A stretch of DNA of 64,000 nucleotides from Altererythrobacter epoxidivorans. Its GTDB lineage: Bacteria; Pseudomonadota; Alphaproteobacteria; Sphingomonadales; Sphingomonadaceae. A program made the position numbers and the translations under genes. Position 1 is the first letter of the stretch. The number at the start of each line of letters is the position of its first letter. The notes below the pieces were generated by a model. The model did no database searches and was not told the DNA's origin. It saw nothing but the letters and a program-made list of their open reading frames with translations. The DNA lies in assembly GCF_001281485.1 (NCBI RefSeq), contig NZ_CP012669.1, positions 372,001 through 436,000 on the forward strand, read 5' to 3'. This document shows, piece by piece, positions 1 to 64,000 of the stretch.

Positions 1-1
1 G

Positions 2-91
2 AACCTGGCTGCGGTGCACCGGTTCTGGACGGTGACGACGCTGGTTCTGGGCGTGATACTGACGACCGCGGGCATGATGCGCCTCGGCTGA
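2..91 (+). CDS. C-terminal end of a membrane protein (5' truncated)
   Basis: The window opens inside a gene. Reading from base 2 gives 29 residues and a TGA stop at 89-91. The tail starts NLAAVHRFW, then has a hydrophobic stretch (TTLVLGVILTTAGMM) that would make one membrane helix, and ends RLG. A terminator hairpin follows 20 bases later, which supports a true gene end. Too little is present to name a family. Confidence 0.5.
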   Translation, partial: NLAAVHRFWTVTTLVLGVILTTAGMMRLG

Positions 92-110
92 ACTTTGCCA
101 TGATAGATCG

Positions 111-155
111 AGCCCCGGGGCGCGGTACGAAACCGCATCCCGGGGCTCTTTCCTT
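111..155 (+). terminator. Rho-independent terminator
   Basis: A perfect 9-bp stem (AGCCCCGGG at 111-119 with CCCGGGGCT at 139-147) encloses a second stem (GCGGT/ACCGC) and is followed by a T-rich run (CTCTTTCCTT). It closes the gene ending at 91. Confidence 0.8.
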
Positions 156-202
156 GCGGCGGGAAGGTCGCATCGCCCGCTGCAAGGTGACTGGCGACAG
201 GG

Positions 203-790
203 TCAGTCGCGCGGCTTTACATCGTCGGCAGTGGCAACGGTGGTGCCCTTCTCGCGGCGGAATTCGGGCAGTTTCGGCGTCGTGCCGGCCTGCGGGACGA
301 TGGGTGCCTGAACCTCGCCGGCGGTAGCGACACGGGTGCCGTTCTGTTTCAGCTTGGCGCGTTGCGGACGCTGGGTGTCGGGCGCCTGCACTTCGCTGGC
401 GGTTTCGACCGTGGTCCCGTTCTGCGTCATCTTGCTGCGCTGCTGGTAGGGGCCCTGAACGCTGGTGTAGGCCTGGACGGCAGGCAGAAGCAGCGCTTCT
501 TCATCGTCCTGCGGGGCCTGCACATCATCGGCAGTCGGCACAGTGGTGCCTTTTTCCCGGTTGAATTCGGGCAGCTTGGGTTCGGTCCCGGCCTGCGGTG
601 CACCGCTTTCCTCGCCAGCGACATCGGCCAGCGCCTTGTCAGCGGCGCGGTTCACTTCGCGCTTCACCACCTTCTTGAGAAAGCTGAGCGCACCGGCCTG
701 TGCCGGAACTGCAGTCAGGGCAACCGACGAAATCGTAAGCCCCATGGCGATCGCACCGAGAGCGGTGCGGGCATTCTTGATCTTCAACAT
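203..790 (-). CDS. Exported repeat protein of unknown function
   Basis: A 195-residue protein. The start at 790 is chosen for the GGAG Shine-Dalgarno sequence just upstream and because it opens directly into a signal peptide ending near PAQA. The mature part contains four copies of a degenerate motif of form GTxVxTAxxVQAP, two of them inside a longer unit (QAGTxPKLPEFxREKGTTV) repeated at both ends of the mature chain. Composition is rich in Gln, Ala, Pro and Thr with no predicted helix-rich domain, suggesting an extended periplasmic or surface protein. It is divergent from a TetR regulator, and the shared intergenic region carries three phased TCTAGA sites, so regulation by that repressor is likely. 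I recognise no family and assign no function. Confidence 0.75.
   Translation of the reverse strand: MLKIKNARTALGAIAMGLTISSVALTAVPAQAGALSFLKKVVKREVNRAADKALADVAGEESGAPQAGTEPKLPEFNREKGTTVPTADDVQAPQDDEEALLLPAVQAYTSVQGPYQQRSKMTQNGTTVETASEVQAPDTQRPQRAKLKQNGTRVATAGEVQAPIVPQAGTTPKLPEFRREKGTTVATADDVKPRD
221..598. repeat. Internal direct repeat in the exported repeat protein gene
   Basis: Bases about 221-293 and 524-598 are diverged copies of the same roughly 75-base unit (both contain GAATTCGGGCAG and end in CCGGCCTG). They encode the PKLPEFxREKGTTV repeat. The divergence is mostly at third positions, so this is an old duplication kept at protein level. Confidence 0.6.
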
Positions 791-877
791 AAGTCTCTCC
801 TCACTTTCGAAAAACATGCGCCCCACCGCGATCTGTGCCGCGGACGAATCACCCTCTAGCCAAAAATAGAGCAGCAG

Positions 878-909
878 TCTAGAGCATCAATCTAGAAATT
901 AAATCTAGA
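878..909. promoter_or_regulatory. Three TCTAGA sites at 13-bp spacing, probable TetR operator
   Basis: TCTAGA occurs at 878-883, 891-896 and 904-909, exactly 13 bp centre to centre, in the 136-base gap between the divergent repeat-protein and TetR genes. Adjacent sites form two overlapping quasi-palindromes with 7-bp spacers. TetR dimers bind palindromes in their own promoters, so this is the obvious operator candidate for the regulator starting at 927. Confidence 0.6.
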
Positions 910-926
910 GTGACAGGACGGTTCGA

Positions 927-1565
927 TTGCGTCAGATGCGACCCATGGTTCAGGCACGAAGCAGGACGACACGCGACAGGGTGCTGGAAGCCGCCACCGA
1001 TCTGGTGATCGAGGCGGGGCACCAGAACGTGTCGATGAAGGACCTGGTCGAGCGGTCGGGCGTGTCGAACGGCAGCATCTTCCACCATTTCGGGTCGAAA
1101 GACGGAGTAGTGGAGGCGATCTTCGTTCGAGAGCGTAAGGATTACCTCGGCCATGTTGGCGCGAGCATCCTGGCGCATGATGGCGATCCCTGCGACGCGA
1201 TGGGAGAAGGGGCGAAGGCTGCGATCGACCACCAGGCGCGCGATCCGCAGCGCCATTTCCGCCTCATCAGCCAATTCTCGCATTCCGAATGGCTGTCACG
1301 GAACAGCGGACTATGGGCCGAACTTGCCGTCGAGATCGAAAAGCCGGTCATGGTCTGGGCAATGCCGCACCTCGCCGAAGGACGGCTGCCCATGCTCCCG
1401 CCCGCGACAATCCAGTCGCTGATGCTCGGTCCCGCCGAACTCGTTTGCCATCAATGGCGGGCAGGGAGGATCGGCGGCAAGCTGGAGGATCAGGGGCCGA
1501 TCGTCCGAGACTTCGTGTCGGGAGGTTTGAAGACCCTCCGCGATCTCCAGGCTACGGCGAATTAG
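927..1565 (+). CDS. TetR family transcriptional regulator
   Basis: A 212-residue protein with an N-terminal TetR helix-turn-helix (about residues 12-60: RDRVLEAATDLVIEAG, then GVSNGSIFHHFGSKDG as recognition helix region). The C-terminal ligand domain is variable as usual. A second ATG at 945 is an alternative start; neither has a strong Shine-Dalgarno sequence. It lies divergent from the exported repeat protein and 130 bases ahead of a Baeyer-Villiger-type monooxygenase on the same strand, so it may control either or both. Ligand unknown. Confidence 0.9.
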   Translation: MRQMRPMVQARSRTTRDRVLEAATDLVIEAGHQNVSMKDLVERSGVSNGSIFHHFGSKDGVVEAIFVRERKDYLGHVGASILAHDGDPCDAMGEGAKAAIDHQARDPQRHFRLISQFSHSEWLSRNSGLWAELAVEIEKPVMVWAMPHLAEGRLPMLPPATIQSLMLGPAELVCHQWRAGRIGGKLEDQGPIVRDFVSGGLKTLRDLQATAN

Positions 1566-1695
1566 CGGCTAACTTCCATTCTCCCCCGTTTTCCCTGACA
1601 GGGTATGTCGTGACGCCCTGACGATCCCTCTTGCCCGATACGCGATTTGAGCGCATTATCGAATCAAATTGAAAATAAGGTATGGAGAGGGATTG

Positions 1696-3495
1696 ATGGG
1701 AGAGCATGCCGCTCAGGTTGTCGACAAACAGGCGCTCCGCGCGAAATATGCGGAAGAGCGTGACAAGAGGCTGCGTGCCGACGGGTCGGCGCAATATCGC
1801 CGGCTGGAAACGGAGTTTTCCGATCTCGCTACCGATCCCTATACCCCACGGGTCGAACGCGAGCCGGTCACCGATCACGTAACCTTCGCCTTCATCGGCG
1901 GCGGATTTGCAGGGCTGGTCGTGGGCGCGCGGCTGAAGGACGCAGGCATCGACGATGTCCGCATCCTCGAAAAAGGCGGCGACTTCGGCGGCACCTGGTA
2001 CTGGAACCGCTACCCCGGCGCGCAGTGCGACACCGCCAGCATGATCTACATGCCGCTGCTCGAGGAAACCGGGCACATGCCGACCGAAAAGTACGCCCAT
2101 GCGCCGGAAATCCGCGAGCATTGTTCGCGCATCGGCAAGCAGTACGGCCTTTACGACAACGCGCTGTTCCACACGCAGGTGAGCGACCTTGAATGGGACG
2201 ACGCGCGCAAGGTCTGGATCGTGCGGACCGACCGCGGCGACGAATTCACCGCCAAATATGTCGGCATGGGCACAGGGCCGCTGCATGTCGCGAAGCTGCC
2301 CGGGCTGCCGGGTATCGAGAATTTCAAGGGCAAGGCGTTTCACACCAGCCGCTGGGATTATGCCTATACCGGCGGCAATCCCGAAGGCGCGCCTTTAAGC
2401 AAGCTGGCGGACAAGCGGGTCGCAATCATCGGTACCGGCGCGACGGCCGTTCAGTGCGTCCCGCATCTGGCCCGCGATGCAAAGGAATTGCTGGTGTTCC
2501 AGCGCACCCCGTCATCGGTCGATGTGCGCAATAACAAGCCGCTCGAACGCGAATGGTTTGATGGCGTGGCCGAACCGGGCTGGCAGAAGAAATGGCAGGA
2601 AAACTTCGTCGGCAATCTTGCAGGCGGATTTGCCGCAGAGGACCTGGTCCAGGACGGCTGGACCGACCTTGGCCACCGTATCCGCAAGGAAATCATGAAC
2701 CTGCCGCCCGAAGAACGGACTCCGGCCAATGTCATGGCAGCTTACGAGGATGCCGATAACCAGAAGATGTCGGAAATCCGCGCGCGCGCTGAGGCCATCG
2801 TCGGCGGCGAAGCGGGCAAGAAACTGCAGGCATGGTATCGCCAGCTGTGCAAGCGCCCGTGCTTCCACGACGAATACCTGCAGGCGTACAACGAGCCCGG
2901 CTGCCGCCTGGTCGATACCGACGGCAAGGGCGTGGAGCGGATCACCGAAAAAGGCGTGGTCGCCAACGGCGTCGAATACGAGGTCGACTGCATCATCTAC
3001 GCCTCGGGCTTCGAAGTGGGGACAGAATATGCCTCGCGCGCGGGTTTCCAGGTCACCGGACGGGACGGAGAAACCCTGTCCCAGCACTGGGACGGCGGGA
3101 TGAAGACGCTGCACGGGTTGCACATGCACGGCTTCCCCAACGCCTTCATGGTCCAGCCGACACAGGCGGCGAACATGATTGCCAACGTACCGCACAATAT
3201 CGTCGATCATGCCGATACGATCGCGGCGGTCGTTTCCGAGGCTGAGCGCCGCGGCGCACAGACGGTGGAAGCGAGCGCAGAGGCGGAGAAGGCGTGGGTG
3301 GACCTGCTGCTGACCGGCCTTGGCGCCCGACTGGGCGATACCGGGTGCACGCCCGGATATTACAACAACGAGGGCGAAGGCTTCGGCGAGGCTGCGAAAT
3401 ACTCGGTCGGCCATCCGGCAGGCGCAATGGGTTACTTCAACCACATCGACGCATGGCGAAAATCGGGCGAGTATAAGGGGCTCGAGTTCGCCTAG
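1696..3495 (+). CDS. Flavin-containing Baeyer-Villiger-type monooxygenase
   Basis: A 599-residue class B flavoprotein monooxygenase. The start at 1696 follows GGAGAGG with good spacing. The FAD Rossmann motif GGGFAG lies at about residues 68-73, followed by GGTWYWNRYPGAQCD, characteristic of cyclohexanone-type monooxygenases. The fingerprint FKGKAFHTSRWDY (about 210-222) fits the FxGxxxHTxxW pattern, and a second dinucleotide fold (IIGTGATAVQ) follows for NADPH. The N-terminal extension of about 60 residues is typical of the larger BVMOs. These enzymes insert oxygen next to a ketone using NADPH and O2; the substrate cannot be read from sequence, though cyclic or long-chain ketones are usual in sphingomonads. 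Confidence 0.9.
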   Translation: MGEHAAQVVDKQALRAKYAEERDKRLRADGSAQYRRLETEFSDLATDPYTPRVEREPVTDHVTFAFIGGGFAGLVVGARLKDAGIDDVRILEKGGDFGGTWYWNRYPGAQCDTASMIYMPLLEETGHMPTEKYAHAPEIREHCSRIGKQYGLYDNALFHTQVSDLEWDDARKVWIVRTDRGDEFTAKYVGMGTGPLHVAKLPGLPGIENFKGKAFHTSRWDYAYTGGNPEGAPLSKLADKRVAIIGTGATAVQCVPHLARDAKELLVFQRTPSSVDVRNNKPLEREWFDGVAEPGWQKKWQENFVGNLAGGFAAEDLVQDGWTDLGHRIRKEIMNLPPEERTPANVMAAYEDADNQKMSEIRARAEAIVGGEAGKKLQAWYRQLCKRPCFHDEYLQAYNEPGCRLVDTDGKGVERITEKGVVANGVEYEVDCIIYASGFEVGTEYASRAGFQVTGRDGETLSQHWDGGMKTLHGLHMHGFPNAFMVQPTQAANMIANVPHNIVDHADTIAAVVSEAERRGAQTVEASAEAEKAWVDLLLTGLGARLGDTGCTPGYYNNEGEGFGEAAKYSVGHPAGAMGYFNHIDAWRKSGEYKGLEFA

Positions 3496-3510
3496 GGCGC
3501 ACGCGCTCCT

Positions 3511-4176
3511 TCAGGAAAGGGGCGGGTCCAGTTCTCTCAGGACGGTCGGCGTGCGCTCGACGACTGCGCGTGCCGCGTTCCAGTTTCCGTGCAACCAGTC
3601 CTGCCGGGCGCGTTCGTCGTCTGGCAGGCTCACCGGCTCGACCTTGCAGCCTGCGGCTCGCGGCGCTCCCGTGGCTTGCCGGGTGAGCAGGGCAAAGGCG
3701 GGCACTTCCTCGTCCTTCCACACCGCTGCCATGGCGAAGACTTGCTGGCCTTCGGGCGCGAACCAGTGTCTCAGCCGACGCCCCTCGTAATCGGTGCCGT
3801 CCCCCCACGCCATGAAGGCGGTCGCAGGAACAAGGCAGCGGAATTCGCTGTTCCTGAGGTTCCCGATCCAGAAAGGGCTGTCCACGTTTCGAACGGTCGA
3901 GATCCGCCGCGTCGGGTCGTCCGAATTGGGCGGGGGCAAAACGCCCCACAGCCGCGGGGTTATTCTCGGCTGCAGCCTGCCGCCCGATGGTCGCGGTCCG
4001 GCGATGAACTCGCGCCCTGCCGTGATGACAGGCGCGAAACTGAGCGGCGCGACATAGCCGCCGCACCACGGATCCTCGCCCTGCCGCGCACCGAAGCGCC
4101 GGGCAACATCTGCGGCGCTGCAATCGAGGCGAAAGAGCTGTGTCACGCTGGCGGCCCTAGACGTTAGGCTCGGCAC
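3511..4176 (-). CDS. Degenerate SRAP (SOS response-associated peptidase) family protein
   Basis: A 221-residue protein with the recognisable core of the SRAP/HMCES/YedK fold: the (Y/F)xLxxSxxxVARRFGA region near the N-terminus, a RCLVPATAFMAWG strand (canonical RCLIPADGFYEW) and FAMAAVWKD (canonical FAFAGLWE). Canonical members start Met-Cys and use Cys2 for the abasic-site crosslink, with a Glu in the GFYEW motif and a downstream His. Here the position of Cys2 is Thr after a roughly ten-residue extension, the Glu is replaced in AFMAWG, and no HxRMP histidine is seen. It therefore probably cannot form the abasic-site crosslink. It is convergent with the monooxygenase, with 15 bases between stops. 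Confidence 0.75.
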   Translation of the reverse strand: MPSLTSRAASVTQLFRLDCSAADVARRFGARQGEDPWCGGYVAPLSFAPVITAGREFIAGPRPSGGRLQPRITPRLWGVLPPPNSDDPTRRISTVRNVDSPFWIGNLRNSEFRCLVPATAFMAWGDGTDYEGRRLRHWFAPEGQQVFAMAAVWKDEEVPAFALLTRQATGAPRAAGCKVEPVSLPDDERARQDWLHGNWNAARAVVERTPTVLRELDPPLS

Positions 4177-4189
4177 GGTCTATCTCCTG

Positions 4190-6241
<2,052 letters not shown>

Positions 6242-6379
6242 GCCCACAAAACCGGCCTACAAAACAAGTCCGCAAAAAAAAGGGCGAGATAGCAGACGGG
6301 CAAACCAGGCGGGTGCGCATTGCGGCGGGGGCGGTCAGGCTCCCGCCTGCGACAAGCATGCAAAAGGGGAGATTTGCTC

Positions 6380-7336
6380 ATGCCGACAACCGCACGCCTC
6401 ATCCGTCCTGCCACGCGCGAAGTGCGCAATCGCGCCTTCGACAGCCGTTTCTGGGACGATTTTCCGGTCCGCTCCGACGATATCGTCATTTCGACCTATC
6501 CGAAATGCGGGACCACCTGGACCCAGCGCATCGTGGGAATGCTGGTGTTCGGTAGCGCCGAGCCTTTCGCGGTGCAGGATTCCTCGCCCTGGCCCGACTT
6601 CCGCATGCCGCCGCCCGGCGCAATGCTGGGCCTCGCCGAAAGCCAGACCCACCGCAGGTTCCTGAAGTCCCACCTGCCGTTCGATGCCCTGCCCTTTTAC
6701 GAAGGGGTCAAATATATCCACGTCGCACGCGACGGGCGCGATGCAGCGATGAGTTTTTTCAATCACAAGTCCCATTACACCGCGGAATCGATCGCCCGCT
6801 TTGCCGAACTGAGCAACGAGGATCCCAAGTTCGGCGACGGCGACAGCTATGAATTCTCGCCGCAGGATCCGGTCGCGCATTTCACCCAGTGGGTCGACGG
6901 GCCGGAAGATCACCAGGGCGATCCCGGCGCTGGCTATTTCGAAATGGAGAAAAGCTTCTGGGAGGCCCGGGACGAGCCCAATGTCCTGCTGGTGCATTTC
7001 AACGACCTCAAGGCCGACCGCGAGGGAGAGATGCGCCGCATCGCCGACTTCCTCGATATCGATATTTCCGAAGCGCTGTGGCCCGAACTGGTCGAGGCGG
7101 CAGGTTTCGACGCGATGAAGAAAACATCCTCCGCATTGATGCCGACAGCAGACAATGTCTGGAAAGGCGGCGGCAACACCTTCATCAACAAGGGCACGAA
7201 CAAGCGCTGGGAAGGGGTATTCCGCAAGGAAGACCTCGCCCGTTATGACGCAAAGGTGGCGGCCGAGTTCAGCCCCTCGCTCGCCGCGTGGTGCGAGCAT
7301 GGACGGCTGAAGGCGGAAGCGCTGGCGGCGAATTGA
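6380..7336 (+). CDS. PAPS-dependent sulfotransferase
   Basis: A 318-residue cytosolic-type sulfotransferase. The 5'-phosphosulfate loop TYPKCGTTW is at about residues 38-46, the 3'-phosphate site VARDGRDAAMSFF near 116-128, and the C-terminal PAPS-binding segment FINKGTNKRWEGVF is a variant of the RKGxxGDWK motif. It would transfer sulfate from PAPS to a small acceptor; the acceptor is unknown. The start at 6380 is chosen for AGGGGAG upstream. Its stop overlaps the next start by one base, so the two are co-translated. Confidence 0.9.
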   Translation: MPTTARLIRPATREVRNRAFDSRFWDDFPVRSDDIVISTYPKCGTTWTQRIVGMLVFGSAEPFAVQDSSPWPDFRMPPPGAMLGLAESQTHRRFLKSHLPFDALPFYEGVKYIHVARDGRDAAMSFFNHKSHYTAESIARFAELSNEDPKFGDGDSYEFSPQDPVAHFTQWVDGPEDHQGDPGAGYFEMEKSFWEARDEPNVLLVHFNDLKADREGEMRRIADFLDIDISEALWPELVEAAGFDAMKKTSSALMPTADNVWKGGGNTFINKGTNKRWEGVFRKEDLARYDAKVAAEFSPSLAAWCEHGRLKAEALAAN

Positions 7337-7833
7337 TGTCGAAACTTCGCAAGGCCTTCTTCGCCGCGCTGGCGCTGGCTGGTGCCCCCGCTGCGGCGCA
7401 GGGGGCCGCCGGTCCGCAACCCGAACCTCCGGCCTATACCGATCCGCTGCCGACCGAGCCGAAGGAAATCGTCGCGGCATATCTGCGCGATCACACGGCA
7501 TGGAACGATTTCGCCAGCCGTTACTACGAAGCGACCAGGGACTTTGACGCGCCAGAGAAAGCCTATCGCCGCCTGATCGACCTTTATTGCGGGCCGGAGA
7601 AGGACCACCAGGGGATTACCTTCAGCAGCGACCCGGGTTACGATCCCGAACGCTCCGAAATACTGGAGGAGCGCGCGGACGGTGGCCGCCGCATGGTCAG
7701 GATGCTCCACACCAACGATAACGATTTCGAGGCCCTTCACGAATTCGTCTTCGTAAAGAGGGACGGGCGCTGGTGGCTCGACGAGCTCTATTATTACGAC
7801 GACTATGGCGACGAATGGCTGCCGAGTTTGTGA
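7336..7833 (+). CDS. Small exported protein of unknown function
   Basis: A 165-residue protein with a clear signal peptide (MSKLRKAFFAALALAGAPAAAQ, probably cut after AAA or AQG). The mature part has a charged middle and an aromatic, acidic C-terminus (RWWLDELYYYDDYGDEW) resembling the last strands of an NTF2-like fold, but I cannot confirm that family. The start overlaps the sulfotransferase stop (TGATG), indicating translational coupling. Confidence 0.75.
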   Translation: MSKLRKAFFAALALAGAPAAAQGAAGPQPEPPAYTDPLPTEPKEIVAAYLRDHTAWNDFASRYYEATRDFDAPEKAYRRLIDLYCGPEKDHQGITFSSDPGYDPERSEILEERADGGRRMVRMLHTNDNDFEALHEFVFVKRDGRWWLDELYYYDDYGDEWLPSL

Positions 7834-7900
7834 GGGCTATTGAGAAATGAGACCTATTCAAGACCACATATAGGACCGCGTTCTCGATCGATCCTCGCAG

Positions 7901-7960
7901 TTAATCTGCCGGAACCAGCTCCTCTGCCAATGCCCCGAGTTCGCTTGGAGCGGTGCTTTG
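7901..7960 (-). pseudogene. Possible remnant of a gene 3' end (copy 1)
   Basis: On the minus strand this stretch ends in a reading ...STAPSELGALAEELVPAD and a TAA stop. It resembles the tail at 8531-8716 (...HTTLREFRGLVEELVPAG, TAG stop). The upstream part has no recognisable coding continuation. It looks like a decayed fragment rather than a gene. The parent family is not recognised. Confidence 0.35.
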
Positions 7961-8023
7961 CACTTGCGCAGGTCGAGCGTGCTGTGCAGTCTCATGCCCG
8001 TATCTAACAGGGAGAGAACGCAC

Positions 8024-8512
8024 ATGATCCGCCGAGCTTTAGTAGCAGCCGCCGCCATCCCCGTCTTCGCCGCCATGACCGTGTCGGCACAGGCGGGCGA
8101 ACCCAAGCAGACGTTGATGCCGGAGGATGCAGAGGCGCGCGCCTTCCAGGAACAGGTCGGCTATTCCGATGCCGTGATCCACGGCGACACGATCTGGCTG
8201 TCGGGCGTCGTGGCTGTCCCGCAAGAGGGGGACGAGGGGATGAAGCCATCCTTCCACCGCGTGTTCGGGCAGCTCGGGCGCACGCTGGAGCGGCTCGGCG
8301 CGGACTGGGACGACGTGCTGGAGGTGCAGACCTTCCACACCGACATGGCCGCGCAGATCTACGAATTCGCGGACGTGAAGAACGAATACATCAAGGCGCC
8401 ATTCCCGGCATGGACCGCCATCGGGGTGAGTGCGCTTTACGAGCCGGAGGGGCTGGTCGAGGTCAAGCTGATCGTGCGGAAGCCCGAAGGGGAGTCGAAT
8501 AGAGGCAACTAG
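8024..8512 (+). CDS. Exported RidA family protein
   Basis: A 162-residue RidA/YjgF-fold protein with a signal peptide of about 24 residues (cleavage after SAQA). The RidA core follows: YSDAVIHGDTIWLSGVV, the helix with LGADWDDVLEVQTFHTD, and a C-terminal FPAWTAIGVSALYEPEGLVEVKLIV strand pair. RidA proteins form trimers and hydrolyse reactive enamines or imines; the Rid subfamilies differ, and an exported version is more likely to act on periplasmic substrates or be non-enzymatic. The start at 8024 follows GGGAGAG. The gene is bracketed by two similar minus-strand remnants. Confidence 0.88.
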   Translation: MIRRALVAAAAIPVFAAMTVSAQAGEPKQTLMPEDAEARAFQEQVGYSDAVIHGDTIWLSGVVAVPQEGDEGMKPSFHRVFGQLGRTLERLGADWDDVLEVQTFHTDMAAQIYEFADVKNEYIKAPFPAWTAIGVSALYEPEGLVEVKLIVRKPEGESNRGN

Positions 8513-8530
8513 CAATGTTGCCACAGCGAT

Positions 8531-8716
8531 CTAACCCGCCGGAACAAGCTCCTCCACCAGCCCCCTGAATTCCCTCAGCGTGGTGTGGCCAGCGACGATC
8601 TCGCGATAGCCGATGCGACCTCCACCCCATGCGCCGAAGCGAAGCGGATTTGCGTCGATTTCGCGCCGATTTTGCTGGAAATCCGGCTGCCAGAACCCAT
8701 CTCGGTAAGTGAGAAC
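8531..8716 (-). pseudogene. Possible remnant of a gene 3' end (copy 2)
   Basis: A minus-strand open frame reads LTYRDGFWQPDFQQ... through RFGAWGGGRIGYREIV to LREFRGLVEELVPAG and TAG. There is no start codon in this frame before it runs antisense through the hpf gene. The last 18 residues match the remnant at 7901-7960. Probably the 3' part of a lost gene. Family not recognised. Confidence 0.4.
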
Positions 8717-8738
8717 AACAACCGAGAGGAGATCGCAT

Positions 8739-9086
8739 ATGCAGGTCCAGTTCAATTCCGACAGCAGCGTCATGGGCACCGAAAACGTGGCCGACCGTAT
8801 CGAGGCTGCGGTGCGCGACAAGCTATCCCGTTTCGAGGAACGCCTCACCCGGATCGAGATCCATGTGCGCGACGAGAACGGACCCAAGCATGGCGGCGAT
8901 GACAAGGCCTGCACGATCGAGGCACGCCCCCGCGGCGGCCGTGCGATCGGCGTGACGGAACACGCGGCCAAGGTCGACGATGCGGCGCGCAAGGCGGCGA
9001 ACACGCTGGCCCAGCGCCTGACGCGTCATTTCGGCAAGAGCGAACGCCACGGGCACGATCCGCGACCCGACAAGGTCATGTCGTAA
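8739..9086 (+). CDS. Short hibernation-promoting factor / RaiA family protein
   Basis: A 115-residue member of the HPF/RaiA (sigma-54 modulation) family, which binds the decoding centre of idle 30S subunits. It keeps the family beta-alpha-beta-beta-beta-alpha pattern: MQVQFNSDSSV, DRIEAAVRDKLSRFEERLTRIEIHVRDENG, a CTIEARPRGGRAIGV strand and a C-terminal amphipathic helix. It lacks the long C-terminal dimerisation domain and so is a short form. The start at 8739 follows GAGGAGA. A separate long HPF probably exists elsewhere in the genome. Confidence 0.85.
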   Translation: MQVQFNSDSSVMGTENVADRIEAAVRDKLSRFEERLTRIEIHVRDENGPKHGGDDKACTIEARPRGGRAIGVTEHAAKVDDAARKAANTLAQRLTRHFGKSERHGHDPRPDKVMS

Positions 9087-9110
9087 GCGGAAGCCCTAGG
9101 GCAGAATGCC

Positions 9111-9680
9111 TCAGCTGTCCGGCTGCTGCGTCAGCCGGACCAGCCCCCAGTCATAACCGAGTTCCCTGACCCTGCTTTCAAGCAGGGCACGCGTTGCCGC
9201 ATCGGGCTGCGCCTCGCGGGTCAGCATCCACAGATACCGGCCGCTCGGCTCGCCCACGATCGACCAGTCATACAGCCCGTCGGCGCCCGTGGGCCCGTGG
9301 TCCAGTACCCAGTAATCGCCATAGAACGGCCCGAAAAAGCTGACCTTCAGCTTTGCACCCTGGCTATCCTCGACGATCTTCGCCTTGCCGGTGGACTGGC
9401 GAAATTCGCCGTCCAGCGACCCTTGGTAGCATGAATTGACCACCTTGATCCGGTCGTCGTCGCGCAGCGAATATTCCGCCGTCACGCCCTCGCATCCCTT
9501 CTGGAAGGATGCTTCGTAGCGGCCGTATTCGTACCATTTGCCGAGGTAGGCAGGCAGTTCGACCGGCTTGGCCGGTTGCGGCACGCTGGCATTGCCGACG
9601 GGACCGGGCGTGCCGACACATGCGGCAAGGCCGAGGGTGAGGGGGAGGGCGATTGCGGCGATCAGGAGCTTGCGTTTCAT
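9111..9680 (-). CDS. blc: Outer-membrane lipocalin (Blc type)
   Basis: A 189-residue bacterial lipocalin. The lipobox LAAC gives the lipidated Cys21. The lipocalin signature GKWYEYGRYEASFQKGC and the conserved YLWMLTR strand near the C-terminus fit Blc, which binds lysophospholipids or fatty acids at the outer membrane. The start at 9680 opens directly into the signal peptide; longer in-frame starts up to 9773 would bury it. It ends 24 bases from hpf, convergent. Confidence 0.9.
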   Translation of the reverse strand: MKRKLLIAAIALPLTLGLAACVGTPGPVGNASVPQPAKPVELPAYLGKWYEYGRYEASFQKGCEGVTAEYSLRDDDRIKVVNSCYQGSLDGEFRQSTGKAKIVEDSQGAKLKVSFFGPFYGDYWVLDHGPTGADGLYDWSIVGEPSGRYLWMLTREAQPDAATRALLESRVRELGYDWGLVRLTQQPDS

Positions 9681-9985
9681 GCCATCGACAACTCGTGTGG
9701 GCGGCGACGGGTTCCGGCACCCCATGCGCACTGACCCGCGTGCGAGGAAGGCGGGATTAGGTGAATGACACAAGGCGTGCTAGAAGGTCCGCGATGACGT
9801 CGAAATTTGCGACGGACTTCGGCTTTTGACGACGCCGCTTGCCTTTCTGGCCCCGGCGAAAACCAGACGACGACTTCCTTTCTTCGGACGATGCGCATTC
9901 GCTTTGTCGCCATGGGGCGGCAGTGCACTACCGGCGCACAGGTCGTGCGGCGGATAACGACATGTTCTTTGAAAGGGACACACAT
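9681..9985 (+). other. 305-base intergenic region with probable csp leader
   Basis: Between the divergent lipocalin and cold-shock genes. No gene is supported in it. Cold-shock genes commonly have long structured 5' leaders that control translation with temperature, and the right-hand 150-200 bases probably serve that role. I see no single decisive motif. Confidence 0.4.
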
Positions 9986-10198
9986 ATGGCCAAGACTGGC
10001 ACCGTCAAATTCTTCAACGCCGACAAGGGTTATGGCTTCATCCAGCCCGACGACGGTTCTGCAGACAGCTTCGTCCACATCACTGCGGTCCAGGCTGCCG
10101 GGATGCAGACGCTCGATAAGGAACAGCGCCTCAACTACGAAGTCGAAACCGGCCGCAACGGCAAGGAAAGCGCCGTCAACCTTTCGGCTGCCGACTGA
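9986..10198 (+). CDS. Cold shock protein (CspA family)
   Basis: A 70-residue single cold-shock domain. RNP1 appears as KGYGFIQPDD and RNP2 as DSFVHITAV, within the usual small OB fold that binds single-stranded RNA as a chaperone. The start ATG at 9986 follows GAAAGGGACACAC. A strong terminator follows at 10209. Csp proteins of this type are often abundant at constant temperature too. Confidence 0.95.
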   Translation: MAKTGTVKFFNADKGYGFIQPDDGSADSFVHITAVQAAGMQTLDKEQRLNYEVETGRNGKESAVNLSAAD

Positions 10199-10208
10199 CG
10201 AAATACGG

Positions 10209-10243
10209 CGGGCGTTGCGGTTGGTCGCAGCGCCCGTTTTTCC
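10209..10243 (+). terminator. Rho-independent terminator after the cold shock gene
   Basis: Stem CGGGCG (10209-10214) with CGCCCG (10231-10236), an extended inner pairing (TTGCG/CGCAG), then TTTTTCCTT. The following small gene begins 25 bases later, so some read-through could express it. Confidence 0.8.
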
Positions 10244-10268
10244 TTCAACCCAATTCGCGGAGAATACG

Positions 10269-10484
10269 ATGGCTGCTACTTATGATTTCTACTGCGAACG
10301 CGCGGACCAGGCGGCCAAGGCTGCCGCGAATGCGACGCTGGCCAATGTCCGCGAACGCGAACTGCGCGCCGAAAAGACCTGGCGCGGTCTTGCCGACCAG
10401 GCCCGGGCCGTTGCGGTCCAGCGCGAGAAGGTCGAGCGCGAGAAGGCCGAACAGCGCGAGGCAGAAGCCGAAGCTGCGAGCTAG
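10269..10484 (+). CDS. Small coiled-coil protein of unknown function
   Basis: A 71-residue protein, almost entirely helical and rich in Ala, Arg and Glu (ADQAAKAAANATLANVRERELRAEKTW..., then KVEREKAEQREAEAEA). The pattern predicts one long charged helix or coiled coil. It sits between the cold-shock terminator and its own terminator (10496-10530), so it is a discrete transcription unit or a read-through product of the csp promoter. Sphingomonads often have such a small protein after a csp gene. No function can be assigned. Confidence 0.65.
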   Translation: MAATYDFYCERADQAAKAAANATLANVRERELRAEKTWRGLADQARAVAVQREKVEREKAEQREAEAEAAS

Positions 10485-10495
10485 GCTGGCGCAAG

Positions 10496-10530
10496 ACCGC
10501 CTGCCGGCGCGATAGCCGGGGGCGGTTTCC
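10496..10530 (+). terminator. Rho-independent terminator
   Basis: Stem ACCGCC (10496-10501) with GGCGGT (10521-10526), an inner CCGGC/GCCGG pairing, followed by TTCCTCCCTTTCC. Closes the small coiled-coil gene. Confidence 0.65.
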
Positions 10531-10716
10531 TCCCTTTCCTACATGCGGGTTCGCCCTGTAACCGGCTTGCCGCTACGGCTTGCTGGCGGCAGGCGAGATT
10601 TTCTTGGCACAGGACAGTGTTCCATGTGTTCCATCCAGTAGGATTCGCACCCATCTCGGGCGTCTCTCGTCGGTGGTCGCGTAAGGCTGTCGGCCCTGCC
10701 GTTGAAGGAGACACGC

Positions 10717-11568
10717 ATGCCCCGGACACCAGCTCTTTTCATCGGCCATGGCAGCCCGATGAATACGCTGGAAAGCAATGGCTATACGCAAGGGTGGGCG
10801 GCCTTCGGCGAACACTTGCCGCGACCGAAGGCGATACTGGCGATTTCGGCGCACTGGTATTTCGGTGCTACGGCCGTGACGGCGATGGCGCGCCCGCGCA
10901 CGATCCATGACTTTTACGGCTTCCCGCAGGAACTGTTCGACGTCGAATATCCTGCCCCGGGAGACCCCGACCTCGCCGGAGAGATCCAGGAACTGGTGAA
11001 GCCGCAATGGATGGGCCTCGACCAGGATCAATGGGGTCTCGACCATGGCACCTGGTCGGTGCTGAAGCACATGTATCCCGATGCCGATGTGCCGGTGGTG
11101 CAGCTGTCGCTCAACGCGACGCAGCCTGCACAATATCACTTCGACCTGGGACGTGCACTCGCGCCCTTGCGAGAGAAAGGCGTCATGGTCCTCGGCAGCG
11201 GCAATGTCGTCCACAATCTGCGCCGCGTGCAATGGGACAAGCCGGACGATGGCACCGACTGGGGCCGCCGGTTCGACGATGCCGTCGCGCAGCAGCTGGC
11301 CAGTGCGCCGGGCGATATCCTGAAGGTAACCGAACATCCCGATTATGCGATGGCGGTGCCCACTCCCGACCATTTCCTGCCGCTGCTTTACATGGCCGGA
11401 ATCGCGGCGGAGGAGGGCAGCGGGATAGAACAGTTGCTGCAGGGCCATTCGCTCGGCTCTATCAGCATGACCAGCTATGGCATCGGTGCCCATGTCGAGC
11501 TGGCAAAGGACCCGCATTGCGCGGCCCAATTGCCCCGCGGTGTGCCGCCCGAACAAAGCAACATCTGA
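10717..11568 (+). CDS. DODA-type extradiol aromatic ring-opening dioxygenase (YgiD-like)
   Basis: A 283-residue class III extradiol dioxygenase fold of the 4,5-DOPA dioxygenase / YgiD group. Metal-site histidines are visible in FIGHGSPMN near the N-terminus and SAHWYFG; the DHGTWSVLKHMYP and GSGNVVHNLR blocks are family-typical. Bacterial members ring-open catechols, but the natural substrate of most YgiD homologues is unknown. The start at 10717 follows AAGGAGA. The DUF4442 protein follows in the same direction after 62 bases. Confidence 0.9.
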   Translation: MPRTPALFIGHGSPMNTLESNGYTQGWAAFGEHLPRPKAILAISAHWYFGATAVTAMARPRTIHDFYGFPQELFDVEYPAPGDPDLAGEIQELVKPQWMGLDQDQWGLDHGTWSVLKHMYPDADVPVVQLSLNATQPAQYHFDLGRALAPLREKGVMVLGSGNVVHNLRRVQWDKPDDGTDWGRRFDDAVAQQLASAPGDILKVTEHPDYAMAVPTPDHFLPLLYMAGIAAEEGSGIEQLLQGHSLGSISMTSYGIGAHVELAKDPHCAAQLPRGVPPEQSNI

Positions 11569-11630
11569 TCGCGCCTTTCCTTGCCGCGCATGTTGGCGCA
11601 CTATCTCGCCCAGGAGAGAGGAGCGACCGC

Positions 11631-12077
11631 ATGACCGCACAGGAAAAACCCGCCTACAAGGTGCCATTCGTCGACCGGACCGGAATGCGCCGGATCGAGG
11701 AACGGCGCGGCTATTCGAAGCTGCTGATGCCGCTCGAACCCAATGCTAACCACGTCGATGTCATGTATCTCGGTGCGTTTTGCGTGCTGGCGGAAGCGGT
11801 TGCGGCCGGACCTGGCATCTCGGTGCTCGACACCTCGCGCTTTTTTCCGATCATCAAGGATATCGCGGTCGATTTCCATCGCATGGCCGCCAGCGACGTC
11901 ACCGCCGAATTCGGCCTGTCGGAGGCAGAGATCGCAGGCTTGCTGGCAGACCTTGAGCGCAAGGGCAGCGCAACCTACTTCGCCGAAGTGCCGATGCACG
12001 ATGCCGACGGTACACTCGCCGCCACAGGCAAGGTCACGGTCAAGCTGCTGAGCCACAACTGGTCTCCGCCCGGCTGA
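11631..12077 (+). CDS. DUF4442 / PaaI-like hot-dog fold thioesterase
   Basis: A 148-residue hot-dog fold protein. The region MLPLEPN-like (LLMPLEPNANHVDVMYLGAF) and the VPMHDADGTLAATGKVTVKL strands match the DUF4442 family related to acyl-CoA thioesterases. The start ATG at 11631 follows AGGAGAGAGGAG. It probably hydrolyses an acyl-CoA, but catalytic residues vary in this family, so the activity is inferred. Confidence 0.75.
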   Translation: MTAQEKPAYKVPFVDRTGMRRIEERRGYSKLLMPLEPNANHVDVMYLGAFCVLAEAVAAGPGISVLDTSRFFPIIKDIAVDFHRMAASDVTAEFGLSEAEIAGLLADLERKGSATYFAEVPMHDADGTLAATGKVTVKLLSHNWSPPG

Positions 12078-12096
12078 TTGGGCCGGCCGGTCTGGC

Positions 12097-12405
12097 TCAA
12101 CGCTTGCGGACGAATTCCGCGCGCAGCACCAATCCCTTGATCCCGGGATACTTGCAGTCGATTTCCTGCGGGTCTCCGGTCAGGCGGATCGACTTGATCA
12201 GCGTGCCCTGTTTCAGCGTCTGGCCTGCGCCCTTGACCTCCAGGTCCTTGATCAGGGTGACCTGGTCGCCATCGGCGAGGATATTTCCGACAGCGTCGCG
12301 AACCTCGACTGCGCTGGCAGCGGCCTGCTTCGCATCGAATTCGGACTGCGGCATCCATTCGCCGCTTTCTTCGTCGTAAACATACTCTTCGTCGCTGTCG
12401 GTCAT
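12097..12405 (-). CDS. PhnA/YjdM-like protein without the zinc ribbon
   Basis: A 102-residue protein. The C-terminal 65 residues match the PhnA (YjdM) SH3-like domain very well: GNILADGDQVTLIKDLEVKG, LKQGTLIKSIRL and KGLVLRAEFVRK. In the family the N-terminus is a four-cysteine zinc ribbon; here it is an acidic segment (DEEYVYDEESGEWMP) with no ribbon cysteines. Despite the name alkylphosphonate utilisation protein, the role of this family is not established. Convergent with the thioesterase gene, 19 bases apart. Confidence 0.85.
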   Translation of the reverse strand: MTDSDEEYVYDEESGEWMPQSEFDAKQAAASAVEVRDAVGNILADGDQVTLIKDLEVKGAGQTLKQGTLIKSIRLTGDPQEIDCKYPGIKGLVLRAEFVRKR

Positions 12406-12441
12406 CTTCTGTCCCGCTGTGTACCGTTTGTGTGGAACGCC

Positions 12442-12885
12442 CTAGCGCCTGCCCATCCGTGCTACCAGAGCGACGAAGAAGGCTGTCGACCAGCCGAGCA
12501 GGATCACGCCATTGATGCCCTCGATAGCCGCCACCAGTTGCCAGGCACGCGGCAGACCCTCGTCGTCATAGCCGATCGTTCCGTAGGTGATTGTGCTGAA
12601 ATAGACCGCTTGATGGAGATCGGGCTGCGCTCCGCCGAGCAGATACAGCGCGGCGTACAGCCAGATTTCGAGCCCGTGAATTGCGAAGAGGCCGATCACC
12701 AATGCGAAGGTGAAGGCGATTCCCCGGGTTGAAAGGGGAGAATAATGGGCAGCGCGTTCTTCGTGTTGCTCGATCCGCAGGACGCGAGTGAGGACCACCA
12801 GCCCGACGCCATGCACCATCACGGTCAGAAGGACCATGAAGGTGGCGAGCGTCAATTGGCCAGCCATGCTGTACTCTGCGAACAT
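12442..12885 (-). CDS. Two-helix ion channel protein
   Basis: A 147-residue membrane protein with about four hydrophobic segments. A pore-loop sequence STITYGTIGYDD lies between the last two, resembling the TxGYGD filter region of the Ion_trans_2 family but with TIGYDD in place of GYGD. Such proteins are annotated as potassium channel family proteins; selectivity is uncertain given the filter change. The start could be 12885 or 12867; neither has a strong Shine-Dalgarno sequence. Confidence 0.75.
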   Translation of the reverse strand: MFAEYSMAGQLTLATFMVLLTVMVHGVGLVVLTRVLRIEQHEERAAHYSPLSTRGIAFTFALVIGLFAIHGLEIWLYAALYLLGGAQPDLHQAVYFSTITYGTIGYDDEGLPRAWQLVAAIEGINGVILLGWSTAFFVALVARMGRR

Positions 12886-12964
12886 GGCCGATGATTAGCA
12901 TAGCGGTTCGGCGCTGCGCTACTGCCAAAGCTGTTCGTGAACGTCGTTCGTGGCGACGGACCGC

Positions 12965-13576
12965 TCAGTCACGAAGGGCGAGTTCGGCCTGCACGTTTAT
13001 CGTCCGCGCCTTGCCGGCGAGGTCCGCGTCACGCCGCGCAAAGCGGTCGCGTCGATTGGCTTCTTCCGGCTCCGCTCCAGCACGGACGCTTCCAGTGTTC
13101 TCGAAAATCCCGCTTTCCAACGGTACGAAATTCTGCGGCAGGTTCTGCTGTGTGGAAGCGCGCTGTACGGCGCGATCGCCGGTCGCTGACAGGTCCGGTT
13201 GCTGTGCATCGAGTGCTGCGCTGCGCTCGTATCGGCGATATTCGGCGGTAGAGAGGTTCTGCTCCATGGCGAAAGCTTCGGCTTCGCTTGTCGCGCCATA
13301 CAGCGGCTGTTCGCGCATTCTGTTGCGCAGGCGACCATGATAGGCGAGCTCAGACACTTCGACCACGCCATCGGGCGTCTCGAGCGGATACTGGTCGCGC
13401 GGGGCGATCATCTTGCGCGCGGCGTCAGAAGACCGGCTTTCCATCGCGTGCTGCGGCAAGGTGGAAAGCGTGTCGGAATAATTGGTCAGCGGATCGGTCG
13501 GCGTCGACATGCCGAGTGCGGTCCCGGCGGTGATGGCGAGCGTGATCGCGCCCAAAATCGCGGGCGTCGGCTTCAT
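12965..13576 (-). CDS. Exported protein of unknown function
   Basis: A 203-residue protein. The start at 13576 is chosen for GGAG upstream and because it opens into a hydrophobic N-terminal segment (AILGAITLAITAGTALG) that is a signal peptide or anchor. The rest is hydrophilic, rich in Arg, Glu, Gln and Ala, and probably largely unstructured with short helices (YRRYERSAALDAQQ). No domain is recognised. It is divergent from the lipoprotein at 13705. Confidence 0.65.
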   Translation of the reverse strand: MKPTPAILGAITLAITAGTALGMSTPTDPLTNYSDTLSTLPQHAMESRSSDAARKMIAPRDQYPLETPDGVVEVSELAYHGRLRNRMREQPLYGATSEAEAFAMEQNLSTAEYRRYERSAALDAQQPDLSATGDRAVQRASTQQNLPQNFVPLESGIFENTGSVRAGAEPEEANRRDRFARRDADLAGKARTINVQAELALRD

Positions 13577-13704
13577 GGTCGATACTCCGAATTGAATCTG
13601 TGTTTGGCCGATCAACGGCCAAGGCTGGCGAAATGTTCCGAGCGCGCTTGTCCGGCCACGCCCAACAGCTTAGCGTTGCTTCAATCCCATCCTGAGGAAT
13701 GAGC

Positions 13705-14136
13705 ATGATCATCGCATGTCGAAAAATCGCCCTCCTTGCCGCAGTGGCTGCCCTGGCTGGCTGCACGGGGGCATCCCAGGGCGGTGAGGATGTGGAAGCG
13801 TTCGATGGGATTGCCGAAGGTGAAAAGATCAGCCTGCTGGGTAACGAGCCCTTCTGGGGGGCGAAGATCGCAGACGGAACGCTCACCTGGTCGACGCCCG
13901 ACAACATCGACGGCGAAACCGTGCCCATCACCCGGTTTTCAGGCAACAACGGCCTCGGCTTTTCTGGCGAAGTGTCCGGCGAGGTGATCCAGGTCGCCGT
14001 CACGCCGGGTGAATGCAACGACGGAATGAGCGACCGCACCTATCCTTTTACGGCCACGATCACTCTCGGCGACCGGCAGCTGGAAGGTTGCGGATATACG
14101 GACAAACAATCTTTTGACGGACCGGAGAATCCCTGA
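13705..14136 (+). CDS. COG3650-type small lipoprotein
   Basis: A 143-residue predicted lipoprotein (lipobox LAGC, lipidated Cys20). The mature part has LLGNEPFWGAKIADGTLTWSTPDN and a C-terminal MSDRTYPFTATITLGDRQLEGCGY segment, the hallmark of the COG3650 family of uncharacterised periplasmic proteins. Two Cys residues in the mature part may form a disulfide. An ATG at 13699 is also in frame, but the GAGGA Shine-Dalgarno sequence is correctly spaced only for 13705. Its stop overlaps the next start (TGATG). Confidence 0.8.
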   Translation: MIIACRKIALLAAVAALAGCTGASQGGEDVEAFDGIAEGEKISLLGNEPFWGAKIADGTLTWSTPDNIDGETVPITRFSGNNGLGFSGEVSGEVIQVAVTPGECNDGMSDRTYPFTATITLGDRQLEGCGYTDKQSFDGPENP

Positions 14137-14498
14137 TGACGAACCTGGGTGAAGTATCGCGCGCCTGGCGCTGGTTCTTTCTCGCTGCGGCGACCTACAA
14201 CCTCCTTATCGGGCTGGCTGGAATGATAACGCCTGGCGCAACGGTCGATGCCCGTATCGTGGGCCTCCTCGTCTTCGCATTCGGGGTGATCTATTATCTT
14301 GTCTCGCGCGATCCTTTGCGCTTTGCGCCGACGCTGTGGGCGGGCGTGATCGGCAAGGCCGGCGTGGTCGGGTTACTCGCACCCGAAGGTTTCGTGGAGA
14401 ATGGCGATAGCCTGATTGCCGCTATCCTGATCGGGGACATGCTGTTTACGCTCGGGTTCCTGGTGTTCCTTCTGAGACGGGACAAGATGGCTGGCTGA
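14136..14498 (+). CDS. Small four-helix membrane protein
   Basis: A 120-residue protein with four predicted membrane helices (FFLAAATYNLLIGLAGMI; IVGLLVFAFGVIYYLV; LWAGVIGKAGVVGLLA; IAAILIGDMLFTLGFLVFLL) and a basic C-terminal tail. It starts on the last base of the lipoprotein stop codon, so the two are translationally coupled. No specific family is recognised. Confidence 0.7.
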   Translation: MTNLGEVSRAWRWFFLAAATYNLLIGLAGMITPGATVDARIVGLLVFAFGVIYYLVSRDPLRFAPTLWAGVIGKAGVVGLLAPEGFVENGDSLIAAILIGDMLFTLGFLVFLLRRDKMAG

Positions 14499-14541
14499 CC
14501 GGCAATAGAGCGCGCTGCGCGAGAACGGTGGGAGAGTGAAG

Positions 14542-14949
14542 ATGAGCATGACTGGAGGCTGCCTGTGCGGGCAGGTGCGCTACGAGATCGAAGGCGAACC
14601 GGCGATGTCCCTGACCTGTCATTGCAAGAACTGCCAGAAACAGGCCGGCAGTTCCTTGTCGGTGATCATCGGCGTGCCGGCCAGCAACTTCTCCATGACG
14701 GGTGAGCTTAAGACCTATGAAGACACTGGCGACAGCGGGCAGCCGGTGTTGCGGATGTTCTGCCCGCAATGCGGTTCGCCGGTAGTGAGCAAGGTGTCGC
14801 AGCAACCCGGCATGGTTTTCGTCAAGGCAGGTACGCTGGACGATACCTCGACGATCAAACCCGCTTTCCACCTCTATACGAAGAGCAAGCAGGACTGGGT
14901 CGAACTTGGCGACATCCCGGCTTTCGAGACTGTGCCCGACGGACTTTGA
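14542..14949 (+). CDS. GFA family (glutathione-dependent formaldehyde-activating-like) protein
   Basis: A 135-residue GFA/CENP-V domain protein. Zinc ligands are visible in GGCLCGQVRYEIEG, CHCKNCQKQAG and FCPQCGSPV, the standard seven-cysteine pattern. Most members outside true Gfa have no demonstrated formaldehyde role. The ATG at 14542 follows GGGAGAG; upstream GTG and downstream ATG alternatives change the N-terminus by two residues. Confidence 0.88.
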   Translation: MSMTGGCLCGQVRYEIEGEPAMSLTCHCKNCQKQAGSSLSVIIGVPASNFSMTGELKTYEDTGDSGQPVLRMFCPQCGSPVVSKVSQQPGMVFVKAGTLDDTSTIKPAFHLYTKSKQDWVELGDIPAFETVPDGL

Positions 14950-15053
14950 TCCGTTTGGTTCGCAAGCGGCGCCAAAGCTGTTTCAAGGTGAGATTAGGGC
15001 GCTCTTGGGCGCTTTCGGGCCTGTTTATGTCTGAAAATGCGGTGATTTGCCTC

Positions 15054-15153
15054 TCTCACGGGGGAAAACCGGTGCAAAGACCGATTCCCTGCCTCGTAAC
15101 GGCAGGGCGAAAGGCCTAGCACCGTTCCTCCGTTCAACGAGGAGAGTGTATCC
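15054..15153 (+). promoter_or_regulatory. Structured leader with Shine-Dalgarno-sequestering hairpin, candidate riboswitch
   Basis: The leader of the PEBP gene can fold in ordered fashion. A long-range stem CGGTGC (15070-15075) pairs with GCACCG (15119-15124). Inside it a 7-bp stem CCCTGCC (15087-15093)/GGCAGGG (15101-15107) has a TCGTAAC loop. A competing short hairpin CGGT/ACCG (15070-15073/15080-15083) would exclude the long-range stem. Then TCCTC (15126-15130) pairs with GAGGA (15139-15143), which is the Shine-Dalgarno sequence of the GTG start at 15154. The CGGTG-n-AAAG-n-CCG part faintly recalls the cobalamin riboswitch core, but the CCCGCAACTGT box is not intact, so I do not call it one. 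Confidence 0.5.
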
Positions 15154-15741
15154 GTGAATAGCGTGCCCGACTGGTTCAATTCGGCTTTGCCGCCTGCTGC
15201 CCGCCATGCGGGTTTGGCCCTGGCGAAGGTCGGAACCGAACGTGCACACGGTCGCGGAGGCTTCACCCTCACGAGCCCGGCATTCCGTAACGGCGAAGAG
15301 CTCGACCCCAGCTTCACCGCCGACGAAGAAGATGCCGTTGCACCGCCGCTGGAATGGACTGCGCCCCCGCCTGGCACGCAAGAGCTTGTCATTATCGTGG
15401 AGGATGCAAGCTCCAACGGCCCTGCGCCTGCATGCCACTGGCTGGTCTGGGGTCTCGCCGGACAGCGCGGCAAGCTGCTCGAAGGCGAGGTGCCGCCGCG
15501 GGCGGGCAAGAATTCTCACGGTAATTCGGAATGGATGCTTCCCGACCTGCCGGACGGAGAAACCCATCACTTCGTATTCCAGCTGTTCGCACTCGAACTG
15601 CCGCTGACCCTGATGCCAGGGGCGGGCAGGGAAGATCTGCTTTCAGCTATGGAGGGGCAAGTCATCGCCAGCGCTGCGCTGGTCGCCCACTACACCAAGT
15701 CGGACGAAGAAGACGACGACTGGGTCGATGACGAAATATGA
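15154..15741 (+). CDS. PEBP / YbhB-YbcL family protein
   Basis: A 195-residue phosphatidylethanolamine-binding-protein-like protein. Family blocks are visible: FTLTSPAF-FRNGEELDP near the N-terminus, APPLEWTAPPPGTQELVIIVEDASSNGPAPACHWLVWGL (the DxD and CHW ligand-pocket motifs) and a C-terminal ALVAHYTKS strand. The tail is very acidic (SDEEDDDWVDDE). It begins with GTG behind GAGGAGAG, and that Shine-Dalgarno sequence is inside a hairpin (see the leader feature). Bacterial YbhB proteins have no settled function. Confidence 0.88.
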   Translation: MNSVPDWFNSALPPAARHAGLALAKVGTERAHGRGGFTLTSPAFRNGEELDPSFTADEEDAVAPPLEWTAPPPGTQELVIIVEDASSNGPAPACHWLVWGLAGQRGKLLEGEVPPRAGKNSHGNSEWMLPDLPDGETHHFVFQLFALELPLTLMPGAGREDLLSAMEGQVIASAALVAHYTKSDEEDDDWVDDEI

Positions 15742-15775
15742 TGATCAACGGCCATAAATAGGAAAGGAACTGACC

Positions 15776-16024
15776 ATGGCTGGCAACAACGCACTACAAA
15801 AGCCGGTGAATCTCTCGCCGGAACTCGAGAACGTCGTAGGCAAGGGTCCGATGACCCGCGCCCAGGTGACCTCGAAGGTCTGGGAATACATCAAGGCACA
15901 CAACCTTCAGGATTCGAAGGACAAGCGCCAGATCAATCCCGACGACAAGCTGGGCGCCGTGATCGGCAAGCAGCAGATCTCGATGTTCAAGATGACCGCT
16001 GCGGTTTCCAAGCACCTCAGCTAA
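15776..16024 (+). CDS. SWIB/MDM2 domain protein
   Basis: An 82-residue protein that is a complete SWIB domain: LSPELENVVGKGPMTRAQVTSKVWEYIKAHNLQD, then KRQINPDDKLGAVIGKQQISMFKMTAAVSKHL. The same fold binds p53 in MDM2 and occurs in eukaryotic SWI/SNF and in chlamydial topoisomerase. Stand-alone SWIB proteins are widespread in alphaproteobacteria with no proven role; DNA-associated function is an inference. Shine-Dalgarno AGGAA precedes the start. Confidence 0.9.
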   Translation: MAGNNALQKPVNLSPELENVVGKGPMTRAQVTSKVWEYIKAHNLQDSKDKRQINPDDKLGAVIGKQQISMFKMTAAVSKHLS

Positions 16025-16224
16025 GTCTTACCGGTCCTGGCGGCGCGGGTCGCAGATGCGCGCCGCCGACCAATCCTTCGCGAAAAACCCGCCGGTTCTT
16101 CGCGACCAGTCGATCGACCAGTGATCGACAGTTTGCGCGATTGCGCAGCCAGACAGCCGATTGACGTTTCGCTTGTGCGCCGGTCTAAGGCGCGAGCAAC
16201 TTTTAGTCAGCTGGAGACAATTTG

Positions 16225-17502
16225 ATGAAATCGACGCTTGCGCCTTTGGCCCTCGCCGTCGCAGCCATGGCTGCGGGAACGACGGGCCTTGCCGCTCAGG
16301 AAACGCCGGAACAGGTGGCGGCAGCGGCTCTCGACGCAGCGCCGGTTTTCGATGGACATAACGACGTCCCCGGCCAGCTACGCGACCGCTACAAGAACGT
16401 GCTCGCCGACTTCGACTTCCACGATACGACCGATGTGCCCGGTAACGGCTGGAGCGGGGGCGGGATGCACACCGACCTGCCGCGCGCCCGCGAAGGCAAG
16501 CTCGGCGCACAGTTCTGGTCGGTTTATGTCAGCGCCTCGCTGCCCGAACCCGAAGCGGTGCAGACGACGCTCGAACAGATCGACGTGACCAAGCGGATGG
16601 TTGCCCGCTATCCCGATGACTTGCAGTTCGCCCTCACGGCAGACCAGGTGGAAAGCGCCATGGCGAACGGCCGCATAGCCTCGTTGATGGGTATGGAAGG
16701 CGGGCATTCGATTGGATCGAGCCTGGCAGTCCTGCGCCAGATGTACGATCTCGGTGTGCGCTACATGACGCTCACGCACTCGAAGACGATCCCCTGGGCG
16801 GACAGCGCTACCGATGCGCCCACCCATGGCGGCCTGACCGATTTCGGCAAGGATGTCGTGCGCGAGATGAACCGTATCGGCATGCTGGTCGACCTCAGCC
16901 ATGTCAGCGAAGAGGTGATGAACGACGCACTCGACGTCGCGAAAGCGCCGGTGATCTTCAGCCATTCGGGCGCCCGGGCCATCAATGGTCATGCCCGCAA
17001 CGTGCCTGACAGCGTGCTTGACCGCCTGCCCGAAAACGGCGGCGTCGTCATGGTCGTCGCCCTGCCGGCCTATTTGAGCGAGGCGCAACGCCAGTGGTTT
17101 GCAGACCGCTCTGCCGAAGAGGCCCGCCTGAAGGCGCTGTGGCAGGGGCAGCCCGACAAGGCAGAGGCGATGCTCAAGGCTTGGGATGAAGCGCATCCCA
17201 CACCCGACGCAACCATTTCCGACATGGCAGACCACATCGACCACATTAAGAAGGTTGCTGGCGTCGCCCATATCGGCATCGGCGGCGACTATGACGGTAT
17301 GCGCAGCGGCCCTGTCGGCATGGAAGACGTTACCGGCTATCCGGCATTGTTCACCGAGCTTGCGAAGCGCGGATATTCGCAGGCCGAACTCGAGATGATT
17401 GCGTCACGCAATATCCTGCGCGCCATGCGCGAGGCCGAGCGTTATGCAGCGAGCCAGCGCGATGCTGCTCCTTATGAAACACTGATCGGAGCTGCCGACT
17501 AG
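16225..17502 (+). CDS. Exported membrane dipeptidase (peptidase family M19)
   Basis: A 425-residue M19 dipeptidase with a signal peptide (cleavage near GLAAQ). Zinc ligands of the TIM-barrel fold are visible: the HxD motif in FDGHNDVP, the bridging Glu in GMEGGHSIG, and the histidine-containing FSHSGARAI and LVDLSHVSE segments; IGIGGDYDG supplies the conserved Asp. It would hydrolyse dipeptides in the periplasm. The start at 16225 follows CTGGAGAC. Its TAG stop shares a CTAG with the stop of the convergent DUF3008 gene. Confidence 0.92.
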   Translation: MKSTLAPLALAVAAMAAGTTGLAAQETPEQVAAAALDAAPVFDGHNDVPGQLRDRYKNVLADFDFHDTTDVPGNGWSGGGMHTDLPRAREGKLGAQFWSVYVSASLPEPEAVQTTLEQIDVTKRMVARYPDDLQFALTADQVESAMANGRIASLMGMEGGHSIGSSLAVLRQMYDLGVRYMTLTHSKTIPWADSATDAPTHGGLTDFGKDVVREMNRIGMLVDLSHVSEEVMNDALDVAKAPVIFSHSGARAINGHARNVPDSVLDRLPENGGVVMVVALPAYLSEAQRQWFADRSAEEARLKALWQGQPDKAEAMLKAWDEAHPTPDATISDMADHIDHIKKVAGVAHIGIGGDYDGMRSGPVGMEDVTGYPALFTELAKRGYSQAELEMIASRNILRAMREAERYAASQRDAAPYETLIGAAD

Positions 17503-17681
17503 TCGGCGGTTTCAGGCAGGTCTTCGCGAGAAGTCGACGCCATCTCCTCCAGTTCCTCCTCGGACATGCTATCGTACATGTCCCTGGAGGCGCCTTGCAG
17601 GTCAGAGACCATCTGGTCGCCGCGCTTGGCAGCGAGCGCGGCCCCTGCCGCCTTTTGCTGGGCTTTCGAATTTGCTTTCAT
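17499..17681 (-). CDS. DUF3008 family small protein
   Basis: A 60-residue protein matching DUF3008: KANSKAQQKAAGAALAAKRG, LQGASRDMYDSMSEEELEEMA. The family consists of short basic-then-acidic proteins found beside stress genes. The start overlaps the stop of the DUF2945 gene by ATGA, so the two are translated as a pair, DUF2945 first. Four bases overlap the convergent dipeptidase gene at a palindromic CTAG. Confidence 0.85.
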   Translation of the reverse strand: MKANSKAQQKAAGAALAAKRGDQMVSDLQGASRDMYDSMSEEELEEMASTSREDLPETAD

Positions 17682-17905
17682 CAGGCCGATTCCAGCTCCG
17701 AACCGAGCTTGAGCACTTCGGCGCCGTCGTCCTGCTTGATCAGATAGGCAGGGTCGTTCTCGCAACCGTTGCGGGTGACCTCGCTGCCATCAAGCGTTCG
17801 GGTTACTTCGCGCTCGAAGCGTTCCTTGACCTGGCCACAGCCTTCGCCGTTGCCCCAGTTCCACTTCACATATTCGCTGGTCCGGAAGCTGTTGGAATTG
17901 CTCAT
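17681..17905 (-). CDS. DUF2945 (HVA1 TUDOR-like) small protein
   Basis: A 74-residue protein of the DUF2945 family: a short SH3/Tudor-like barrel beginning EYVKWNWGNGEGCGQVKERFEREV and ending DPAYLIKQDDGAEVLKLGSEL. These proteins are common in alphaproteobacteria and fungi and are linked to stress responses only by context. Its Shine-Dalgarno sequence AGGAG is in the 3' arm of a perfect 7-bp hairpin (17912-17933). It is coupled to the downstream DUF3008 gene. Confidence 0.85.
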   Translation of the reverse strand: MSNSNSFRTSEYVKWNWGNGEGCGQVKERFEREVTRTLDGSEVTRNGCENDPAYLIKQDDGAEVLKLGSELESA

Positions 17906-17911
17906 ATTACG

Positions 17912-17933
17912 CTCCTGATTTCGTTCTCAGGAG
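17912..17933 (-). promoter_or_regulatory. Hairpin sequestering the DUF2945 Shine-Dalgarno sequence
   Basis: On the minus strand CTCCTGA (17933-17927) pairs perfectly with TCAGGAG (17918-17912) across an 8-base loop. The 3' arm contains the AGGAG that lies 6 bases before the ATG at 17905. This would block ribosome access unless melted, as in simple RNA thermometers. Confidence 0.5.
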
Positions 17934-17943
17934 AAGAATGAGC

Positions 17944-17964
17944 GGGGGAAACGCATGTTCCCCC
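17944..17964 (-). terminator. Probable terminator hairpin
   Basis: GGGGGAA (17944-17950) pairs perfectly with TTCCCCC (17958-17964) with a 7-base loop. It lies 19 bases beyond the stop of the gene at 17983-18297 and before the DUF2945 gene. The trailing U-run is poor, so termination may be partial. Confidence 0.45.
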
Positions 17965-17982
17965 GATCTCGTAGCGCAGGGC

Positions 17983-18297
17983 CTATTCGGTTTCGTTTTC
18001 GACCGTAGCGAGCGGGGTGTCCACATCGGCACTGCCGCCTACTTCGCCAGCTTCCGGAACGCGGTCGCTGACGATTGAATCGGTTCCTTCGCCGCTTTCC
18101 TGGCTGGCGGCGATGCCGGTCGCGGTCGCTTCTTCCTCGATATCGCCCTGAGTCATGGCCCCGCCGATCCAGATCAGCGAAAGTACCACGACTGCCAGCA
18201 AGGTTCCGATGATCAGAACCCAGCGCACCACGCCCTCTTTCGAGCCGGCGCTAGCCTCGGTTTCGGTGACGTGGATCTCTCGTCCCTGATTTTCCAT
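17983..18297 (-). CDS. Small single-span membrane protein of unknown function
   Basis: A 104-residue protein with a hydrophilic N-terminus, one membrane helix (WVLIIGTLLAVVVLSLIWIGGAM) and an acidic, Ser/Gly-rich C-terminal tail (about 50 residues) that is probably disordered and periplasmic. No domain is recognised. It lies between dapD and the DUF2945/DUF3008 pair on the same strand. Confidence 0.65.
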   Translation of the reverse strand: MENQGREIHVTETEASAGSKEGVVRWVLIIGTLLAVVVLSLIWIGGAMTQGDIEEEATATGIAASQESGEGTDSIVSDRVPEAGEVGGSADVDTPLATVENETE

Positions 18298-18384
18298 TTC
18301 TATGCTCCCGTTGAATTGAGAATATTTCGCAGATTTGCGAACTCAACGGGGTCTTCCGGTGAATGTTCCGGATAGGCAGGAATC

Positions 18385-19209
18385 TCAGTCGCGCAGAAGC
18401 TCGTTGATCCCGGTCTTGGAGCGGGTCTGGGCGTCGACCGTTTTGACGATCACTGCACAGGCGAGCGACGGCCCGCCGTTGGGATCGGGCAGGGTGCCGG
18501 GGACGACGACCGAATAGGGCGGGATATGTCCGCGGATCACTTCGCCCGTGTCGCGATAGACGATCTTGGTCGATTGGGTGATGAAGACGCCCATGGCGAC
18601 CACGCAGCCTTCACCGACGATCACGCCTTCGACGATTTCGCTGCGCGCACCGATGAAGCAGTTGTCACCGATTATGGTCGGGTTTGCCTGCATCGGTTCG
18701 AGGACGCCACCGATGCCGGTACCTGCAGAGATGTGGCAGTTTTCGCCGATCTGTGCGCACGATCCGATCGAGCCCCAGGTGTCGACCATGGTTCCTGCAC
18801 CGACATAGGCGCCAATGTTGACGAAGCTCGGCATCAGGACGCAGCCAGGTGCGATGTACGAGCCGCGGCGGGCGATCGCGCCGGGTACCACGCGGATACC
18901 GGACTCCGAAAAACGGGTCTCGCCCCAACCGGCAAACTTGCTCGGCACCTTGTCATATGCGGGCTGGCCGGCGGATCCGCCTTCCATTACGCGATTTTCA
19001 TGGAGCCGGAAGCTTAGGAGCACAGCCTTCTTCAGCCATTGGTTGACCTTCCAGCCGCCATTGCCGTCCGGTTCGGCAACGCGGGCTTCGCCGCTGTCGA
19101 GCATCGAAATGGCGGTTCCGACCGCTTCGCGTACATCCATGCTGCCGGTCGTGATATCCGCGCGGTTTTCCCACGCACTCTCGATCGCAAGTTCAAGATC
19201 GGTCGACAT
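18385..19209 (-). CDS. dapD: 2,3,4,5-tetrahydropyridine-2,6-dicarboxylate N-succinyltransferase
   Basis: A 274-residue enzyme of the succinylase branch of lysine and diaminopimelate synthesis. It uses succinyl-CoA to acylate tetrahydrodipicolinate. The N-terminal helical domain is followed by a left-handed beta-helix of hexapeptide repeats ([19 protein letters not shown] through [15 protein letters not shown]). Signature segments [16 protein letters not shown] and [13 protein letters not shown] are intact. No dapE or dapC gene is adjacent in this window. Confidence 0.96.
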
Positions 19210-19286
19210 TTCGGCTCCTAACCCAGAATTCGGTTGGCTCGGCTGCTAGCCGCGCCCCGCAAGCGTCGCAAGCAGGCATTCATTAT

Positions 19287-19314
19287 TTGGCACTAGAAGA
19301 CACTTGGTTATAAG
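19287..19314 (+). promoter_or_regulatory. Predicted sigma-70 promoter of the autotransporter gene
   Basis: TTGGCA (19287-19292) and TATAAG (19309-19314) are 16 bases apart, about 40 bases upstream of the ATG at 19353. A reasonable housekeeping promoter by eye. Confidence 0.45.
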
Positions 19315-19352
19315 GCTGCCGCAGTAATTCCAGGGTATTCGAGGTCGCATTC

Positions 19353-21743
19353 ATGAAATTTGTCGTAGGCCAGTTGGCGTGCCGTAATTTTTTTGTCGGA
19401 GCCGCAGTGTGCGGTCTGCTCACCGCTTGTGGCGGCGGCGGGGGTGGTACGAACAGCACTCCGCGTCCTATTTCGACGCCGACGCCTTCGCCAAGTCCAA
19501 CTCCGGTCCCGACACCGACCCCATCGCCAACGCCGACACCTACGCCCACGCCGACACCTACGCCGACACCCACGACCGGCAATTATGTGCAGCCTCAGCT
19601 TCCCACCGACACGATCGGCTACAACACTCCCGAATTTCGCCGATCCGATGGCCCGGCCTTTCACGGTGCGCCAAGCGCGTGGGTCGCGGGTGCGACGGGA
19701 TCAGGTCAGGTCATCGCCGTGATCGACAGCGGGATCGACCAGGCCAATGCGGAATTTGCAGGCCGGATTTCCCCCTTGTCGACGGGCATCAACGGCAACA
19801 CGACCTTCCAGGAAGAGGACAACCACGGGACGCTCGTTTCGCTGGTTGCTGCAGCGGACAACAACAATTCCGGCAATGTCGGCATTGCCTATGACGCGAC
19901 GATCCTGGCCATTCGCTCCGACGATCCTGGCACCTGCGCTGCGGACGACTGTAACTTCGGGGATGTCTCTGACGGCATTCGTTATGCGGTCGACCATGGT
20001 GCGGTCGTGATCAACATGTCGCTTGGCGGCTCGGCCCCATCTTCAAATGAAATCGACGCGATCCGTTACGCTGCAGCCAACGATGTCGTGGTCGTTATTT
20101 CTTCGGGTAACGACGGGGATAGATTTCCGGACCCGTTCGCTTCAGGCAGCTTTGCCACTTCGGGGACGAATGTGATCATCGTTGGATCGGTGAATGAGAA
20201 TGGTGTCGCGTCGGACTTCAGCAATGGCGCGACCGGATACCGCTCGCACTACATCGCCGCACTTGGCGAGGACGTCTACGTCGTTTTCGATGGATCGGGA
20301 TGGTTGATCTCGGGAACGAGCTTTTCCGCTCCCCAGGTTTCTGGCGCTGTCGCGCTGATAGCGCAGGCCTTTCCGAACTTGACGGCGCCAGAGATCATCG
20401 AGCTGCTGATGACGACCGCGCAGGACGTGGGTGAGGCTGGACCGGACGACGTTTACGGCCAGGGCATCATGAACATCCGCGAGGCATTCCAGCCTCAAGG
20501 TCGCACGACACTCGCAGGCAGCCAGACTGCAGTCGCTACTATTGACGACGTTGCAATCGGTTCGACGGCGATGGGCGACGCTCTTGTCGCGCAGGGTCTC
20601 AAGACCCTCATCACCGACAGGTTTGACCGGGCCTTCGGCTACGACATCGGCAGCCGCATGCAGGGCGCCCAGATCGCGCCCCGCCTGCAGGATGCAGTGA
20701 GCCGCGAAGTGCAGTTTTCTGCCGTCGAAACGGCGGCCTATTCGGTTTCCTTCACCACGGGCAAGGGGCCAAGGGCGGGCGGTCTCGAATGGACCGATGC
20801 GCTGCGCCTGACCAAGGATGATGCAGACCGGGCCAAGTTCCTGGCGGCGAGCGTTGCGGCACGTGTGTCACCTGACCTCCAGCTCGGCGTGGGCATTGCC
20901 CAGGGGGCAAGCGGGCTGGTCGCGCAATTGCAGGGAAGTGGCAGGACGAACCTCAAGCCGGCATTCCTGGTGGCCCCGTCCGCAACAGGCGAAGAGGGGC
21001 GTTTCAGCAGCAGCGACATGTCGCTGGCCTTGCGGCACAAGACAGGTCCGTGGGGCCTGACCCTCCATGCCGAGAAGGGTGACCAGTGGCTGGGCGATTA
21101 TCGCTTTGCCGGCGAGGTTGCTTTCGGTGTGCGCGAACACCGCCCGAGCCGGAGCATCGGCCTTGCGGTGGACCGTGAATTCGGGCCGCTGCAGGCATCG
21201 CTCGGAATGACGTGGAAGAACGAGGACGGCACCGTACTCGGCGGTTATTTTGGTGATTTCCTTGGCGTCACCGGTGCCGATAGCGCGTTCATCGACTTCG
21301 ACATTCGCCGCGATCTCGGATCGGGGTGGAGGGCCGGTGCTGCGTTGCGCGGGGGCATGACCTCACCGCGAGCCGGCTCGATCATCGGCGGCGGATCGAC
21401 CCTATGGAGCAATGCCTGGTCGATCGATCTTGCGCGGCAGGGAATGTTCAGCGCGAACGACAGCCTCGGCCTGCGGGTCAGCCAGTCCCTGCGGATCGAG
21501 GATGGCGGTTTCAACCTCGTCCTTCCGGTCGCTTATGACTACGCGACCGAAAGCCCGATCTACGGCACGCAGCACCTCAACCTCGCGCCCGACGGCCGCG
21601 AGATCATGGGTGAGCTCGCCTGGCGCGGCACGTTGATGTCAGGGAATGCCGCAGCGAGCCTGTTCTATCGCAAGGACCCGGGGCACTACGCATCGGAACC
21701 GGACGATGCCGGTGTCGTGCTGCGCTGGGACAGGAAGTTCTAG
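19353..21743 (+). CDS. Subtilisin-like (S8) autotransporter protease with lipobox
   Basis: A 796-residue S8 serine protease. The N-terminus has a lipobox (LLTAC, Cys26) followed by a glycine run and a Pro/Thr linker of about 35 residues. Catalytic residues are visible: Asp125 in [10 protein letters not shown], His158 in DNHGTLV and Ser323 in [12 protein letters not shown]. The passenger domain ends near residue 400; the C-terminal 270 residues contain alternating amphipathic strands ending WDRKF, an autotransporter beta-barrel with terminal Phe. It should be delivered to or across the outer membrane. A lipidated N-terminus on an autotransporter is uncommon and would tether the passenger. Confidence 0.9.
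19480..19578 (+). repeat. Low-complexity Pro-Thr repeat
   Basis: Imperfect tandem copies of a hexamer family (ACGCCG, ACACCT, ACGCCC) encode a PTPTPT linker of the autotransporter. Such repeats vary in length between strains by slippage. Confidence 0.8.
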
Positions 21744-21758
21744 GCTGGCAAGTGCTTG

Positions 21759-21784
21759 GGGATGCCCGATCAGTCGGGCATCCC
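21759..21784. terminator. Perfect hairpin between convergent genes
   Basis: GGGATGCCCGA (21759-21769) pairs perfectly with TCGGGCATCCC (21774-21784), an 11-bp stem with a TCAG loop. It covers the stop codon of the minus-strand kinase gene. There is no T-run on either side, so it is a transcript-end hairpin or a weak bidirectional terminator. Confidence 0.4.
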
Positions 21785-22852
21785 TGCAGCTTTCGCGAAG
21801 TCGTAAGCACGCTCGATCAGCGGGGTCACCCGCTCGCTCATCGATTTGGCATGTGCCGACGATGCCGTGCCGTCGATCACGCGTTTCTTGATGCCTTGCA
21901 TGATCCCGGCCAGCCGGAACAGGTTATAGGCAAAATACCAGTCCATCGGCGGAACCGGATAGCCGGTGCGAGCGACGTAGCGTTCGACGGCTTCTTCCTG
22001 TGTCGGGATGCCCAGCGCTTCCAGATCGAGGTCGAGCAGGCCTGCACGGCCGTCTGACGGGTTGTGCCAGTTCAGCATGAGATAGCTGAAATCGGCGATC
22101 GGATCGCCCAGCGTCGACAGTTCCCAGTCGAGCACGGCGATCACGCGGTTCTCGGTCTTGTGGAAGATCATGTTGTCGAGGCGGTAATCGCCGTGAACGA
22201 CCGAGCTTTCGTACTGCGGCGGAATGGTTTGCGGCAGCCATTCGATCAGCCGCTCCATCTTCGGCTGGTGTTCGGTTTCGGACAGCTTGTACTGCTTGGT
22301 CCACCGGCTGATCTGGCGCGCACAATAATCATTTGGCTTGCCGAAATCCCCGAGCCCGATTTCGTCGGGCTTTTTCAGGTGGAGATCCGCCATCGTATCG
22401 ATCATGGCGTTGTAGATCTCGCGCCGGTCCTCGGGCGAGGAATCGGGCAGGCCGCCGTTCCAGAGGCTGCGCCCGTCCGCCATGCTCATGACGAAGAACT
22501 TCGCCCCGATCACATCGGGATCTTCGCACAGGCCGAACGTCTGCGGCACGGGGAAACCGGTCGGATAAAGGCCGGTCATCGCCTTGTATTCGCGGTCGAC
22601 GGCGTGCGCGCTCGGGAGGAGCTTCCCGAACGGCTGGCGCCGAAGAACGTAGGACGCCCCAGGGGTGTCGATGCGATAGGTCGGGTTCGACTGGCCGCCC
22701 TTGAACTTGGAATAGCTCAGGGGGCCAGCGAAGCCTTCCACATTGGCCTCGAACCAGTCGGTCAGCCTGTCGAGGTCGAGCCGGTCATTCTCGGGCACCT
22801 CGATGGTGCCGACCATCTCCTTGTCGAAATCGATCTGCGGACCTTCGCTCAT
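21770..22852 (-). CDS. ACAD10/11-type phosphotransferase (APH-fold acyl-CoA kinase)
   Basis: A 360-residue APH-fold kinase strongly resembling the N-terminal kinase domain of human ACAD10/ACAD11. Visible motifs: GGQSNPTYRID, VLRRQPFGKLLPSAHAVDREY, the catalytic loop VVHGDYRLDNMIFH and the metal-binding IAVLDWELSTLGDP. In ACAD10/11 and in Pseudomonas LvaA the kinase phosphorylates the hydroxyl of 4-hydroxyacyl-CoAs. It is the last gene of an operon with a zinc alcohol dehydrogenase (one-base overlap) and an ACAD11-like dehydrogenase. The enzyme is often misannotated as an antibiotic phosphotransferase. Confidence 0.88.
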   Translation of the reverse strand: MSEGPQIDFDKEMVGTIEVPENDRLDLDRLTDWFEANVEGFAGPLSYSKFKGGQSNPTYRIDTPGASYVLRRQPFGKLLPSAHAVDREYKAMTGLYPTGFPVPQTFGLCEDPDVIGAKFFVMSMADGRSLWNGGLPDSSPEDRREIYNAMIDTMADLHLKKPDEIGLGDFGKPNDYCARQISRWTKQYKLSETEHQPKMERLIEWLPQTIPPQYESSVVHGDYRLDNMIFHKTENRVIAVLDWELSTLGDPIADFSYLMLNWHNPSDGRAGLLDLDLEALGIPTQEEAVERYVARTGYPVPPMDWYFAYNLFRLAGIMQGIKKRVIDGTASSAHAKSMSERVTPLIERAYDFAKAAGMPD

Positions 22853-23940
22853 CAGTCGAACACCACCACGCTACGGGCCGAATGGCCATCGCGCATCTTG
22901 TCGAAGCCCGAGTTGATCTCGTCAAGCGGGATGCGCTCGGCGATGATCGTGTCGAGGTCCAGCAGGCCGCGCATATAGAAATCGACGAGGCGCGGCAGGT
23001 CGACCGGGAAATGGTTCATGCCCATGATCGCGCCCTGCAGCTTCTTGCCCGAAAGCAGGTCCATGGCACCGAGGCCGACCTTGCAGTCGAGCGGCATCAT
23101 GCCGAGGATGATGGCAGTGCCGCCGCGGCGGAGCGAAGCGACTGCGAGGTCTGCGGAGGCCTGGCGGCCAACCGCTTCTATGCCGTAATGGACGCCGCCT
23201 TCGGAGATCGCGATGATCTGCTTTGCCGCGTCTGGCGCCATGGCATCGACGGTATGGGTCGCGCCCAGAACCTTGGCCAGTTCACGCTTTTCTGGGATCG
23301 GGTCGACCGCGATCACCTTGCCCGCGCCGGCAATGCGCGCGGCATTGATCGCAGCGAGGCCGACGCCGCCGCAGCCGATCACGGCAACGGCTTCGCCCGG
23401 TACGACCTTGGCGGCGTTGAAAATCGTCCCTGCACCGGTCGTTACGGCACAGCCGATGATGGCTGCACGATCGAGCGGCATGTCCTTGTCGATTGCGACG
23501 CAGGCATTTTCGTGGATCAGCATCTGCTCCGAAAATGCCGACAGGTTAAGCATCTGGTTGACCGGAGCGCTGCCGTCGGCGCGCATGATGCGCGCAGGCG
23601 CATCGGGACCGCGGCGGGTATCGGCGCCCATGCACAGCGCCATGCGCCCGGTGACGCAGAACTCGCAATGGCCGCAAAATGCCGACAGGCAGGAGACCAC
23701 ATGGTCGCCCGGCTTCACGGTCTTAACTTCGCTGCCGACCGCGCGCACCACACCTGCGGCCTCGTGGCCGGGAATGGCGGGCAGGGCGTGCGGATAGGCA
23801 CCGTCGATGAAGTGCAGGTCCGAATGGCAAAGGCCGCACGCCTTCGTGTCGATCAGAACCTCGTGGGGGCCGGGATCGGCGAGTGTTACCTCGCCGATCG
23901 TCAGTTTCCCTACTTCTTCAAGAATTGCTGCCTTGGCCAT
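22852..23940 (-). CDS. Zinc-dependent alcohol dehydrogenase (medium-chain family)
   Basis: A 362-residue MDR alcohol dehydrogenase. Catalytic zinc ligands appear in ACGLCHSDLH and GHEAAG; the structural zinc lobe is CGHCEFCVTGRMALC. The NAD-binding loop is VIGCGGVGLAAINAARIAGA. It oxidises an alcohol to aldehyde or ketone with NAD(P). One-base overlaps on both sides place it in an operon between an ACAD11-like dehydrogenase and an APH-fold kinase, so a hydroxy acid or alcohol derivative of that pathway is the likely substrate. Confidence 0.92.
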   Translation of the reverse strand: MAKAAILEEVGKLTIGEVTLADPGPHEVLIDTKACGLCHSDLHFIDGAYPHALPAIPGHEAAGVVRAVGSEVKTVKPGDHVVSCLSAFCGHCEFCVTGRMALCMGADTRRGPDAPARIMRADGSAPVNQMLNLSAFSEQMLIHENACVAIDKDMPLDRAAIIGCAVTTGAGTIFNAAKVVPGEAVAVIGCGGVGLAAINAARIAGAGKVIAVDPIPEKRELAKVLGATHTVDAMAPDAAKQIIAISEGGVHYGIEAVGRQASADLAVASLRRGGTAIILGMMPLDCKVGLGAMDLLSGKKLQGAIMGMNHFPVDLPRLVDFYMRGLLDLDTIIAERIPLDEINSGFDKMRDGHSARSVVVFD

Positions 23941-25274
23941 CAGCGTGCAACTCCCATGTCGCCCGACGACAGGTTGTCATTGCCCATGGTCGGTGCCTTG
24001 CCATCACGCAGTGCATTGGCCGTCGGACCTGCCTGCGGCATGTGCTTGGCGAACTCCATGCGAGCGATCGAACGTGCGTGCACTTCGTCCGGACCATCGG
24101 CAAGGCGGAGCGTACGCTGGTGGGCGTAGGCGCTGGCAAGGCCGTAGTCTTCAGACACGCCGCCGCCGCCATGGGCCTGGATGGCATCGTCGATGATGCG
24201 CAGCGCCATGTTCGGTGCCTGCACCTTGATCATGGCGATTTCCTGCTTGGCGTTCTTGTTGCCGACCTTGTCCATCATGTCTGCCGCCTTGAGGCAGAGC
24301 AGGCGGGTCATGTCGATGTCGATACGGGCACGTGCAACACGCTCTTCCCAGACCGAATGCTTGTAGATCGGCTTGCCGAAGGCTTCACGCTCCTGCAGGC
24401 GCTTGCACATCTTCTCCAGCGCTTCTTCCGCAACGCCGATGGTGCGCATGCAGTGGTGGATACGGCCCGGCCCGAGGCGGCCCTGCGCGATCTCGAAACC
24501 GCGGCCTTCGCCCAGCAACATGTTCGTCACGGGAACGCGAACGTTCTTCAGTTCGACTTCCATGTGGCCGTGCGGCGCATCATCGTAACCGAACACCGGC
24601 AGGTGGCGGATCACGTTTACGCCCGGCGCATCATTGGGGACGAGGATCATCGATTGCGCGGCGTGGCGGCCGGCGCTGAAATCGCTCTTGCCCATGACGA
24701 TCGAGACCTTGCAGCGCGGATCGCCGAGGCCCGAGGACCACCACTTGCGACCGTTGATGACATATTCGTCGCCGTCGCGCTCGATATGGGTTTCGATGTT
24801 CGTCGCGTCGGACGAGGCAGTATAGGGCTCGGTCATGAGGAAGGCCGAACGGATTTCGCCGTTCATGATCGGCGTCAGCCACTCTTCCTTCTGTTCGCGC
24901 GTGCCGTAACGATGGAACACTTCCATGTTGCCGGTGTCGGGAGCCGAGCAGTTGAAGACTTCCGATGCGAAGCCAATGCGGCCCATTTCCTCTGCGCACA
25001 GCGCGTATTCGAGGTTGGTCAGGCCAGGGCCTTCGAATTCGTAGGTTTCATCGACGTGATGATGGCCGTCGTTGCGCGGCGGCATGAACAGGTTCCAGAT
25101 GCCTTCGGCCTTGGCCTTGGCCTTCAGTTCCTCAACGACAGGGATAACTTTCCAGCGATCGCCCTCGGCATCCTGCTGCTTGTAGGTCGGAACGGCGGGG
25201 CGAACGTGCGCTTCGATGAAGTTCTTTACGCGGTCCCGCCAATAGGCCTGGCGTTCTGTGGGTTCGAAATCCAT
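23940..25274 (-). CDS. ACAD11-like acyl-CoA dehydrogenase
   Basis: A 444-residue acyl-CoA dehydrogenase. The C-terminal half matches the ACAD10/11 subgroup: [48 protein letters not shown] and [21 protein letters not shown]. In ACAD11 the dehydrogenase domain acts with the APH kinase domain to eliminate phosphate from 4-phosphoacyl-CoA. Here the two domains are separate genes in one operon. It is first in the leftward operon, with CAGGAGAAAG as Shine-Dalgarno sequence. Confidence 0.9.
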
Positions 25275-25360
25275 GTCTTCTTTCTCCTGTCTATCTCTGT
25301 TCTGTTGCGCGCGAGCGTGGCAGAGCTACCACTTCGCGCCAAGTTCTGATTTGCGCACCG

Positions 25361-26797
25361 TCAAGGTACGAGATTGTGTGCGTCCGGGTCTGCCCGTGCT
25401 GCGGCATTGATCGCGGCGACGCGCTGTTCGTGTTCCTCACGACCGATCGGGAACCGTCCGAGCCAGTAGGCAGAGACGATCGCGAGGATCACCGCTGCGA
25501 TTGCGTAGAGCACGATCATCGTCTGGATGACATCCTGCGGCACCGATCCCGGTGCTGAATCGCGTGCAAGCTGCGATGCAGAAATGATCTGGCCCGAAAT
25601 GAAGATGCCGAGCCCGGTCGCGCATTTCTGCACCAGCCAGTTGCCCGAATAGAATGCGCCTTCCGACCTGCGGCCTGTGCTTTCGTAGTGCTTCTCGACG
25701 ATTTCGGCGATCATCGACGATGCGCTGATCATCACCACGATACCCAGCGTATTGGCGACGAGATGGAAGCCGAAATAGATGGTGGTCGACTCCAGCGAGC
25801 CGGGCTGCGGCCACATGCCGACCAGCAGCAGCGTGTAAGGGACCATGAAGAGGGCGACGCTGCCGATCGCGCCGATGGCGGCGCTCTTCGGCTTGCCGAA
25901 CCGGCGATGCATCGGGCTGACGATGAAGAACATCAGGACGACCGAGACGAACAGCATCCAGGGATAGGCGGAGAGCGCGGCCTGGTCGAGCTGCCAGACG
26001 AATACGTTGAGGTAGTTCGTCATGGAGAACGTCATGCCCTGGCTGACATAGGCAGCAAGTCCGCCCACAGCGAAGATCAGGAATGCCCTCTCGCTGAACG
26101 CTTCCCTGATCTCGGAGAAGGCTGACTTCATGCTGAAGGGTTCGGGCTTGTGCTCGGGCAGTTTGGCCACATAGCTGTGCTGCCCGATGGCCGAGCCGAT
26201 GACCGACACGACCATCAGCACGGCACCGAAGATGCCGAAGGTCACATAGCCATCGGCTTTCAGCAGGCCTTCCGCACCCGGCATGAAAACCGAATAGGCG
26301 AGGATCATCATCAGCAGGCCGCCGGACCAGCCCGACAGATAGCGATAACGGAACAGCGTGGTGCGCTCGTCATAGTCGGAGGTAAGCTCGGGGACGAGCG
26401 ACACCGACGGAACTTCGCAGGCCGACAGGAGGATGCGGACAGTGATGGCGATTGCAAGCAAGCCGAGGAAGGTGGGCTGTTCGCCTCCGGGCGGTGACCA
26501 CAATGCGATCCACGCAAATGCCAGCGGGATCGGCGCCGCATAGAGCCACGGCAGGCGGCGGCCCCAGCGGGTATAAGTCCGGTCGGTCAGATTGCCGATG
26601 ATCGGATCGATTACGCCATCGACCAGCAGGGCGATCAGCAGCGCAATGCTGACCATGCCTGCATCCATGCCCAGGACCTGGTTGTAATAGAGCAGCAGGA
26701 AGAAGCTGAAGCCGTTATCCTTGACCCCGAAAGCTACAGCTCCGAAACCGTGCGCCAGTTTCAGGCGCAGAGGCAGAGGTCCGGCATTTGCGCTCAT
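25361..26797 (-). CDS. GPH-family (MelB-like) MFS transporter
   Basis: A 478-residue twelve-helix transporter of the glycoside-pentoside-hexuronide type: GVKDNGFSFFLLLYYNQVLG in helix 1, DGVIDPIIGNLTDRTYTRWGRRLPWL in the helix 2-3 loop, and the VPSVSLVPELTSDYDERT segment. Sphingomonads carry many such transporters beside lipid or aromatic catabolic genes, where the substrate is unknown. The start at 26797 is preferred because a longer frame to 26902 adds an unconserved stretch through the regulatory palindromes. Divergent from the acyl-CoA dehydrogenase pair. Confidence 0.85.
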   Translation of the reverse strand: MSANAGPLPLRLKLAHGFGAVAFGVKDNGFSFFLLLYYNQVLGMDAGMVSIALLIALLVDGVIDPIIGNLTDRTYTRWGRRLPWLYAAPIPLAFAWIALWSPPGGEQPTFLGLLAIAITVRILLSACEVPSVSLVPELTSDYDERTTLFRYRYLSGWSGGLLMMILAYSVFMPGAEGLLKADGYVTFGIFGAVLMVVSVIGSAIGQHSYVAKLPEHKPEPFSMKSAFSEIREAFSERAFLIFAVGGLAAYVSQGMTFSMTNYLNVFVWQLDQAALSAYPWMLFVSVVLMFFIVSPMHRRFGKPKSAAIGAIGSVALFMVPYTLLLVGMWPQPGSLESTTIYFGFHLVANTLGIVVMISASSMIAEIVEKHYESTGRRSEGAFYSGNWLVQKCATGLGIFISGQIISASQLARDSAPGSVPQDVIQTMIVLYAIAAVILAIVSAYWLGRFPIGREEHEQRVAAINAAARADPDAHNLVP

Positions 26798-26859
26798 CCG
26801 GCGCAAACCGATTTTTCGAATCGCACTGCGAATCTGGTCATGAAGCCTCTCCCTGGCAC

Positions 26860-26874
26860 TTGACGTAAGCGTAA
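26860..26874. promoter_or_regulatory. LiuR-like palindrome 1
   Basis: TTGACGTAAGCGTAA, a 15-bp near-palindrome matching the pattern bound by MerR-family LiuR-type regulators of branched-chain and fatty acid catabolism. It is 63 bases upstream of the MFS start and pairs with the site at 26967. Confidence 0.5.
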
Positions 26875-26966
26875 GCGAACCAGCGCTGAGGTCAACGCGC
26901 ATGAGTCTGACGCTACGGAATGGCTGTCAGGAAGAGTTGCGCTTGCGACAAGGGGGCGAATCACCC

Positions 26967-26981
26967 TAACGTAAGCGTCAA
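26967..26981. promoter_or_regulatory. LiuR-like palindrome 2
   Basis: TAACGTAAGCGTCAA, the same element in reverse orientation, 27 bases before the rightward acyl-CoA dehydrogenase start. Two copies about 107 bp apart between divergent operons suggest co-regulation of both arms by one repressor. The regulator gene is not in this window. Confidence 0.5.
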
Positions 26982-27007
26982 CCAAGACACTGAGAGGAGA
27001 GTCGGAA

Positions 27008-28189
27008 ATGTCCGATCTGGAGGCCTTCCGCCAGGAAACACGCGAATGGCTCGAAGCCAATTGCCCACCCGAAATGCGCGAACCCGTCCGTGACGATGGC
27101 GACGTTTACTGGGGTGGCCGCAAAGCTACCTTCAAGAGCGATGCACAAAAGGCATGGTTCGAGGCGTGCCGCGACAAGGGTTACACCGTTCCTGCGTGGC
27201 CCAAGGAATATGGCGGTGCAGGCCTTACTCCTCCGCAGGCCAAGGTGCTGCGTGAAGAGATGGCGCGGATCAATGCGCGTCCGCCGCTTTCGAGCTTCGG
27301 CATCTGGATGCTTGGCCCGGCACTGCTGCATTTCGGAACCGAGGAACAGAAGCTGCGCTTCCTCAACGAAATCGCCCGCGGCGAAATCCGCTGGTGCCAG
27401 GGCTATTCGGAGCCGGGTTCGGGTTCGGACCTCGTCAGCTTGCAGACCTATGGCGAAGACAAGGGCGATCACTGGATCGTGAACGGCCAGAAAATCTGGA
27501 CCAGCTATGCCGACAAGGCCGACTGGATCTTCTGCCTCGTCCGGACGGACAAGGAGAACAAGTACCAGGGCATCACCTTCATGCTCTATGACATGGAAAC
27601 GGCTGGCGTCTCGACCAAGCCGATCCTGCTCATCAGCGGCAACAGCCCGTTCTGCGAAACCTTCTTCGACGATGTGAAGGTGCCCAAGAGCTATGGCGAG
27701 GGGATCCCCGCCTATGTCGGCGAAATCAATCGCGGCTGGGACGTTGCGAAGTACCTGCTTGGCCACGAGCGCGAGATGATCTCGGGTGCAGACAGCAGCG
27801 AACGCGGTGCTGGTATCGGCGCTGCGCTGACCCGCCAGCTCGGCACGCTCGACCCAATCCTCCGCGCCGAAATCGCGCAGTTCGATGTCGACACGCTGGC
27901 GTTTGCCGCGATGGGCGAGAAGTTTCTCGATGAAATCAAGATCGGCAAGGCGCACCCCGCGCAGCCGAACATGATGAAATACGCCGGGACCGAGCTCAAC
28001 AAGCGTCGTCACGAACTGATGATGTCGGCTGGCGGTTCGCAGAGCCTCGAATGGGACAGCGATGAAACCAGCGGCGGCAAGCCTGCGCGCAACTGGCTCC
28101 GTACCAAGGCCAATTCGATCGAGGGCGGCACCAGCGAGGTGATGCTCAACGTTATTTCCAAGCGCATTCTTGACCTGCCGGGAGCCTGA
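27008..28189 (+). CDS. Acyl-CoA dehydrogenase (subunit 1 of an adjacent pair)
   Basis: A 393-residue acyl-CoA dehydrogenase. FAD-binding middle segments are visible (RWCQGYSEPGSGSDLVSLQT, GQKIWTSYADKADW) and the C-terminal EGGTSEVMLN block is intact. It is 3 bases from a second, 379-residue dehydrogenase. Side-by-side pairs of this kind form alpha2beta2 heterotetramers in actinobacterial steroid side-chain degradation; this architecture is an inference here. Shine-Dalgarno GAGAGGAGAG is strong. Two LiuR-like palindromes precede it. Confidence 0.92.
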   Translation: MSDLEAFRQETREWLEANCPPEMREPVRDDGDVYWGGRKATFKSDAQKAWFEACRDKGYTVPAWPKEYGGAGLTPPQAKVLREEMARINARPPLSSFGIWMLGPALLHFGTEEQKLRFLNEIARGEIRWCQGYSEPGSGSDLVSLQTYGEDKGDHWIVNGQKIWTSYADKADWIFCLVRTDKENKYQGITFMLYDMETAGVSTKPILLISGNSPFCETFFDDVKVPKSYGEGIPAYVGEINRGWDVAKYLLGHEREMISGADSSERGAGIGAALTRQLGTLDPILRAEIAQFDVDTLAFAAMGEKFLDEIKIGKAHPAQPNMMKYAGTELNKRRHELMMSAGGSQSLEWDSDETSGGKPARNWLRTKANSIEGGTSEVMLNVISKRILDLPGA

Positions 28190-28192
28190 CCG

Positions 28193-29332
28193 ATGCCACT
28201 TTATCACGACGAAGATCAGGCCATGCTGGCGGAAACCGCCAATCAGTTCATGGGCGAAGAAGGTGCAATTTCGAAACAGCTTCGCCACTGGCGCGACCGC
28301 GATTGCAAGGATGGTTTCGGCCATGAATTGTGGAAGCAGTTTGCCGAAATGGGCTTTACCGGCATCATGGTCGACGAAGCCGACGGCGGTATGGGCATGG
28401 GCAATGTCGAAGCCGGCATCGTCATGGAAGAGATCGGCCGTAACCTTACGCCGTCGCCTTTCCTGACCAGCTCGGTCCTGGCGGCAACTGCGCTCAAGCA
28501 CGCCAGCGACGACTTGCGCGGCCGTTACCTGCCGGGTTTGCTTTCGGGTGACAGCGTCTTCGCTGTCGCAATCGACGAAGGCGTGAAGCACCGCCCCGAA
28601 ACCGTATCGACGAAAGCGGAGCGGTCCGGAAACGGCTTCAAGCTTTCGGGCAAGAAGGATTTCGTGATCCAGGGCGCGAGCGCCGACATGCTCGTTGTTG
28701 CCGCTCGCACCTCGGGCAGCGATGGCGACAATGACGGTATCACGCTGTTCGCAGTGCCGAAGGATGCATCGGGCATGAGTCACGATGCGGTCCGCCTCGT
28801 CGACAGCTCGATGGCGACCCACACGACCTTTGACGGTGTCGAGCTCGACGGCGATGCCGTGATCGGCGAAGTCGACGGTGGCCGCGAAGTGCTGAATGCC
28901 ATGCTGATGGCTGGCCGCGTCGGCGCCGCTGCAGAAGGTGTCGGCGTTGCCCGCGGTGCGATGGACATGACCATCGATTACATCAAGCAGCGCAAGCAGT
29001 TCGGTCGCCTGATCGGCGAATTCCAGGCTCTGCAGCACCGTGCCGCTCACCTCTATTCCGAAGTCGAAATCGCGCGTGCAGTTGTCATCAAGGCGCAGCA
29101 GTTGCTCGATGCCGGCAGCGAACGTTCGGACCTCATGGCTTCGGTTGCCAAGGCGAAGGTTTCGAAGACTGCGGGCCTCGCTGTTCGTGAGGGCGTGCAG
29201 ATGCATGGCGGCATCGGCATGACCGATGAATACGACATCGGCCTCTATATGAAACGCGACCGTGCGCTGCAGGAATTCCTCGGCGACCAGTATTACCATG
29301 CGAACCGCGTGGCCGAACTGAGCGGTTATTGA
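28193..29332 (+). CDS. Acyl-CoA dehydrogenase (subunit 2 of an adjacent pair)
   Basis: A 379-residue acyl-CoA dehydrogenase. The RKQFGRLIGEFQALQHRAAHLYSE helix and the MHGGIGMTDEYDIGLYMKR block near the C-terminus are typical. Its FAD-contact sequence in the middle (ATHTTFDGVELDGDAVIG) is less canonical than in subunit 1, as is common for the partner subunit in heteromeric acyl-CoA dehydrogenases. It begins 3 bases after subunit 1 and is followed by an SDR after 13 bases. Confidence 0.9.
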   Translation: MPLYHDEDQAMLAETANQFMGEEGAISKQLRHWRDRDCKDGFGHELWKQFAEMGFTGIMVDEADGGMGMGNVEAGIVMEEIGRNLTPSPFLTSSVLAATALKHASDDLRGRYLPGLLSGDSVFAVAIDEGVKHRPETVSTKAERSGNGFKLSGKKDFVIQGASADMLVVAARTSGSDGDNDGITLFAVPKDASGMSHDAVRLVDSSMATHTTFDGVELDGDAVIGEVDGGREVLNAMLMAGRVGAAAEGVGVARGAMDMTIDYIKQRKQFGRLIGEFQALQHRAAHLYSEVEIARAVVIKAQQLLDAGSERSDLMASVAKAKVSKTAGLAVREGVQMHGGIGMTDEYDIGLYMKRDRALQEFLGDQYYHANRVAELSGY

Positions 29333-29345
29333 GGGAGATCGGACA

Positions 29346-30155
29346 ATGATGAATTTGAAGGATCTCTTCGGCCTCCAGGGCCGTGTCGCCCTGGTGACCG
29401 GCGGTTCTCGCGGTATCGGCAAGATGATCGTCGAAGGCCTGCTCGAAGCTGGCTGCGAGCGCGTGTACATCAGTGCGCGCAAGGTGCACGAGATCGAGGA
29501 AACCTGCGCGGAGCTGGGCGAGAAGGTCATCGGCATTCCGGCCGATCTCAGCCAGATGGATGGCATCCAGAGGCTGGCTGACGAACTTGCCAGGCGCGAA
29601 GACAAGCTCGATCTCCTCGTCAACAATGCCGGGGCTGCATGGGGCGAGCCGTTCGACGAGTTCACCGAAGCGGGCTGGGACCGCACGATGGACCTGAACG
29701 TCAAGACGCCGTTCTTCCTGACGCAGAAGTTGCATGGCCTGCTCAAGGCAGCCGGTACGCCGGAACGCCCTGCGAAGGTGCTGATGATCGCATCGATCGA
29801 CGGGATGAAGTCGAACCCGTGGCCGACCTATCCCTATCAGGCGTCGAAGGCGGGTCTCATCCACATGACCCGTCGCATCGCCGCTGAACTGATCGGCGAC
29901 AACATCGTCGTGAACGGCATTGGCCCGGGTGCCTTCCCGAGCGCGATGAACCGGGCGGCGCGCGATAATCCGGACGCATCTGCCAAGGGTATTCCGTCGA
30001 AGCGCGTCGGCGTGACGGAAGACATGGCAGCAGGCGCGATCTACCTGCTCAGCCGGGCAGGGGACTATGTCGTCGGCACCACGATCCCGATCGATGGCGG
30101 CGTGGTCAACGCCAATATCGGCGCGGGCAATTTCGTCGATCCGTCGGGCGGCTGA
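29346..30155 (+). CDS. Short-chain dehydrogenase/reductase
   Basis: A 269-residue classical SDR. Cofactor motif TGGSRGIG, NNAG (VNNAGAAWG) and the catalytic YPYQASK are intact, so it should be an active NAD(P)-dependent oxidoreductase. It is the last gene of the rightward operon with the acyl-CoA dehydrogenase pair and probably acts on the hydroxyacyl intermediate or a carbonyl product. Two adjacent ATGs (29346 and 29349) are possible starts. A strong terminator follows. Confidence 0.92.
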   Translation: MMNLKDLFGLQGRVALVTGGSRGIGKMIVEGLLEAGCERVYISARKVHEIEETCAELGEKVIGIPADLSQMDGIQRLADELARREDKLDLLVNNAGAAWGEPFDEFTEAGWDRTMDLNVKTPFFLTQKLHGLLKAAGTPERPAKVLMIASIDGMKSNPWPTYPYQASKAGLIHMTRRIAAELIGDNIVVNGIGPGAFPSAMNRAARDNPDASAKGIPSKRVGVTEDMAAGAIYLLSRAGDYVVGTTIPIDGGVVNANIGAGNFVDPSGG

Positions 30156-30185
30156 GCGCGTACTGAAAGCGACCTGGCGATACAG

Positions 30186-30221
30186 AAAAGGCCGTCGGAG
30201 CGATCCGGCGGCCTTTTGTTT
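30186..30221. terminator. Bidirectional terminator between SDR and gmk
   Basis: AAAAGGCCG (30186-30194) pairs with CGGCCTTTT (30209-30217), followed by GTTTT on the right and AAAA-flanked on the left. It serves the SDR operon and the convergent gmk gene. Confidence 0.85.
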
Positions 30222-30240
30222 TGGTTGAGAGCGATCGGCC

Positions 30241-30876
30241 CTATTCCATCAGCTGGCGGACGAAGGGGATCAGTCCGGTCTGGCGGGTTCGGCGCATCCG
30301 CTCGGCATGGAGGATCTCGCGGACCTTGACGAAGCATTCGTCGACATCGTCATTGACGACGACGTAGTCATATTCGGCCCAGTGGCTGATCTCGTCGCGG
30401 GCGCGGTTCATGCGCCCGTCGATCACATCGGCACTGTCGGTCGCCCGGCTCTCGAGCCGTCGGCGAAGTTCGGGCAGGCTGGGTGGCAGGATGAAGACGG
30501 TGACTACGTCCTGGTCGTCCTTCTGCTTCAACTGCTGGGTGCCCTGCCAGTCGATATCGAACAGGAAATCGCGCCCTTCTTTCAGACCTTTGCGGATATA
30601 ACCCTTCGGCGTGCCGTAGCGATGGCCGAACACATGTGCCCATTCGTAGAAGTCGTCTTCATCTACCATCCGGTCGAACTGGCTTTCGCTGACGAAGTGA
30701 TAGTCGACTCCGTCGACCTCACCTTCACGCTTGGGGCGGGTAGTCGCCGAAACCGAAAGCTCGATTTCGTCGTCTGCCGTCAGCAGGCGATGCGAGATGG
30801 TCGTCTTGCCTGCGCCCGACGGCGAGGAAAGAATGAACATGAGTCCGCGGCGATGGAGATGGTCGTTTTCGGGCAT
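30241..30876 (-). CDS. gmk: Guanylate kinase
   Basis: A 211-residue guanylate kinase phosphorylating GMP to GDP with ATP. The P-loop ILSSPSGAGKTT is at the N-terminus; the GMP-binding segment has SVSATTRPKREGEVDGVDYHF and GTPKGYI. Standard length. The ATG at 30876 is preferred over a GTG 21 bases upstream because it gives the usual short lead (MPENDHLHRRGLMF). GDP from Gmk is also a precursor for (p)ppGpp made by Rsh (52465-54555). Confidence 0.95.
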   Translation of the reverse strand: MPENDHLHRRGLMFILSSPSGAGKTTISHRLLTADDEIELSVSATTRPKREGEVDGVDYHFVSESQFDRMVDEDDFYEWAHVFGHRYGTPKGYIRKGLKEGRDFLFDIDWQGTQQLKQKDDQDVVTVFILPPSLPELRRRLESRATDSADVIDGRMNRARDEISHWAEYDYVVVNDDVDECFVKVREILHAERMRRTRQTGLIPFVRQLME

Positions 30877-30932
30877 GTGCGCTGTTGGCTCATGCACCGC
30901 ATTTTATCAACCCTTGGCAGGGCGCGGGACGA

Positions 30933-31358
30933 TCACTCGTCGTCCGACATTTCTTCCAACTGCTTGGTCCCGCTGCGGCGCGCTTCACGGCGCGATAGCC
31001 CCCGGTCGTAGAGCGTCTTGGCGAGCAAACCACCGCCGATAGCGAGCGCACCCGGGATCGAGCGGGTCGCCACCTTGCTGGCACCGTAGAGGATAAGGCT
31101 GCTGAGCATCGTGCGATTGTTGATCATGTCGCTGGCGGTCTGCTTGCTGTAGCCGGCGCGAAGCATCCCTTTCTGGAGGCTGTTGCGCATCAACCGGCCA
31201 GCGCCGCGAAGCGCGATGTCGGCAATCAGGATGTTGGTGGCCGGGTTGGTGCTGGGTCCGGGCATGCCGCCGGGGCGCGGGGCAATCTTCTTCGCAACCG
31301 GTTTGGCCAGCTTGCTCGCCTTGTCGCTGGTTTTCTCGCCGAGAGTCTTCTTGCCCAT
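30933..31358 (-). CDS. Membrane-associated protein of unknown function
   Basis: A 141-residue basic protein. The N-terminal third is Lys/Pro-rich (TSDKASKLAKPVAKKIAPRPGGMPG), then a region with weakly hydrophobic helices (NILIADIALRGAGRLM, MLSSLILYGASKVATRSIPGALAIGGGLLAKTL). The start at 31358 is preferred; an open frame extends further upstream but runs antisense to nothing and into sspB. Conserved in sphingomonads by my recollection of the pattern, with no known function. Confidence 0.6.
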   Translation of the reverse strand: MGKKTLGEKTSDKASKLAKPVAKKIAPRPGGMPGPSTNPATNILIADIALRGAGRLMRNSLQKGMLRAGYSKQTASDMINNRTMLSSLILYGASKVATRSIPGALAIGGGLLAKTLYDRGLSRREARRSGTKQLEEMSDDE

Positions 31359-31398
31359 GATGCCCCTGCCTGTGGTCGGCACCGGGAAAGGCGCCGCG

Positions 31399-31902
31399 TT
31401 ACTTCTTGCGGCCGAAATCGACCGTGACGACGTTCGAGCCGTCTTCGCTACCCTTAACGTCTGCGCCCTCTCCGCGTTCCGAAGAGTCGTTTTCGGCGTC
31501 GTCATGCGCCTCGGGTGCCATGTCCCCGGCGGTTGCCTGGAACTGCAGCCCGAAATCGACTGCCGGATCGACGAATGCGGTGATCGCGGCAAAGGGAATG
31601 CTCAGCTTGGCCGGAACCTTGTTGAAGCTCAGCCCGACCGAGAAACCTTCTTCCCCAACTTCGAGGTCCCAGAACTTGTTCTGGAGCACGATCGTCATCT
31701 CATCGGGGAATCGCTCGCGCAAATGCGGGGGGATCGAAACCCCTGCGGCGCCGGTCTTGAAGGTAATGTAGAAGTGGTGGATGCCCGGCAGTTCGCCGCC
31801 GGTCGACTGGATTTCGCCCAGGACGCGGCCGACCACGGCGCGCAGCGCTTCCTGCACGATTTCGTCATAGGGGATCAGGCTGTCGGGCGTATCGTCGCTC
31901 AT
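31399..31902 (-). CDS. sspB: ClpXP adaptor protein SspB
   Basis: A 167-residue alphaproteobacterial SspB. The N-terminal domain is intact (PYDEIVQEALRAVVGRVL, HHFYITFKTGAAGVSIPPHLRERFPDEMTIVLQNKFWDLEV). The C-terminus ends in VVTVDFGRKK, a ClpX-binding tail of the SspB type after a long acidic linker. It delivers ssrA-tagged proteins to ClpXP. A longer frame upstream runs antisense through hisB and is not real. Divergent from hisB. Confidence 0.9.
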   Translation of the reverse strand: MSDDTPDSLIPYDEIVQEALRAVVGRVLGEIQSTGGELPGIHHFYITFKTGAAGVSIPPHLRERFPDEMTIVLQNKFWDLEVGEEGFSVGLSFNKVPAKLSIPFAAITAFVDPAVDFGLQFQATAGDMAPEAHDDAENDSSERGEGADVKGSEDGSNVVTVDFGRKK

Positions 31903-31984
31903 GCCGCCTAGGTGGCGCTGCCGACTGCGCTGGTCAAGCAACAATCGCTTGATGCCGGGGGACATTATTGCGCAATTCGAGTGC

Positions 31985-32012
31985 TTGCACGGCGCACCCA
32001 AGCGCTTATAGC
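31985..32012 (+). promoter_or_regulatory. Predicted promoter giving a nearly leaderless hisB transcript
   Basis: TTGCAC (31985-31990) and TATAGC (32007-32012) are 16 bases apart. Initiation 6-7 bases after the -10 would start at about 32018-32020, on the ATG at 32020. No Shine-Dalgarno sequence is visible in the eight bases before the ATG. Confidence 0.5.
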
Positions 32013-32019
32013 GCCACAC

Positions 32020-32613
32020 ATGCGCAAAGGCAGGATCGAGCGGAAAACGGCGGAAACCGCCATCGAGGTCGAGGTCAATCTCGACGGCACCGGGCAATAC
32101 GATGTCTCGACCGGCATCGGCTTCCTCGATCACATGGTCGAACAGTTTGCCAAGCATTCGCTGATCGACGTGACCATGAAGGTCGATGGCGACCTGCATG
32201 TCGACCAGCATCACACCACCGAAGACAGCGCGCTCGCGCTGGGCCAGGCGCTGACCGAGGCCCTGGGCGACAAGGGCGGCATCGGTCGTTACGGCGCAGC
32301 CTATTCTCCGATGGACGAAACTTTGTCGCGCGTTGCGCTCGACATATCGGGTCGTCCGTATCTCGCCTGGAAAGCCGGATTCACCCAAGAAAAGCTGGGC
32401 GAATGGGATACCGAGTTGATCGAACACTGGTTCCAGTCAGTCGCGCAGACGGCAGGCATCACGCTGCATATCGAACTGCTCTACGGCACCAACAACCACC
32501 ATATTTGCGAGAGCATCTACAAGGGCTTTGCCCGGGCGATGCGCGTGGCGGTGGAGAAGGATCCGCGCAAGGGCGGGGCGATCCCCAGCACCAAGGGGCA
32601 ATTGGGCGGCTGA
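32020..32613 (+). CDS. hisB: Imidazoleglycerol-phosphate dehydratase
   Basis: A 197-residue single-function HisB. Metal ligands are visible in [36 protein letters not shown] and [18 protein letters not shown]. It removes water from IGP in histidine synthesis. The start at 32020 gives the usual short N-terminus ([13 protein letters not shown]); a longer frame upstream lacks homology. It starts the his operon and is probably leaderless. hisH follows after one base. Confidence 0.95.
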
Positions 32614-32614
32614 T

Positions 32615-33244
32615 ATGTCGGAAGCCTTGGCCCTGATCGATTACGGCGCGGGCAATCTCCATTCGGTTTACAACGCACTTAAGGCGGCTGGCGCTCACCA
32701 TGTTGCGGTGACCGACGATCCCAACCTCGTCCGCGGCGCGCAGCGCATCGTCCTGCCCGGCGTCGGCAGTTTCAAGGCGTGTGCGGAAGGGCTGCGAGCG
32801 ATCTCCGGCATGACGGAGGCGCTGGAGCAGCGCGTATTGCACGATGGCGTGCCGTTCCTCGGCATCTGCGTCGGCATGCAATTGCTTGCGACGCGGGGGC
32901 TGGAACACGGCACCACGCGCGGGCTCGGCTGGATAGCGGGCGATGTGAAGCTGATCGAGCCGACCGACCCGTCGATCAAGGTGCCGCACATGGGCTGGAA
33001 CGACGTTGCCCTGCTGCCGCATGCGCGCAATCATCCGGTGCTGGAGGAAGGCGAGGCCTATTTCCTCCATTCTTATCACTTCGCCGCGAGCGAAGGTCAC
33101 GACGTGGCGGCCATGACGGACCACGGCGAAGGGCTGGTGGCCGCTGTTGCGAAAGACAACATGATCGGGGTGCAGTTCCATCCTGAAAAGAGCCAGGCAT
33201 ATGGCCTTGCCATGCTCGAACGCTTCCTGGAGTGGAAACCGTGA
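32615..33244 (+). CDS. hisH: Imidazole glycerol phosphate synthase glutaminase subunit
   Basis: A 209-residue class I glutaminase. The nucleophile Cys is in FLGICVGMQLL and the catalytic His/Glu pair in VQFHPEKSQAYG; YGAGNLHSVYNALK marks the N-terminus. It supplies ammonia to HisF. It starts right after the hisB stop and its stop overlaps the GTG start of hisA (GTGA). Confidence 0.95.
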   Translation: MSEALALIDYGAGNLHSVYNALKAAGAHHVAVTDDPNLVRGAQRIVLPGVGSFKACAEGLRAISGMTEALEQRVLHDGVPFLGICVGMQLLATRGLEHGTTRGLGWIAGDVKLIEPTDPSIKVPHMGWNDVALLPHARNHPVLEEGEAYFLHSYHFAASEGHDVAAMTDHGEGLVAAVAKDNMIGVQFHPEKSQAYGLAMLERFLEWKP

Positions 33245-33972
33245 TCGTTTTTCCTGCCATCGACCTCAAGGGCGGCGAGGTCGTGCGCCTTGCCGAAGGC
33301 GATATGGGCCGCGCCACCGTCTATGGCGACAATCCGGCGGCGCAGGCGCTGCTGTTCGCCGAAGCCGGGGCACAGCACCTCCACGTGGTCGATCTCGACG
33401 GAAGTTTTGCCGGCCGTGCCGAAAATCGCGAAGCGGTTGAAGCCATCGTCGAGGCATTCCCCGGATACGTTCAGCTGGGCGGCGGCATTCGCACGCGCGA
33501 GGCGGTGGAGGGCTGGTTCGACCTTGGCGTTGCCCGTGTGGTGATGGGCTCTGCTGCGCTGAAGGATCCCGAATTCGTCAAGGATATGGCGCGCGAATAC
33601 GAGGGCGGCATCGTCGTCGCCGTGGATGCGAAGGACGGCATGGTCGCAACCGAGGGCTGGGCCGATGTGTCCGACGTGCCCGTGGTCGACCTTGCCCGCC
33701 GGTTCGAGGATGCAGGCGTCGCCGCTCTGCTGTTCACCGATATCGGACGCGACGGCTTGCTGAAGGGCGTCAACATCGACGCAACGGTCGATCTTGCGCG
33801 CCGCGTCGATATTCCGGTGATCGCCAGCGGCGGGGTGAAGGGTCTGGACGATATCCATGTGCTGGCGCTGCACGCCCACGAAGGGATCGAAGGGGTGATT
33901 ACCGGGCGTGCGCTCTACGAAGGGCGGCTGGACCTCGCGGCAGCGATCGCGATGGGTGCGCGGGGGGCATGA
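33241..33972 (+). CDS. hisA: Phosphoribosylformimino-5-aminoimidazole carboxamide ribotide isomerase
   Basis: A 243-residue beta/alpha barrel. FPAIDLKGGEVVRL (base Asp), LGGGIRTREAVEGW and the half-barrel phosphate sites are conserved. It starts at GTG 33241, overlapping the hisH stop (GTGA), with CTGGAG upstream. Its stop overlaps the next start by ATGA. Confidence 0.95.
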   Translation: MIVFPAIDLKGGEVVRLAEGDMGRATVYGDNPAAQALLFAEAGAQHLHVVDLDGSFAGRAENREAVEAIVEAFPGYVQLGGGIRTREAVEGWFDLGVARVVMGSAALKDPEFVKDMAREYEGGIVVAVDAKDGMVATEGWADVSDVPVVDLARRFEDAGVAALLFTDIGRDGLLKGVNIDATVDLARRVDIPVIASGGVKGLDDIHVLALHAHEGIEGVITGRALYEGRLDLAAAIAMGARGA

Positions 33973-34274
33973 CATATTCGGACCTTGCCCTGATCGCGGC
34001 GTTCGTCGTGCTTGTCGTCGCCATCGTGGATTGGCGGCGGGGCAGAACCGGGCTGGGCAAATTCGGGCTGACCAAGGAAAAGTCGCCGGACAAGTTCTGG
34101 GCTGCCGAGGCCCTTTATTTCAATATGGCCTTCGCGCTGTTTTGGCTGTCGGGGCAGGCCTATCAATCGCAAGTGGCGGAACAAATCAAACTGGCAGGGG
34201 GAGCGGTTGCACCGGACGAATGCCCTCCGGGAGGTTGCGTGATGATTGATGTTGAACAGGCGACAAAGCGATGA
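33969..34274 (+). CDS. Small membrane protein inside the his operon, unknown function
   Basis: A 101-residue protein with an N-terminal membrane helix ([17 protein letters not shown]), a basic loop ([22 protein letters not shown]) and a second hydrophobic segment ([15 protein letters not shown]). The tail has DECPPGGC. Start and stop overlap hisA and hisF by ATGA on both sides, so it is translated at his stoichiometry. It is not a histidine enzyme. No family is recognised. Confidence 0.8.
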
Positions 34275-35047
34275 CCGTCCGCATCCGCGTCATCCCCTGT
34301 CTCGACGTCGCCGATGGGCGCGTGGTCAAGGGCGTCAATTTCGTCGATCTCAAGGATGCCGGCGATCCGGTCGAACAGGCGAAGGCCTATGACGCGGCGG
34401 GCGCGGACGAGCTATGTTTCCTCGATATTTCCGCCAGCCATGAAGGGCGCGGGACCCTGCTCGACATCGTGCGTCGGACGGCAGAAGTCTGCTTCATGCC
34501 GCTGACAGTGGGCGGCGGCGTGCGGACGGTTGACGATGCCCGGGCGCTCTTGCTCGCCGGAGCAGACAAGGTGGCGGTCAATTCGGCTGCGGTTTCACGC
34601 CCCGAAGTTGTGGCCGATATCGCGCAGAAAATGGGCAGCCAGTGCTGCGTCGCCAGCATCGATGCACGACGCGTCAGCGCTTCGGGAGAACCGGATCGCT
34701 GGGAAATCTTCACCCATGGCGGGCGCAAGGAAACCGGCATCGACGCGGTCGAACACGCCGTGAAGCTGGCGAAACTCGGCGCGGGCGAACTGCTCGTCAC
34801 CAGCATGGACGGCGACGGGACGCAGGCGGGCTATGACCTCGCCCTGACGCGCACCATCGCCGATGCAGTCGATGTGCCGGTTGTCGCCAGCGGAGGTGTG
34901 GGCACGCTCGGCCATCTCGTCGAAGGCGTGACCGAAGGTCATGCAAGCGCGGTCCTTGCGGCCAGCATCTTCCATTTCGGCACCTACACCATCGCCGAAG
35001 CGCACGAAGCGTTGCGAGCCGCCGGCTTGCCTGCGCGCGGCGTTTGA
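34271..35047 (+). CDS. hisF: Imidazole glycerol phosphate synthase cyclase subunit
   Basis: A 258-residue beta/alpha barrel. The catalytic Asp near the N-terminus ([20 protein letters not shown]) and the second Asp in [15 protein letters not shown] are present, along with [13 protein letters not shown]. It joins with HisH to make IGP and AICAR. Its ATG overlaps the stop of the small membrane protein (ATGA). hisE follows after 14 bases. Confidence 0.96.
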
Positions 35048-35061
35048 ACCAAGGTCTGATC

Positions 35062-35376
35062 ATGGACACACTCCAGCGCCTCGAACAGGTCATTGCCGAA
35101 CGGTGGAATGCTTCGCCCGACAGCAGCTATGTCGCCAGCCTCAACGCCAAGGGGATCGAGAAAATCGCCCAGAAGCTTGGCGAGGAAGCAGTAGAAACGG
35201 TCATCGCCTCGCTCTCGGGCGGGCGCGAGGATGTCGTCGCCGAAAGCGCGGACCTGCTGTTCCACCTTCTCGTTCTCTTGCAGGCGAGGCGGATCAAGCT
35301 GGACGAGGTCATGGCCGAACTCGACCGTCGCGACGGTGTGTCGGGGATCGATGAAAAAGCTTCAAGGAGCAGCTGA
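35062..35376 (+). CDS. hisE: Phosphoribosyl-ATP pyrophosphatase
   Basis: A 104-residue MazG-like HisE. IAQKLGEEAVETVIASL and ESADLLFHLLVLLQAR hold the acidic metal-binding residues (EExxE and ExxD patterns). It hydrolyses PR-ATP to PR-AMP. The ATG at 35062 follows AAGG; a TTG at 35044 is less likely. Its stop overlaps the hinT start (TGATG). hisI is not adjacent. Confidence 0.93.
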   Translation: MDTLQRLEQVIAERWNASPDSSYVASLNAKGIEKIAQKLGEEAVETVIASLSGGREDVVAESADLLFHLLVLLQARRIKLDEVMAELDRRDGVSGIDEKASRSS

Positions 35377-35759
35377 TGCCGATCGACGCGACCAAGCCTT
35401 ATGACGATGAGAATATCTTTGCGAAGATTCTTCGCGGAGAGATCCCTTCGACCAAGGTTTACGAAGACGATTGGGCCTACGCTTTCGAAGACATCAATCC
35501 GCAGGCGGAAATTCACACGCTGGTGATCCCCAAGGGTCGCTATGTCAGCTGGGACGATTTTTCGGCCAAGGCATCGGACGAGGAAATCGGCGGTTTCGTC
35601 CGCGCCGTGGGCGAGGTCGCCCGCGCGAAGGGGCTGGTGGAGCCCGGTTACAGGCTGCTCGCCAATATCGGCGGGCATGGCCACCAGGAAGTGCCGCACC
35701 TCCACGTCCACATCTTCGGCGGGCATCCGCTCGGCCCGATGCTGGTCAAGCGCACGTAA
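35376..35759 (+). CDS. hinT: HIT family purine phosphoramidase (HinT)
   Basis: A 127-residue HIT protein. The histidine triad is EVPHLHVHIFGG near the C-terminus, with an intact nucleotide-binding fold (IFAKILRGEIPSTKVYEDD). HinT cleaves AMP-lysine and similar phosphoramidates. It is translationally coupled to hisE, a pairing common in alphaproteobacteria. Confidence 0.93.
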   Translation: MPIDATKPYDDENIFAKILRGEIPSTKVYEDDWAYAFEDINPQAEIHTLVIPKGRYVSWDDFSAKASDEEIGGFVRAVGEVARAKGLVEPGYRLLANIGGHGHQEVPHLHVHIFGGHPLGPMLVKRT

Positions 35760-35833
35760 TTCGTCGCACTGCAGACTCGCTTGGTCGGATTGGCTTGCGG
35801 CAGGACTCTCGCCTCCGCTAAAGCGCGCAGCGG

Positions 35834-36286
35834 ATGACTAAACCCAACCTTCCAGGCGGATGCTTCGATGGATCGCGCCACCTGTATGCGGTGCGCGTCT
35901 ATTACGAGGATACCGATCTGTCCGGCATTACCTATCACGCCAATTACCTGCGCTGGTTCGAGCGCGCCCGCAGCGATCTGGTCCGCATGCTCGAAATCGA
36001 CCAGCGCGATGCGATCGAGCGGGGTCTGGGCGCCTATGCCGTGTCGGAAGTGAACCTCAAATATCTGCGCCCGGCCAAGCTGGATGACGATGTGCTGATC
36101 GAAACGACCTGCACCGATCTGCGCGCAGCCAGTTGCCGGATGCACCAGAAGGCCTTTCGCGGCGACGAACTGCTGGCAGAGGCACATTTTCGCGTCGGTT
36201 TCGTTGCTCCCGATGGACGACCGACGCGGCAACCCGAAGAATGGCGCGATGCCTTCACGCGTTTCATGGAAGACAATTTCGAATGA
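35834..36286 (+). CDS. ybgC: Tol-Pal system acyl-CoA thioesterase YbgC
   Basis: A 150-residue hot-dog thioesterase. YYEDTDLSGITYHANYLRWFERAR contains the active-site Asp and family motif. It is the standard first gene of the tol-pal operon and hydrolyses acyl-CoA at the inner membrane. Its stop overlaps tolQ (ATGA). Confidence 0.93.
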   Translation: MTKPNLPGGCFDGSRHLYAVRVYYEDTDLSGITYHANYLRWFERARSDLVRMLEIDQRDAIERGLGAYAVSEVNLKYLRPAKLDDDVLIETTCTDLRAASCRMHQKAFRGDELLAEAHFRVGFVAPDGRPTRQPEEWRDAFTRFMEDNFE

Positions 36287-36984
36287 CCCCCACGCTTTCC
36301 CTCCTGTCCGTCGGCGCATCGAGCCGTCTCAATCCCCTCGACCTGTTCCTGCAGGCGGACATCGTCGTTCAGGCAGTGATGACCGGTCTGCTGCTTGCCA
36401 GCATCTGGGTCTGGATGATCATCGTCTCCTTCTCGCTGCGGATGGGTTCGATGGAACGCAAGTCGCGCCGTTACGAGGAGGAGTTCTGGGAGAGCCAGGA
36501 CCACGAGCGGATGCTGGGCAAGCGCGCCCGGGCGGAACTTCCGATTGCGCGTGTCGCGGGTGCCGGGATGGACGAATGGCAACGTTCGACCAAAGGCACT
36601 GCGATCGATCGTGACGGCGTTCGCCACCGTCTGGCTAGTGCGATGGAAAGCCGTGTCGCCCAGGAAGCCGACGATATTGCCGACCGGCTCAACTTCCTCG
36701 CCACCACTGGTTCCGTAGCGCCCTTTGTGGGCCTGTTCGGTACCGTTTGGGGCATCATGAACAGCTTCTTCCAGATCGGGATGCAGGAAAGCTCGTCGCT
36801 GGCAGTTGTTGCTCCGGGTATTTCGGAAGCGCTGTTTGCCACCGCGATCGGCCTGTTTGCCGCTATCCCTGCCGTCATCGCCTACAACCGTTTCAGCCAC
36901 CGCGTGAACCGTTATGAAGCACGGATGCAGCGTTTCGCCGACCGGTTCCATGCAGGTCTCAGCCGCGAACTGGACAAGTCCTGA
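36283..36984 (+). CDS. tolQ: Tol-Pal system protein TolQ
   Basis: A 233-residue MotA/TolQ/ExbB-family protein with three membrane helices; the last two form the proton channel with TolR (TGSVAPFVGLFGTVWGIMNSF and ATAIGLFAAIPAVIAYNRF). It energises outer-membrane constriction with the proton motive force. ATG overlaps the ybgC stop; stop overlaps tolR by one base. Confidence 0.95.
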   Translation: MTPTLSLLSVGASSRLNPLDLFLQADIVVQAVMTGLLLASIWVWMIIVSFSLRMGSMERKSRRYEEEFWESQDHERMLGKRARAELPIARVAGAGMDEWQRSTKGTAIDRDGVRHRLASAMESRVAQEADDIADRLNFLATTGSVAPFVGLFGTVWGIMNSFFQIGMQESSSLAVVAPGISEALFATAIGLFAAIPAVIAYNRFSHRVNRYEARMQRFADRFHAGLSRELDKS

Positions 36985-37460
36985 TGGCGATGGGCCTGAT
37001 GAATTCGGGCAGGGGCGGCCGCCGTTCGCGGCGTGCGCCGATGGCGGAGATCAACGTCACGCCATTCGTCGACGTCATGCTGGTACTGCTGATCATCTTC
37101 ATGGTCACGGCGCCCCTGCTCGCCTCGGGCGTACCGATCGAACTGCCCGACAGCAATGCCAATCCGGTCGACCAGACGCCCGACCAAGTTACGATCAGCA
37201 TTGATGGCGAGGGATACGTCTTCATCGACGACGCCCGCGTGCCTGTCGGCGGACTGCCGCAGGCTCTCGAAACCATCGATCGCGGGGCTGACGGCAAGGG
37301 GCCGATCATCGTCCTCAGGGGCGACAAGGCGCTCGATTACGGCCGTGTGATGGCGGTCATGGGCGAACTTAACCGCGCCGGCTTCAATTCCATTTCGCTG
37401 ATAACCAATGCCAAAGGTGCAGCTACACCTGTCAGCAGCGGTTCATCCGACGAAGAATAG
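36984..37460 (+). CDS. tolR: Tol-Pal system protein TolR
   Basis: A 158-residue ExbD/TolR-family protein: one helix with the essential Asp (VTPFVDVMLVLLIIFMVTAPLLASG) followed by a periplasmic domain (DGEGYVFIDDARV). It starts on the last base of tolQ. A Gly-rich, basic N-terminus precedes the helix. Confidence 0.95.
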   Translation: MAMGLMNSGRGGRRSRRAPMAEINVTPFVDVMLVLLIIFMVTAPLLASGVPIELPDSNANPVDQTPDQVTISIDGEGYVFIDDARVPVGGLPQALETIDRGADGKGPIIVLRGDKALDYGRVMAVMGELNRAGFNSISLITNAKGAATPVSSGSSDEE

Positions 37461-37470
37461 CTCTGGATCG

Positions 37471-38250
37471 ATGGAAGCGACCACGTTTCGCAAAGAGGAG
37501 CGCTATGGTCTGGCAATTGCGCTGGGCCTGCACCTGTTGCTGGTCGCCGCGCTCCTGCTCCAGCCTGTCCGTGACGAAGTGCTCGACATTCCGGAGCGCA
37601 TGACCGTCAGTCTCGCGGAAGACGTCGGACTGGAGGCCACTGCGCCCGATCCCGTGCCCGAAAGCCAGGCGGCGATCGCTCCCACGCTGGCCGAGCAGCC
37701 GCAGCCCCCTGTAATCGAACCTGCGCCGCAACCCAGCGCTGCGCCGCGCCAGGAAACGCCGCCGATCACCGCGCCGCGCAGGACAGCTACGCAACCTCAG
37801 CCCAAGCCCAAGCCGCGCAGCACCCCGTCGCCGAGCACGGGTGGCGGTTCGCGCATCGGTGACAATTTCCTTGGCGGGGCAGGCAGTTCGACCAAGACCG
37901 ACGAAACCCGCATTCCGGCATCGCAGATAGGCGCCAGCGCGAAGGCGAGCCTGATCCAGGCTATCTCGCGCCAGATCAAGCCGCACTGGAACGCGCCGTC
38001 CGGCCTCGACGCCGAACTGCTGGTCACCGAGCTTGCCTTCGACCTCAACGAAGACGGCTCGCTCAAGGGTACGCCGCGTGTCCTGCGCCAGTCCGGCATC
38101 AACGATTCAAACCGCCCGCAGGCGAGCCTCCATGCTGAGCGCGCAATTCGGGCAGTCGTACAGGCAGCTCCGTTCGACCTGCCTGCAGAATACTATAACG
38201 CATGGAAGTCGATCCGCGGCGCTCGCTTCGATAGGAACCTGTCACGATGA
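37471..38250 (+). CDS. tolA: Cell envelope integrity protein TolA
   Basis: A 259-residue protein with an N-terminal anchor helix (LAIALGLHLLLVAALLL), a Pro/Gln/Ala-rich periplasmic stretch (about residues 55-130) and a C-terminal TonB-like domain (SLIQAISRQIKPHWNAPSGLDAELLVTELAFDLNEDG). It spans the periplasm to TolB and Pal. The ATG at 37471 has only a weak Shine-Dalgarno sequence. tolB overlaps by ATGA. Confidence 0.9.
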   Translation: MEATTFRKEERYGLAIALGLHLLLVAALLLQPVRDEVLDIPERMTVSLAEDVGLEATAPDPVPESQAAIAPTLAEQPQPPVIEPAPQPSAAPRQETPPITAPRRTATQPQPKPKPRSTPSPSTGGGSRIGDNFLGGAGSSTKTDETRIPASQIGASAKASLIQAISRQIKPHWNAPSGLDAELLVTELAFDLNEDGSLKGTPRVLRQSGINDSNRPQASLHAERAIRAVVQAAPFDLPAEYYNAWKSIRGARFDRNLSR

Positions 38251-39638
38251 AATATTTGCTTTTCGCACTCGCTATGGTTGCCGCGCCGGTCGCTGCGCAG
38301 AACCAGGACCTGGGCTCACCCGCGCCGGAGGGCGGCGAGGTCGAAACGCTTGGGGAGGCGAGCGAAGAAGGCGGGCTGACTTTCACCGTTACGGATGAAA
38401 GCGATTGGCAGGACCTTGGTATCGCCATCCCAGGTTTCGCGACCGACCGCGATCAGCCGACCGCGGCGAACAAGGATGGGACCGCGGCACTCGGCCGCGA
38501 AGTCGCCCGCGTCATCACCGCCAATCTGCGCAACAATGGCCTGTTCAAGCCCACCGGCCCCGACAGCCTGCCTCAGCCGAGCTTTGCCCAGATCACGGCT
38601 CCCAGCTTCTCCACATGGAGCGGACGCGGGGCCGAAATGCTGGTGCATGGCTATGTCCGCGAACGCAGCGACGGTCGCTTGCTGTTCGGCTGCTATCTCT
38701 ACGACGTGGCCCTACAAAGCGAACTGGTGCGCGAGGGCTGGGTGGTTCCGCCGGCGGACTGGCGCCGCGCCGCGCACAAATGTTCGGATCTGATCTACTC
38801 GCGCCTCACCGGCGAAAGCCCCTTCTTCGACAGCCGCATCGCCTATATCGCGGAAGTCGGTCCGAAGGATAAGCGCGTCAAACGTCTCGCCATCATGGAC
38901 AGCGACGGCGCGAACCATCGCTTCCTGACGCTCGGCAGCGCGACAGCGCTCACGCCGCGATATTCGCCCGACTACAAGCGGCTGCTGTACCTGTCCTATG
39001 TCGACGGCAATCCGCGCATCTATGTCTATGACATCGGTACGGGGAAGCAGGTGCTGGTCACGCAAAGCACCAATCCGACGTTCGCTCCGCGCTGGAGCCC
39101 CGATGGCAACAGCATCCTCTATTCGATGGCTGTCTCGGGCAATACGGACATCTACCGCGTCCCGGCGAGCGGTGGGCGCAGCGTCCGCCTGACCGACACG
39201 CCCGGTATCGATATCGGCGGGTCCTATTCGCCCGACGGCCGCAAGATCGTGTTCGAAAGCGACCGTTCGGGCAGCCAGCAATGCTATGTGATGGATGCCG
39301 ACGGGTCGAACCAGCAGCGGATCAGCTTTTCGGGTGGCCGATGTGCCACGCCGGAATGGAGCCCGCGCGGAGACCAGATCGCCTTCACCCGCATTGCCGG
39401 CGATTTCAATATTGCCGTCATGACGCCTGCAGGTCGTAACATGCGCGTGTTGACCAGCGGCTGGCAGGACGAGGCCCCGACCTGGGCCCCCAATGGCCGC
39501 ATCATCCAGTTCTTCCGGACCGAGCGCAACTCGGGCCGCTCCAACCTCTACCAGGTCGATCTGACTGGTCGTAATGAAAGGAAACTGCCGACGCCGGTCG
39601 ATGCGTCTGACCCGGCCTGGGGACCGCTTCTCCCCTGA
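38247..39638 (+). CDS. tolB: Tol-Pal system protein TolB
   Basis: A 463-residue periplasmic protein with a signal peptide, an N-terminal D1 domain (about residues 50-190) and a six-bladed beta-propeller with typical repeats (FAPRWSPDGNSILY, GGSYSPDGRKIVFESDRSG, TWAPNGRIIQFF). It links TolA and Pal. ATGA overlap with tolA. A 67-base gap precedes pal. Confidence 0.95.
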   Translation: MKYLLFALAMVAAPVAAQNQDLGSPAPEGGEVETLGEASEEGGLTFTVTDESDWQDLGIAIPGFATDRDQPTAANKDGTAALGREVARVITANLRNNGLFKPTGPDSLPQPSFAQITAPSFSTWSGRGAEMLVHGYVRERSDGRLLFGCYLYDVALQSELVREGWVVPPADWRRAAHKCSDLIYSRLTGESPFFDSRIAYIAEVGPKDKRVKRLAIMDSDGANHRFLTLGSATALTPRYSPDYKRLLYLSYVDGNPRIYVYDIGTGKQVLVTQSTNPTFAPRWSPDGNSILYSMAVSGNTDIYRVPASGGRSVRLTDTPGIDIGGSYSPDGRKIVFESDRSGSQQCYVMDADGSNQQRISFSGGRCATPEWSPRGDQIAFTRIAGDFNIAVMTPAGRNMRVLTSGWQDEAPTWAPNGRIIQFFRTERNSGRSNLYQVDLTGRNERKLPTPVDASDPAWGPLLP

Positions 39639-39705
39639 ATGCGTTGAATGTATATCATCGGGCGCGCACCCCTGATCTTGCGGCCCAATGGGAAAGGAAA
39701 TTTGC

Positions 39706-40218
39706 ATGAACACTCGTGTCGCCAGCGCCATCCTTCTCGCCAGCAGCATCGGCCTTGCCGCATGCTCGAAGAAGGCTCCGGAGGATCTTCCGCCTCCGCC
39801 GGTGGAAACCGAAACGCCGACCACTACCCCGACTACACCGACCGGTCCGTCGCTGGGTTCGCAGGCGCATTTCGAAAACGCCGTGAACGGTCAGAACGTG
39901 ATCTACTTCGACACCGACCGCTATAACATCGACAGCGCCGACGCTGCTGCACTGCAGACCCAGGCGCAGTACCTGGCGCGCTATCCGCAGATTTCGATCA
40001 CGATCGAAGGTCATGCCGATGAACGTGGCACGCGCGAATACAACCTCGCGCTGGGTGAACGCCGTGCAAACGCAGCGAAGAACTACCTTGTCGGCCTCGG
40101 CGTGGATGCAGCACGCGTCCGCACCGTCAGCTATGGCAAGGAACGCCCGATCGCTCTTGCATCGAACGAAGCTGCATGGGCGCAGAACCGCCGCGCGGTC
40201 AGCGTGGTCGTGAACTGA
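39706..40218 (+). CDS. pal: Peptidoglycan-associated lipoprotein Pal
   Basis: A 170-residue OmpA-like lipoprotein. The lipobox LAAC near residue 22 is followed by a Pro/Thr linker; the OmpA domain has VIYFDTDRYNID, IEGHADERGTREYNLALGERRA and AWAQNRRAV, the DAP-binding residues. The start follows GGGAAAGG. No cpoB/ybgF follows; a small gene on the other strand ends on the next base. Confidence 0.95.
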   Translation: MNTRVASAILLASSIGLAACSKKAPEDLPPPPVETETPTTTPTTPTGPSLGSQAHFENAVNGQNVIYFDTDRYNIDSADAAALQTQAQYLARYPQISITIEGHADERGTREYNLALGERRANAAKNYLVGLGVDAARVRTVSYGKERPIALASNEAAWAQNRRAVSVVVN

Positions 40219-40386
40219 TCAGCGAATGAAAGACGGCTGGGGCAGGTCGGGCAAGGATAGCTCGGCCTGCACCGGACCATAGCCCTCGCTTTCCTGCCGG
40301 TCGAACCGGCTGGGCGTGTGCGTGAGCACCATCGCAGCCATGGCGAGGGTGGCGAAGGCACTGGAAAGGGCGAGTTGCTTGCTCAT
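40219..40386 (-). CDS. Small exported or membrane protein of unknown function
   Basis: A 55-residue protein with a hydrophobic N-terminus (LALSSAFATLAMAAMVL) and an acidic, Pro-rich tail (ESEGYGPVQAELSLPDLPQPSF). It takes the space where cpoB usually follows pal but lies on the opposite strand, stop to stop with pal. Upstream is a perfect 15-bp palindrome. Coding status is moderately supported by length, signal-like N-terminus and adjacency only. Confidence 0.45.
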   Translation of the reverse strand: MSKQLALSSAFATLAMAAMVLTHTPSRFDRQESEGYGPVQAELSLPDLPQPSFIR

Positions 40387-40429
40387 GTCGGTCTCGTCGA
40401 ACGCCGTTACGGGCGATATATGAATAATC

Positions 40430-40444
40430 TGTTGCATTGCAACA
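40430..40444. promoter_or_regulatory. Perfect palindrome, candidate operator
   Basis: TGTTGCATTGCAACA is a perfect 15-bp palindrome 44 bases upstream of the small protein gene and 107 bases before the J-domain gene, in their divergent promoter region. It looks like a MarR/TetR-type operator. The binding protein is not identifiable here. Confidence 0.4.
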
Positions 40445-40550
40445 TTTCAAACAGCAACTGGATCCCACGTCTTTCAAAAATAGGCAACGATCCCTAGACT
40501 GAGTGACATGACCGTCGGACGAACGACTTTGAGCGAGAAAAATCGCATCG

Positions 40551-41090
40551 GTGCCCGTGGCTAAGGCACGCAGGTCCAACGACTGGGGATTCCCCCGCTG
40601 GCGCGGCTATGGCTCATCGCGCGAAGCGACGAATGTCCGCATTTGCGATCGTCATAGTTGCGACGAGCCGGGCGATTGCCCCGCACCAAAAGCTCCGAAC
40701 AGTCCCGACCGCTGGTATTTCTGCCAGAAGCACGCAGCCGAATATAATTCCAAGTGGGACTATTTCGAAGGATTGGACAAGGCCGAGAAGGAAGAGCGCG
40801 CCAAGGCCGAACGGCAGGAAAGTTCCGGCTATGCGGAGGCGTCTCATTACGGCTGGGCCGGTTCGGGTGATGGATCGCGCAGTGCTGACGAAATGCGCGC
40901 GCTTGATGTCCTTGAACTCGAAGCGGATGCTGACTTCGTCATGATCAAGAAGGCGTGGCGGGAAAAAGCCAAGACAGTGCACCCGGACGTAAAGCCGGGT
41001 GACAAGGCGGCTGCTGCAGAATTCCAGAAGCTGCAACTTGCCTATGAAGTGCTGAAGACCGCAGAAGAACGCCGCGAGTGGCGTGGATGA
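40551..41090 (+). CDS. J-domain protein with N-terminal cysteine-rich segment
   Basis: A 179-residue DnaJ-like protein. The J domain is C-terminal (about 115-179): ALDVLELEADADFVMIKKAWREKAKTVHPDVKPGDKAAAAEFQKLQLAYEVL, with the HPD motif. The N-terminal part has several Cys (ICDRHSCDEPGDCPAP, YFCQKHAAEYNSKWDYFEG) that could bind zinc. It should recruit Hsp70 to a specific client. The start at GTG 40551 is uncertain. The next gene overlaps its stop. Confidence 0.85.
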   Translation: MPVAKARRSNDWGFPRWRGYGSSREATNVRICDRHSCDEPGDCPAPKAPNSPDRWYFCQKHAAEYNSKWDYFEGLDKAEKEERAKAERQESSGYAEASHYGWAGSGDGSRSADEMRALDVLELEADADFVMIKKAWREKAKTVHPDVKPGDKAAAAEFQKLQLAYEVLKTAEERREWRG

Positions 41091-41836
41091 GCAGCCTGCG
41101 CTCCGCTCCCGCAGGGGACACGGAGGCTGCTGCATCAATCCTGCGCGAGGACGGCGTCGTCCGGCTCGATGAAGTTTGGACACGCGACACTCTGATTGCC
41201 GCTAGGGATGTGGTCTTCGCCGGCCACCCGGAATTCGCCGATCCCGCGAACCTGACCGACGTGCTGCGAAACGGAGAGGGGCGTTTTATTGCCCCTGTTA
41301 TGCTGGGCCACGGCCTTCTCGATTTGGGATTGCTCGATAACGCGGCAGTCGAGGCGTTGCTGGAAAGTGCGCTCGGGTCGGCATGGGTGCACGAAGCGTT
41401 CGGGATGATGATGGCGCACGGCGGGTGCCCTGATCAGCACGTCCACCGCGATACCGACCCTCTTTTTCCGGAAACCGGAGTGGATCCGCTGCTTCCGCCG
41501 ACCGTGCTGACGATTGCCATTCCCTTGGTCGACACCGGCGAGGCCAATGGCAGGACCGCCTTTTATCCCGGGAGCCATCGCACCGGTTCGCGGGACGGCA
41601 TATCGCCAGCATCTATCGATGTGCCCCTTGGTTCGGCCTTGGTGTGGGATTTTCGAACCATCCACTACGGCTGCGCAAACACGAGCAACGAGGACCGGCC
41701 ACTACTCTATTTCACCTCGTGCCGCCCGTTCTGGTTCGACCACAAGAACTTTGGCACCGGAAACCAGCGACTGGTTGCCGAGGCAGAGGTGCTCGATAGC
41801 CTCGGTCCCCGCTTTGTGCGGACACTGCTGGCCTGA
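41087..41836 (+). CDS. Phytanoyl-CoA dioxygenase (PhyH) family protein
   Basis: A 249-residue Fe(II)/2-oxoglutarate dioxygenase of the PhyH family. Metal ligands HxD appear in HVHRDTDPLF and the distal His in IHYGCANTS; the segment NGRTAFYPGSHRTGS is family-typical, and an Arg for 2-oxoglutarate lies in the C-terminal strand (ERPLLYF-like region, EDRPLLYFTS). Substrate unknown. Its ATG overlaps the J-domain gene stop by 4 bases. Confidence 0.88.
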   Translation: MSSLRSAPAGDTEAAASILREDGVVRLDEVWTRDTLIAARDVVFAGHPEFADPANLTDVLRNGEGRFIAPVMLGHGLLDLGLLDNAAVEALLESALGSAWVHEAFGMMMAHGGCPDQHVHRDTDPLFPETGVDPLLPPTVLTIAIPLVDTGEANGRTAFYPGSHRTGSRDGISPASIDVPLGSALVWDFRTIHYGCANTSNEDRPLLYFTSCRPFWFDHKNFGTGNQRLVAEAEVLDSLGPRFVRTLLA

Positions 41837-41842
41837 GAGTTA

Positions 41843-42634
41843 TCAGTTACGGTTGATCGCCGACTGAGGGTTGTCGTTCCACCACGGGGTGTCGGTCCAG
41901 GGCCTCAGGTCGATTTCGTGGCTCCAGCAGCTGCGCGGCTGGTGCGCCAGATGCCAATAAGTTTCAGCAAGAGCAGCAGGGTCCACGACGCCGTCGTCGC
42001 CTTTCGCCGCCTTGAAATCCTCGAACGAATTGCCGAGCATCTTGCCGAGGGTGTCAGGTGCATCGACCGCCCCGTCAATCACGATGTGCGCGATATGGAT
42101 CCCCTGGCGTGCGAATTCTGCGTTGAGCGTCTGGCACAGCATCCGCCGTCCACCCATTGCGGCAGCGTGGCTGTGCTGCCCTTCGTTTCCGCGAACAGCA
42201 GCCGTCGCGCTCGTCACCAGCATGGTCCCGCGACCGCGCTCTACCATCCGGGGGAGCAAGGCGTGCGCGAGGCGGAATAGGCCGAAACATCCAAGACGCC
42301 AGCCCAGTTCGAACGTCCGGTGCGGCGTATTCGCCAGCGAGCGGTTTCCGATCTGCGCGCCCAGGTTGTAGAGCGCGCATTCGATTGGGCCGATCTCGTT
42401 TTCGACCCGCTCGACCAGATTTTCGATCGTGCCGTCGACCGATGCGTCGACCAGCATTCCGCTGGCTTCGCCTCCGGCGTCCTCGATCTGCCCGACAAGC
42501 CGCTTCAGACCGGCTTCGTCGCTGCGGCGGGCTAGCACGGCATGGTATCCGCCAAGCGCAAATCGCGCTGCCACCTGTCCGCCGATCCCGGCACCTGCAC
42601 CCAGGACCAGGAATACCGGTTTGCGATCACTCAT
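41843..42634 (-). CDS. SDR-fold protein without the catalytic Tyr-Lys
   Basis: A 263-residue Rossmann protein with a good cofactor loop (LVLGAGAGIGGQVAARF) and Arg pair for NADP. The expected NNAG is YNLGAQ. At the position of the catalytic YxxxK the sequence is GQHSHAAAMGGRRM, so the Tyr is His and the Lys is absent. It may bind NADP without classical reductase chemistry. Shine-Dalgarno GGAG precedes the start. Convergent with the PhyH gene, 6 bases apart. Confidence 0.8.
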   Translation of the reverse strand: MSDRKPVFLVLGAGAGIGGQVAARFALGGYHAVLARRSDEAGLKRLVGQIEDAGGEASGMLVDASVDGTIENLVERVENEIGPIECALYNLGAQIGNRSLANTPHRTFELGWRLGCFGLFRLAHALLPRMVERGRGTMLVTSATAAVRGNEGQHSHAAAMGGRRMLCQTLNAEFARQGIHIAHIVIDGAVDAPDTLGKMLGNSFEDFKAAKGDDGVVDPAALAETYWHLAHQPRSCWSHEIDLRPWTDTPWWNDNPQSAINRN

Positions 42635-42679
42635 GCTTCACTCCGCCTCAGGAATAGATGCCCGAGGCTAGGCGTTGCA

Positions 42680-43990
42680 TCACACCTTTGCCAGTGCCTG
42701 TTCGAAATCGGCGATAAGGTCATCGGGATCCTCGATGCCGATTGAAATGCGAACGAGGTTGTCGGTTATGCCGAGTGCCGCCTTCCGTTCGTCCGGCACG
42801 GAAAGGTGTGTCATTGCCGCCGGATGGCTGGCGAGTGTCTCTGTCCCGCCAAGGCTGACCGCAAGTTTGGCGATGCTCAGGTTGTCGAGGAAACGGAAGC
42901 TTTCAGCTTCCCCGCCTTTGATGAACAGCGAGAATGTGCTGCCGGCCCCGGTGCAATGCCGATCGAAGATGTCCTGCTGGCGCGCATCGCTGATGAAGCC
43001 GAGATAGGCGAGCCTTTCGACCTTGGGATGCTGGCGCAGGAATTCGCATACCTTGGCCGCGTTCTCTCCTGCTCGCTGCATGCGAAGCTCGACCGTCTCG
43101 AGCGAGCGCAGCAGCATCCACGCCGTGTTGGGATCGCAAATGCCTCCCATCGTGTTGCGGAGCATGCGAACCGGGTCCATCCACTTGCGCGCACCCGCGA
43201 TACTTCCGGCGACGAGGTCGGAATGACCGCCCACATATTTGGTCAGCGAATAGACGACGATATCGGCCCCGTGATCGAGCGGGCGCTGCCACAAGGGACC
43301 GAGGAAGGTGTTGTCGATGGCAATCGGGCAATCGGCCGACAGCACTGTATCGCGTGCCTTTCGCATGGCTTCGATATCGACGAGGGCATTGGTCGGGTTG
43401 GCCGGACTTTCGAGATAGATCATCGCGACCTTGCCGCCCTGGCTTTCGGCCTGCTCCCTGGCCTTCTCCAGCACCGCTTGCATCTGCTCGCCAGATGCAC
43501 CGGCGGGGAAATCGACGTAAGTAACCCCGAACTTGCTGAGCACCTTCGAAACGAAGCCTTCGGATGCGGCATAGAGCGGTCCGGAATGGACGATGACATC
43601 GCCCTGGCTGACATAGGCCATCATCAGCACGCAGATCGCGGTCATGCCGCTCGAAAAGGCTAAGGCATCCTCCGCGCCGTCCCAGATCCCCAGCCTGTCT
43701 TCCAGGATTTCCTGGTTGGGCCCGTTGAAACGCGAATAAACCAGTCCATCGGCGCCGCCCGGACGCTTGCCGGTGATGCCTTCGAAGTGGTGCTTTCCGT
43801 CGGCAGCGCTGGGGAAGGCGAAGGTCGAGGTCAGGAAGATCGGCGGTTTGAGCGATCCTTCCGACAGCACGGGATCGTACCCGTATCCCATCATCAGCGT
43901 CGAAGGCTTCAATTCGTGTCCGCCGATGCTCGTCCTGGCAGGCTTCGAAGTGCGGCGCGGTGCTTCGTTGGGATCGATGACATCAGTCAT
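42680..43990 (-). CDS. Cys/Met metabolism PLP-dependent enzyme (cystathionine gamma-synthase family)
   Basis: A 436-residue fold-type I PLP enzyme of the cystathionine gamma-synthase / O-acylhomoserine sulfhydrylase group. The PLP Lys is in SLTKYVGGHSDLVAGS; the YSRFNGPNQ and SPANPT segments are family-typical. It has an N-terminal extension of about 40 residues. It could be CGS, a sulfhydrylase or methionine gamma-lyase; sequence alone does not separate them. Its leader can form a perfect 7-bp hairpin over the Shine-Dalgarno sequence. Confidence 0.88.
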   Translation of the reverse strand: MTDVIDPNEAPRRTSKPARTSIGGHELKPSTLMMGYGYDPVLSEGSLKPPIFLTSTFAFPSAADGKHHFEGITGKRPGGADGLVYSRFNGPNQEILEDRLGIWDGAEDALAFSSGMTAICVLMMAYVSQGDVIVHSGPLYAASEGFVSKVLSKFGVTYVDFPAGASGEQMQAVLEKAREQAESQGGKVAMIYLESPANPTNALVDIEAMRKARDTVLSADCPIAIDNTFLGPLWQRPLDHGADIVVYSLTKYVGGHSDLVAGSIAGARKWMDPVRMLRNTMGGICDPNTAWMLLRSLETVELRMQRAGENAAKVCEFLRQHPKVERLAYLGFISDARQQDIFDRHCTGAGSTFSLFIKGGEAESFRFLDNLSIAKLAVSLGGTETLASHPAAMTHLSVPDERKAALGITDNLVRISIGIEDPDDLIADFEQALAKV

Positions 43991-43998
43991 TACAGGCT

Positions 43999-44065
43999 GA
44001 CCTTCCTCGTAAAACGCCCCCAGGAAGGCAGGAGCAGATGGGGCGGCCGGGGCACCCGCTCCTAA
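43999..44065 (-). promoter_or_regulatory. Leader hairpins over the Shine-Dalgarno sequence of the Cys/Met enzyme
   Basis: Reading on the minus strand: AGGAGC (44063-44058) pairs with GCTCCT (44035-44030), then CCTTCCT (44028-44022) pairs perfectly with AGGAAGG (44007-44001). The second 3' arm is the Shine-Dalgarno sequence, 10 bases from the ATG at 43990. The SAM-II and SAM-I conserved boxes are not seen. The arrangement suggests control at translation initiation. Confidence 0.45.
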
Positions 44066-44161
44066 CCTCCGCAGGAACGCTTCTCCGCCGTCGCCGGATC
44101 ACACCTCATTGAATATCGGCGGACTTTGCCGAGTTCAAGCCGGGCCTCGAAACGCGCCCGA

Positions 44162-45589
44162 TCAACTCGCAAGCTCGACCGCAAAGACCACTCCGACGAT
44201 GAGGAATGTGCCGATGATGTCGAGTGCCAGACCGGCCCCGACCATGCGCCCGATGCGGATGCGTCCGGTCGACCAGGCGATGGCATTCGGGCCTGTTCCA
44301 GCCGGTAACATGAAGCCCCAGCTGGCAGCGAGCGCGGCGGGCATGACGAGCAGGACTGGGTCCGCTCCGAGAGCAGCGGCGAGTGCGGCGACGACGGGGA
44401 TGATGCCAGACGCAGTTGCGACATTGCTCGCAAATTCGGTGATTACGATCACCAGCACGACGGCAATGACTGCGATGGCGATAGGGGGCAGCACTTCGAG
44501 TGGCAGAAGCTGCTGACCGATCCAGTCTGCCAGCCCCGATGACCCCATGCCCGCGGCGAGCGCCAGGCCGCCACCGAACATCAGCAGCACCCCCCAAGGC
44601 GCGCGATCTGCTTCATCCCAGTTGAGCAGCGGGCGGCCGCTTCCATCCGGTAGGATGAACAGTGCGAGGCTCGCCGCGATTGCCACGGTCCCTTCGGTCA
44701 GCGAACCGTCAGGCAGCAGCGGTGCCAGCCATGGCTGGCCCATCCAAAGTATGAATGTGATGGCGATAATCGGGACGAGGCGTTTTTCCGCCGTGGTCCA
44801 CGGGCCGTGGCTTTCGACCGCGTCATGCGCCGCTGCCAGGTCGAAAGGATGTGAACCGATCGACTGTACCCGCCCGACGATCCAGGCTGCGACGGGCACG
44901 CCGATCAGCACGACCGGAAGGCCGAACATGCTCCACATGGCAAAGCTGATCCTAAGGCCCAGCAGTTCGTCGATCAGGCCAACTGCGATGGCGTTTGTGG
45001 GCGAACCCACAAGCGTTCCGAGACCGCCGATACTGGCAGCAAAGGCGATGCCCATCGGCAAGGCACCCGAGAGACCTTCCTGGCGGTCGGTCGCGCCTTC
45101 GTCTGCCAGATGGCCTTCGCCACCGGCGAGAACCGCGAGTGCGACGGGCATCATGATGAGGGCGGTTGAAGTGTTGGAGATCAGCATCGACAACACTGCT
45201 GCGGCGGCCATGAAGGCCAGCAGCAGCCGAAATTCGCTGCCACCTTTTCCGATCGTATCGAGCAGGAACAGCGCCAGCCGGCGGTGGAGACCTGTACGTT
45301 CGATGGCGAGTGCGATGAAGGCGCCGCCGAGCAGGAGGAAGATGATCGGTGAATAGTACGCGCTCGCCGTCTCTTTTGCGTCGAGCGCGCCGGCGAAAGG
45401 CAGGACCACGAACGGGAGGAGCGCCGTGACGGCCAGCGGGACAGCCTCTGTCATCCACCAGGCAGCCATCATCACCACAAGCCCGGCGATGATCCATGCC
45501 TCGGCTGGCATGCCGGCTGGCGGTGCGGTGAATATTGTGAAGAGCAGGGCGACGAGCCCCGTGATCATTCCGATGCGGCGTGCTGTCAC
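44162..45589 (-). CDS. SLC13/DASS-family anion permease
   Basis: A 475-residue membrane protein with about 12 helices. Two SNT-like motifs mark the family: MLISNTSTALIMMPVALAV and EFASNVATASGIIPVVAALA. It imports di- or tricarboxylates or sulfate with Na+; substrate not determined by sequence. It starts with GTG 45589 behind GGGGAGG. The Cys/Met enzyme follows 171 bases downstream on the same strand, so sulfate uptake is a possible but unproven link. Confidence 0.88.
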   Translation of the reverse strand: MTARRIGMITGLVALLFTIFTAPPAGMPAEAWIIAGLVVMMAAWWMTEAVPLAVTALLPFVVLPFAGALDAKETASAYYSPIIFLLLGGAFIALAIERTGLHRRLALFLLDTIGKGGSEFRLLLAFMAAAAVLSMLISNTSTALIMMPVALAVLAGGEGHLADEGATDRQEGLSGALPMGIAFAASIGGLGTLVGSPTNAIAVGLIDELLGLRISFAMWSMFGLPVVLIGVPVAAWIVGRVQSIGSHPFDLAAAHDAVESHGPWTTAEKRLVPIIAITFILWMGQPWLAPLLPDGSLTEGTVAIAASLALFILPDGSGRPLLNWDEADRAPWGVLLMFGGGLALAAGMGSSGLADWIGQQLLPLEVLPPIAIAVIAVVLVIVITEFASNVATASGIIPVVAALAAALGADPVLLVMPAALAASWGFMLPAGTGPNAIAWSTGRIRIGRMVGAGLALDIIGTFLIVGVVFAVELAS

Positions 45590-45720
45590 TTCGCGTAAAT
45601 CCTCCCCACCTGAGGACCTAGCTGCCCATGACAGCCTTGGCGAGTATCGGCGCCGAGAATTGCTCGGCTTTCTGAACTGGGCACTGCGTCGATGGTCTGA
45701 CTATTTGGCGTGCCGATACA

Positions 45721-45752
45721 AAAAGGGCGCACCGTCTGGCGCGCCCTTTTTT
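45721..45752. terminator. Strong bidirectional terminator after infC
   Basis: AAAAGGGCGC (45721-45730) and GCGCCCTTTT (45741-45750) form a perfect 10-bp stem with a 10-base loop, with T-runs on both outward sides. It closes the infC transcript from the right. Confidence 0.9.
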
Positions 45753-45771
45753 ATTAATGGATCAAGCTGCC

Positions 45772-46314
45772 TTACTTCGGAGCGAGAACCATCAGCATCT
45801 GACGCCCTTCAAGGCGCGGGAATGCCTCGACCTTGGCGATTTCCTCGACATCGTCGCGCACACGGTTCAGCAGGTTCATGCCGAGTTCCTGGTGCGCCAT
45901 TTCACGGCCGCGGAAACGCAGGGTGACCTTCACCTTGTCGCCATTCTCGATGAACTTGACCACGTTGCGCATCTTCACGTCGTAATCGTGCGTGTCGATG
46001 TTGGGACGCATCTTGATCTCCTTGATCTCCTGCGTCTTCTGGGTCTTGCGTGCGGCGTTGGCCTTCTTCTGAGCCTCGTAACGGTATTTGCCGACGTCGA
46101 GGAACTTTGCCACCGGCGGGTCCGCGTTTGGCGATACCTCCACCAGGTTGAGACCCAGGTCGTTGGCCTGTTCCATCGCTTCGCGGGTGTACATCACGCC
46201 AAGGTTCTCACCTTCGTGATCGATCACGCGAACCTTGTCGGATTGAATGAATTCGTCATAGCGAGGGCCGCTTTTTACTGGCGGGGCCATCGAACGCCGG
46301 GGTGGACGGGCTAT
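45772..46314 (-). CDS. infC: Translation initiation factor IF-3 (probable AUA start)
   Basis: A 180-residue IF-3 with N- and C-terminal domains ([68 protein letters not shown]). The first ATG (46290) has no Shine-Dalgarno sequence. A perfect AGGAG lies 7 bases before an in-frame ATA at 46314, which adds ARPPRRS in front of MAPPVKS. infC in many bacteria starts at a rare AUU so that IF-3 represses its own mRNA; an AUA start fits that logic. The usual neighbours rpmI and rplT are absent. Confidence 0.93.
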
Positions 46315-46383
46315 GTGTGTTCTCCTGTAATAGCCATGAATCGTGGCCGCTATGTAGGGACAATCGCTCTTAAACGCTAGTGG

Positions 46384-47076
46384 CTACGCGGCATCGCGCC
46401 AAAGCGGGAATTTGACGAGCTTTCCCTTCGCCGGAAGCACCGCTTCTATTTCGCGCGCAGGTTGCAAGGCGCGCAGGATCTGGGGGGATGCCGCGTCCAT
46501 GCCGCCGGTCAATGCGCCGAATGCCGGCATGATCATCCGGTCGGCTCCGTCGGTGGACCTGCTCACGACGCCGCATGGCCGGCTGATGTGGCGATCGCGG
46601 ATCCTGACGCGAACCTTGGGATGGAAATGGCCGGAAAGCTCTGGCCGTGTTTCGCCCTTTCGAGCGATATGCCTGAGCAACACGCCGCCTAGTTCCATCT
46701 CGTCGACGAGGGCTCCACCAAAAGCGCGGTGCATCTCTTCGTCGTGGTTGCCGGTAATCCAGACCCAGTCGAGCGAGCGCGTCAATGCTTCGAGCATGCC
46801 GGCCGCATAGGGTTCGAGCCGGCTGGTTCCGTCGCTGTCGTGAAAGTTGTCGCCCAGCGTGATGACCCGGCGCGCGCCTGTCTGCTTGACCGCATTGGCG
46901 ATGCGCTCCAGCGTTTCGCGGCTGTCGTATGGCGGCAGCATTTGCCCGTGCCCTGCAAAAAAGCTTGCTTTTTCAAGGTGAAGGTCGGCCAGCAGCAGCG
47001 TTCGCTCACGCGGCCAGTAAAGCGCGCGACCGTCGATGAGGAACATTTCCTCGCCTGCGAACGAAAGGGGAACCAT
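46384..47076 (-). CDS. pdeM: Ligase-associated DNA damage response endonuclease PdeM
   Basis: A 230-residue calcineurin-fold metallophosphoesterase. The metal motifs are in order: LLADLHLEKASFF, TLGDNFHDSDG, ITGNHDEEMH and LSGHFHPKVRV. PdeM acts with LigD/Lhr-type genes in many bacteria, but here those partners are not adjacent. It lies between infC and hemF, divergent from hemF. Confidence 0.9.
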   Translation of the reverse strand: MVPLSFAGEEMFLIDGRALYWPRERTLLLADLHLEKASFFAGHGQMLPPYDSRETLERIANAVKQTGARRVITLGDNFHDSDGTSRLEPYAAGMLEALTRSLDWVWITGNHDEEMHRAFGGALVDEMELGGVLLRHIARKGETRPELSGHFHPKVRVRIRDRHISRPCGVVSRSTDGADRMIMPAFGALTGGMDAASPQILRALQPAREIEAVLPAKGKLVKFPLWRDAA

Positions 47077-47120
47077 GGCTCTCCCTTGCCGCGACTCATG
47101 TGCTTTGGCAAGGGGGTGTC

Positions 47121-47978
47121 ATGACTGACTGGACCCATGAAACCGACCGCGCGAAAGAATGGTTCGAAAGCCTGCGCACACGCATCTGCAACGAGTTCGA
47201 GGCGATCGAGCGCGAAGCGGGTTCCAATGCGAGTTTCGAATATCGTCCCTGGCAGCGCGACGAAGACGGCAATGACAATCCGGGTGGCGGCGTGCAGGGC
47301 CTGATGAAGGGCAAGGTCTTTGAAAAGGTCGGGGTGAACGTCTCGACGGTCAGGGGCAGTTTCAGCAAGGAATTTGCCGGCACGATCAATGGTGCCAGCC
47401 CGGAGAACCCCGGATTTACCGCGACCGGCATCAGCCTGGTTGCCCATATGGCCAATCCACATGTTCCCGCCGTGCACATGAACACGCGATTCCTTACGAC
47501 CCAAGCCGCCTGGTTTGGCGGTGGTGCGGATCTCAATCCGCCGATTCCGTATGAGGAAGACACGGCCGATTTCCATGCGGCATTTCGCGCCGCCTGTGCA
47601 CTTCACAATCCGACCTATTACGACCGGTTCAAGAAATGGGCGGACGATTATTTCTACATCCCGCACCGCGGTGTCCATCGCGGCGTAGGCGGGATATTCT
47701 ATGACCACATGGAATGCGCCGATCCCGACGCATTCGAGCGGAACTTCCAGTTCACCCGCGATGTGGGCGAGGCGTTCCTGGGCATCTTCCCGAAGATCGT
47801 TCGCCGCCGCGTCGAGACCCAATGGACCAACGCAGACAAGCAGCGCCAGCTCGAATGGCGCGGACGCTACGCCGAATTCAACCTCGTTTACGATCGTGGC
47901 ACTCTGTTCGGACTGCGCACCGGCGGCAATGTCGATGCCATCCTCATGAGCCTGCCGCCAGAAGCGACCTGGAGCTGA
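47121..47978 (+). CDS. hemF: Oxygen-dependent coproporphyrinogen III oxidase
   Basis: A 285-residue HemF. Conserved segments FEYRPWQRDEDGNDNPGGGVQGLMKGKVFEKVGVNVS, AWFGGGADLNPPIPYEEDTADFH and YDRGTLFGLRTGGNVDAILMSLPP are intact. It decarboxylates coproporphyrinogen III with O2 in haem synthesis. The ATG at 47121 follows AAGGGGG. Its stop is adjacent to the stop of the convergent GH16 gene. Confidence 0.96.
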   Translation: MTDWTHETDRAKEWFESLRTRICNEFEAIEREAGSNASFEYRPWQRDEDGNDNPGGGVQGLMKGKVFEKVGVNVSTVRGSFSKEFAGTINGASPENPGFTATGISLVAHMANPHVPAVHMNTRFLTTQAAWFGGGADLNPPIPYEEDTADFHAAFRAACALHNPTYYDRFKKWADDYFYIPHRGVHRGVGGIFYDHMECADPDAFERNFQFTRDVGEAFLGIFPKIVRRRVETQWTNADKQRQLEWRGRYAEFNLVYDRGTLFGLRTGGNVDAILMSLPPEATWS

Positions 47979-48875
47979 TCACTCCTTGCTCATGCCCTCC
48001 GGCGCATAGACGCGAACCCAATCGACGAGCATCGCGACGTTGCCCGTCTTAATCTGATCGACGGTTGCCTGCGGCACACCCGTATAGGGTTCCTTGATGC
48101 CGTTGGTCTTGACCGGATAGGCACCACCGAGCGCGAAATTCAGGATCAGATATTTAGGCGTATCGAAGCGCCACTTTCCATAATGTTCGACCATCGGGCG
48201 CGTGACGCGATAGGTCACATGGCCGTCGACGATGAAGTCGATCTGGTTCTCTGTCCACTCGACGGCGTAGTTATGCCACTGCGTGACATCGACGCCTTCG
48301 GGGAAGAAGAACTTGTTCACCAGCGGCGTTTCGCCTGAATAACCGGGGCCGTGCAGGGCAACGCCGGTCCAGTCTTTCTCGCCGACATATTCCATGATGT
48401 CGATCTCGCCGGTGTCGGGCCATTTCCCGTTTCCAAGCAGCCAGAAGGCCGGCCAGACGCCGACTGCATCGGGCATTCGGATGCGAGCTTCTGCGCGGCC
48501 ATAAGTGAAATCGAACTTGTCCTTGCTTTCGACCCGCCCCGAAAGGAAATCGGCAAGGCGATTCTTGTTCGGGTCGATCCCCGGCTTGAAGACAGGACGT
48601 AGCATCAGGACGCCGCCGTCGGCGCCCGACATGTCGTCGAGGATTGCGATCGTCGCCTTCGAATCGACGTAAACCTGTTGCTCGTCATTGACCCAGAAGT
48701 CGGCGCCGATGACGCCCCACTTCGCGCGGTCGAGCTCTTCGCCGTTGAATTCGTCCGAGAAGAGTAGATCGCGGTCGGCTGTGGCTTGCTCGCCTGCCGC
48801 CGGCAGGTCTTGAGCAAGCGCCGGTGCGGCGAGGGCCAATGCGGTTGCGGCAATAGCCGTGCTGAGCGACTTCAT
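47979..48875 (-). CDS. Exported family GH16 beta-glucanase
   Basis: A 298-residue secreted GH16 glycoside hydrolase with a signal peptide (cleavage near ALA). The catalytic motif GEIDIMEYVG provides the two Glu; SGRVESKDKFDFTYGRAEARIRMP and VWPAFWLLG are typical of laminarinase-like members. It probably cleaves beta-1,3- or beta-1,3/1,4-glucans. The start follows GGGAGAAAGAA. Standard length without carbohydrate-binding modules. Confidence 0.92.
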   Translation of the reverse strand: MKSLSTAIAATALALAAPALAQDLPAAGEQATADRDLLFSDEFNGEELDRAKWGVIGADFWVNDEQQVYVDSKATIAILDDMSGADGGVLMLRPVFKPGIDPNKNRLADFLSGRVESKDKFDFTYGRAEARIRMPDAVGVWPAFWLLGNGKWPDTGEIDIMEYVGEKDWTGVALHGPGYSGETPLVNKFFFPEGVDVTQWHNYAVEWTENQIDFIVDGHVTYRVTRPMVEHYGKWRFDTPKYLILNFALGGAYPVKTNGIKEPYTGVPQATVDQIKTGNVAMLVDWVRVYAPEGMSKE

Positions 48876-49060
48876 TTCTTTCTCCCGGGAACGCTTATGT
48901 CTTCTGATAACGTTCACATAGACCAAGTGTCGCGAATTCACCAGAAGGCAAACGAATGCATCGCTTCAGGGTGGCGCAAGAGTTCAGGGTCGATATAGGA
49001 TGTCGACATGAACGCGGGCCGACGGTTCGCAGGCCGATGGAATTTTTGGAGAGTTTCCCG

Positions 49061-50974
49061 ATGCGTTATCTCGCACCGCTGGCAGCCTTGCTGCTCGTTT
49101 CCTGCAACCCGATGGCTGGTGAGGACGCTGCACCCGTTGTCGCACCGATCCTGACGAGCGAACAGGCGTTCGACGAGTTCACCTATGCCCGTCCGCAGGA
49201 AGCGCGCGTGAGCCATGTGGCGCTGGACCTTGTGTTGAACTTCGACAAGAAACTGGTCGAGGGCACCGCGACGCTCGATGTCGTTGCCGCTGAAGGAGCG
49301 AAGGAAATCGTCCTCGACAGCAATGGTCTTTCGATCACGCATGTGACCGATGGCGAGGGCGTAGAGCTCGCATGGGAACTGGGCGAAAGCGTAGCCGAGA
49401 AGGGCGCGCCGCTTAAGATCAGTTTTGCAGAAACCGATGGTGCGGTCACGGCGCCCGAACGTATCCTGATCACCTATGCCAGCGCGCCCTATGCAGAGGC
49501 CCTGCAGTGGCTGGCACCGGAACAGACTGCCGGTAAGAAGCAGCCGTTCCTGTTCAGCCAGGGTCAGGCGATCCTCAACCGCAGCTGGATCCCCACGCAG
49601 GATAGCCCGGGCATCCGACAGACGTGGGAAGCGCGCATCGTCGCTCCCGAAGCGCTCAATGTAGTGATGAGCGGTATCAAGCAGGGCGAGCCTGAAGATC
49701 TTGGCAATGGAACCAGGGCGCACAGCTTTGTCATGGACAAGTCCGTTCCGCCGTACCTGATCGCCGTTGCTGCCGGTAATATCGAATTCGCCGAAATCGG
49801 TCCCCGTTCCGGTGTCTGGGCAGAGCCCGAGACGCTGGAGGCGGCTGCCAAGGAAGTGGGCGATACCGAGGAACTGATCGACGCAGGTAGCAAGCTGTTC
49901 GGCGATTATCGCTGGGGCCGTTACGACATGATCGTGCTGCCGCCATCCTTCCCGTATGGCGGGATGGAAAATCCGGTGATGACCTTCCTTACGCCGACCT
50001 TCATCGCGGGCGATCGCTCGAACAACGGGCTGGTCGCACACGAGCTGGCCCACAGCTGGTCGGGCAACCTGACCACCTATGCGAGCTGGCGTGACGGCTG
50101 GCTCAACGAAGGCGTCACGAGCTACATCGAAAGCCGCATCAGCGAAGAAGTGTATGGCAAGGCCCGGGCCGAACAGGAATATGCGCTGAGTTATGCTGGT
50201 CTCGCTGAAATGGTCGAGACCAATGGTTCGGACAATCCCAATACCGCCATGCGTACGCCCGCCGAAATCAGCCCGTTCGAAACCGCTGGCGAAGCGATCT
50301 ATGACAAGGGCACGGTCTTTCTTCGCACTGTCGAACAGACTGTCGGCCGCGAGAAGTTCGACGCGTGGCTGACCGCATGGTTCGACAATCACGCGTTTCA
50401 GCCGATCACTTCGGAGATGTTCCTTGCCGACCTGCGCGAGAACCTGATCAAGGGCGATGCGGAGCTGGAGAAGGCGCTGATGCTCGACGAATGGGTCTAT
50501 GGCACCGGCATTCCCGCCAACGCTGCACAGCCCGATGCGGCTGCATTTGCTGCGGTCGATTCAGCGGCTGCCGCTTATGCGAAGGACGGCACGCTGCCCG
50601 AAACGAAAGCTTGGAAGGGCTGGACAGCCGCAGAACAGCGCCGGTTCCTCGAGAAGCTGCCGAAGGAGCTGGATGACGCCCAACTTGCCGCGCTGAACGA
50701 CCGGCTCGAGCTTTCTGCCACCGGGAACAATGAAGTGCTGTTCCTGTGGCTCGAAGCTGCCTTGCGCAACGAATATGATCCGGCAATTCCGCAGGCCCAG
50801 AAGTTCCTGGCCCGCGTGGGTCGCAACAAGTTCGTGTCGCCGCTGTTCACTGCGCTTTGGGACACGGGAAGCTGGGGTCGCCCTATCGCGACCAAGCTCT
50901 ACGCAGAAACGCGTGACGGCTATCACAGCTATACCCGCGGCAAGGTCGACAAGATCGTCGGCTACGAAGGGTAA
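49061..50974 (+). CDS. M1-family aminopeptidase lipoprotein (leukotriene A4 hydrolase-like)
   Basis: A 637-residue M1 metallopeptidase with a lipobox (LVSC). The GGMEN motif is in PYGGMENPVMTFL; zinc binding is HELAHSW at 327-331 with the third ligand Glu350 (H-E-x-x-H-x18-E). The C-terminal third is the helical LTA4H/ARM domain (AQKFLARVGRNKFVSPLFTAL). It removes N-terminal residues from peptides at the envelope. The start at 49061 follows TGGAGAG; longer frames upstream lack homology. Confidence 0.93.
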   Translation: MRYLAPLAALLLVSCNPMAGEDAAPVVAPILTSEQAFDEFTYARPQEARVSHVALDLVLNFDKKLVEGTATLDVVAAEGAKEIVLDSNGLSITHVTDGEGVELAWELGESVAEKGAPLKISFAETDGAVTAPERILITYASAPYAEALQWLAPEQTAGKKQPFLFSQGQAILNRSWIPTQDSPGIRQTWEARIVAPEALNVVMSGIKQGEPEDLGNGTRAHSFVMDKSVPPYLIAVAAGNIEFAEIGPRSGVWAEPETLEAAAKEVGDTEELIDAGSKLFGDYRWGRYDMIVLPPSFPYGGMENPVMTFLTPTFIAGDRSNNGLVAHELAHSWSGNLTTYASWRDGWLNEGVTSYIESRISEEVYGKARAEQEYALSYAGLAEMVETNGSDNPNTAMRTPAEISPFETAGEAIYDKGTVFLRTVEQTVGREKFDAWLTAWFDNHAFQPITSEMFLADLRENLIKGDAELEKALMLDEWVYGTGIPANAAQPDAAAFAAVDSAAAAYAKDGTLPETKAWKGWTAAEQRRFLEKLPKELDDAQLAALNDRLELSATGNNEVLFLWLEAALRNEYDPAIPQAQKFLARVGRNKFVSPLFTALWDTGSWGRPIATKLYAETRDGYHSYTRGKVDKIVGYEG

Positions 50975-50996
50975 CCGACGTGAGGGCGGGTTGGGC

Positions 50997-52352
50997 TCAG
51001 CTGCCCCAGCCCGCCTCGCCAACCTTGGCTTTTCCGTACGAGATCAGGCAGCGCATATAGCGTTTCTGGAATTCGATCGGGTCATCGGTTTCGATATCGA
51101 TTTGCTGCCACTGGTTGCAGGTCAGCGTTTCCGGCGCTGACTTCGCAGGGTCGAGATAGGTGAAGTCGAAGTCTGCGACATCATCCTCGATCCTCAGGAA
51201 GTTGAAGCACCCGGATTCCTCGCAGGCATCGTCTTCGAGTTGAAGCGCGGAAAAGCGATAGACCTGGTTCACCAGCACCCTTTCGCTCGCCATCGCCAGC
51301 GACATGATGTTCCAGTCCTTGTGCACTCCTTCCTTGCCGCCCATCGGGTTGTCCTTGGTGCAAAGGGAGGCATCCGCCTTTGGACACGAAGGTGTCGGCA
51401 GGTCGAGCGTTCCGTCGATAATGGCATAGGTGATCGGGGCGGGCACATAGATGTCGTCTTCGATCTTGAGGTCGGGTGCATCTCCGCGCCAATGGGCCAT
51501 CTGGACCAGCGCCGTCGGATCTCCAAACATGCCGAAACGCATCCCCCCATCGACATACATGGTGTTGTCGATGAAGACAGGGGGCGCGGCCAACGGCGCT
51601 GAAGAGCTCGCCAGGATCGCCGCGATATAGCAGCTTTTCCACTGGCCGGCCTTACCGTCGCCGCTGACCTGGCTCGCGATATAGCGGGTCGCCATGTCAC
51701 CGAGATCGAATGCGACCGGCCTGCCGCTATCCAGATCGGTCGCTCCTATCAGGAGGCGCGCGCCGCCGTCGTGCTTGGTCGCGACACGCAACAGGACATC
51801 GTCGGTGATGAACTGGCCCAGCCGTTCCTTCAACGGGTCGAGATTGGCGAAAGAGCCGTATTTTACGAGCGTTTCGAAGTTTGCGAGATCGGGCTTTCCG
51901 TCCTTCGGCTTGGCATAAACGTCGGCCAGTTCGCTTTCCGAATTGATTGTGTATCCGGCAACCGCCTTTTCCGGTTCGTTGACGAATGCAAAGGTCGAAA
52001 GGATCGAACCGGTCGAAACCCCGGTCACCACCTGGAAATCAGGGAGGTCGCCGGTCCCGCCCCAACCGGCAAGGATCCCCGCGCCATAGGCACCGTGCTC
52101 GCTTCCGCCCGAAAACGACAGCATCATCGGCGGCTTGGTCGAATTGGGCATGCGCGAGGGATAGGCCCGCAGGCTATTCTCCAGTTCCAACCGCATTGGG
52201 TCTTCGGCATTTGACTGGCCTGGCACGGGAATATCGAGCGGGATCGTCCGGAAATCGCACATCGCGCTTTGCGGGGTTAGCGCCGGTTTTTGCGCGCAAG
52301 CCCCCAGCGTGAGTGCCAAAAATCCTATTAGCGCAGCGACTGCTCGCTTCAT
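50997..52352 (-). CDS. Patatin-like phospholipase lipoprotein
   Basis: A 451-residue patatin with a lipobox (LGAC, Cys19). The nucleophile Ser113 is in TGVSTGSI; the Asp partner is in the later VDGG (YVDGGMRF). The oxyanion loop GGSEHGAYGAG (82-92) lacks the third Gly and the Arg of canonical GGGxRG. Such lipoprotein patatins are common in Erythrobacter. Activity is probable but the loop is unusual. Convergent with the aminopeptidase. Confidence 0.85.
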   Translation of the reverse strand: MKRAVAALIGFLALTLGACAQKPALTPQSAMCDFRTIPLDIPVPGQSNAEDPMRLELENSLRAYPSRMPNSTKPPMMLSFSGGSEHGAYGAGILAGWGGTGDLPDFQVVTGVSTGSILSTFAFVNEPEKAVAGYTINSESELADVYAKPKDGKPDLANFETLVKYGSFANLDPLKERLGQFITDDVLLRVATKHDGGARLLIGATDLDSGRPVAFDLGDMATRYIASQVSGDGKAGQWKSCYIAAILASSSAPLAAPPVFIDNTMYVDGGMRFGMFGDPTALVQMAHWRGDAPDLKIEDDIYVPAPITYAIIDGTLDLPTPSCPKADASLCTKDNPMGGKEGVHKDWNIMSLAMASERVLVNQVYRFSALQLEDDACEESGCFNFLRIEDDVADFDFTYLDPAKSAPETLTCNQWQQIDIETDDPIEFQKRYMRCLISYGKAKVGEAGWGS

Positions 52353-52464
52353 AACCCTTCCCCCGGATGCCTGATGCCCTTGAAGGGGCCATTAATTGCA
52401 ACTGGTTGCCAATTCGTGGCTTTTGCGATTGCAATAAGCTGCGCGAAACCGCACATTTCCGGTG

Positions 52465-54555
52465 ATGCTGCGACAGTACGAACTTGTGGAACGGGTCCTG
52501 GGCTATGACCCCGACGCCGATGAGGCGGTGCTGAATCGCGCCTACGTCTATACAGTCCAGAAACACGGCACGCAGAAGCGCGCCAGCGGCGATCCCTATT
52601 TCAGTCATCCGGTCGAAGTCGCCGGCCTGATGACCGATCTACAGCTCGATCAGGAAACGATCATTACCGCGCTCCTTCACGATACGGTGGAGGATACGCT
52701 GGCGACGATCGACGATATCGAAGCCAATTTCGGGACCGAGGTAGCGCAGCTGGTTGATGGCGTGACCAAGCTGTCGAAGATCGAGGCCATGCCCGAGAAC
52801 GAGCGGGCCGCGGAGAACCTGCGCAAATTCCTCCTTGCAATGAGCGAGGATATTCGCGTCCTGCTGGTGAAGCTGGCGGACCGGCTGCACAACATGCGCA
52901 CGCTCCATTTCATCAAGTCACCCGACAAGCGCCGGCGCATCGCGCGCGAGACGATGGATATCTATGCCCCGCTGGCAGAGCGTGTGGGCATGTACGAATA
53001 CATGCGCGAAATGCAGCTGCTCGCTTTCGAGCAGTTGGAGCCCGAAGCGTTCCATACGATCACCAAGCGGCTCGAAGAACTTCGCAGCCAGGACGGCGGT
53101 CAGGTGGATGCGATCGCGCTCGCGATCAAGCAGGCGCTGGCAGAAGCGGGCCTGCAGGTCGAAGTTTCGGGTCGCGAGAAGCATCCTTATTCGATCTGGC
53201 GCAAGATGGCGGAGCGTCATGTCAGCTTCGAACAGGTCACCGACATCATGGCATTCCGTGTCGTGTGCGATACCGAAGCTGACTGCTATGCCGCCATGGG
53301 GGTGCTTCACACCACCTGGCAGGCGCTACCGGGCAGGTTCAAGGACTATATCTCGACCCCCAAATCGAACGGTTATCGCTCGCTACACACCTCGCTGATG
53401 TACGAAAATTCGATGCGAGTTGAGGTCCAGATCCGTACCCGCGAAATGCACCAGCGCAACGAGTTCGGCCTGGCTGCGCATTGGGCTTACAAGCAGGGAG
53501 ACCGGCCGGACGGGCAGGTCGGCTGGTTGCGTGACCTCATTGAAATCGTCGATGCCAGCCACGACGCCGAGGAACTGCTCGAGCACACACGCATGGCGAT
53601 CTACCAGGATCGCATATTTGCCTTCACGCCAAAGGGCAGCTTGTTCCAGCTTCCCAAGGGCGCAACGCCGGTCGATTTTGCCTTCGCGGTACATACCGAC
53701 CTCGGCGCGCAGACAGTGGGGGCAAAGATCAACGGTCGGCACATGCCGCTGCGCACGCCTCTCAACAACGGCGACGTGGTCGAGATCATCAAGGGCAAGA
53801 ATGCGGAACCGCAGCTGTCATGGCTGGGGTTCGTCGTGACCGGGAAGGCGAGAGCCTCGATCCGCCGCGCCGTGCGGTTGAAGGAACACGCCGAAGTCGC
53901 CGAAATCGGCCGCAAGCTGTTCGACGAAATTGCCGGCCGCGTCCCTGCCAAGATCGGCAAGAAGGCGGTGCGCGAAGCGGTAAAGCGTCTCGAGATGGAA
54001 GACGAGGAAGACCTGATGTTCGCAGTCGGCGCGGCCAAGCTGACCGATCGCGAAGTCATGGAGGCGCTGGTCCCCGGAAGCACGTCCGACCTGCCGGACA
54101 ATCATGACTGGTCCCGCCGCGACCACGCGATTTCGATCCGCGGACTTACGGCTGGTGTCGGTTTCAAGCTGGCGACCTGCTGTCACCCTGTTCCGGGTGA
54201 CCGGATCGTAGGCCTGCGCAAGAAGGACGAGGGCGTCGAAGTGCACGCCATCGATTGCCTCGAACTGGCGAGCGGGATCGACAATGACTGGCTCGACCTG
54301 TCGTGGGGCAAGCGTTCGCAGGGTGCTACAGGGCGGTTGCGCGTCACGATCTACGATCGCCCGGGTACGCTTGCCGAAATGGCAGGCATTTTCGCGCAGA
54401 ACGTCGCGAACGTCACCAGCCTGGAACAGGTCCAACTCGACCATCCGTTCACGACCTACGAGATTGATGTCGAGGTTCAGGATCTGGCGCACCTCACCCG
54501 TATCCTGAGCGCGATGCGAGCGAGCGATGCCGTGGCGCAGGCGGAACGCGTCTGA
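52465..54555 (+). CDS. Bifunctional (p)ppGpp synthetase/hydrolase Rsh
   Basis: A 696-residue long RSH. The hydrolase HD domain has SHPVEVAGLM and LLHDTVEDT; the synthetase domain has HPYSIWRKMAERHVSFEQVTDIMAFRVV and TPKSNGYRSLHT; TGS (about 385-450) and C-terminal ACT (about 620-695) follow. Sphingomonads have a single such enzyme that makes and degrades the stringent alarmone. The start may be GTG 52462 or ATG 52465; the Shine-Dalgarno sequence is weak. Confidence 0.95.
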   Translation: MLRQYELVERVLGYDPDADEAVLNRAYVYTVQKHGTQKRASGDPYFSHPVEVAGLMTDLQLDQETIITALLHDTVEDTLATIDDIEANFGTEVAQLVDGVTKLSKIEAMPENERAAENLRKFLLAMSEDIRVLLVKLADRLHNMRTLHFIKSPDKRRRIARETMDIYAPLAERVGMYEYMREMQLLAFEQLEPEAFHTITKRLEELRSQDGGQVDAIALAIKQALAEAGLQVEVSGREKHPYSIWRKMAERHVSFEQVTDIMAFRVVCDTEADCYAAMGVLHTTWQALPGRFKDYISTPKSNGYRSLHTSLMYENSMRVEVQIRTREMHQRNEFGLAAHWAYKQGDRPDGQVGWLRDLIEIVDASHDAEELLEHTRMAIYQDRIFAFTPKGSLFQLPKGATPVDFAFAVHTDLGAQTVGAKINGRHMPLRTPLNNGDVVEIIKGKNAEPQLSWLGFVVTGKARASIRRAVRLKEHAEVAEIGRKLFDEIAGRVPAKIGKKAVREAVKRLEMEDEEDLMFAVGAAKLTDREVMEALVPGSTSDLPDNHDWSRRDHAISIRGLTAGVGFKLATCCHPVPGDRIVGLRKKDEGVEVHAIDCLELASGIDNDWLDLSWGKRSQGATGRLRVTIYDRPGTLAEMAGIFAQNVANVTSLEQVQLDHPFTTYEIDVEVQDLAHLTRILSAMRASDAVAQAERV

Positions 54556-54568
54556 TACAGCCGAACCC

Positions 54569-54931
54569 ATGAAAGTTATCGGTATCGATCACGTTCAGCT
54601 CGCCATGCCCCATGGCGGCGAATACGAAGCGCGCGAATTTTTCGTCGATGTCCTGGGCATGGAAGAAATTCGCAAGCCTGCCCATCTCGCTATCAATGGC
54701 GGTTGCTGGTTCACCAGTGGCAATGCGCATATCCATTGCGGTGTCGAACACGACTTCATGCCGGCGCAGCGCGCCCATCCAGCGCTACTGGTCGACGATT
54801 TGCCCTCGCTGGTAACCAAGCTCGAAGAGAACGGTTATCCTTTCACTCCGGGCAAGCCGCTCGATGGCTACAGGCGCGGAGACGTCTCTGATCCCTTCGG
54901 GAACCGCATCGAACTGATGCAAAAGGTCTGA
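54569..54931 (+). CDS. VOC family protein (glyoxalase fold)
   Basis: A 120-residue VOC protein: IDHVQLAMPHGGEYEAREFFVDVLGMEEI and DPFGNRIELMQK. The usual metal positions are partly present (His near the start and Glu in ELM). It lies 13 bases after rsh on the same strand, an arrangement common in sphingomonads. Function unknown. Confidence 0.88.
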   Translation: MKVIGIDHVQLAMPHGGEYEAREFFVDVLGMEEIRKPAHLAINGGCWFTSGNAHIHCGVEHDFMPAQRAHPALLVDDLPSLVTKLEENGYPFTPGKPLDGYRRGDVSDPFGNRIELMQKV

Positions 54932-55051
54932 TCCGACCTCGCCAAAGTTTACTGGCGTTTAAACTATATCGCTTAGTCACATCCCGGAAATGGAACTTGA
55001 GCTGTGTGCCCATGCGAAAAATCGCAAGGCACGACGGGAAGGTGAAGAGTT

Positions 55052-56884
55052 TTGACCGCGCATAATTTCGACTTCGACATCTCTCGGGATGCCGCACCCG
55101 CTTCTGCGTCGGTCGACGCACATCAGGAATCCGAAACCCCGCACTGGCTCGATCGCTTTTCCCTCGCGGCAAAGATGAATGCTGCCGGGATCGCTTCGGC
55201 AGCGATCATCCTCCTCATCGCCTCGATGGTCATTGCAACCGTGGCCTATTACTCGGGCGCCGGACGCCTTGTCGCCGATGTCGCAGGCCTGGAAGTGCGC
55301 ACAACCCATGCGGTCATGGACATCGACGATGCGGCCACCGCCATCCGCGACTTCCGTGAAGAAAACGCTCGCGGCGCGCTGGATGAAGTGGCCCCGGCGC
55401 TTGCGACTGCGCAGGAAAACATTGCCTACACCCGCAGTTGGATCAGCGACGCAATGCCGCCCGAGACGCATGGCATCGTCGCACGGTTCGACGATAAGCT
55501 CGTGTCGCTCAACGCGCGCTGGGAAGAGATTTCAAATAATCCCAGCGCATCGAAAGTCGCCGCATTCGAGACCGAACTGCTCCAGCTACGTGCCGAGATT
55601 GCAGAATACGCGCGCTCGCTCCGCGGAACGCTCGCACCTGCGGCGAGGGACTTGTTCAACGGCATCGACAAGGTGCTGATCGTCGATATCATATTCGTGA
55701 TCATCGCTGTCGCCGTTTCGCTGATCGGTGCGCGTGTACTCAACCGCCACGTGGTCGGCATGATTTCCGGTATCACCAATTCGATGGAAGAGATCGCCGA
55801 TGGCAAGATCGACACATCGATCCCCGGGCGTGGACGCAAGGACGAGATCGGCGCGATGGCACGGGCGCTAGCCGTGTTCCGCTCCAGTTCGCTCGAACTG
55901 CGAAACCTGACAGATGCGCGTGCTCGGGAGGCAGAAAGCAAACTCGAGGAGCAGAAGGCGCTGAGTGACCAGATGCGCCATTTGCGCAAGGAAAAGGGCC
56001 AGCTGCTTGAAGATCTCGCGAATGGTTTCGAGATCTCGGTAGGCGACCTTATTACCGCAGTTTCGGCAGCGTCGGATCAGTTGAAGGCGACGTCGCGTCA
56101 GATGGTCGATCTCGCAGACAATTCGCATGATCAGGCGAAAGACGCGAGTGAAGCCATGAAAGAGGCGACCGAGAACATCACTGCGGCTGCTGCAGCGACC
56201 GATGAATTCGCGCTCTCTATCAGCGAGATCAATCGCCAGGCGTCGGCTTCGGCGGAACTGGCTCGTCATGCCAGCGGGATGGTCGGAGACGCAAACTCGA
56301 AAATGACGGAGCTGTCGCAGGCCGCGCTCGAGGTGGGCGAAATCGTCGAGGTGATCCAGACGATCGCGCAGCGCACGAACCTGCTCGCGCTGAACGCTTC
56401 GATCGAAGCTGCCCGCGGCGGCGAGGCGGGCCGCGGATTTGCCGTGGTCGCAAGCGAGGTCAAGGAGCTGGCCATGCAAACCAGCCGTGCGACCAGCAAC
56501 GTGACCGAGAAGATCGCAGCGATCCAGAATTCCACGCAATCGAGCGTCAGCGACCTGACCAATATCGTGAAGAGCATTGGCGATCTGGAACAGGCCGCAG
56601 TCGCCATTGCGAGCGCGGTGGACCAGCAATCGGCTTCGGGCGAGGCGCTTGCGCGCAATATCGATACGGTTGCGTCTGGCTCGATGGAAGTCGAGACACA
56701 GCTGAAGGCCTTGCGCAATGCGAGCGATCAGACCGGATCGGCTGCCGATGATGTCGTCGATAGTGCGAACGCGCTCGATGCCCATGCGAAGGACCTGCGA
56801 GAGAAAGCGAACAGCTTCATCGCGGATGTTCGTAGGTCGGCGATCGACCTCGAGACTGACGAGTCGGCTATCAAGGCAGCTTGA
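55052..56884 (+). CDS. Methyl-accepting chemotaxis protein
   Basis: A 610-residue chemoreceptor. Two membrane helices ([20 protein letters not shown] and [20 protein letters not shown]) flank a periplasmic helical-bundle sensor of about 150 residues; HAMP follows, then the signalling hairpin [34 protein letters not shown]. The start is TTG at 55052 behind GGAAGG. No che genes are adjacent. Ligand unknown. Confidence 0.93.
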
Positions 56885-56921
56885 GGTCCCGCGCCGCAAG
56901 AAATTGGCCGACCCTGGTCGG

Positions 56922-57239
56922 CTAGAGCAGTTCCAGCGTCACCGACAGGTCATCGCCCTCGGCTAGGTCTTCTTCCCTCATCACCTTCTTGCTGACAAGC
57001 AGGATCCATTCCGATCGCGCCCTCTGCGGGAAGACCGAAGTCTTCCACCGCGTATCCCCGATCTGCGCGATCACCTTGACCGAGCCAAAGCCCCGGCGAG
57101 ACCCGAATTCGAGGCGTTGCAATCGCTCGTGCATGGCGATCGTTTCGGCGGGTTCGCCTGCAAAAGTAACCAGGTGGTATGTTCCGCGTTCCCCCTGCCA
57201 GCGCGTGAGGGCAACGTGCGCGGCGACCTCTTCCGTCAC
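56922..57239 (-). CDS. DUF1905 domain protein
   Basis: A 105-residue DUF1905 protein (AALTRWQGERGTYHLVTFAG-like; FGSVKVIAQIGDTRWKTSVFP; EWILLVSKKVMREEDL). The start is GTG at 57239, overlapping the PPIase stop (GTGA), so it is coupled to that gene. DUF1905 is a small OB-like barrel with no proven function. A longer frame to 57278 would run into the PPIase coding end. Confidence 0.85.
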   Translation of the reverse strand: MTEEVAAHVALTRWQGERGTYHLVTFAGEPAETIAMHERLQRLEFGSRRGFGSVKVIAQIGDTRWKTSVFPQRARSEWILLVSKKVMREEDLAEGDDLSVTLELL

Positions 57240-58201
57240 TCGCCCTTCACGCGGCGGATCGGCACCGGGATATTGCAAATGTCCACGCCGCCTGCTGGAA
57301 CGATGAAGAACGGGTCACGCCGGTTGGCGCGAGCGTCGGCATAGTCGGCGAAAATCTCGCTCTCGGTCGAAAGATATTCGAACTGCGGCTGCTCTCCTGA
57401 CGGCATGTCGCTGGCGATGCGAACCGACAGGATCGACGTGCGTTTGTCTGCCTCGGCATCCTCATAGAAACCGAGCGTACCCTTGCCGCGGGGAAGCGAA
57501 GACAGGTGTTCCATGCCTTCGATGACGCGTCCGGCGAGCGCGATATTGCGATCAAGCTGGCGCGGTGCGTGGCCGATCACTGTGTAGAGCGAGCTGCCGT
57601 CGCCGGTGTTGGGCGACATTCCGCGCGCGACACCGACCATGCCGTAGCAGTGTGTGGGCCAAGCTTGGTATTCAAGTGTGTGCGAAGTCTGCATCCTTAG
57701 CCCTGTCGGCCAACCGCCAAGTAGTGCGGTCCAGCCCGCGTAGGGATCGGGATAGCGGGTACGTGCCAGGAGGTCGTCTCCGGTGATTGCCGAAACATAC
57801 TCGTCCTCCCCCATCACCTTCAGCCCCTCGGGCAGCGGCTTGGCGCCTTCTTCGTCCCCGGAAGGGTCGCCCCACTGCGTGACGTAATTGTCCTGAACGC
57901 GGATTACGGAGAGGCCGTCGTAATATCCGCTGCGGGTGAGGGTCTTGATGTTTTCGATCCATCCCTGGCTGAAAGGAGCTGGCATTAGCTGGATCACGAC
58001 CTCGCGCGGATTGCCTTCTGCATCGGGGGCGAGTGTCATGACCATCAGGTCTTCCGGCGCGATCGGCACCCAGTCTGACGCCGCAGCTTTCTCGACGATT
58101 TCGCCAGGGGAGGGGGCCGGTTTTTCCTCTTCCTCTCCTACGGCAAAGGCTGGTGATGCGAGCGCGAGCGCGGCGGCGAGCGAAATCAGCGATTTGTTCA
58201 T
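57236..58201 (-). CDS. Exported cyclophilin-type peptidyl-prolyl isomerase
   Basis: A 321-residue periplasmic PPIase with a signal peptide (cleavage near AFA). Cyclophilin core segments include VVIQLMPAPFSQGWIENIKTLTRSGYYDGLSVIRVQDNYVTQWGDPSG, which matches the large sphingomonad variant, and a FFIVPAGGVDICNIPVP C-terminus. The catalytic Arg is in IRVQDNYVTQWGDP. A perfect 10-bp hairpin (58238-58273) lies in its leader. DUF1905 follows, overlapping. Confidence 0.85.
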   Translation of the reverse strand: MNKSLISLAAALALASPAFAVGEEEEKPAPSPGEIVEKAAASDWVPIAPEDLMVMTLAPDAEGNPREVVIQLMPAPFSQGWIENIKTLTRSGYYDGLSVIRVQDNYVTQWGDPSGDEEGAKPLPEGLKVMGEDEYVSAITGDDLLARTRYPDPYAGWTALLGGWPTGLRMQTSHTLEYQAWPTHCYGMVGVARGMSPNTGDGSSLYTVIGHAPRQLDRNIALAGRVIEGMEHLSSLPRGKGTLGFYEDAEADKRTSILSVRIASDMPSGEQPQFEYLSTESEIFADYADARANRRDPFFIVPAGGVDICNIPVPIRRVKGE

Positions 58202-58237
58202 GGGAGGGGTGGTGCCACGGCGCGGGCTGAATCGAAA

Positions 58238-58273
58238 GCCCCTTTCCACGCGTTTTTGGGGGCGGAAAGGGGC
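58238..58273. repeat. Perfect 10-bp inverted repeat in the PPIase leader
   Basis: GCCCCTTTCC (58238-58247) and GGAAAGGGGC (58264-58273) form a perfect hairpin about 37 bases upstream of the PPIase ATG on the minus strand. The rest of the 257-base gap to the tRNA holds no gene I can support. Confidence 0.5.
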
Positions 58274-58458
58274 CTCGCGTGCGGCGTTCGCCAGGGGATG
58301 CCTAACCGCGCAGCACCGCTCGCACGAGCCGATATAGCACAAAAATCGGCGATGCGCTGCGTCCGGGTCGCTCTCTGCCTTGCGCAGGCTCCGCTACGTC
58401 GCTAGGGGCGGCTCTCTTGTCCGACCTGCGCACGCAAAGCGCGCGGCGGCAAGTGTGC

Positions 58459-58549
58459 GGAGCAGTGGCCGAGTGGTCGAAGGCGCACGCCTGGAAAGTG
58501 TGTATACGGTAACCCCGTATCGAGGGTTCGAATCCCTCCTGCTCCGCCA
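58459..58549 (+). tRNA. tRNA-Ser (anticodon GGA)
   Basis: A class II tRNA with a 7-bp acceptor stem GGAGCAG (58459-58465)/CTGCTCC (58539-58545), discriminator G and encoded CCA at 58547-58549. The anticodon loop CTGGAAA gives GGA (58493-58495), reading UCC and UCU serine codons. The extra arm (TATACGG/CCGTATA) and the T loop GGTTCGAATCC are intact. Confidence 0.97.
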
Positions 58550-58703
58550 CCTACCCTTTTCTGGGCGCCCCTCCTCTCCCGATAAATCTCTTAAAACCTA
58601 GCGGTTTAGGGCGTTTCTCGAACCTATCCGAACCTTGCCGTTCCGCGCCAGCCGCGCTACGATGTGGGAAAGAGTGTGGGTAAATGCCTTGGAGGCGCAT
58701 GGC

Positions 58704-59036
58704 ATGGGCAAGCTAACAGCAACGGCGGTGAAGGCGGCAAGGGAGCCGGGGCGCTATGGTGACGGTGACGGCCTCTGGCTTGTTATCGGCAAGAACGGTG
58801 GCAAAAGCTAGATTGTCCGAGTCCAGAAAGACGGGCGGCGGCGCGATATTGGGTTGGGCAGCGCCAAGGTCGAGCACCTCTTCTCTGACTGGCGCCAGCT
58901 CAGCCACATCGAAAAAAGTGCGCTTCTGCAACTCCGGAACTGGACGCAGGACAGCCAATTGCGCGAGCAATACGAAGGGCATGCGGCCTGGAGCGAGCAG
59001 CGCCTGACCAATCTGCTTGGCCAACTGGCGGTTTAG
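58704..59036 (+). pseudogene. Interrupted tyrosine integrase N-terminus fused to foreign tail
   Basis: A frame starting at ATG 58704 behind GGAGG reads like the DUF4102 arm-binding domain of a phage-type integrase (LTATAVKAAREPGRYGDGDG...). It stops at a TAG (58809-58811) exactly where family members have Trp, then resumes in the same frame with VRVQKDGRRRDIGLGSAK. After that the sequence no longer looks like integrase (VEHLFSDWRQLSHIEKSALL...) and ends with TAG at 59036. It is a decayed island end next to tRNA-Ser. Confidence 0.75.
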
Positions 59037-59062
59037 GCGGCGGGCAAGCCCACCGTTCCTGA

Positions 59063-59449
59063 TCAGCCGAGCTGCATCATCTCGATTTCGTGACCTTCCG
59101 GGGTCAGAACGAATGCGATGCGTGCCTTGCCGAAGGCGACAGTTTCGCCCTTCTGCGTGGCGCCCGCTGCGACCGCACGGCCGACATCGCTGTCGACATC
59201 GCGGGTGATCATCCCGACCGGCCCCCAGCCATTGCCGATCTCGATTTCGCGCCCGTCCTTCCAGTGGAACAGGACAATCGTCGCCGACCCTTTCTTGCCA
59301 GCCATCATGTGTTCGCTGAACCCGGGGGTGTCGACCGTATCGACGTGCTTCATGCCGAAGCCATCGACGAAGAACCTGGTCATCGCGTCCAGGTCCTTCA
59401 CCGTAAGCTTGATGAAGGTGAAAAGGGCGGGGTTTTCAGTGTCGGTCAT
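59063..59449 (-). CDS. VOC family protein (glyoxalase fold)
   Basis: A 128-residue VOC protein: FTFIKLTVKDLDAMTRFFVDGFGMKHVDTVDTPGFSEHMM and FVLTPEGHEIEMMQ. It is the last gene of the leftward operon with two SDRs, a kinase and a thioesterase. The start at 59449 follows GAGGTTCAA. Probably an isomerase or lyase of the same pathway, or a binding protein; not decidable by sequence. Confidence 0.88.
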   Translation of the reverse strand: MTDTENPALFTFIKLTVKDLDAMTRFFVDGFGMKHVDTVDTPGFSEHMMAGKKGSATIVLFHWKDGREIEIGNGWGPVGMITRDVDSDVGRAVAAGATQKGETVAFGKARIAFVLTPEGHEIEMMQLG

Positions 59450-59456
59450 TTGAACC

Positions 59457-60269
59457 TCATGAGCTGGGACGGTTGGGATCGCCGGGAGGGCGGGAAGTCG
59501 GATGGGAGGACGACAGGCCGCCGTCCACGGCCAGTGCCTGGCCATTGACGTAGCTTGCGTCCTCGCTCGCCAGGAACAGCACTGCAGCCGCTATCTCTTC
59601 GGGCTCGCCGCCCCGCAGCATCGGGTTCAGCTGGCCGATCATGTGCGATTTTCCGGCGGCTCTGGCACCGTCGTACATCGGCTTGGTCATGCCCGTTTCG
59701 GTCAGTCCCGGGAGGACTGCGTTCACGCGAACCCCGGTTCCGGCAAGCTGCTGGGCCGCCGTCTGGACGAGGTTGATGACGCCTGCCTTGCTGGCGGAAT
59801 ACTGGGCCGGGCCAGCGCCCGAACGAAGGCCGGCGACAGACGCGGTACAGACAATGGCGCCGCCACCGCTGCCCTCTATCGCCGTGGCGGAATGCTTGAC
59901 CGCAAGGAACGGGCCGATGAGGTTGACGCGTAGCACCTCTGCCCAGTGTTCCGGCGTGGCGTCGAAATATCCGCCGCGCACTCCGCCGGTAATGCCCGCA
60001 TTGGCAAAGAACACGTTGAGGCCGCCGAACCGTGAAAGCGCTTCCTTGACGAGTGCTTCGACATCGCCTTCGTCGCCTGCGTCACCGGTCATGGCATAGG
60101 CCTGACCGCCCGCCTGATTGATCTGTCCGGCGACTTCATGAACGCCATCGGTCTTGTCGAACAGGACGACCTTCGCCCCCTCTTTCGCAAACCGAAGTGC
60201 AGTCGCCTTGCCGATGCCGGAAGCGGCACCGGTCACGATTGCGACCTTGCCGGAAAAACGTTCGCTCAT
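59457..60269 (-). CDS. Short-chain dehydrogenase/reductase
   Basis: A 270-residue classical [11 protein letters not shown] cofactor loop, NAG (FANAGITG) and the catalytic YSASK are intact. The C-terminal tail is extended and Pro/Ser-rich ([18 protein letters not shown]). It overlaps the upstream SDR gene by 4 bases (ATGA). Confidence 0.92.
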
Positions 60270-61030
60270 ATCGTGGCTCCTCCGTCGACTACGACCATTT
60301 GCCCGGTCGTCCATTTGGCTGCCGGCGATGCCAGGTAAACCGCAGCTCCGGCGATATCGCGAGGCTCGCCAATGCGCCGCATCGGCAGCCGAGCCTCGGT
60401 CATTTCCAGCGCCTTGGGATTTTCCCAGAGGGCGCGGGCGAAGTCGGTTTTGACCAGGCCGGGTGCGATCGCATTCACGCGCACGCCGTGCTGCCCGTTC
60501 TCGACCGCATAATTGCGCACCAGCTGGAAGTCGGCTGCCTTTGAAACGTTATAGGCCCCGATGGTGGGCGAACCGCGCAGACCTCCGATTGAACTGATCA
60601 CGATGATCGCTCCGTCCTTGCGCTCGCGCATGTCGGGAAGGGCGAGCTGGATCAGCCAGTGGTTGGACAGGATATTGTTGTCCAGCACCTTGCGGAACTG
60701 GTCGTCCTCTATGCCATCCATCGAACCGTAATAGGGATTGGTCGCGGCATTGCAGACGAGGATATCGACCGGGCCAAGCTGCTCGCGCGAGCGGGCAAAC
60801 AAGTCGGCAAGCTGCGCCTTGTCGGAAATGCTGGCCGCTATGGCGATGGCGCTTCCTTCGCCGTGCTCGGCGTTGATCGCAGCGGCAACCTCGTCGCAAA
60901 CCTCCTGCTTGCGGCTCGAAATGACGACGCGGGCGCCCTGTGCGGCAAGCTCTTCCGCGATCGCCTTGCCGATCCCCTTGCTCGATCCAGTGACGATGGC
61001 GACCTTTCCGGTCAGGTCGAAAAGCGACAT
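60266..61030 (-). CDS. Short-chain dehydrogenase/reductase
   Basis: A 254-residue classical [11 protein letters not shown], a CNAATN in place of NNAG, and the catalytic YNVSK are visible. It sits between the second APH-fold kinase gene and another SDR. GAGGAGAAGGAAAC is a strong Shine-Dalgarno sequence. Confidence 0.92.
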
Positions 61031-61051
61031 GTTTCCTTCTCCTCTCGAATT

Positions 61052-62089
61052 TCAGATCCTGGCGCGATCGGCGAAGGCGCAGGCCTGCTGCGCCAAAGGC
61101 ACGATACGTGCGGCTGCGGCCTCGGCATTGGCACTCGAAGCATTGCCTTCGATTGCGCGCTTCTTGATACCCTGGATGATGCCGACAAGCCGGAACAGGT
61201 TGTAGGCAAAGAACCAGTTCAGGTCCGGCACCGAGCTGCGCCCGGTAAGCGAGCAATAATGTTCGGTCGCCTCTTCCAGCGTCGGAATTCCAAGCGCCGG
61301 CAGGTCCAGCCCGCCGAGCTGCGCCCCGCGCTCCCCATGGGGCATCGCCCAGTTCATCGCGAGATAGGCAAAGTCGGCCAGCGGATCGCCAAGCGTCGAC
61401 AATTCCCAATCGATCAGGGCGAGAATCTCGGGGCGATCGGGGGCGAAGATCATGTTGTCGATACGATAATCGCCATGGATGATCGACACGCGGTCCTGTT
61501 GTGGCAGCGTTGCGGGAAGCCATTCGATCAGGCGCTCGACTTCGGGGATGTCGTCAGTCTGGGCGGCCCGGTACTGCTTGGTCCAACGTCCCACCTGGCG
61601 GGCGAAATAATTGCCAGGCGCGCCATAATCGCCAAGCCCGACCTGTTCGGGATCGACAGCATGCAAGCTCGCAAGTGCCTCGATCATCTCGCGATAGATC
61701 GCGCCACGTTCGGCCGGATCGCAGTCGGGAAGGGCGCCTGCCCAGAACGTGCGCCCCTGTACCATCTCCATCAGGTAGAACGGCGCGCCTATTACTTCTG
61801 CATCCTCGCACAGGGCGATGGGGCGTGCGACCGGGACGGGGGTGGGATGGAGCGCATCGATCAGCCGGTACTCGCGTTCCACCGCATGGGCAGAGGGAAG
61901 CAGCTTGCCGAAAGGCTTGCGCCTCAGGACCATCGCGCCTTCGCTCGTGTCGACGCGGTAGGTCGGGTTGGACTGGCCGCCCGGGAATTTCTCGACGCTG
62001 TCGATCGTGATGCCGGACCCGAGTTCGGACACCATCCATTTGCGGAGCGAGGCTACATCGAAATCGGGTTCGGGAACTGCTTCAGGCAT
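61052..62089 (-). CDS. ACAD10/11-type phosphotransferase (second copy)
   Basis: A 345-residue APH-fold kinase, paralogue of the one at 21770-22852. Shared motifs: GGQSNPTYRVD, VLRRKPFGKLLPSAHAVEREY, IIHGDYRIDNMIF and ALIDWELSTLGDP. It likely phosphorylates a hydroxyacyl-CoA. Unlike the first copy it has no ACAD next to it, but a thioesterase (8-base overlap) and two SDRs. It is often misannotated as an antibiotic phosphotransferase. Confidence 0.88.
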   Translation of the reverse strand: MPEAVPEPDFDVASLRKWMVSELGSGITIDSVEKFPGGQSNPTYRVDTSEGAMVLRRKPFGKLLPSAHAVEREYRLIDALHPTPVPVARPIALCEDAEVIGAPFYLMEMVQGRTFWAGALPDCDPAERGAIYREMIEALASLHAVDPEQVGLGDYGAPGNYFARQVGRWTKQYRAAQTDDIPEVERLIEWLPATLPQQDRVSIIHGDYRIDNMIFAPDRPEILALIDWELSTLGDPLADFAYLAMNWAMPHGERGAQLGGLDLPALGIPTLEEATEHYCSLTGRSSVPDLNWFFAYNLFRLVGIIQGIKKRAIEGNASSANAEAAAARIVPLAQQACAFADRARI

Positions 62090-62963
62090 TCTTCTGGCTT
62101 TCGATCCGTTCGAGCGCGTCGCCCTTGGGCCTCATCAGGCTCTCCTGGGCCACGCTAGCGACCATGGTTCCATCCTCGCGATAGAAGTGTCCGCGGTTCA
62201 GCCCCCGTGCTCCACCGGCCCACGGACTGGACGTAACGAACAGGTGCCACTGGTCGAAATCGGGCGTTTCATGGAACCAGATTGCATGGTCGAGGCTGGC
62301 AGCCTGGACCTCGCGGCTCCCCGGACGGACGCCGTGTGGCAGCAGGGCATTGCGCAGGAACATCATGTCAGAAGCGTAGGCGAGCAGCGCGCGCTGCATT
62401 GCCGGGTCAGCCTTGGCCGGATCGCGAAGGCGCATCCACGATGCGGTGATCGGCTCGCGTGCACGGGTGCCGAACAAGGATCCCGGGTCCAGCGGCACGA
62501 TCTCTATCGGACGATGACGCAGCCGGTCCAGGATCGGGGATTCCGACGCCTGTACGTTGTGCTCCACCCACGCTTCCAGCGACTGCAATGCTGCGTCGAT
62601 GTCGAGGGGAAAGGGCGAAGGCGTCGTATGTTCGAACCCTATTTCGGGTGCGTGGAACGATGCGATCATGCTGAAGATCAGCGTTTCGCCCTGGCTGGCC
62701 TCCACCCTCCTCGTCGCGAAGCTGCGCCCTTCGGATAATTGCGAAACCGAATAATCGACAGGATCCACCGCGCTGCCCGCTTTCAGGAAATAGGCATGAA
62801 GCGAATGGGCAAGCCTTCCGCCGGTTTCCTGGTCGCTCGCTGCCAGCAGTGCCTGTGCAAGGGCCTGCCCGCCGAACATGCGTGGCCCCATGGCGGGGCC
62901 GGGCGCCCCGGACCAATGACCGTTACCCGCGTTTCGCGGAGTCAGAAGTTCTACCAGATCGAT
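62082..62963 (-). CDS. Acyl-CoA thioesterase II (TesB-like), apparent AUC start
   Basis: A 293-residue double hot-dog thioesterase. PRMFGGQALAQALLAAS and VDYSVSQLSEGRSFATRRVEASQGETLIF are typical TesB blocks, and DHAIWFHE contains the catalytic Asp region. The first ATG (62891) would remove about 24 residues that are homologous in character (DLVELLTPRNAGNGHWSGAPG). The frame is open back to an upstream TGA with no ATG, GTG or TTG; GGGAGAG is 6 bases ahead of an ATC at 62963, which gives the usual length. Confidence 0.85.
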   Translation of the reverse strand: MDLVELLTPRNAGNGHWSGAPGPAMGPRMFGGQALAQALLAASDQETGGRLAHSLHAYFLKAGSAVDPVDYSVSQLSEGRSFATRRVEASQGETLIFSMIASFHAPEIGFEHTTPSPFPLDIDAALQSLEAWVEHNVQASESPILDRLRHRPIEIVPLDPGSLFGTRAREPITASWMRLRDPAKADPAMQRALLAYASDMMFLRNALLPHGVRPGSREVQAASLDHAIWFHETPDFDQWHLFVTSSPWAGGARGLNRGHFYREDGTMVASVAQESLMRPKGDALERIESQKNA

Positions 62964-63130
62964 GACTAACTCTCCCGGTAACTGGCATACTCAATATTCA
63001 AATGAAGAAAAGCGGATTCTTTCAATCTCGTGGCAAGCCTGGCGGAAAACCGCTTCACGCGCGTCGGTTCTACGCGGCAGGTTGTTCGAGCCGGTGCGCT
63101 TAACGCAAGGGTCAAACCGCTTTTTCGAAA

Positions 63131-63143
63131 AGATTGACAATCT
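63131..63143. promoter_or_regulatory. Short palindrome in the divergent promoter region
   Basis: AGATTGACAATCT is a perfect 5-bp inverted repeat around GAC, overlapping a possible TTGACA -35 box. It lies between the TesB operon and the amidohydrolase and may be an operator. No regulator gene is adjacent. The rest of this 226-base gap holds no gene. Confidence 0.35.
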
Positions 63144-63189
63144 AACAAATAGTGTGAGATGTTCGGTTCAAACGGAAGGAGAATCACGG

Positions 63190-64000
63190 ATGACCTATAC
63201 GAACGGCCGGATCGTCAACGACGCCGATGCGCACACTATGGAGACACAGAACTGGCTCGCCCCCTATCTGGAGGGCGAGTACAAGGAGATCTATTCCGAG
63301 GTGTATTCGAAGCGCGAAGGCGGGGAACGGATCACCAAGATGATCGATCTCGCAAAAGCGCGAAAAAACGACCCCGAAGCGCGCGCAAAGGCGGCCGAGA
63401 ACCCGATCGAAGGTGCGAAAGGTTGGCTGGGCTACGGCGGTTTCGACAAGGAAGAACGTGTGGAGGCGCTGGACTGGTTGGGTTTCCAGAGCCAGCTCGT
63501 CTTCCCGACCTTCGGGCTCGGCGCGATTACCAAGGCTGCAAACGATGACCAGCGCTATGCAGCGGCTCGTGCGCTCAACATGGCACAGCAGGATTTTTGC
63601 AATGCCGATCCGCGGATGATCTGTGTCGCCTTCACGCCGCTCGACGATCCAGAACGCGGTCTTGCGGAAGCCAAGCGCGCTGTTGCGGCAGGTGCGGGCG
63701 CGGTGATGTTCAGTTCCGGTCCGGCCGGCGACAAGAGCCCCGGCCATCCGGATTTCGATCCGTTCTGGCAGTTCCTCCAGGACAATCGCATTCCCTTCAT
63801 GTTGCACATCGGCCCCGGCACAAAGCGCCAGCCGAGCAAGTTCATGAACAATGGACGGGAACGCGCCGCCGACCTCCACGGCGGGGGCGAAAACCTGCGT
63901 TTCGCCGACTTCCTCTGCCTCTGGTATGCCCCGCAGGAATTCCTGACGGCGATGGTCTATGACGGCGTCTTCCAGCGTTTCCCCGACCTTCGCGGCGGGG
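63190..64000 (+). CDS. Amidohydrolase 2 family protein (3' truncated by window end)
   Basis: The first 270 residues of an ACMSD/Amidohydrolase_2 protein. The N-terminal DADAH metal motif (VNDADAHTMETQNWLAPYLEG), then an ordered barrel with FPTFGLGAITKAAND, AFTPLDDPERGLAEAKRAV and FMLHIGPGTKRQ are visible. It starts at 63190 after AAGGAGAATC and continues beyond the window. Members decarboxylate or hydrolyse carboxylated rings; it is divergent from the TesB operon and may be part of the same pathway. Confidence 0.88.
   Translation, partial: MTYTNGRIVNDADAHTMETQNWLAPYLEGEYKEIYSEVYSKREGGERITKMIDLAKARKNDPEARAKAAENPIEGAKGWLGYGGFDKEERVEALDWLGFQSQLVFPTFGLGAITKAANDDQRYAAARALNMAQQDFCNADPRMICVAFTPLDDPERGLAEAKRAVAAGAGAVMFSSGPAGDKSPGHPDFDPFWQFLQDNRIPFMLHIGPGTKRQPSKFMNNGRERAADLHGGGENLRFADFLCLWYAPQEFLTAMVYDGVFQRFPDLRGG

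Follow-up and report, generated by a model that had tools for sequence, protein, structure and literature searches.

Why is a gene for a zinc-dependent alcohol dehydrogenase (ADH) placed between the genes of a split ACAD10/11-type kinase and acyl-CoA dehydrogenase, and what does the set break down? The question arises from a 64,000-nucleotide stretch of DNA of Altererythrobacter epoxidivorans, a relative of Erythrobacter; this whole stretch is referred to here as the window. The original prediction described three open reading frames, overlapping by single bases. They were located at 21770-25274 on the minus strand, and both the dehydrogenase/ADH and the ADH/kinase junctions read TGATG, where stop and start overlap by one base (Table 1). 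Transcription runs from the dehydrogenase through the ADH to the kinase. One step upstream on the same strand, after a gap of 86 bases, lies the gene of an MFS_2 transporter, whose start is perhaps the ATG at 26797, not 26902. A second arm, ACADb-ACADc-SDR, is divergent from the transporter arm and has a 3-base gap between its two acyl-CoA dehydrogenase (ACAD) genes; both arms have one intergenic space in common. No CoA ligase was recognised by Pfam among the seven genes of this island.

Table 1. Features of the island and of the window.
Feature	Position	Strand	Basis
APH-fold kinase, ACAD10/11 N-domain type, 360 aa	21770..22852	-	Pfam, PDB matches, alignment
Zinc-dependent MDR alcohol dehydrogenase (ADH), 362 aa	22852..23940	-	Pfam, conserved residues
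ACAD11-type acyl-CoA dehydrogenase, 444 aa	23940..25274	-	Mouse ACAD11 alignment, tree
MFS_2/GPH-family transporter	25361..26902	-	Pfam MFS_2 1.7e-111
Weaker second operator-like site, differing from TTGACGCTTACGTTA at 3 positions	26861..26875	-	
Operator-like site TTGACGCTTACGTTA, pattern TTNACGYWWACGTNA, 15 bases, between the divergent arms	26967..26981	-	
ACADb, acyl-CoA dehydrogenase of the divergent set	27008..28189	+	Pfam ACAD domains
ACADc, second acyl-CoA dehydrogenase of the divergent set	28193..29332	+	Pfam ACAD domains
SDR oxidoreductase after ACADc	29346..30155	+	Pfam adh_short_C2/adh_short
Another SDR of the window	61030-60266		
Second ACAD11-type kinase in the window	62089-61052		

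The kinase matches Pfam APH at 1.1e-50 and EcKL marginally, and no HAD domain was found by Pfam. Its best PDB matches by sequence were 3dxp (383 bits), mouse ACAD11 (228-232 bits) and 9o56 (191 bits), the next one scoring 47 bits. Over 340 aligned residues it is 37.9% identical to the kinase part of mouse ACAD11, and its Asp222, Asn227 and Arg179 align with D220, N225 and R176, the catalytic Asp and Asn and the CoA-contact Arg. The HGD, DN, DRE and RQ blocks are conserved in at least 99% of 118 sequences, the window copy included; the published R86 has no match by number, and an Arg beside a conserved Glu (R87-E88) is kept. The motifs cited in the original prediction for the dehydrogenase are present in that protein, and the prediction's assignment of the kinase to the ACAD10/11 type is borne out by these scores and active-site residues.

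A kinase that modifies an antibiotic or a sugar, with coincidental neighbours, would fit the Pfam label APH and the low score of 33 bits with the APH(3') model, whose cut-off is 205. We consider this extremely improbable: the similarity is at the level of ACAD11, the gene is linked to the dehydrogenase gene in the host's family, and in the kinase tree three further APH proteins encoded by this genome fall outside on very long branches. Besides 22 of the 40 non-triad loci, that tree took three of the genome's four other APH proteins above the Pfam cut-off; the fourth, near 289732, offered no suitable frame. The tree is weakly joined in its inner part, mouse ACAD11 sits on a long branch, and around the ACAD11, 3dxp and K3/9o56 rows the joins are weak or lead to long branches; the kinases of the dehydrogenase-ADH-kinase triad do not form a single clade of their own when K2-type kinases are counted. 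The remark that usual annotation would call the kinase an antibiotic phosphotransferase is partly fair because PDB entry 9o56 and, in the part of PMC6692424 consulted, PP_2791 carry the name 'aminoglycoside phosphotransferase', but the annotated records seen say 'phosphotransferase family protein'.

The dehydrogenase (Pfam Acyl-CoA_dh_N/M/1) is 58.1% identical to mouse ACAD11 over 382 aligned residues, and its best PDB matches by sequence were three ACAD11 chains (460-463 bits) and 4hr3 (439 bits), followed by an ordinary ACAD at 141 bits. Arg266, His274, Arg277 and Asp393 correspond to R626, H634, R637 and D753 of mouse ACAD11, where published numbers equal the alignment chain positions plus one; the HCMR motif, the upstream Arg and the catalytic Asp expected of the ACAD10/11 type are thus present. 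Residue conservation was examined across 118 sequences and counts as support for the kinase-elimination core. In a tree of 22 ACAD11-like rows against 10 other ACADs (8 of the genome's 14 further ACAD matches, together with ACADb and ACADc), the dehydrogenase groups with human and mouse ACAD11 (support 98/94), apart from the other 10, among which long branches were flagged. Scores, residues and tree placement agree with the predicted ACAD10/11 type.

In human and mouse ACAD10/ACAD11 the kinase and ACAD parts have the same active-site residues as here but form one fused polypeptide, whereas the window has two genes with the ADH gene between them; a HAD domain is described for ACAD10, while the window kinase shows APH, the marginal EcKL match and no HAD. 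The split state predicted by analogy with the Pseudomonas putida levulinate operon holds, as LvaA (kinase) and LvaC (ACAD) are published as separate genes there too. A split core of this type is already known, from LvaA/LvaC and from a published functional pair: according to the part of PMC11342911 consulted, split bacterial proteins substitute for the ACAD10 domains on 4-hydroxyhexanoyl-CoA, and the Burkholderia kinase and ACAD, known here from that paper, each replaced an ACAD10 domain in vitro. The same part gives 29% identity of LvaA to the ACAD10/11 kinases (Lva being known here from papers alone), against 38% of the window kinase to ACAD11. In P. putida a further enzyme of the pathway, LvaD, is an oxidoreductase that uses NADH or NADPH to reduce levulinyl-CoA (PMC6692424, in the part consulted), but the oxidoreductase between the window's pair is a zinc MDR, not an SDR. 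The Lva operon adds a CoA ligase and a 4-oxoacyl-CoA reductase to kinase and ACAD; the window has a kinase, an ACAD, and an SDR in the divergent set, and no small gene of LvaB size lies between its kinase and dehydrogenase. A Novosphingobium capsulatum plasmid (order dehydrogenase-kinase-SDR-SDR-3-hydroxyacyl-CoA dehydrogenase-fatty acid CoA ligase-ACAD-ACAD) has the same pair, its dehydrogenase 71% identical to the window's, and then FadB-like, CoA ligase and ACAD genes. Its kinase is closer to K2 (62%), the next SDR is 67% identical to the K2-linked SDR, and no zinc ADH was found in the stretch read.

The pair was confirmed as split, but it is not unusual in bacteria: of 149 genomes of the host's family, 118 have the kinase and 111 the dehydrogenase, and each of these 111 carries the kinase as well. 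The order dehydrogenase-ADH-kinase was found in 61/149 of these genomes, and 72 of the 73 family ADH matches with at least 51% identity adjoin the kinase and/or the dehydrogenase. With distance left unlimited, the triad order also occurs in 76 of the 80 named loci, Erythrobacter litoralis, Qipengyuania flava and Citromicrobium bathyomarinum being among the relatives that hold it, and the four misses are at contig ends; these 80 and the 40 family loci referred to below are not independent, five being in both. The gene order recurs far beyond chance, and this conservation in the host's family rules out a chance neighbourhood of the three genes. Nor is the ADH an obligatory partner, since for 12 of the family's kinase-dehydrogenase pairs no ADH lies within 800 bp.

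Outside the family the linkage was not seen. Matches to the ADH were found in 30 outside genomes (homologues of 51-59% identity), and at none of the 27 loci examined was a kinase or ACAD11-type gene near the ADH (about 1.5 kb, contig ends permitting), which rules out the ADH as a universal partner of the module. Among four plasmid ADH contexts, only that of Croceicoccus marinus (same order) has an ACAD11-type neighbour, which adjoins the ADH divergently, with no kinase in the stretch; no such gene adjoins the ADH on the Acidisoma plasmid, and none was seen beside it in two Cupriavidus plasmid records, which are without annotation. The recurrence of the triad and the linkage of the ADH to the module, within the host's family and not outside it, are new; a limited literature search found no published description of the cluster.

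The ADH has both MDR domains, ADH_N and ADH_zinc_N, above the Pfam cut-off. Its C38, H59 and C164, which we take to be catalytic zinc ligands, its C89, C92, C95 and C103, presumably structural ones, and Asp213, presumably the Asp of NAD-type enzymes, are each conserved in at least 99% of 121 sequences, the window's included; by this residue the enzyme would perhaps prefer NAD. Its best NCBIfam model scored 317 bits (cut-off 440), and among the solved structures closest to it in sequence are S-(hydroxymethyl)glutathione dehydrogenase and liver-type alcohol dehydrogenases. With so generic a sequence, the ADH has no feature that names a 4-hydroxy substrate. The prediction that it acts on the same chain as kinase and dehydrogenase gains indirect weight from the strong gene linkage in the host's family; its biochemical part stays conjectural. 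Interconversion of 4-hydroxy and 4-oxo forms by the ADH is a tentative proposal, to which we give somewhat less than an even chance.

The ADH could also act earlier, oxidising a primary alcohol, an aldehyde hydrate or a lactol (from a 1,4-diol or 4-hydroxyalkanal, for example) toward the acid before CoA ligation, and not touch the 4-hydroxyl. We hold this to be possible though rather unlikely. The intact putative zinc ligands and the solved relatives just named would suit it, as would the P450 and aldehyde dehydrogenase genes near the related Sphingopyxis and Novosphingobium plasmid clusters, but neither aldehyde dehydrogenase nor P450 was recognised, from sequence starts, in the gene families common to at least 4 of 41 stretches. 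The simple gene caller used in this comparison misses genes, such as the ADH in L098, L100 and L103. In several more distant members the operon continues with SDRs, a thiolase-like gene and a FadB-like gene. Several distant triad operons have an SDR as well as the ADH, which weakens the idea that the ADH is a simple substitute for the kinase-adjacent SDR.

An MFS_2 transporter at the operon head, with the divergent ACAD pair and SDR adjoining, is usually found with the triad, which is also new. MFS_2 was matched in 34/40 family loci and 75/80 named loci; its PDB matches are weak (lysophosphatidylcholine symporters, 52 bits; melibiose permease, 49 bits). ACADb and ACADc were each matched in 37 of the 40 family loci (ACADb anywhere in the locus), in L129 at only 36% and 34%, respectively, and the SDR at 54% or more in 37/40. 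The SDR's best PDB match was 2b4q (201 bits), and the best NCBIfam model of ACADc was PimD (246 bits, below the cut-off of 653). A transporter gene heading the set argues against the proposal, unlikely in our estimate, that the pair mainly clears lipid-peroxidation products (4-hydroxyalkenals via 4-hydroxy acids) and does not serve growth on an external substrate, although such a role is speculated for mammals in the part of PMC12440821 consulted. The best PDB matches of ACADb were 4x28 (131 bits) and then Tcur3483 (125 bits), presumably heteromeric steroid side-chain ACADs. They would suit an island that degrades a terpenoid, a steroid or another cyclic compound by way of a ring-opened acyl-CoA with a 4-hydroxyl, the divergent ACAD pair being the main chain enzyme. 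We think this improbable, since these matches are modest and Pfam recognised no ring-cleaving enzyme among the seven genes.

The intergenic space between the arms holds a 15-base operator-like site, TTGACGCTTACGTTA. Its pattern, TTNACGYWWACGTNA, is found three times in the 2.79-Mb genome, namely between the arms of the island, at a MerR-FadE operon and at etfBA, and the reversed-pattern control not once; a pattern common to these three places is new. The MerR gene lies about 20 bases after position 1064109 of contig C1. The window has three matches to TTGACGCTTACGTTA with up to 3 mismatches (0.49 expected; none of 100 shuffles reached three), the third, at 63101-63115, being inside a called gene. 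Among the named loci the exact pattern lies between ACADb and MFS_2 in 55/75 and is absent between the arms in 20/75, which we counted against the best explanation; in all, the 80 loci (1.54 Mb) hold 61 matches. Across 61 genomes there were 219 matches against 55 of the reversed control, which was equal or higher in 7 genomes. TTNACG/CGTNAA repeats like this pattern resemble, as we assume, LiuR-type MerR sites, and we infer that MerR would bind the operator-like site; the literature searched on LiuR gave no published source for the motif.

Our best reading is that the island is a catabolic set for acyl chains that bear a 4-hydroxyl (or are in the 4-oxo form), with a split ACAD10/11 (Lva-type) module as its core. 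Its substrate would enter via the MFS_2 transporter and then be carried as a CoA ester. Very probably, by analogy with published homologues (PMC12440821 and PMC11342911, each in the part consulted), the kinase would phosphorylate the 4-hydroxyl of 4-hydroxyacyl-CoA and the dehydrogenase, with its HCMR/Arg pocket and a redox-cycling FAD, would eliminate the phosphate, giving a 2-enoyl-CoA for beta-oxidation. Either before or after these steps, the chain may be shortened by the divergent ACAD pair working with ETF. Interconverting 4-hydroxy and 4-oxo forms, the ADH may do an LvaD-like job with an unrelated fold, or take part in inverting an enantiomer that the kinase takes poorly. In a more specific version, which we regard as speculative and improbable, the ADH would be dedicated to oxidising 4-hydroxyacyl(-CoA) and would work together with an SDR reductase. 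The two would invert the configuration of the 4-hydroxyl, so that a stereoselective kinase could be supplied from either enantiomer; the reductase would be the DHRS4-like SDR that in this family comes after a second kind of ACAD11-type kinase, or else the SDR of the divergent arm. No description of a redox epimerisation step in 4-hydroxy-acid catabolism was found in the literature searched. Were such a step real, mammalian DHRS4 would become a candidate partner for ACAD11.

The role of ACAD10/11 in 4-hydroxy-acid catabolism was assigned only in 2024-2025. At stake now are the accessory steps of the pathway: the origin of the 4-hydroxy acid, and the fate of 4-oxo forms and of the less-favoured enantiomer. 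In many members of the family the module has retained one particular ADH and, in most cases, a transporter and an ACAD pair too. This points to accessory steps of that kind, and the island offers separate enzymes for testing them, together with a predicted MerR-linked regulon.

The original prediction placed an ACAD11-like dehydrogenase, a zinc alcohol dehydrogenase (ADH) and an APH-fold kinase in overlapping genes, and this was confirmed by the coordinates (table below) and by the TGATG junctions observed at both the dehydrogenase/ADH and the ADH/kinase boundaries. A ribosome-binding-like AGGAGA lies 5' of the dehydrogenase. Judged by spacing and strand, both divergent arms are probably operons. 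The MFS_2 transporter may start at ATG 26797 instead of 26902, because the longest frame would place an operator-like site within the coding region, and because the called protein starts of 4 of 7 relatives fall near this point. The stop of a short frame, MTRFAVRFEKSVCAG (26841-26794, minus strand), overlaps this possible start (ATGA). As an SDR gene (family f7) occupies the gap between the acyl-CoA dehydrogenase ACADb and MFS_2 in some relatives (e.g. L094-L097), the short frame may be a remnant or a leader. A gene convergent with the kinase (19353-21743, plus strand) encodes a protein that has a subtilase domain and a long Pro/Thr repeat; it is matched in 16 of 40 family loci.

Features of the kinase modules and of the operator-like pattern
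Feature	Position	Strand	Basis or remark
MFS_2 transporter	window 26902-25361	minus	window gene call and Pfam
ACAD11-type dehydrogenase	window 25274-23940	minus	window gene call and Pfam
Zinc ADH	window 23940-22852	minus	window gene call and Pfam
APH-fold kinase	window 22852-21770	minus	window gene call and Pfam
Two acyl-CoA dehydrogenase genes and SDR	window 27008-30155		divergent to the MFS_2-kinase arm
TesB-like thioesterase, kinase K2, SDR, SDR, glyoxalase-fold protein	window 62891-59063	minus	
Third own-genome kinase and ACAD11-type dehydrogenase	L061 (G000:C1:2034000-2052000), 7579-11656		SDR-like stretch between, different MDR dehydrogenase after
Two further genome places of the pattern	L292 1501-1515, L293 1501-1515		before MerR regulator with FadE-type ACAD, and before etfBA

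Compared with PDB chains, the dehydrogenase scored 460-463 bits to three of ACAD11 and 439 to 4hr3, against 141 to the next ACAD. Identity to mouse ACAD11 was 58.1% over 382 aligned residues for the dehydrogenase and 37.9% over 340 for the kinase. Dehydrogenase and kinase residues of ACAD11 are singled out in PMC12440821, where numbers equal the printed chain position + 1; among those highlighted there, Arg266, His274, Arg277 and Asp393 of the dehydrogenase and Asp222, Asn227 and Arg179 of the kinase are kept. Its R86 is off this offset, and for R87-E88 of the kinase we claim only that an Arg beside a conserved Glu is kept. The singled-out residues are conserved in at least 99% of 118 kinase and 118 dehydrogenase sequences (the window with L094-L133 and L171-L250, at identities of at least 57% and at least 69%; five loci are in both sets). 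In the ACAD tree, 22 ACAD11-like rows stood apart from 10 others (support 98/94); the nearest outsider, L042, has an HHAMR variant in common with 4hr3. The kinase tree separated K1 (the triad type), K2, K3, 3dxp, ACAD11 and 9o56 from three further APH proteins of the own genome, with weak inner joins and long branches flagged.

In the published homologues, the 4-hydroxyl is phosphorylated and FAD-dependent phosphate elimination then gives 2-enoyl-CoA (PMC12440821 and PMC11342911). The latter also describes that the ACAD10 kinase favours the R enantiomer roughly fourfold, and that either ACAD10 domain can be replaced by split bacterial proteins. The window kinase would likewise phosphorylate the 4-hydroxyl, and the dehydrogenase would eliminate the phosphate with FAD to yield 2-enoyl-CoA. 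In P. putida, the oxidoreductase LvaD does the C4 job with NADH or NADPH (PMC6692424); the ADH could act at C4 in this way, or earlier on a primary alcohol. The original interpretation, removal of gamma-hydroxy acids, is supported in part, the pair being ACAD11-type by scores and residues; action of the ADH on the same chain is what we infer.

The kinase-dehydrogenase pair is not unusual in bacteria. The kinase was found in 118 of 149 genomes of the same family (E <= 1e-75) and the dehydrogenase in 111 (E <= 1e-110), all 111 of which have the kinase. A kinase match (76-88% identity; one partial) is present in 35 of the 36 further genomes from the genus. The own genome carries three ACAD11-type dehydrogenases, at 395943, 144866 (68%) and 2042656 (56%), and three ACAD11-type kinases, at 393773, 433061 (54%) and 2044693 (31%).

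The distinctive part of the gene set is the ADH, observed in 77 of the 149 family genomes (80 matches, E <= 1e-75). For 61 of these 80, the dehydrogenase is upstream and the kinase downstream on the same strand within 800 bp. The remaining 19 comprise four at contig ends (G078, G193 and two halves of one G175 gene), two with the kinase alone (G118, G184), three with the dehydrogenase alone on the same strand (G070, G133, G200), two with a divergent dehydrogenase (G096, G116) and eight with neither adjoining. At 51% identity or more, 72 of 73 matches adjoin the kinase and/or dehydrogenase, the exception being in G173. Twelve listed pairs in the family have no ADH within 800 bp. The triad order was seen in 76 of the 80 named loci, the best 80 of 554 confirmed stretches from the genome-contig scan; contig ends truncate the other four (L171, L177, L201 and L250). 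In a scan of 385 genomes across the class at 1e-100, the ADH was matched in 33, of which 30 lie outside the family. A kinase or ACAD11-type gene within about 1.5 kb was found at none of the 27 ADH loci examined outside the family, so the linkage seems particular to this family or order. The putative zinc ligands are conserved, and Asp213, by analogy with the ADH family, suggests NAD preference.

K2, a 345-aa kinase of ACAD11 type, shares 54% identity with the first kinase. For the SDR next to it, DHRS4 proteins are the best solved relatives (179 and 178 bits; next 149), and among the NCBIfam models shown, 'glucose 1-dehydrogenase' scores best and alone exceeds its cut-off. Directly downstream of the kinase, this SDR type (63-89% identical) was present in 13 of the 40 loci analysed from the 84 listed non-triad kinase loci with no ADH adjoining. 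DHRS4 is peroxisomal, as is ACAD11; a function common to both is only a suggestion. The third own-genome locus is possibly an Lva-like set. In a Deinococcus radiodurans plasmid (L170, 5992-10026), an ACAD11-type dehydrogenase lies near a kinase, and next after this kinase comes a gene of the histidine phosphatase family; a histidine phosphatase gene also belongs to the levulinate cluster of P. citronellolis (PMC6692424).

Among the 40 family loci (up to 19 kb each, all picked for holding the ADH), a match was found for ACADb in 37, for ACADc in 37, for the SDR in 37 and for MFS_2 in 34. The ACAD pair is missing in L121, L122 and L126, and the SDR in L127, L129 and L130; the ACAD matches of L129 reach only 34-36%, and the pair is outside its usual divergent position in L108, L127 and L130. 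The operon of several more remotely related members continues from the kinase into SDR f17 (9 loci), SDR f7 (20 loci, sometimes elsewhere), thiolase-like f18 (9 loci) and 677-aa FadB-like f14 (12 loci), the last two named from matches to annotated Croceicoccus and Novosphingobium plasmid genes. These putative extended operons are a beta-oxidation setting.

TTGACGCTTACGTTA is situated between the divergent arms. A search of the 2,786,256-base genome for the pattern TTNACGYWWACGTNA gave four hits at three places, one of which was hit on both strands, against 0 for the reversed control. The places are the island, a point ~20 bases before a MerR-family gene followed by an ACAD (termed FadE-type because an NCBIfam model matches it below its cut-off), and the region before etfB-etfA. 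Across 61 genomes we observed 219 hits versus 55 for the control, which was equal or higher in 7 genomes. Of 33 pattern-hit loci, 14 hold the MerR-FadE pair, 1 FadE alone, 5 EtfB (two being one place), 6 the window-type cluster and 7 none of these. Among the matches listed for genus genomes including our own, a site is present 4.1-5.1 kb upstream of the kinase in 13 of 14, the exception being G019. Named loci with both arms carry the exact pattern between them in 55 of 75 cases and lack it in 20; the 80 named loci together gave 61 hits in 1,544,685 bases.

A MerR protein may bind this candidate pattern, and the MerR/FadE and etfBA places are likely an acyl-CoA regulon. That the ETF and FadE loci have the pattern in common agrees with a pathway that oxidises acyl-CoA. 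The split kinase-dehydrogenase pair is of a known kind; what is new is its ADH-containing, pattern-linked island form.
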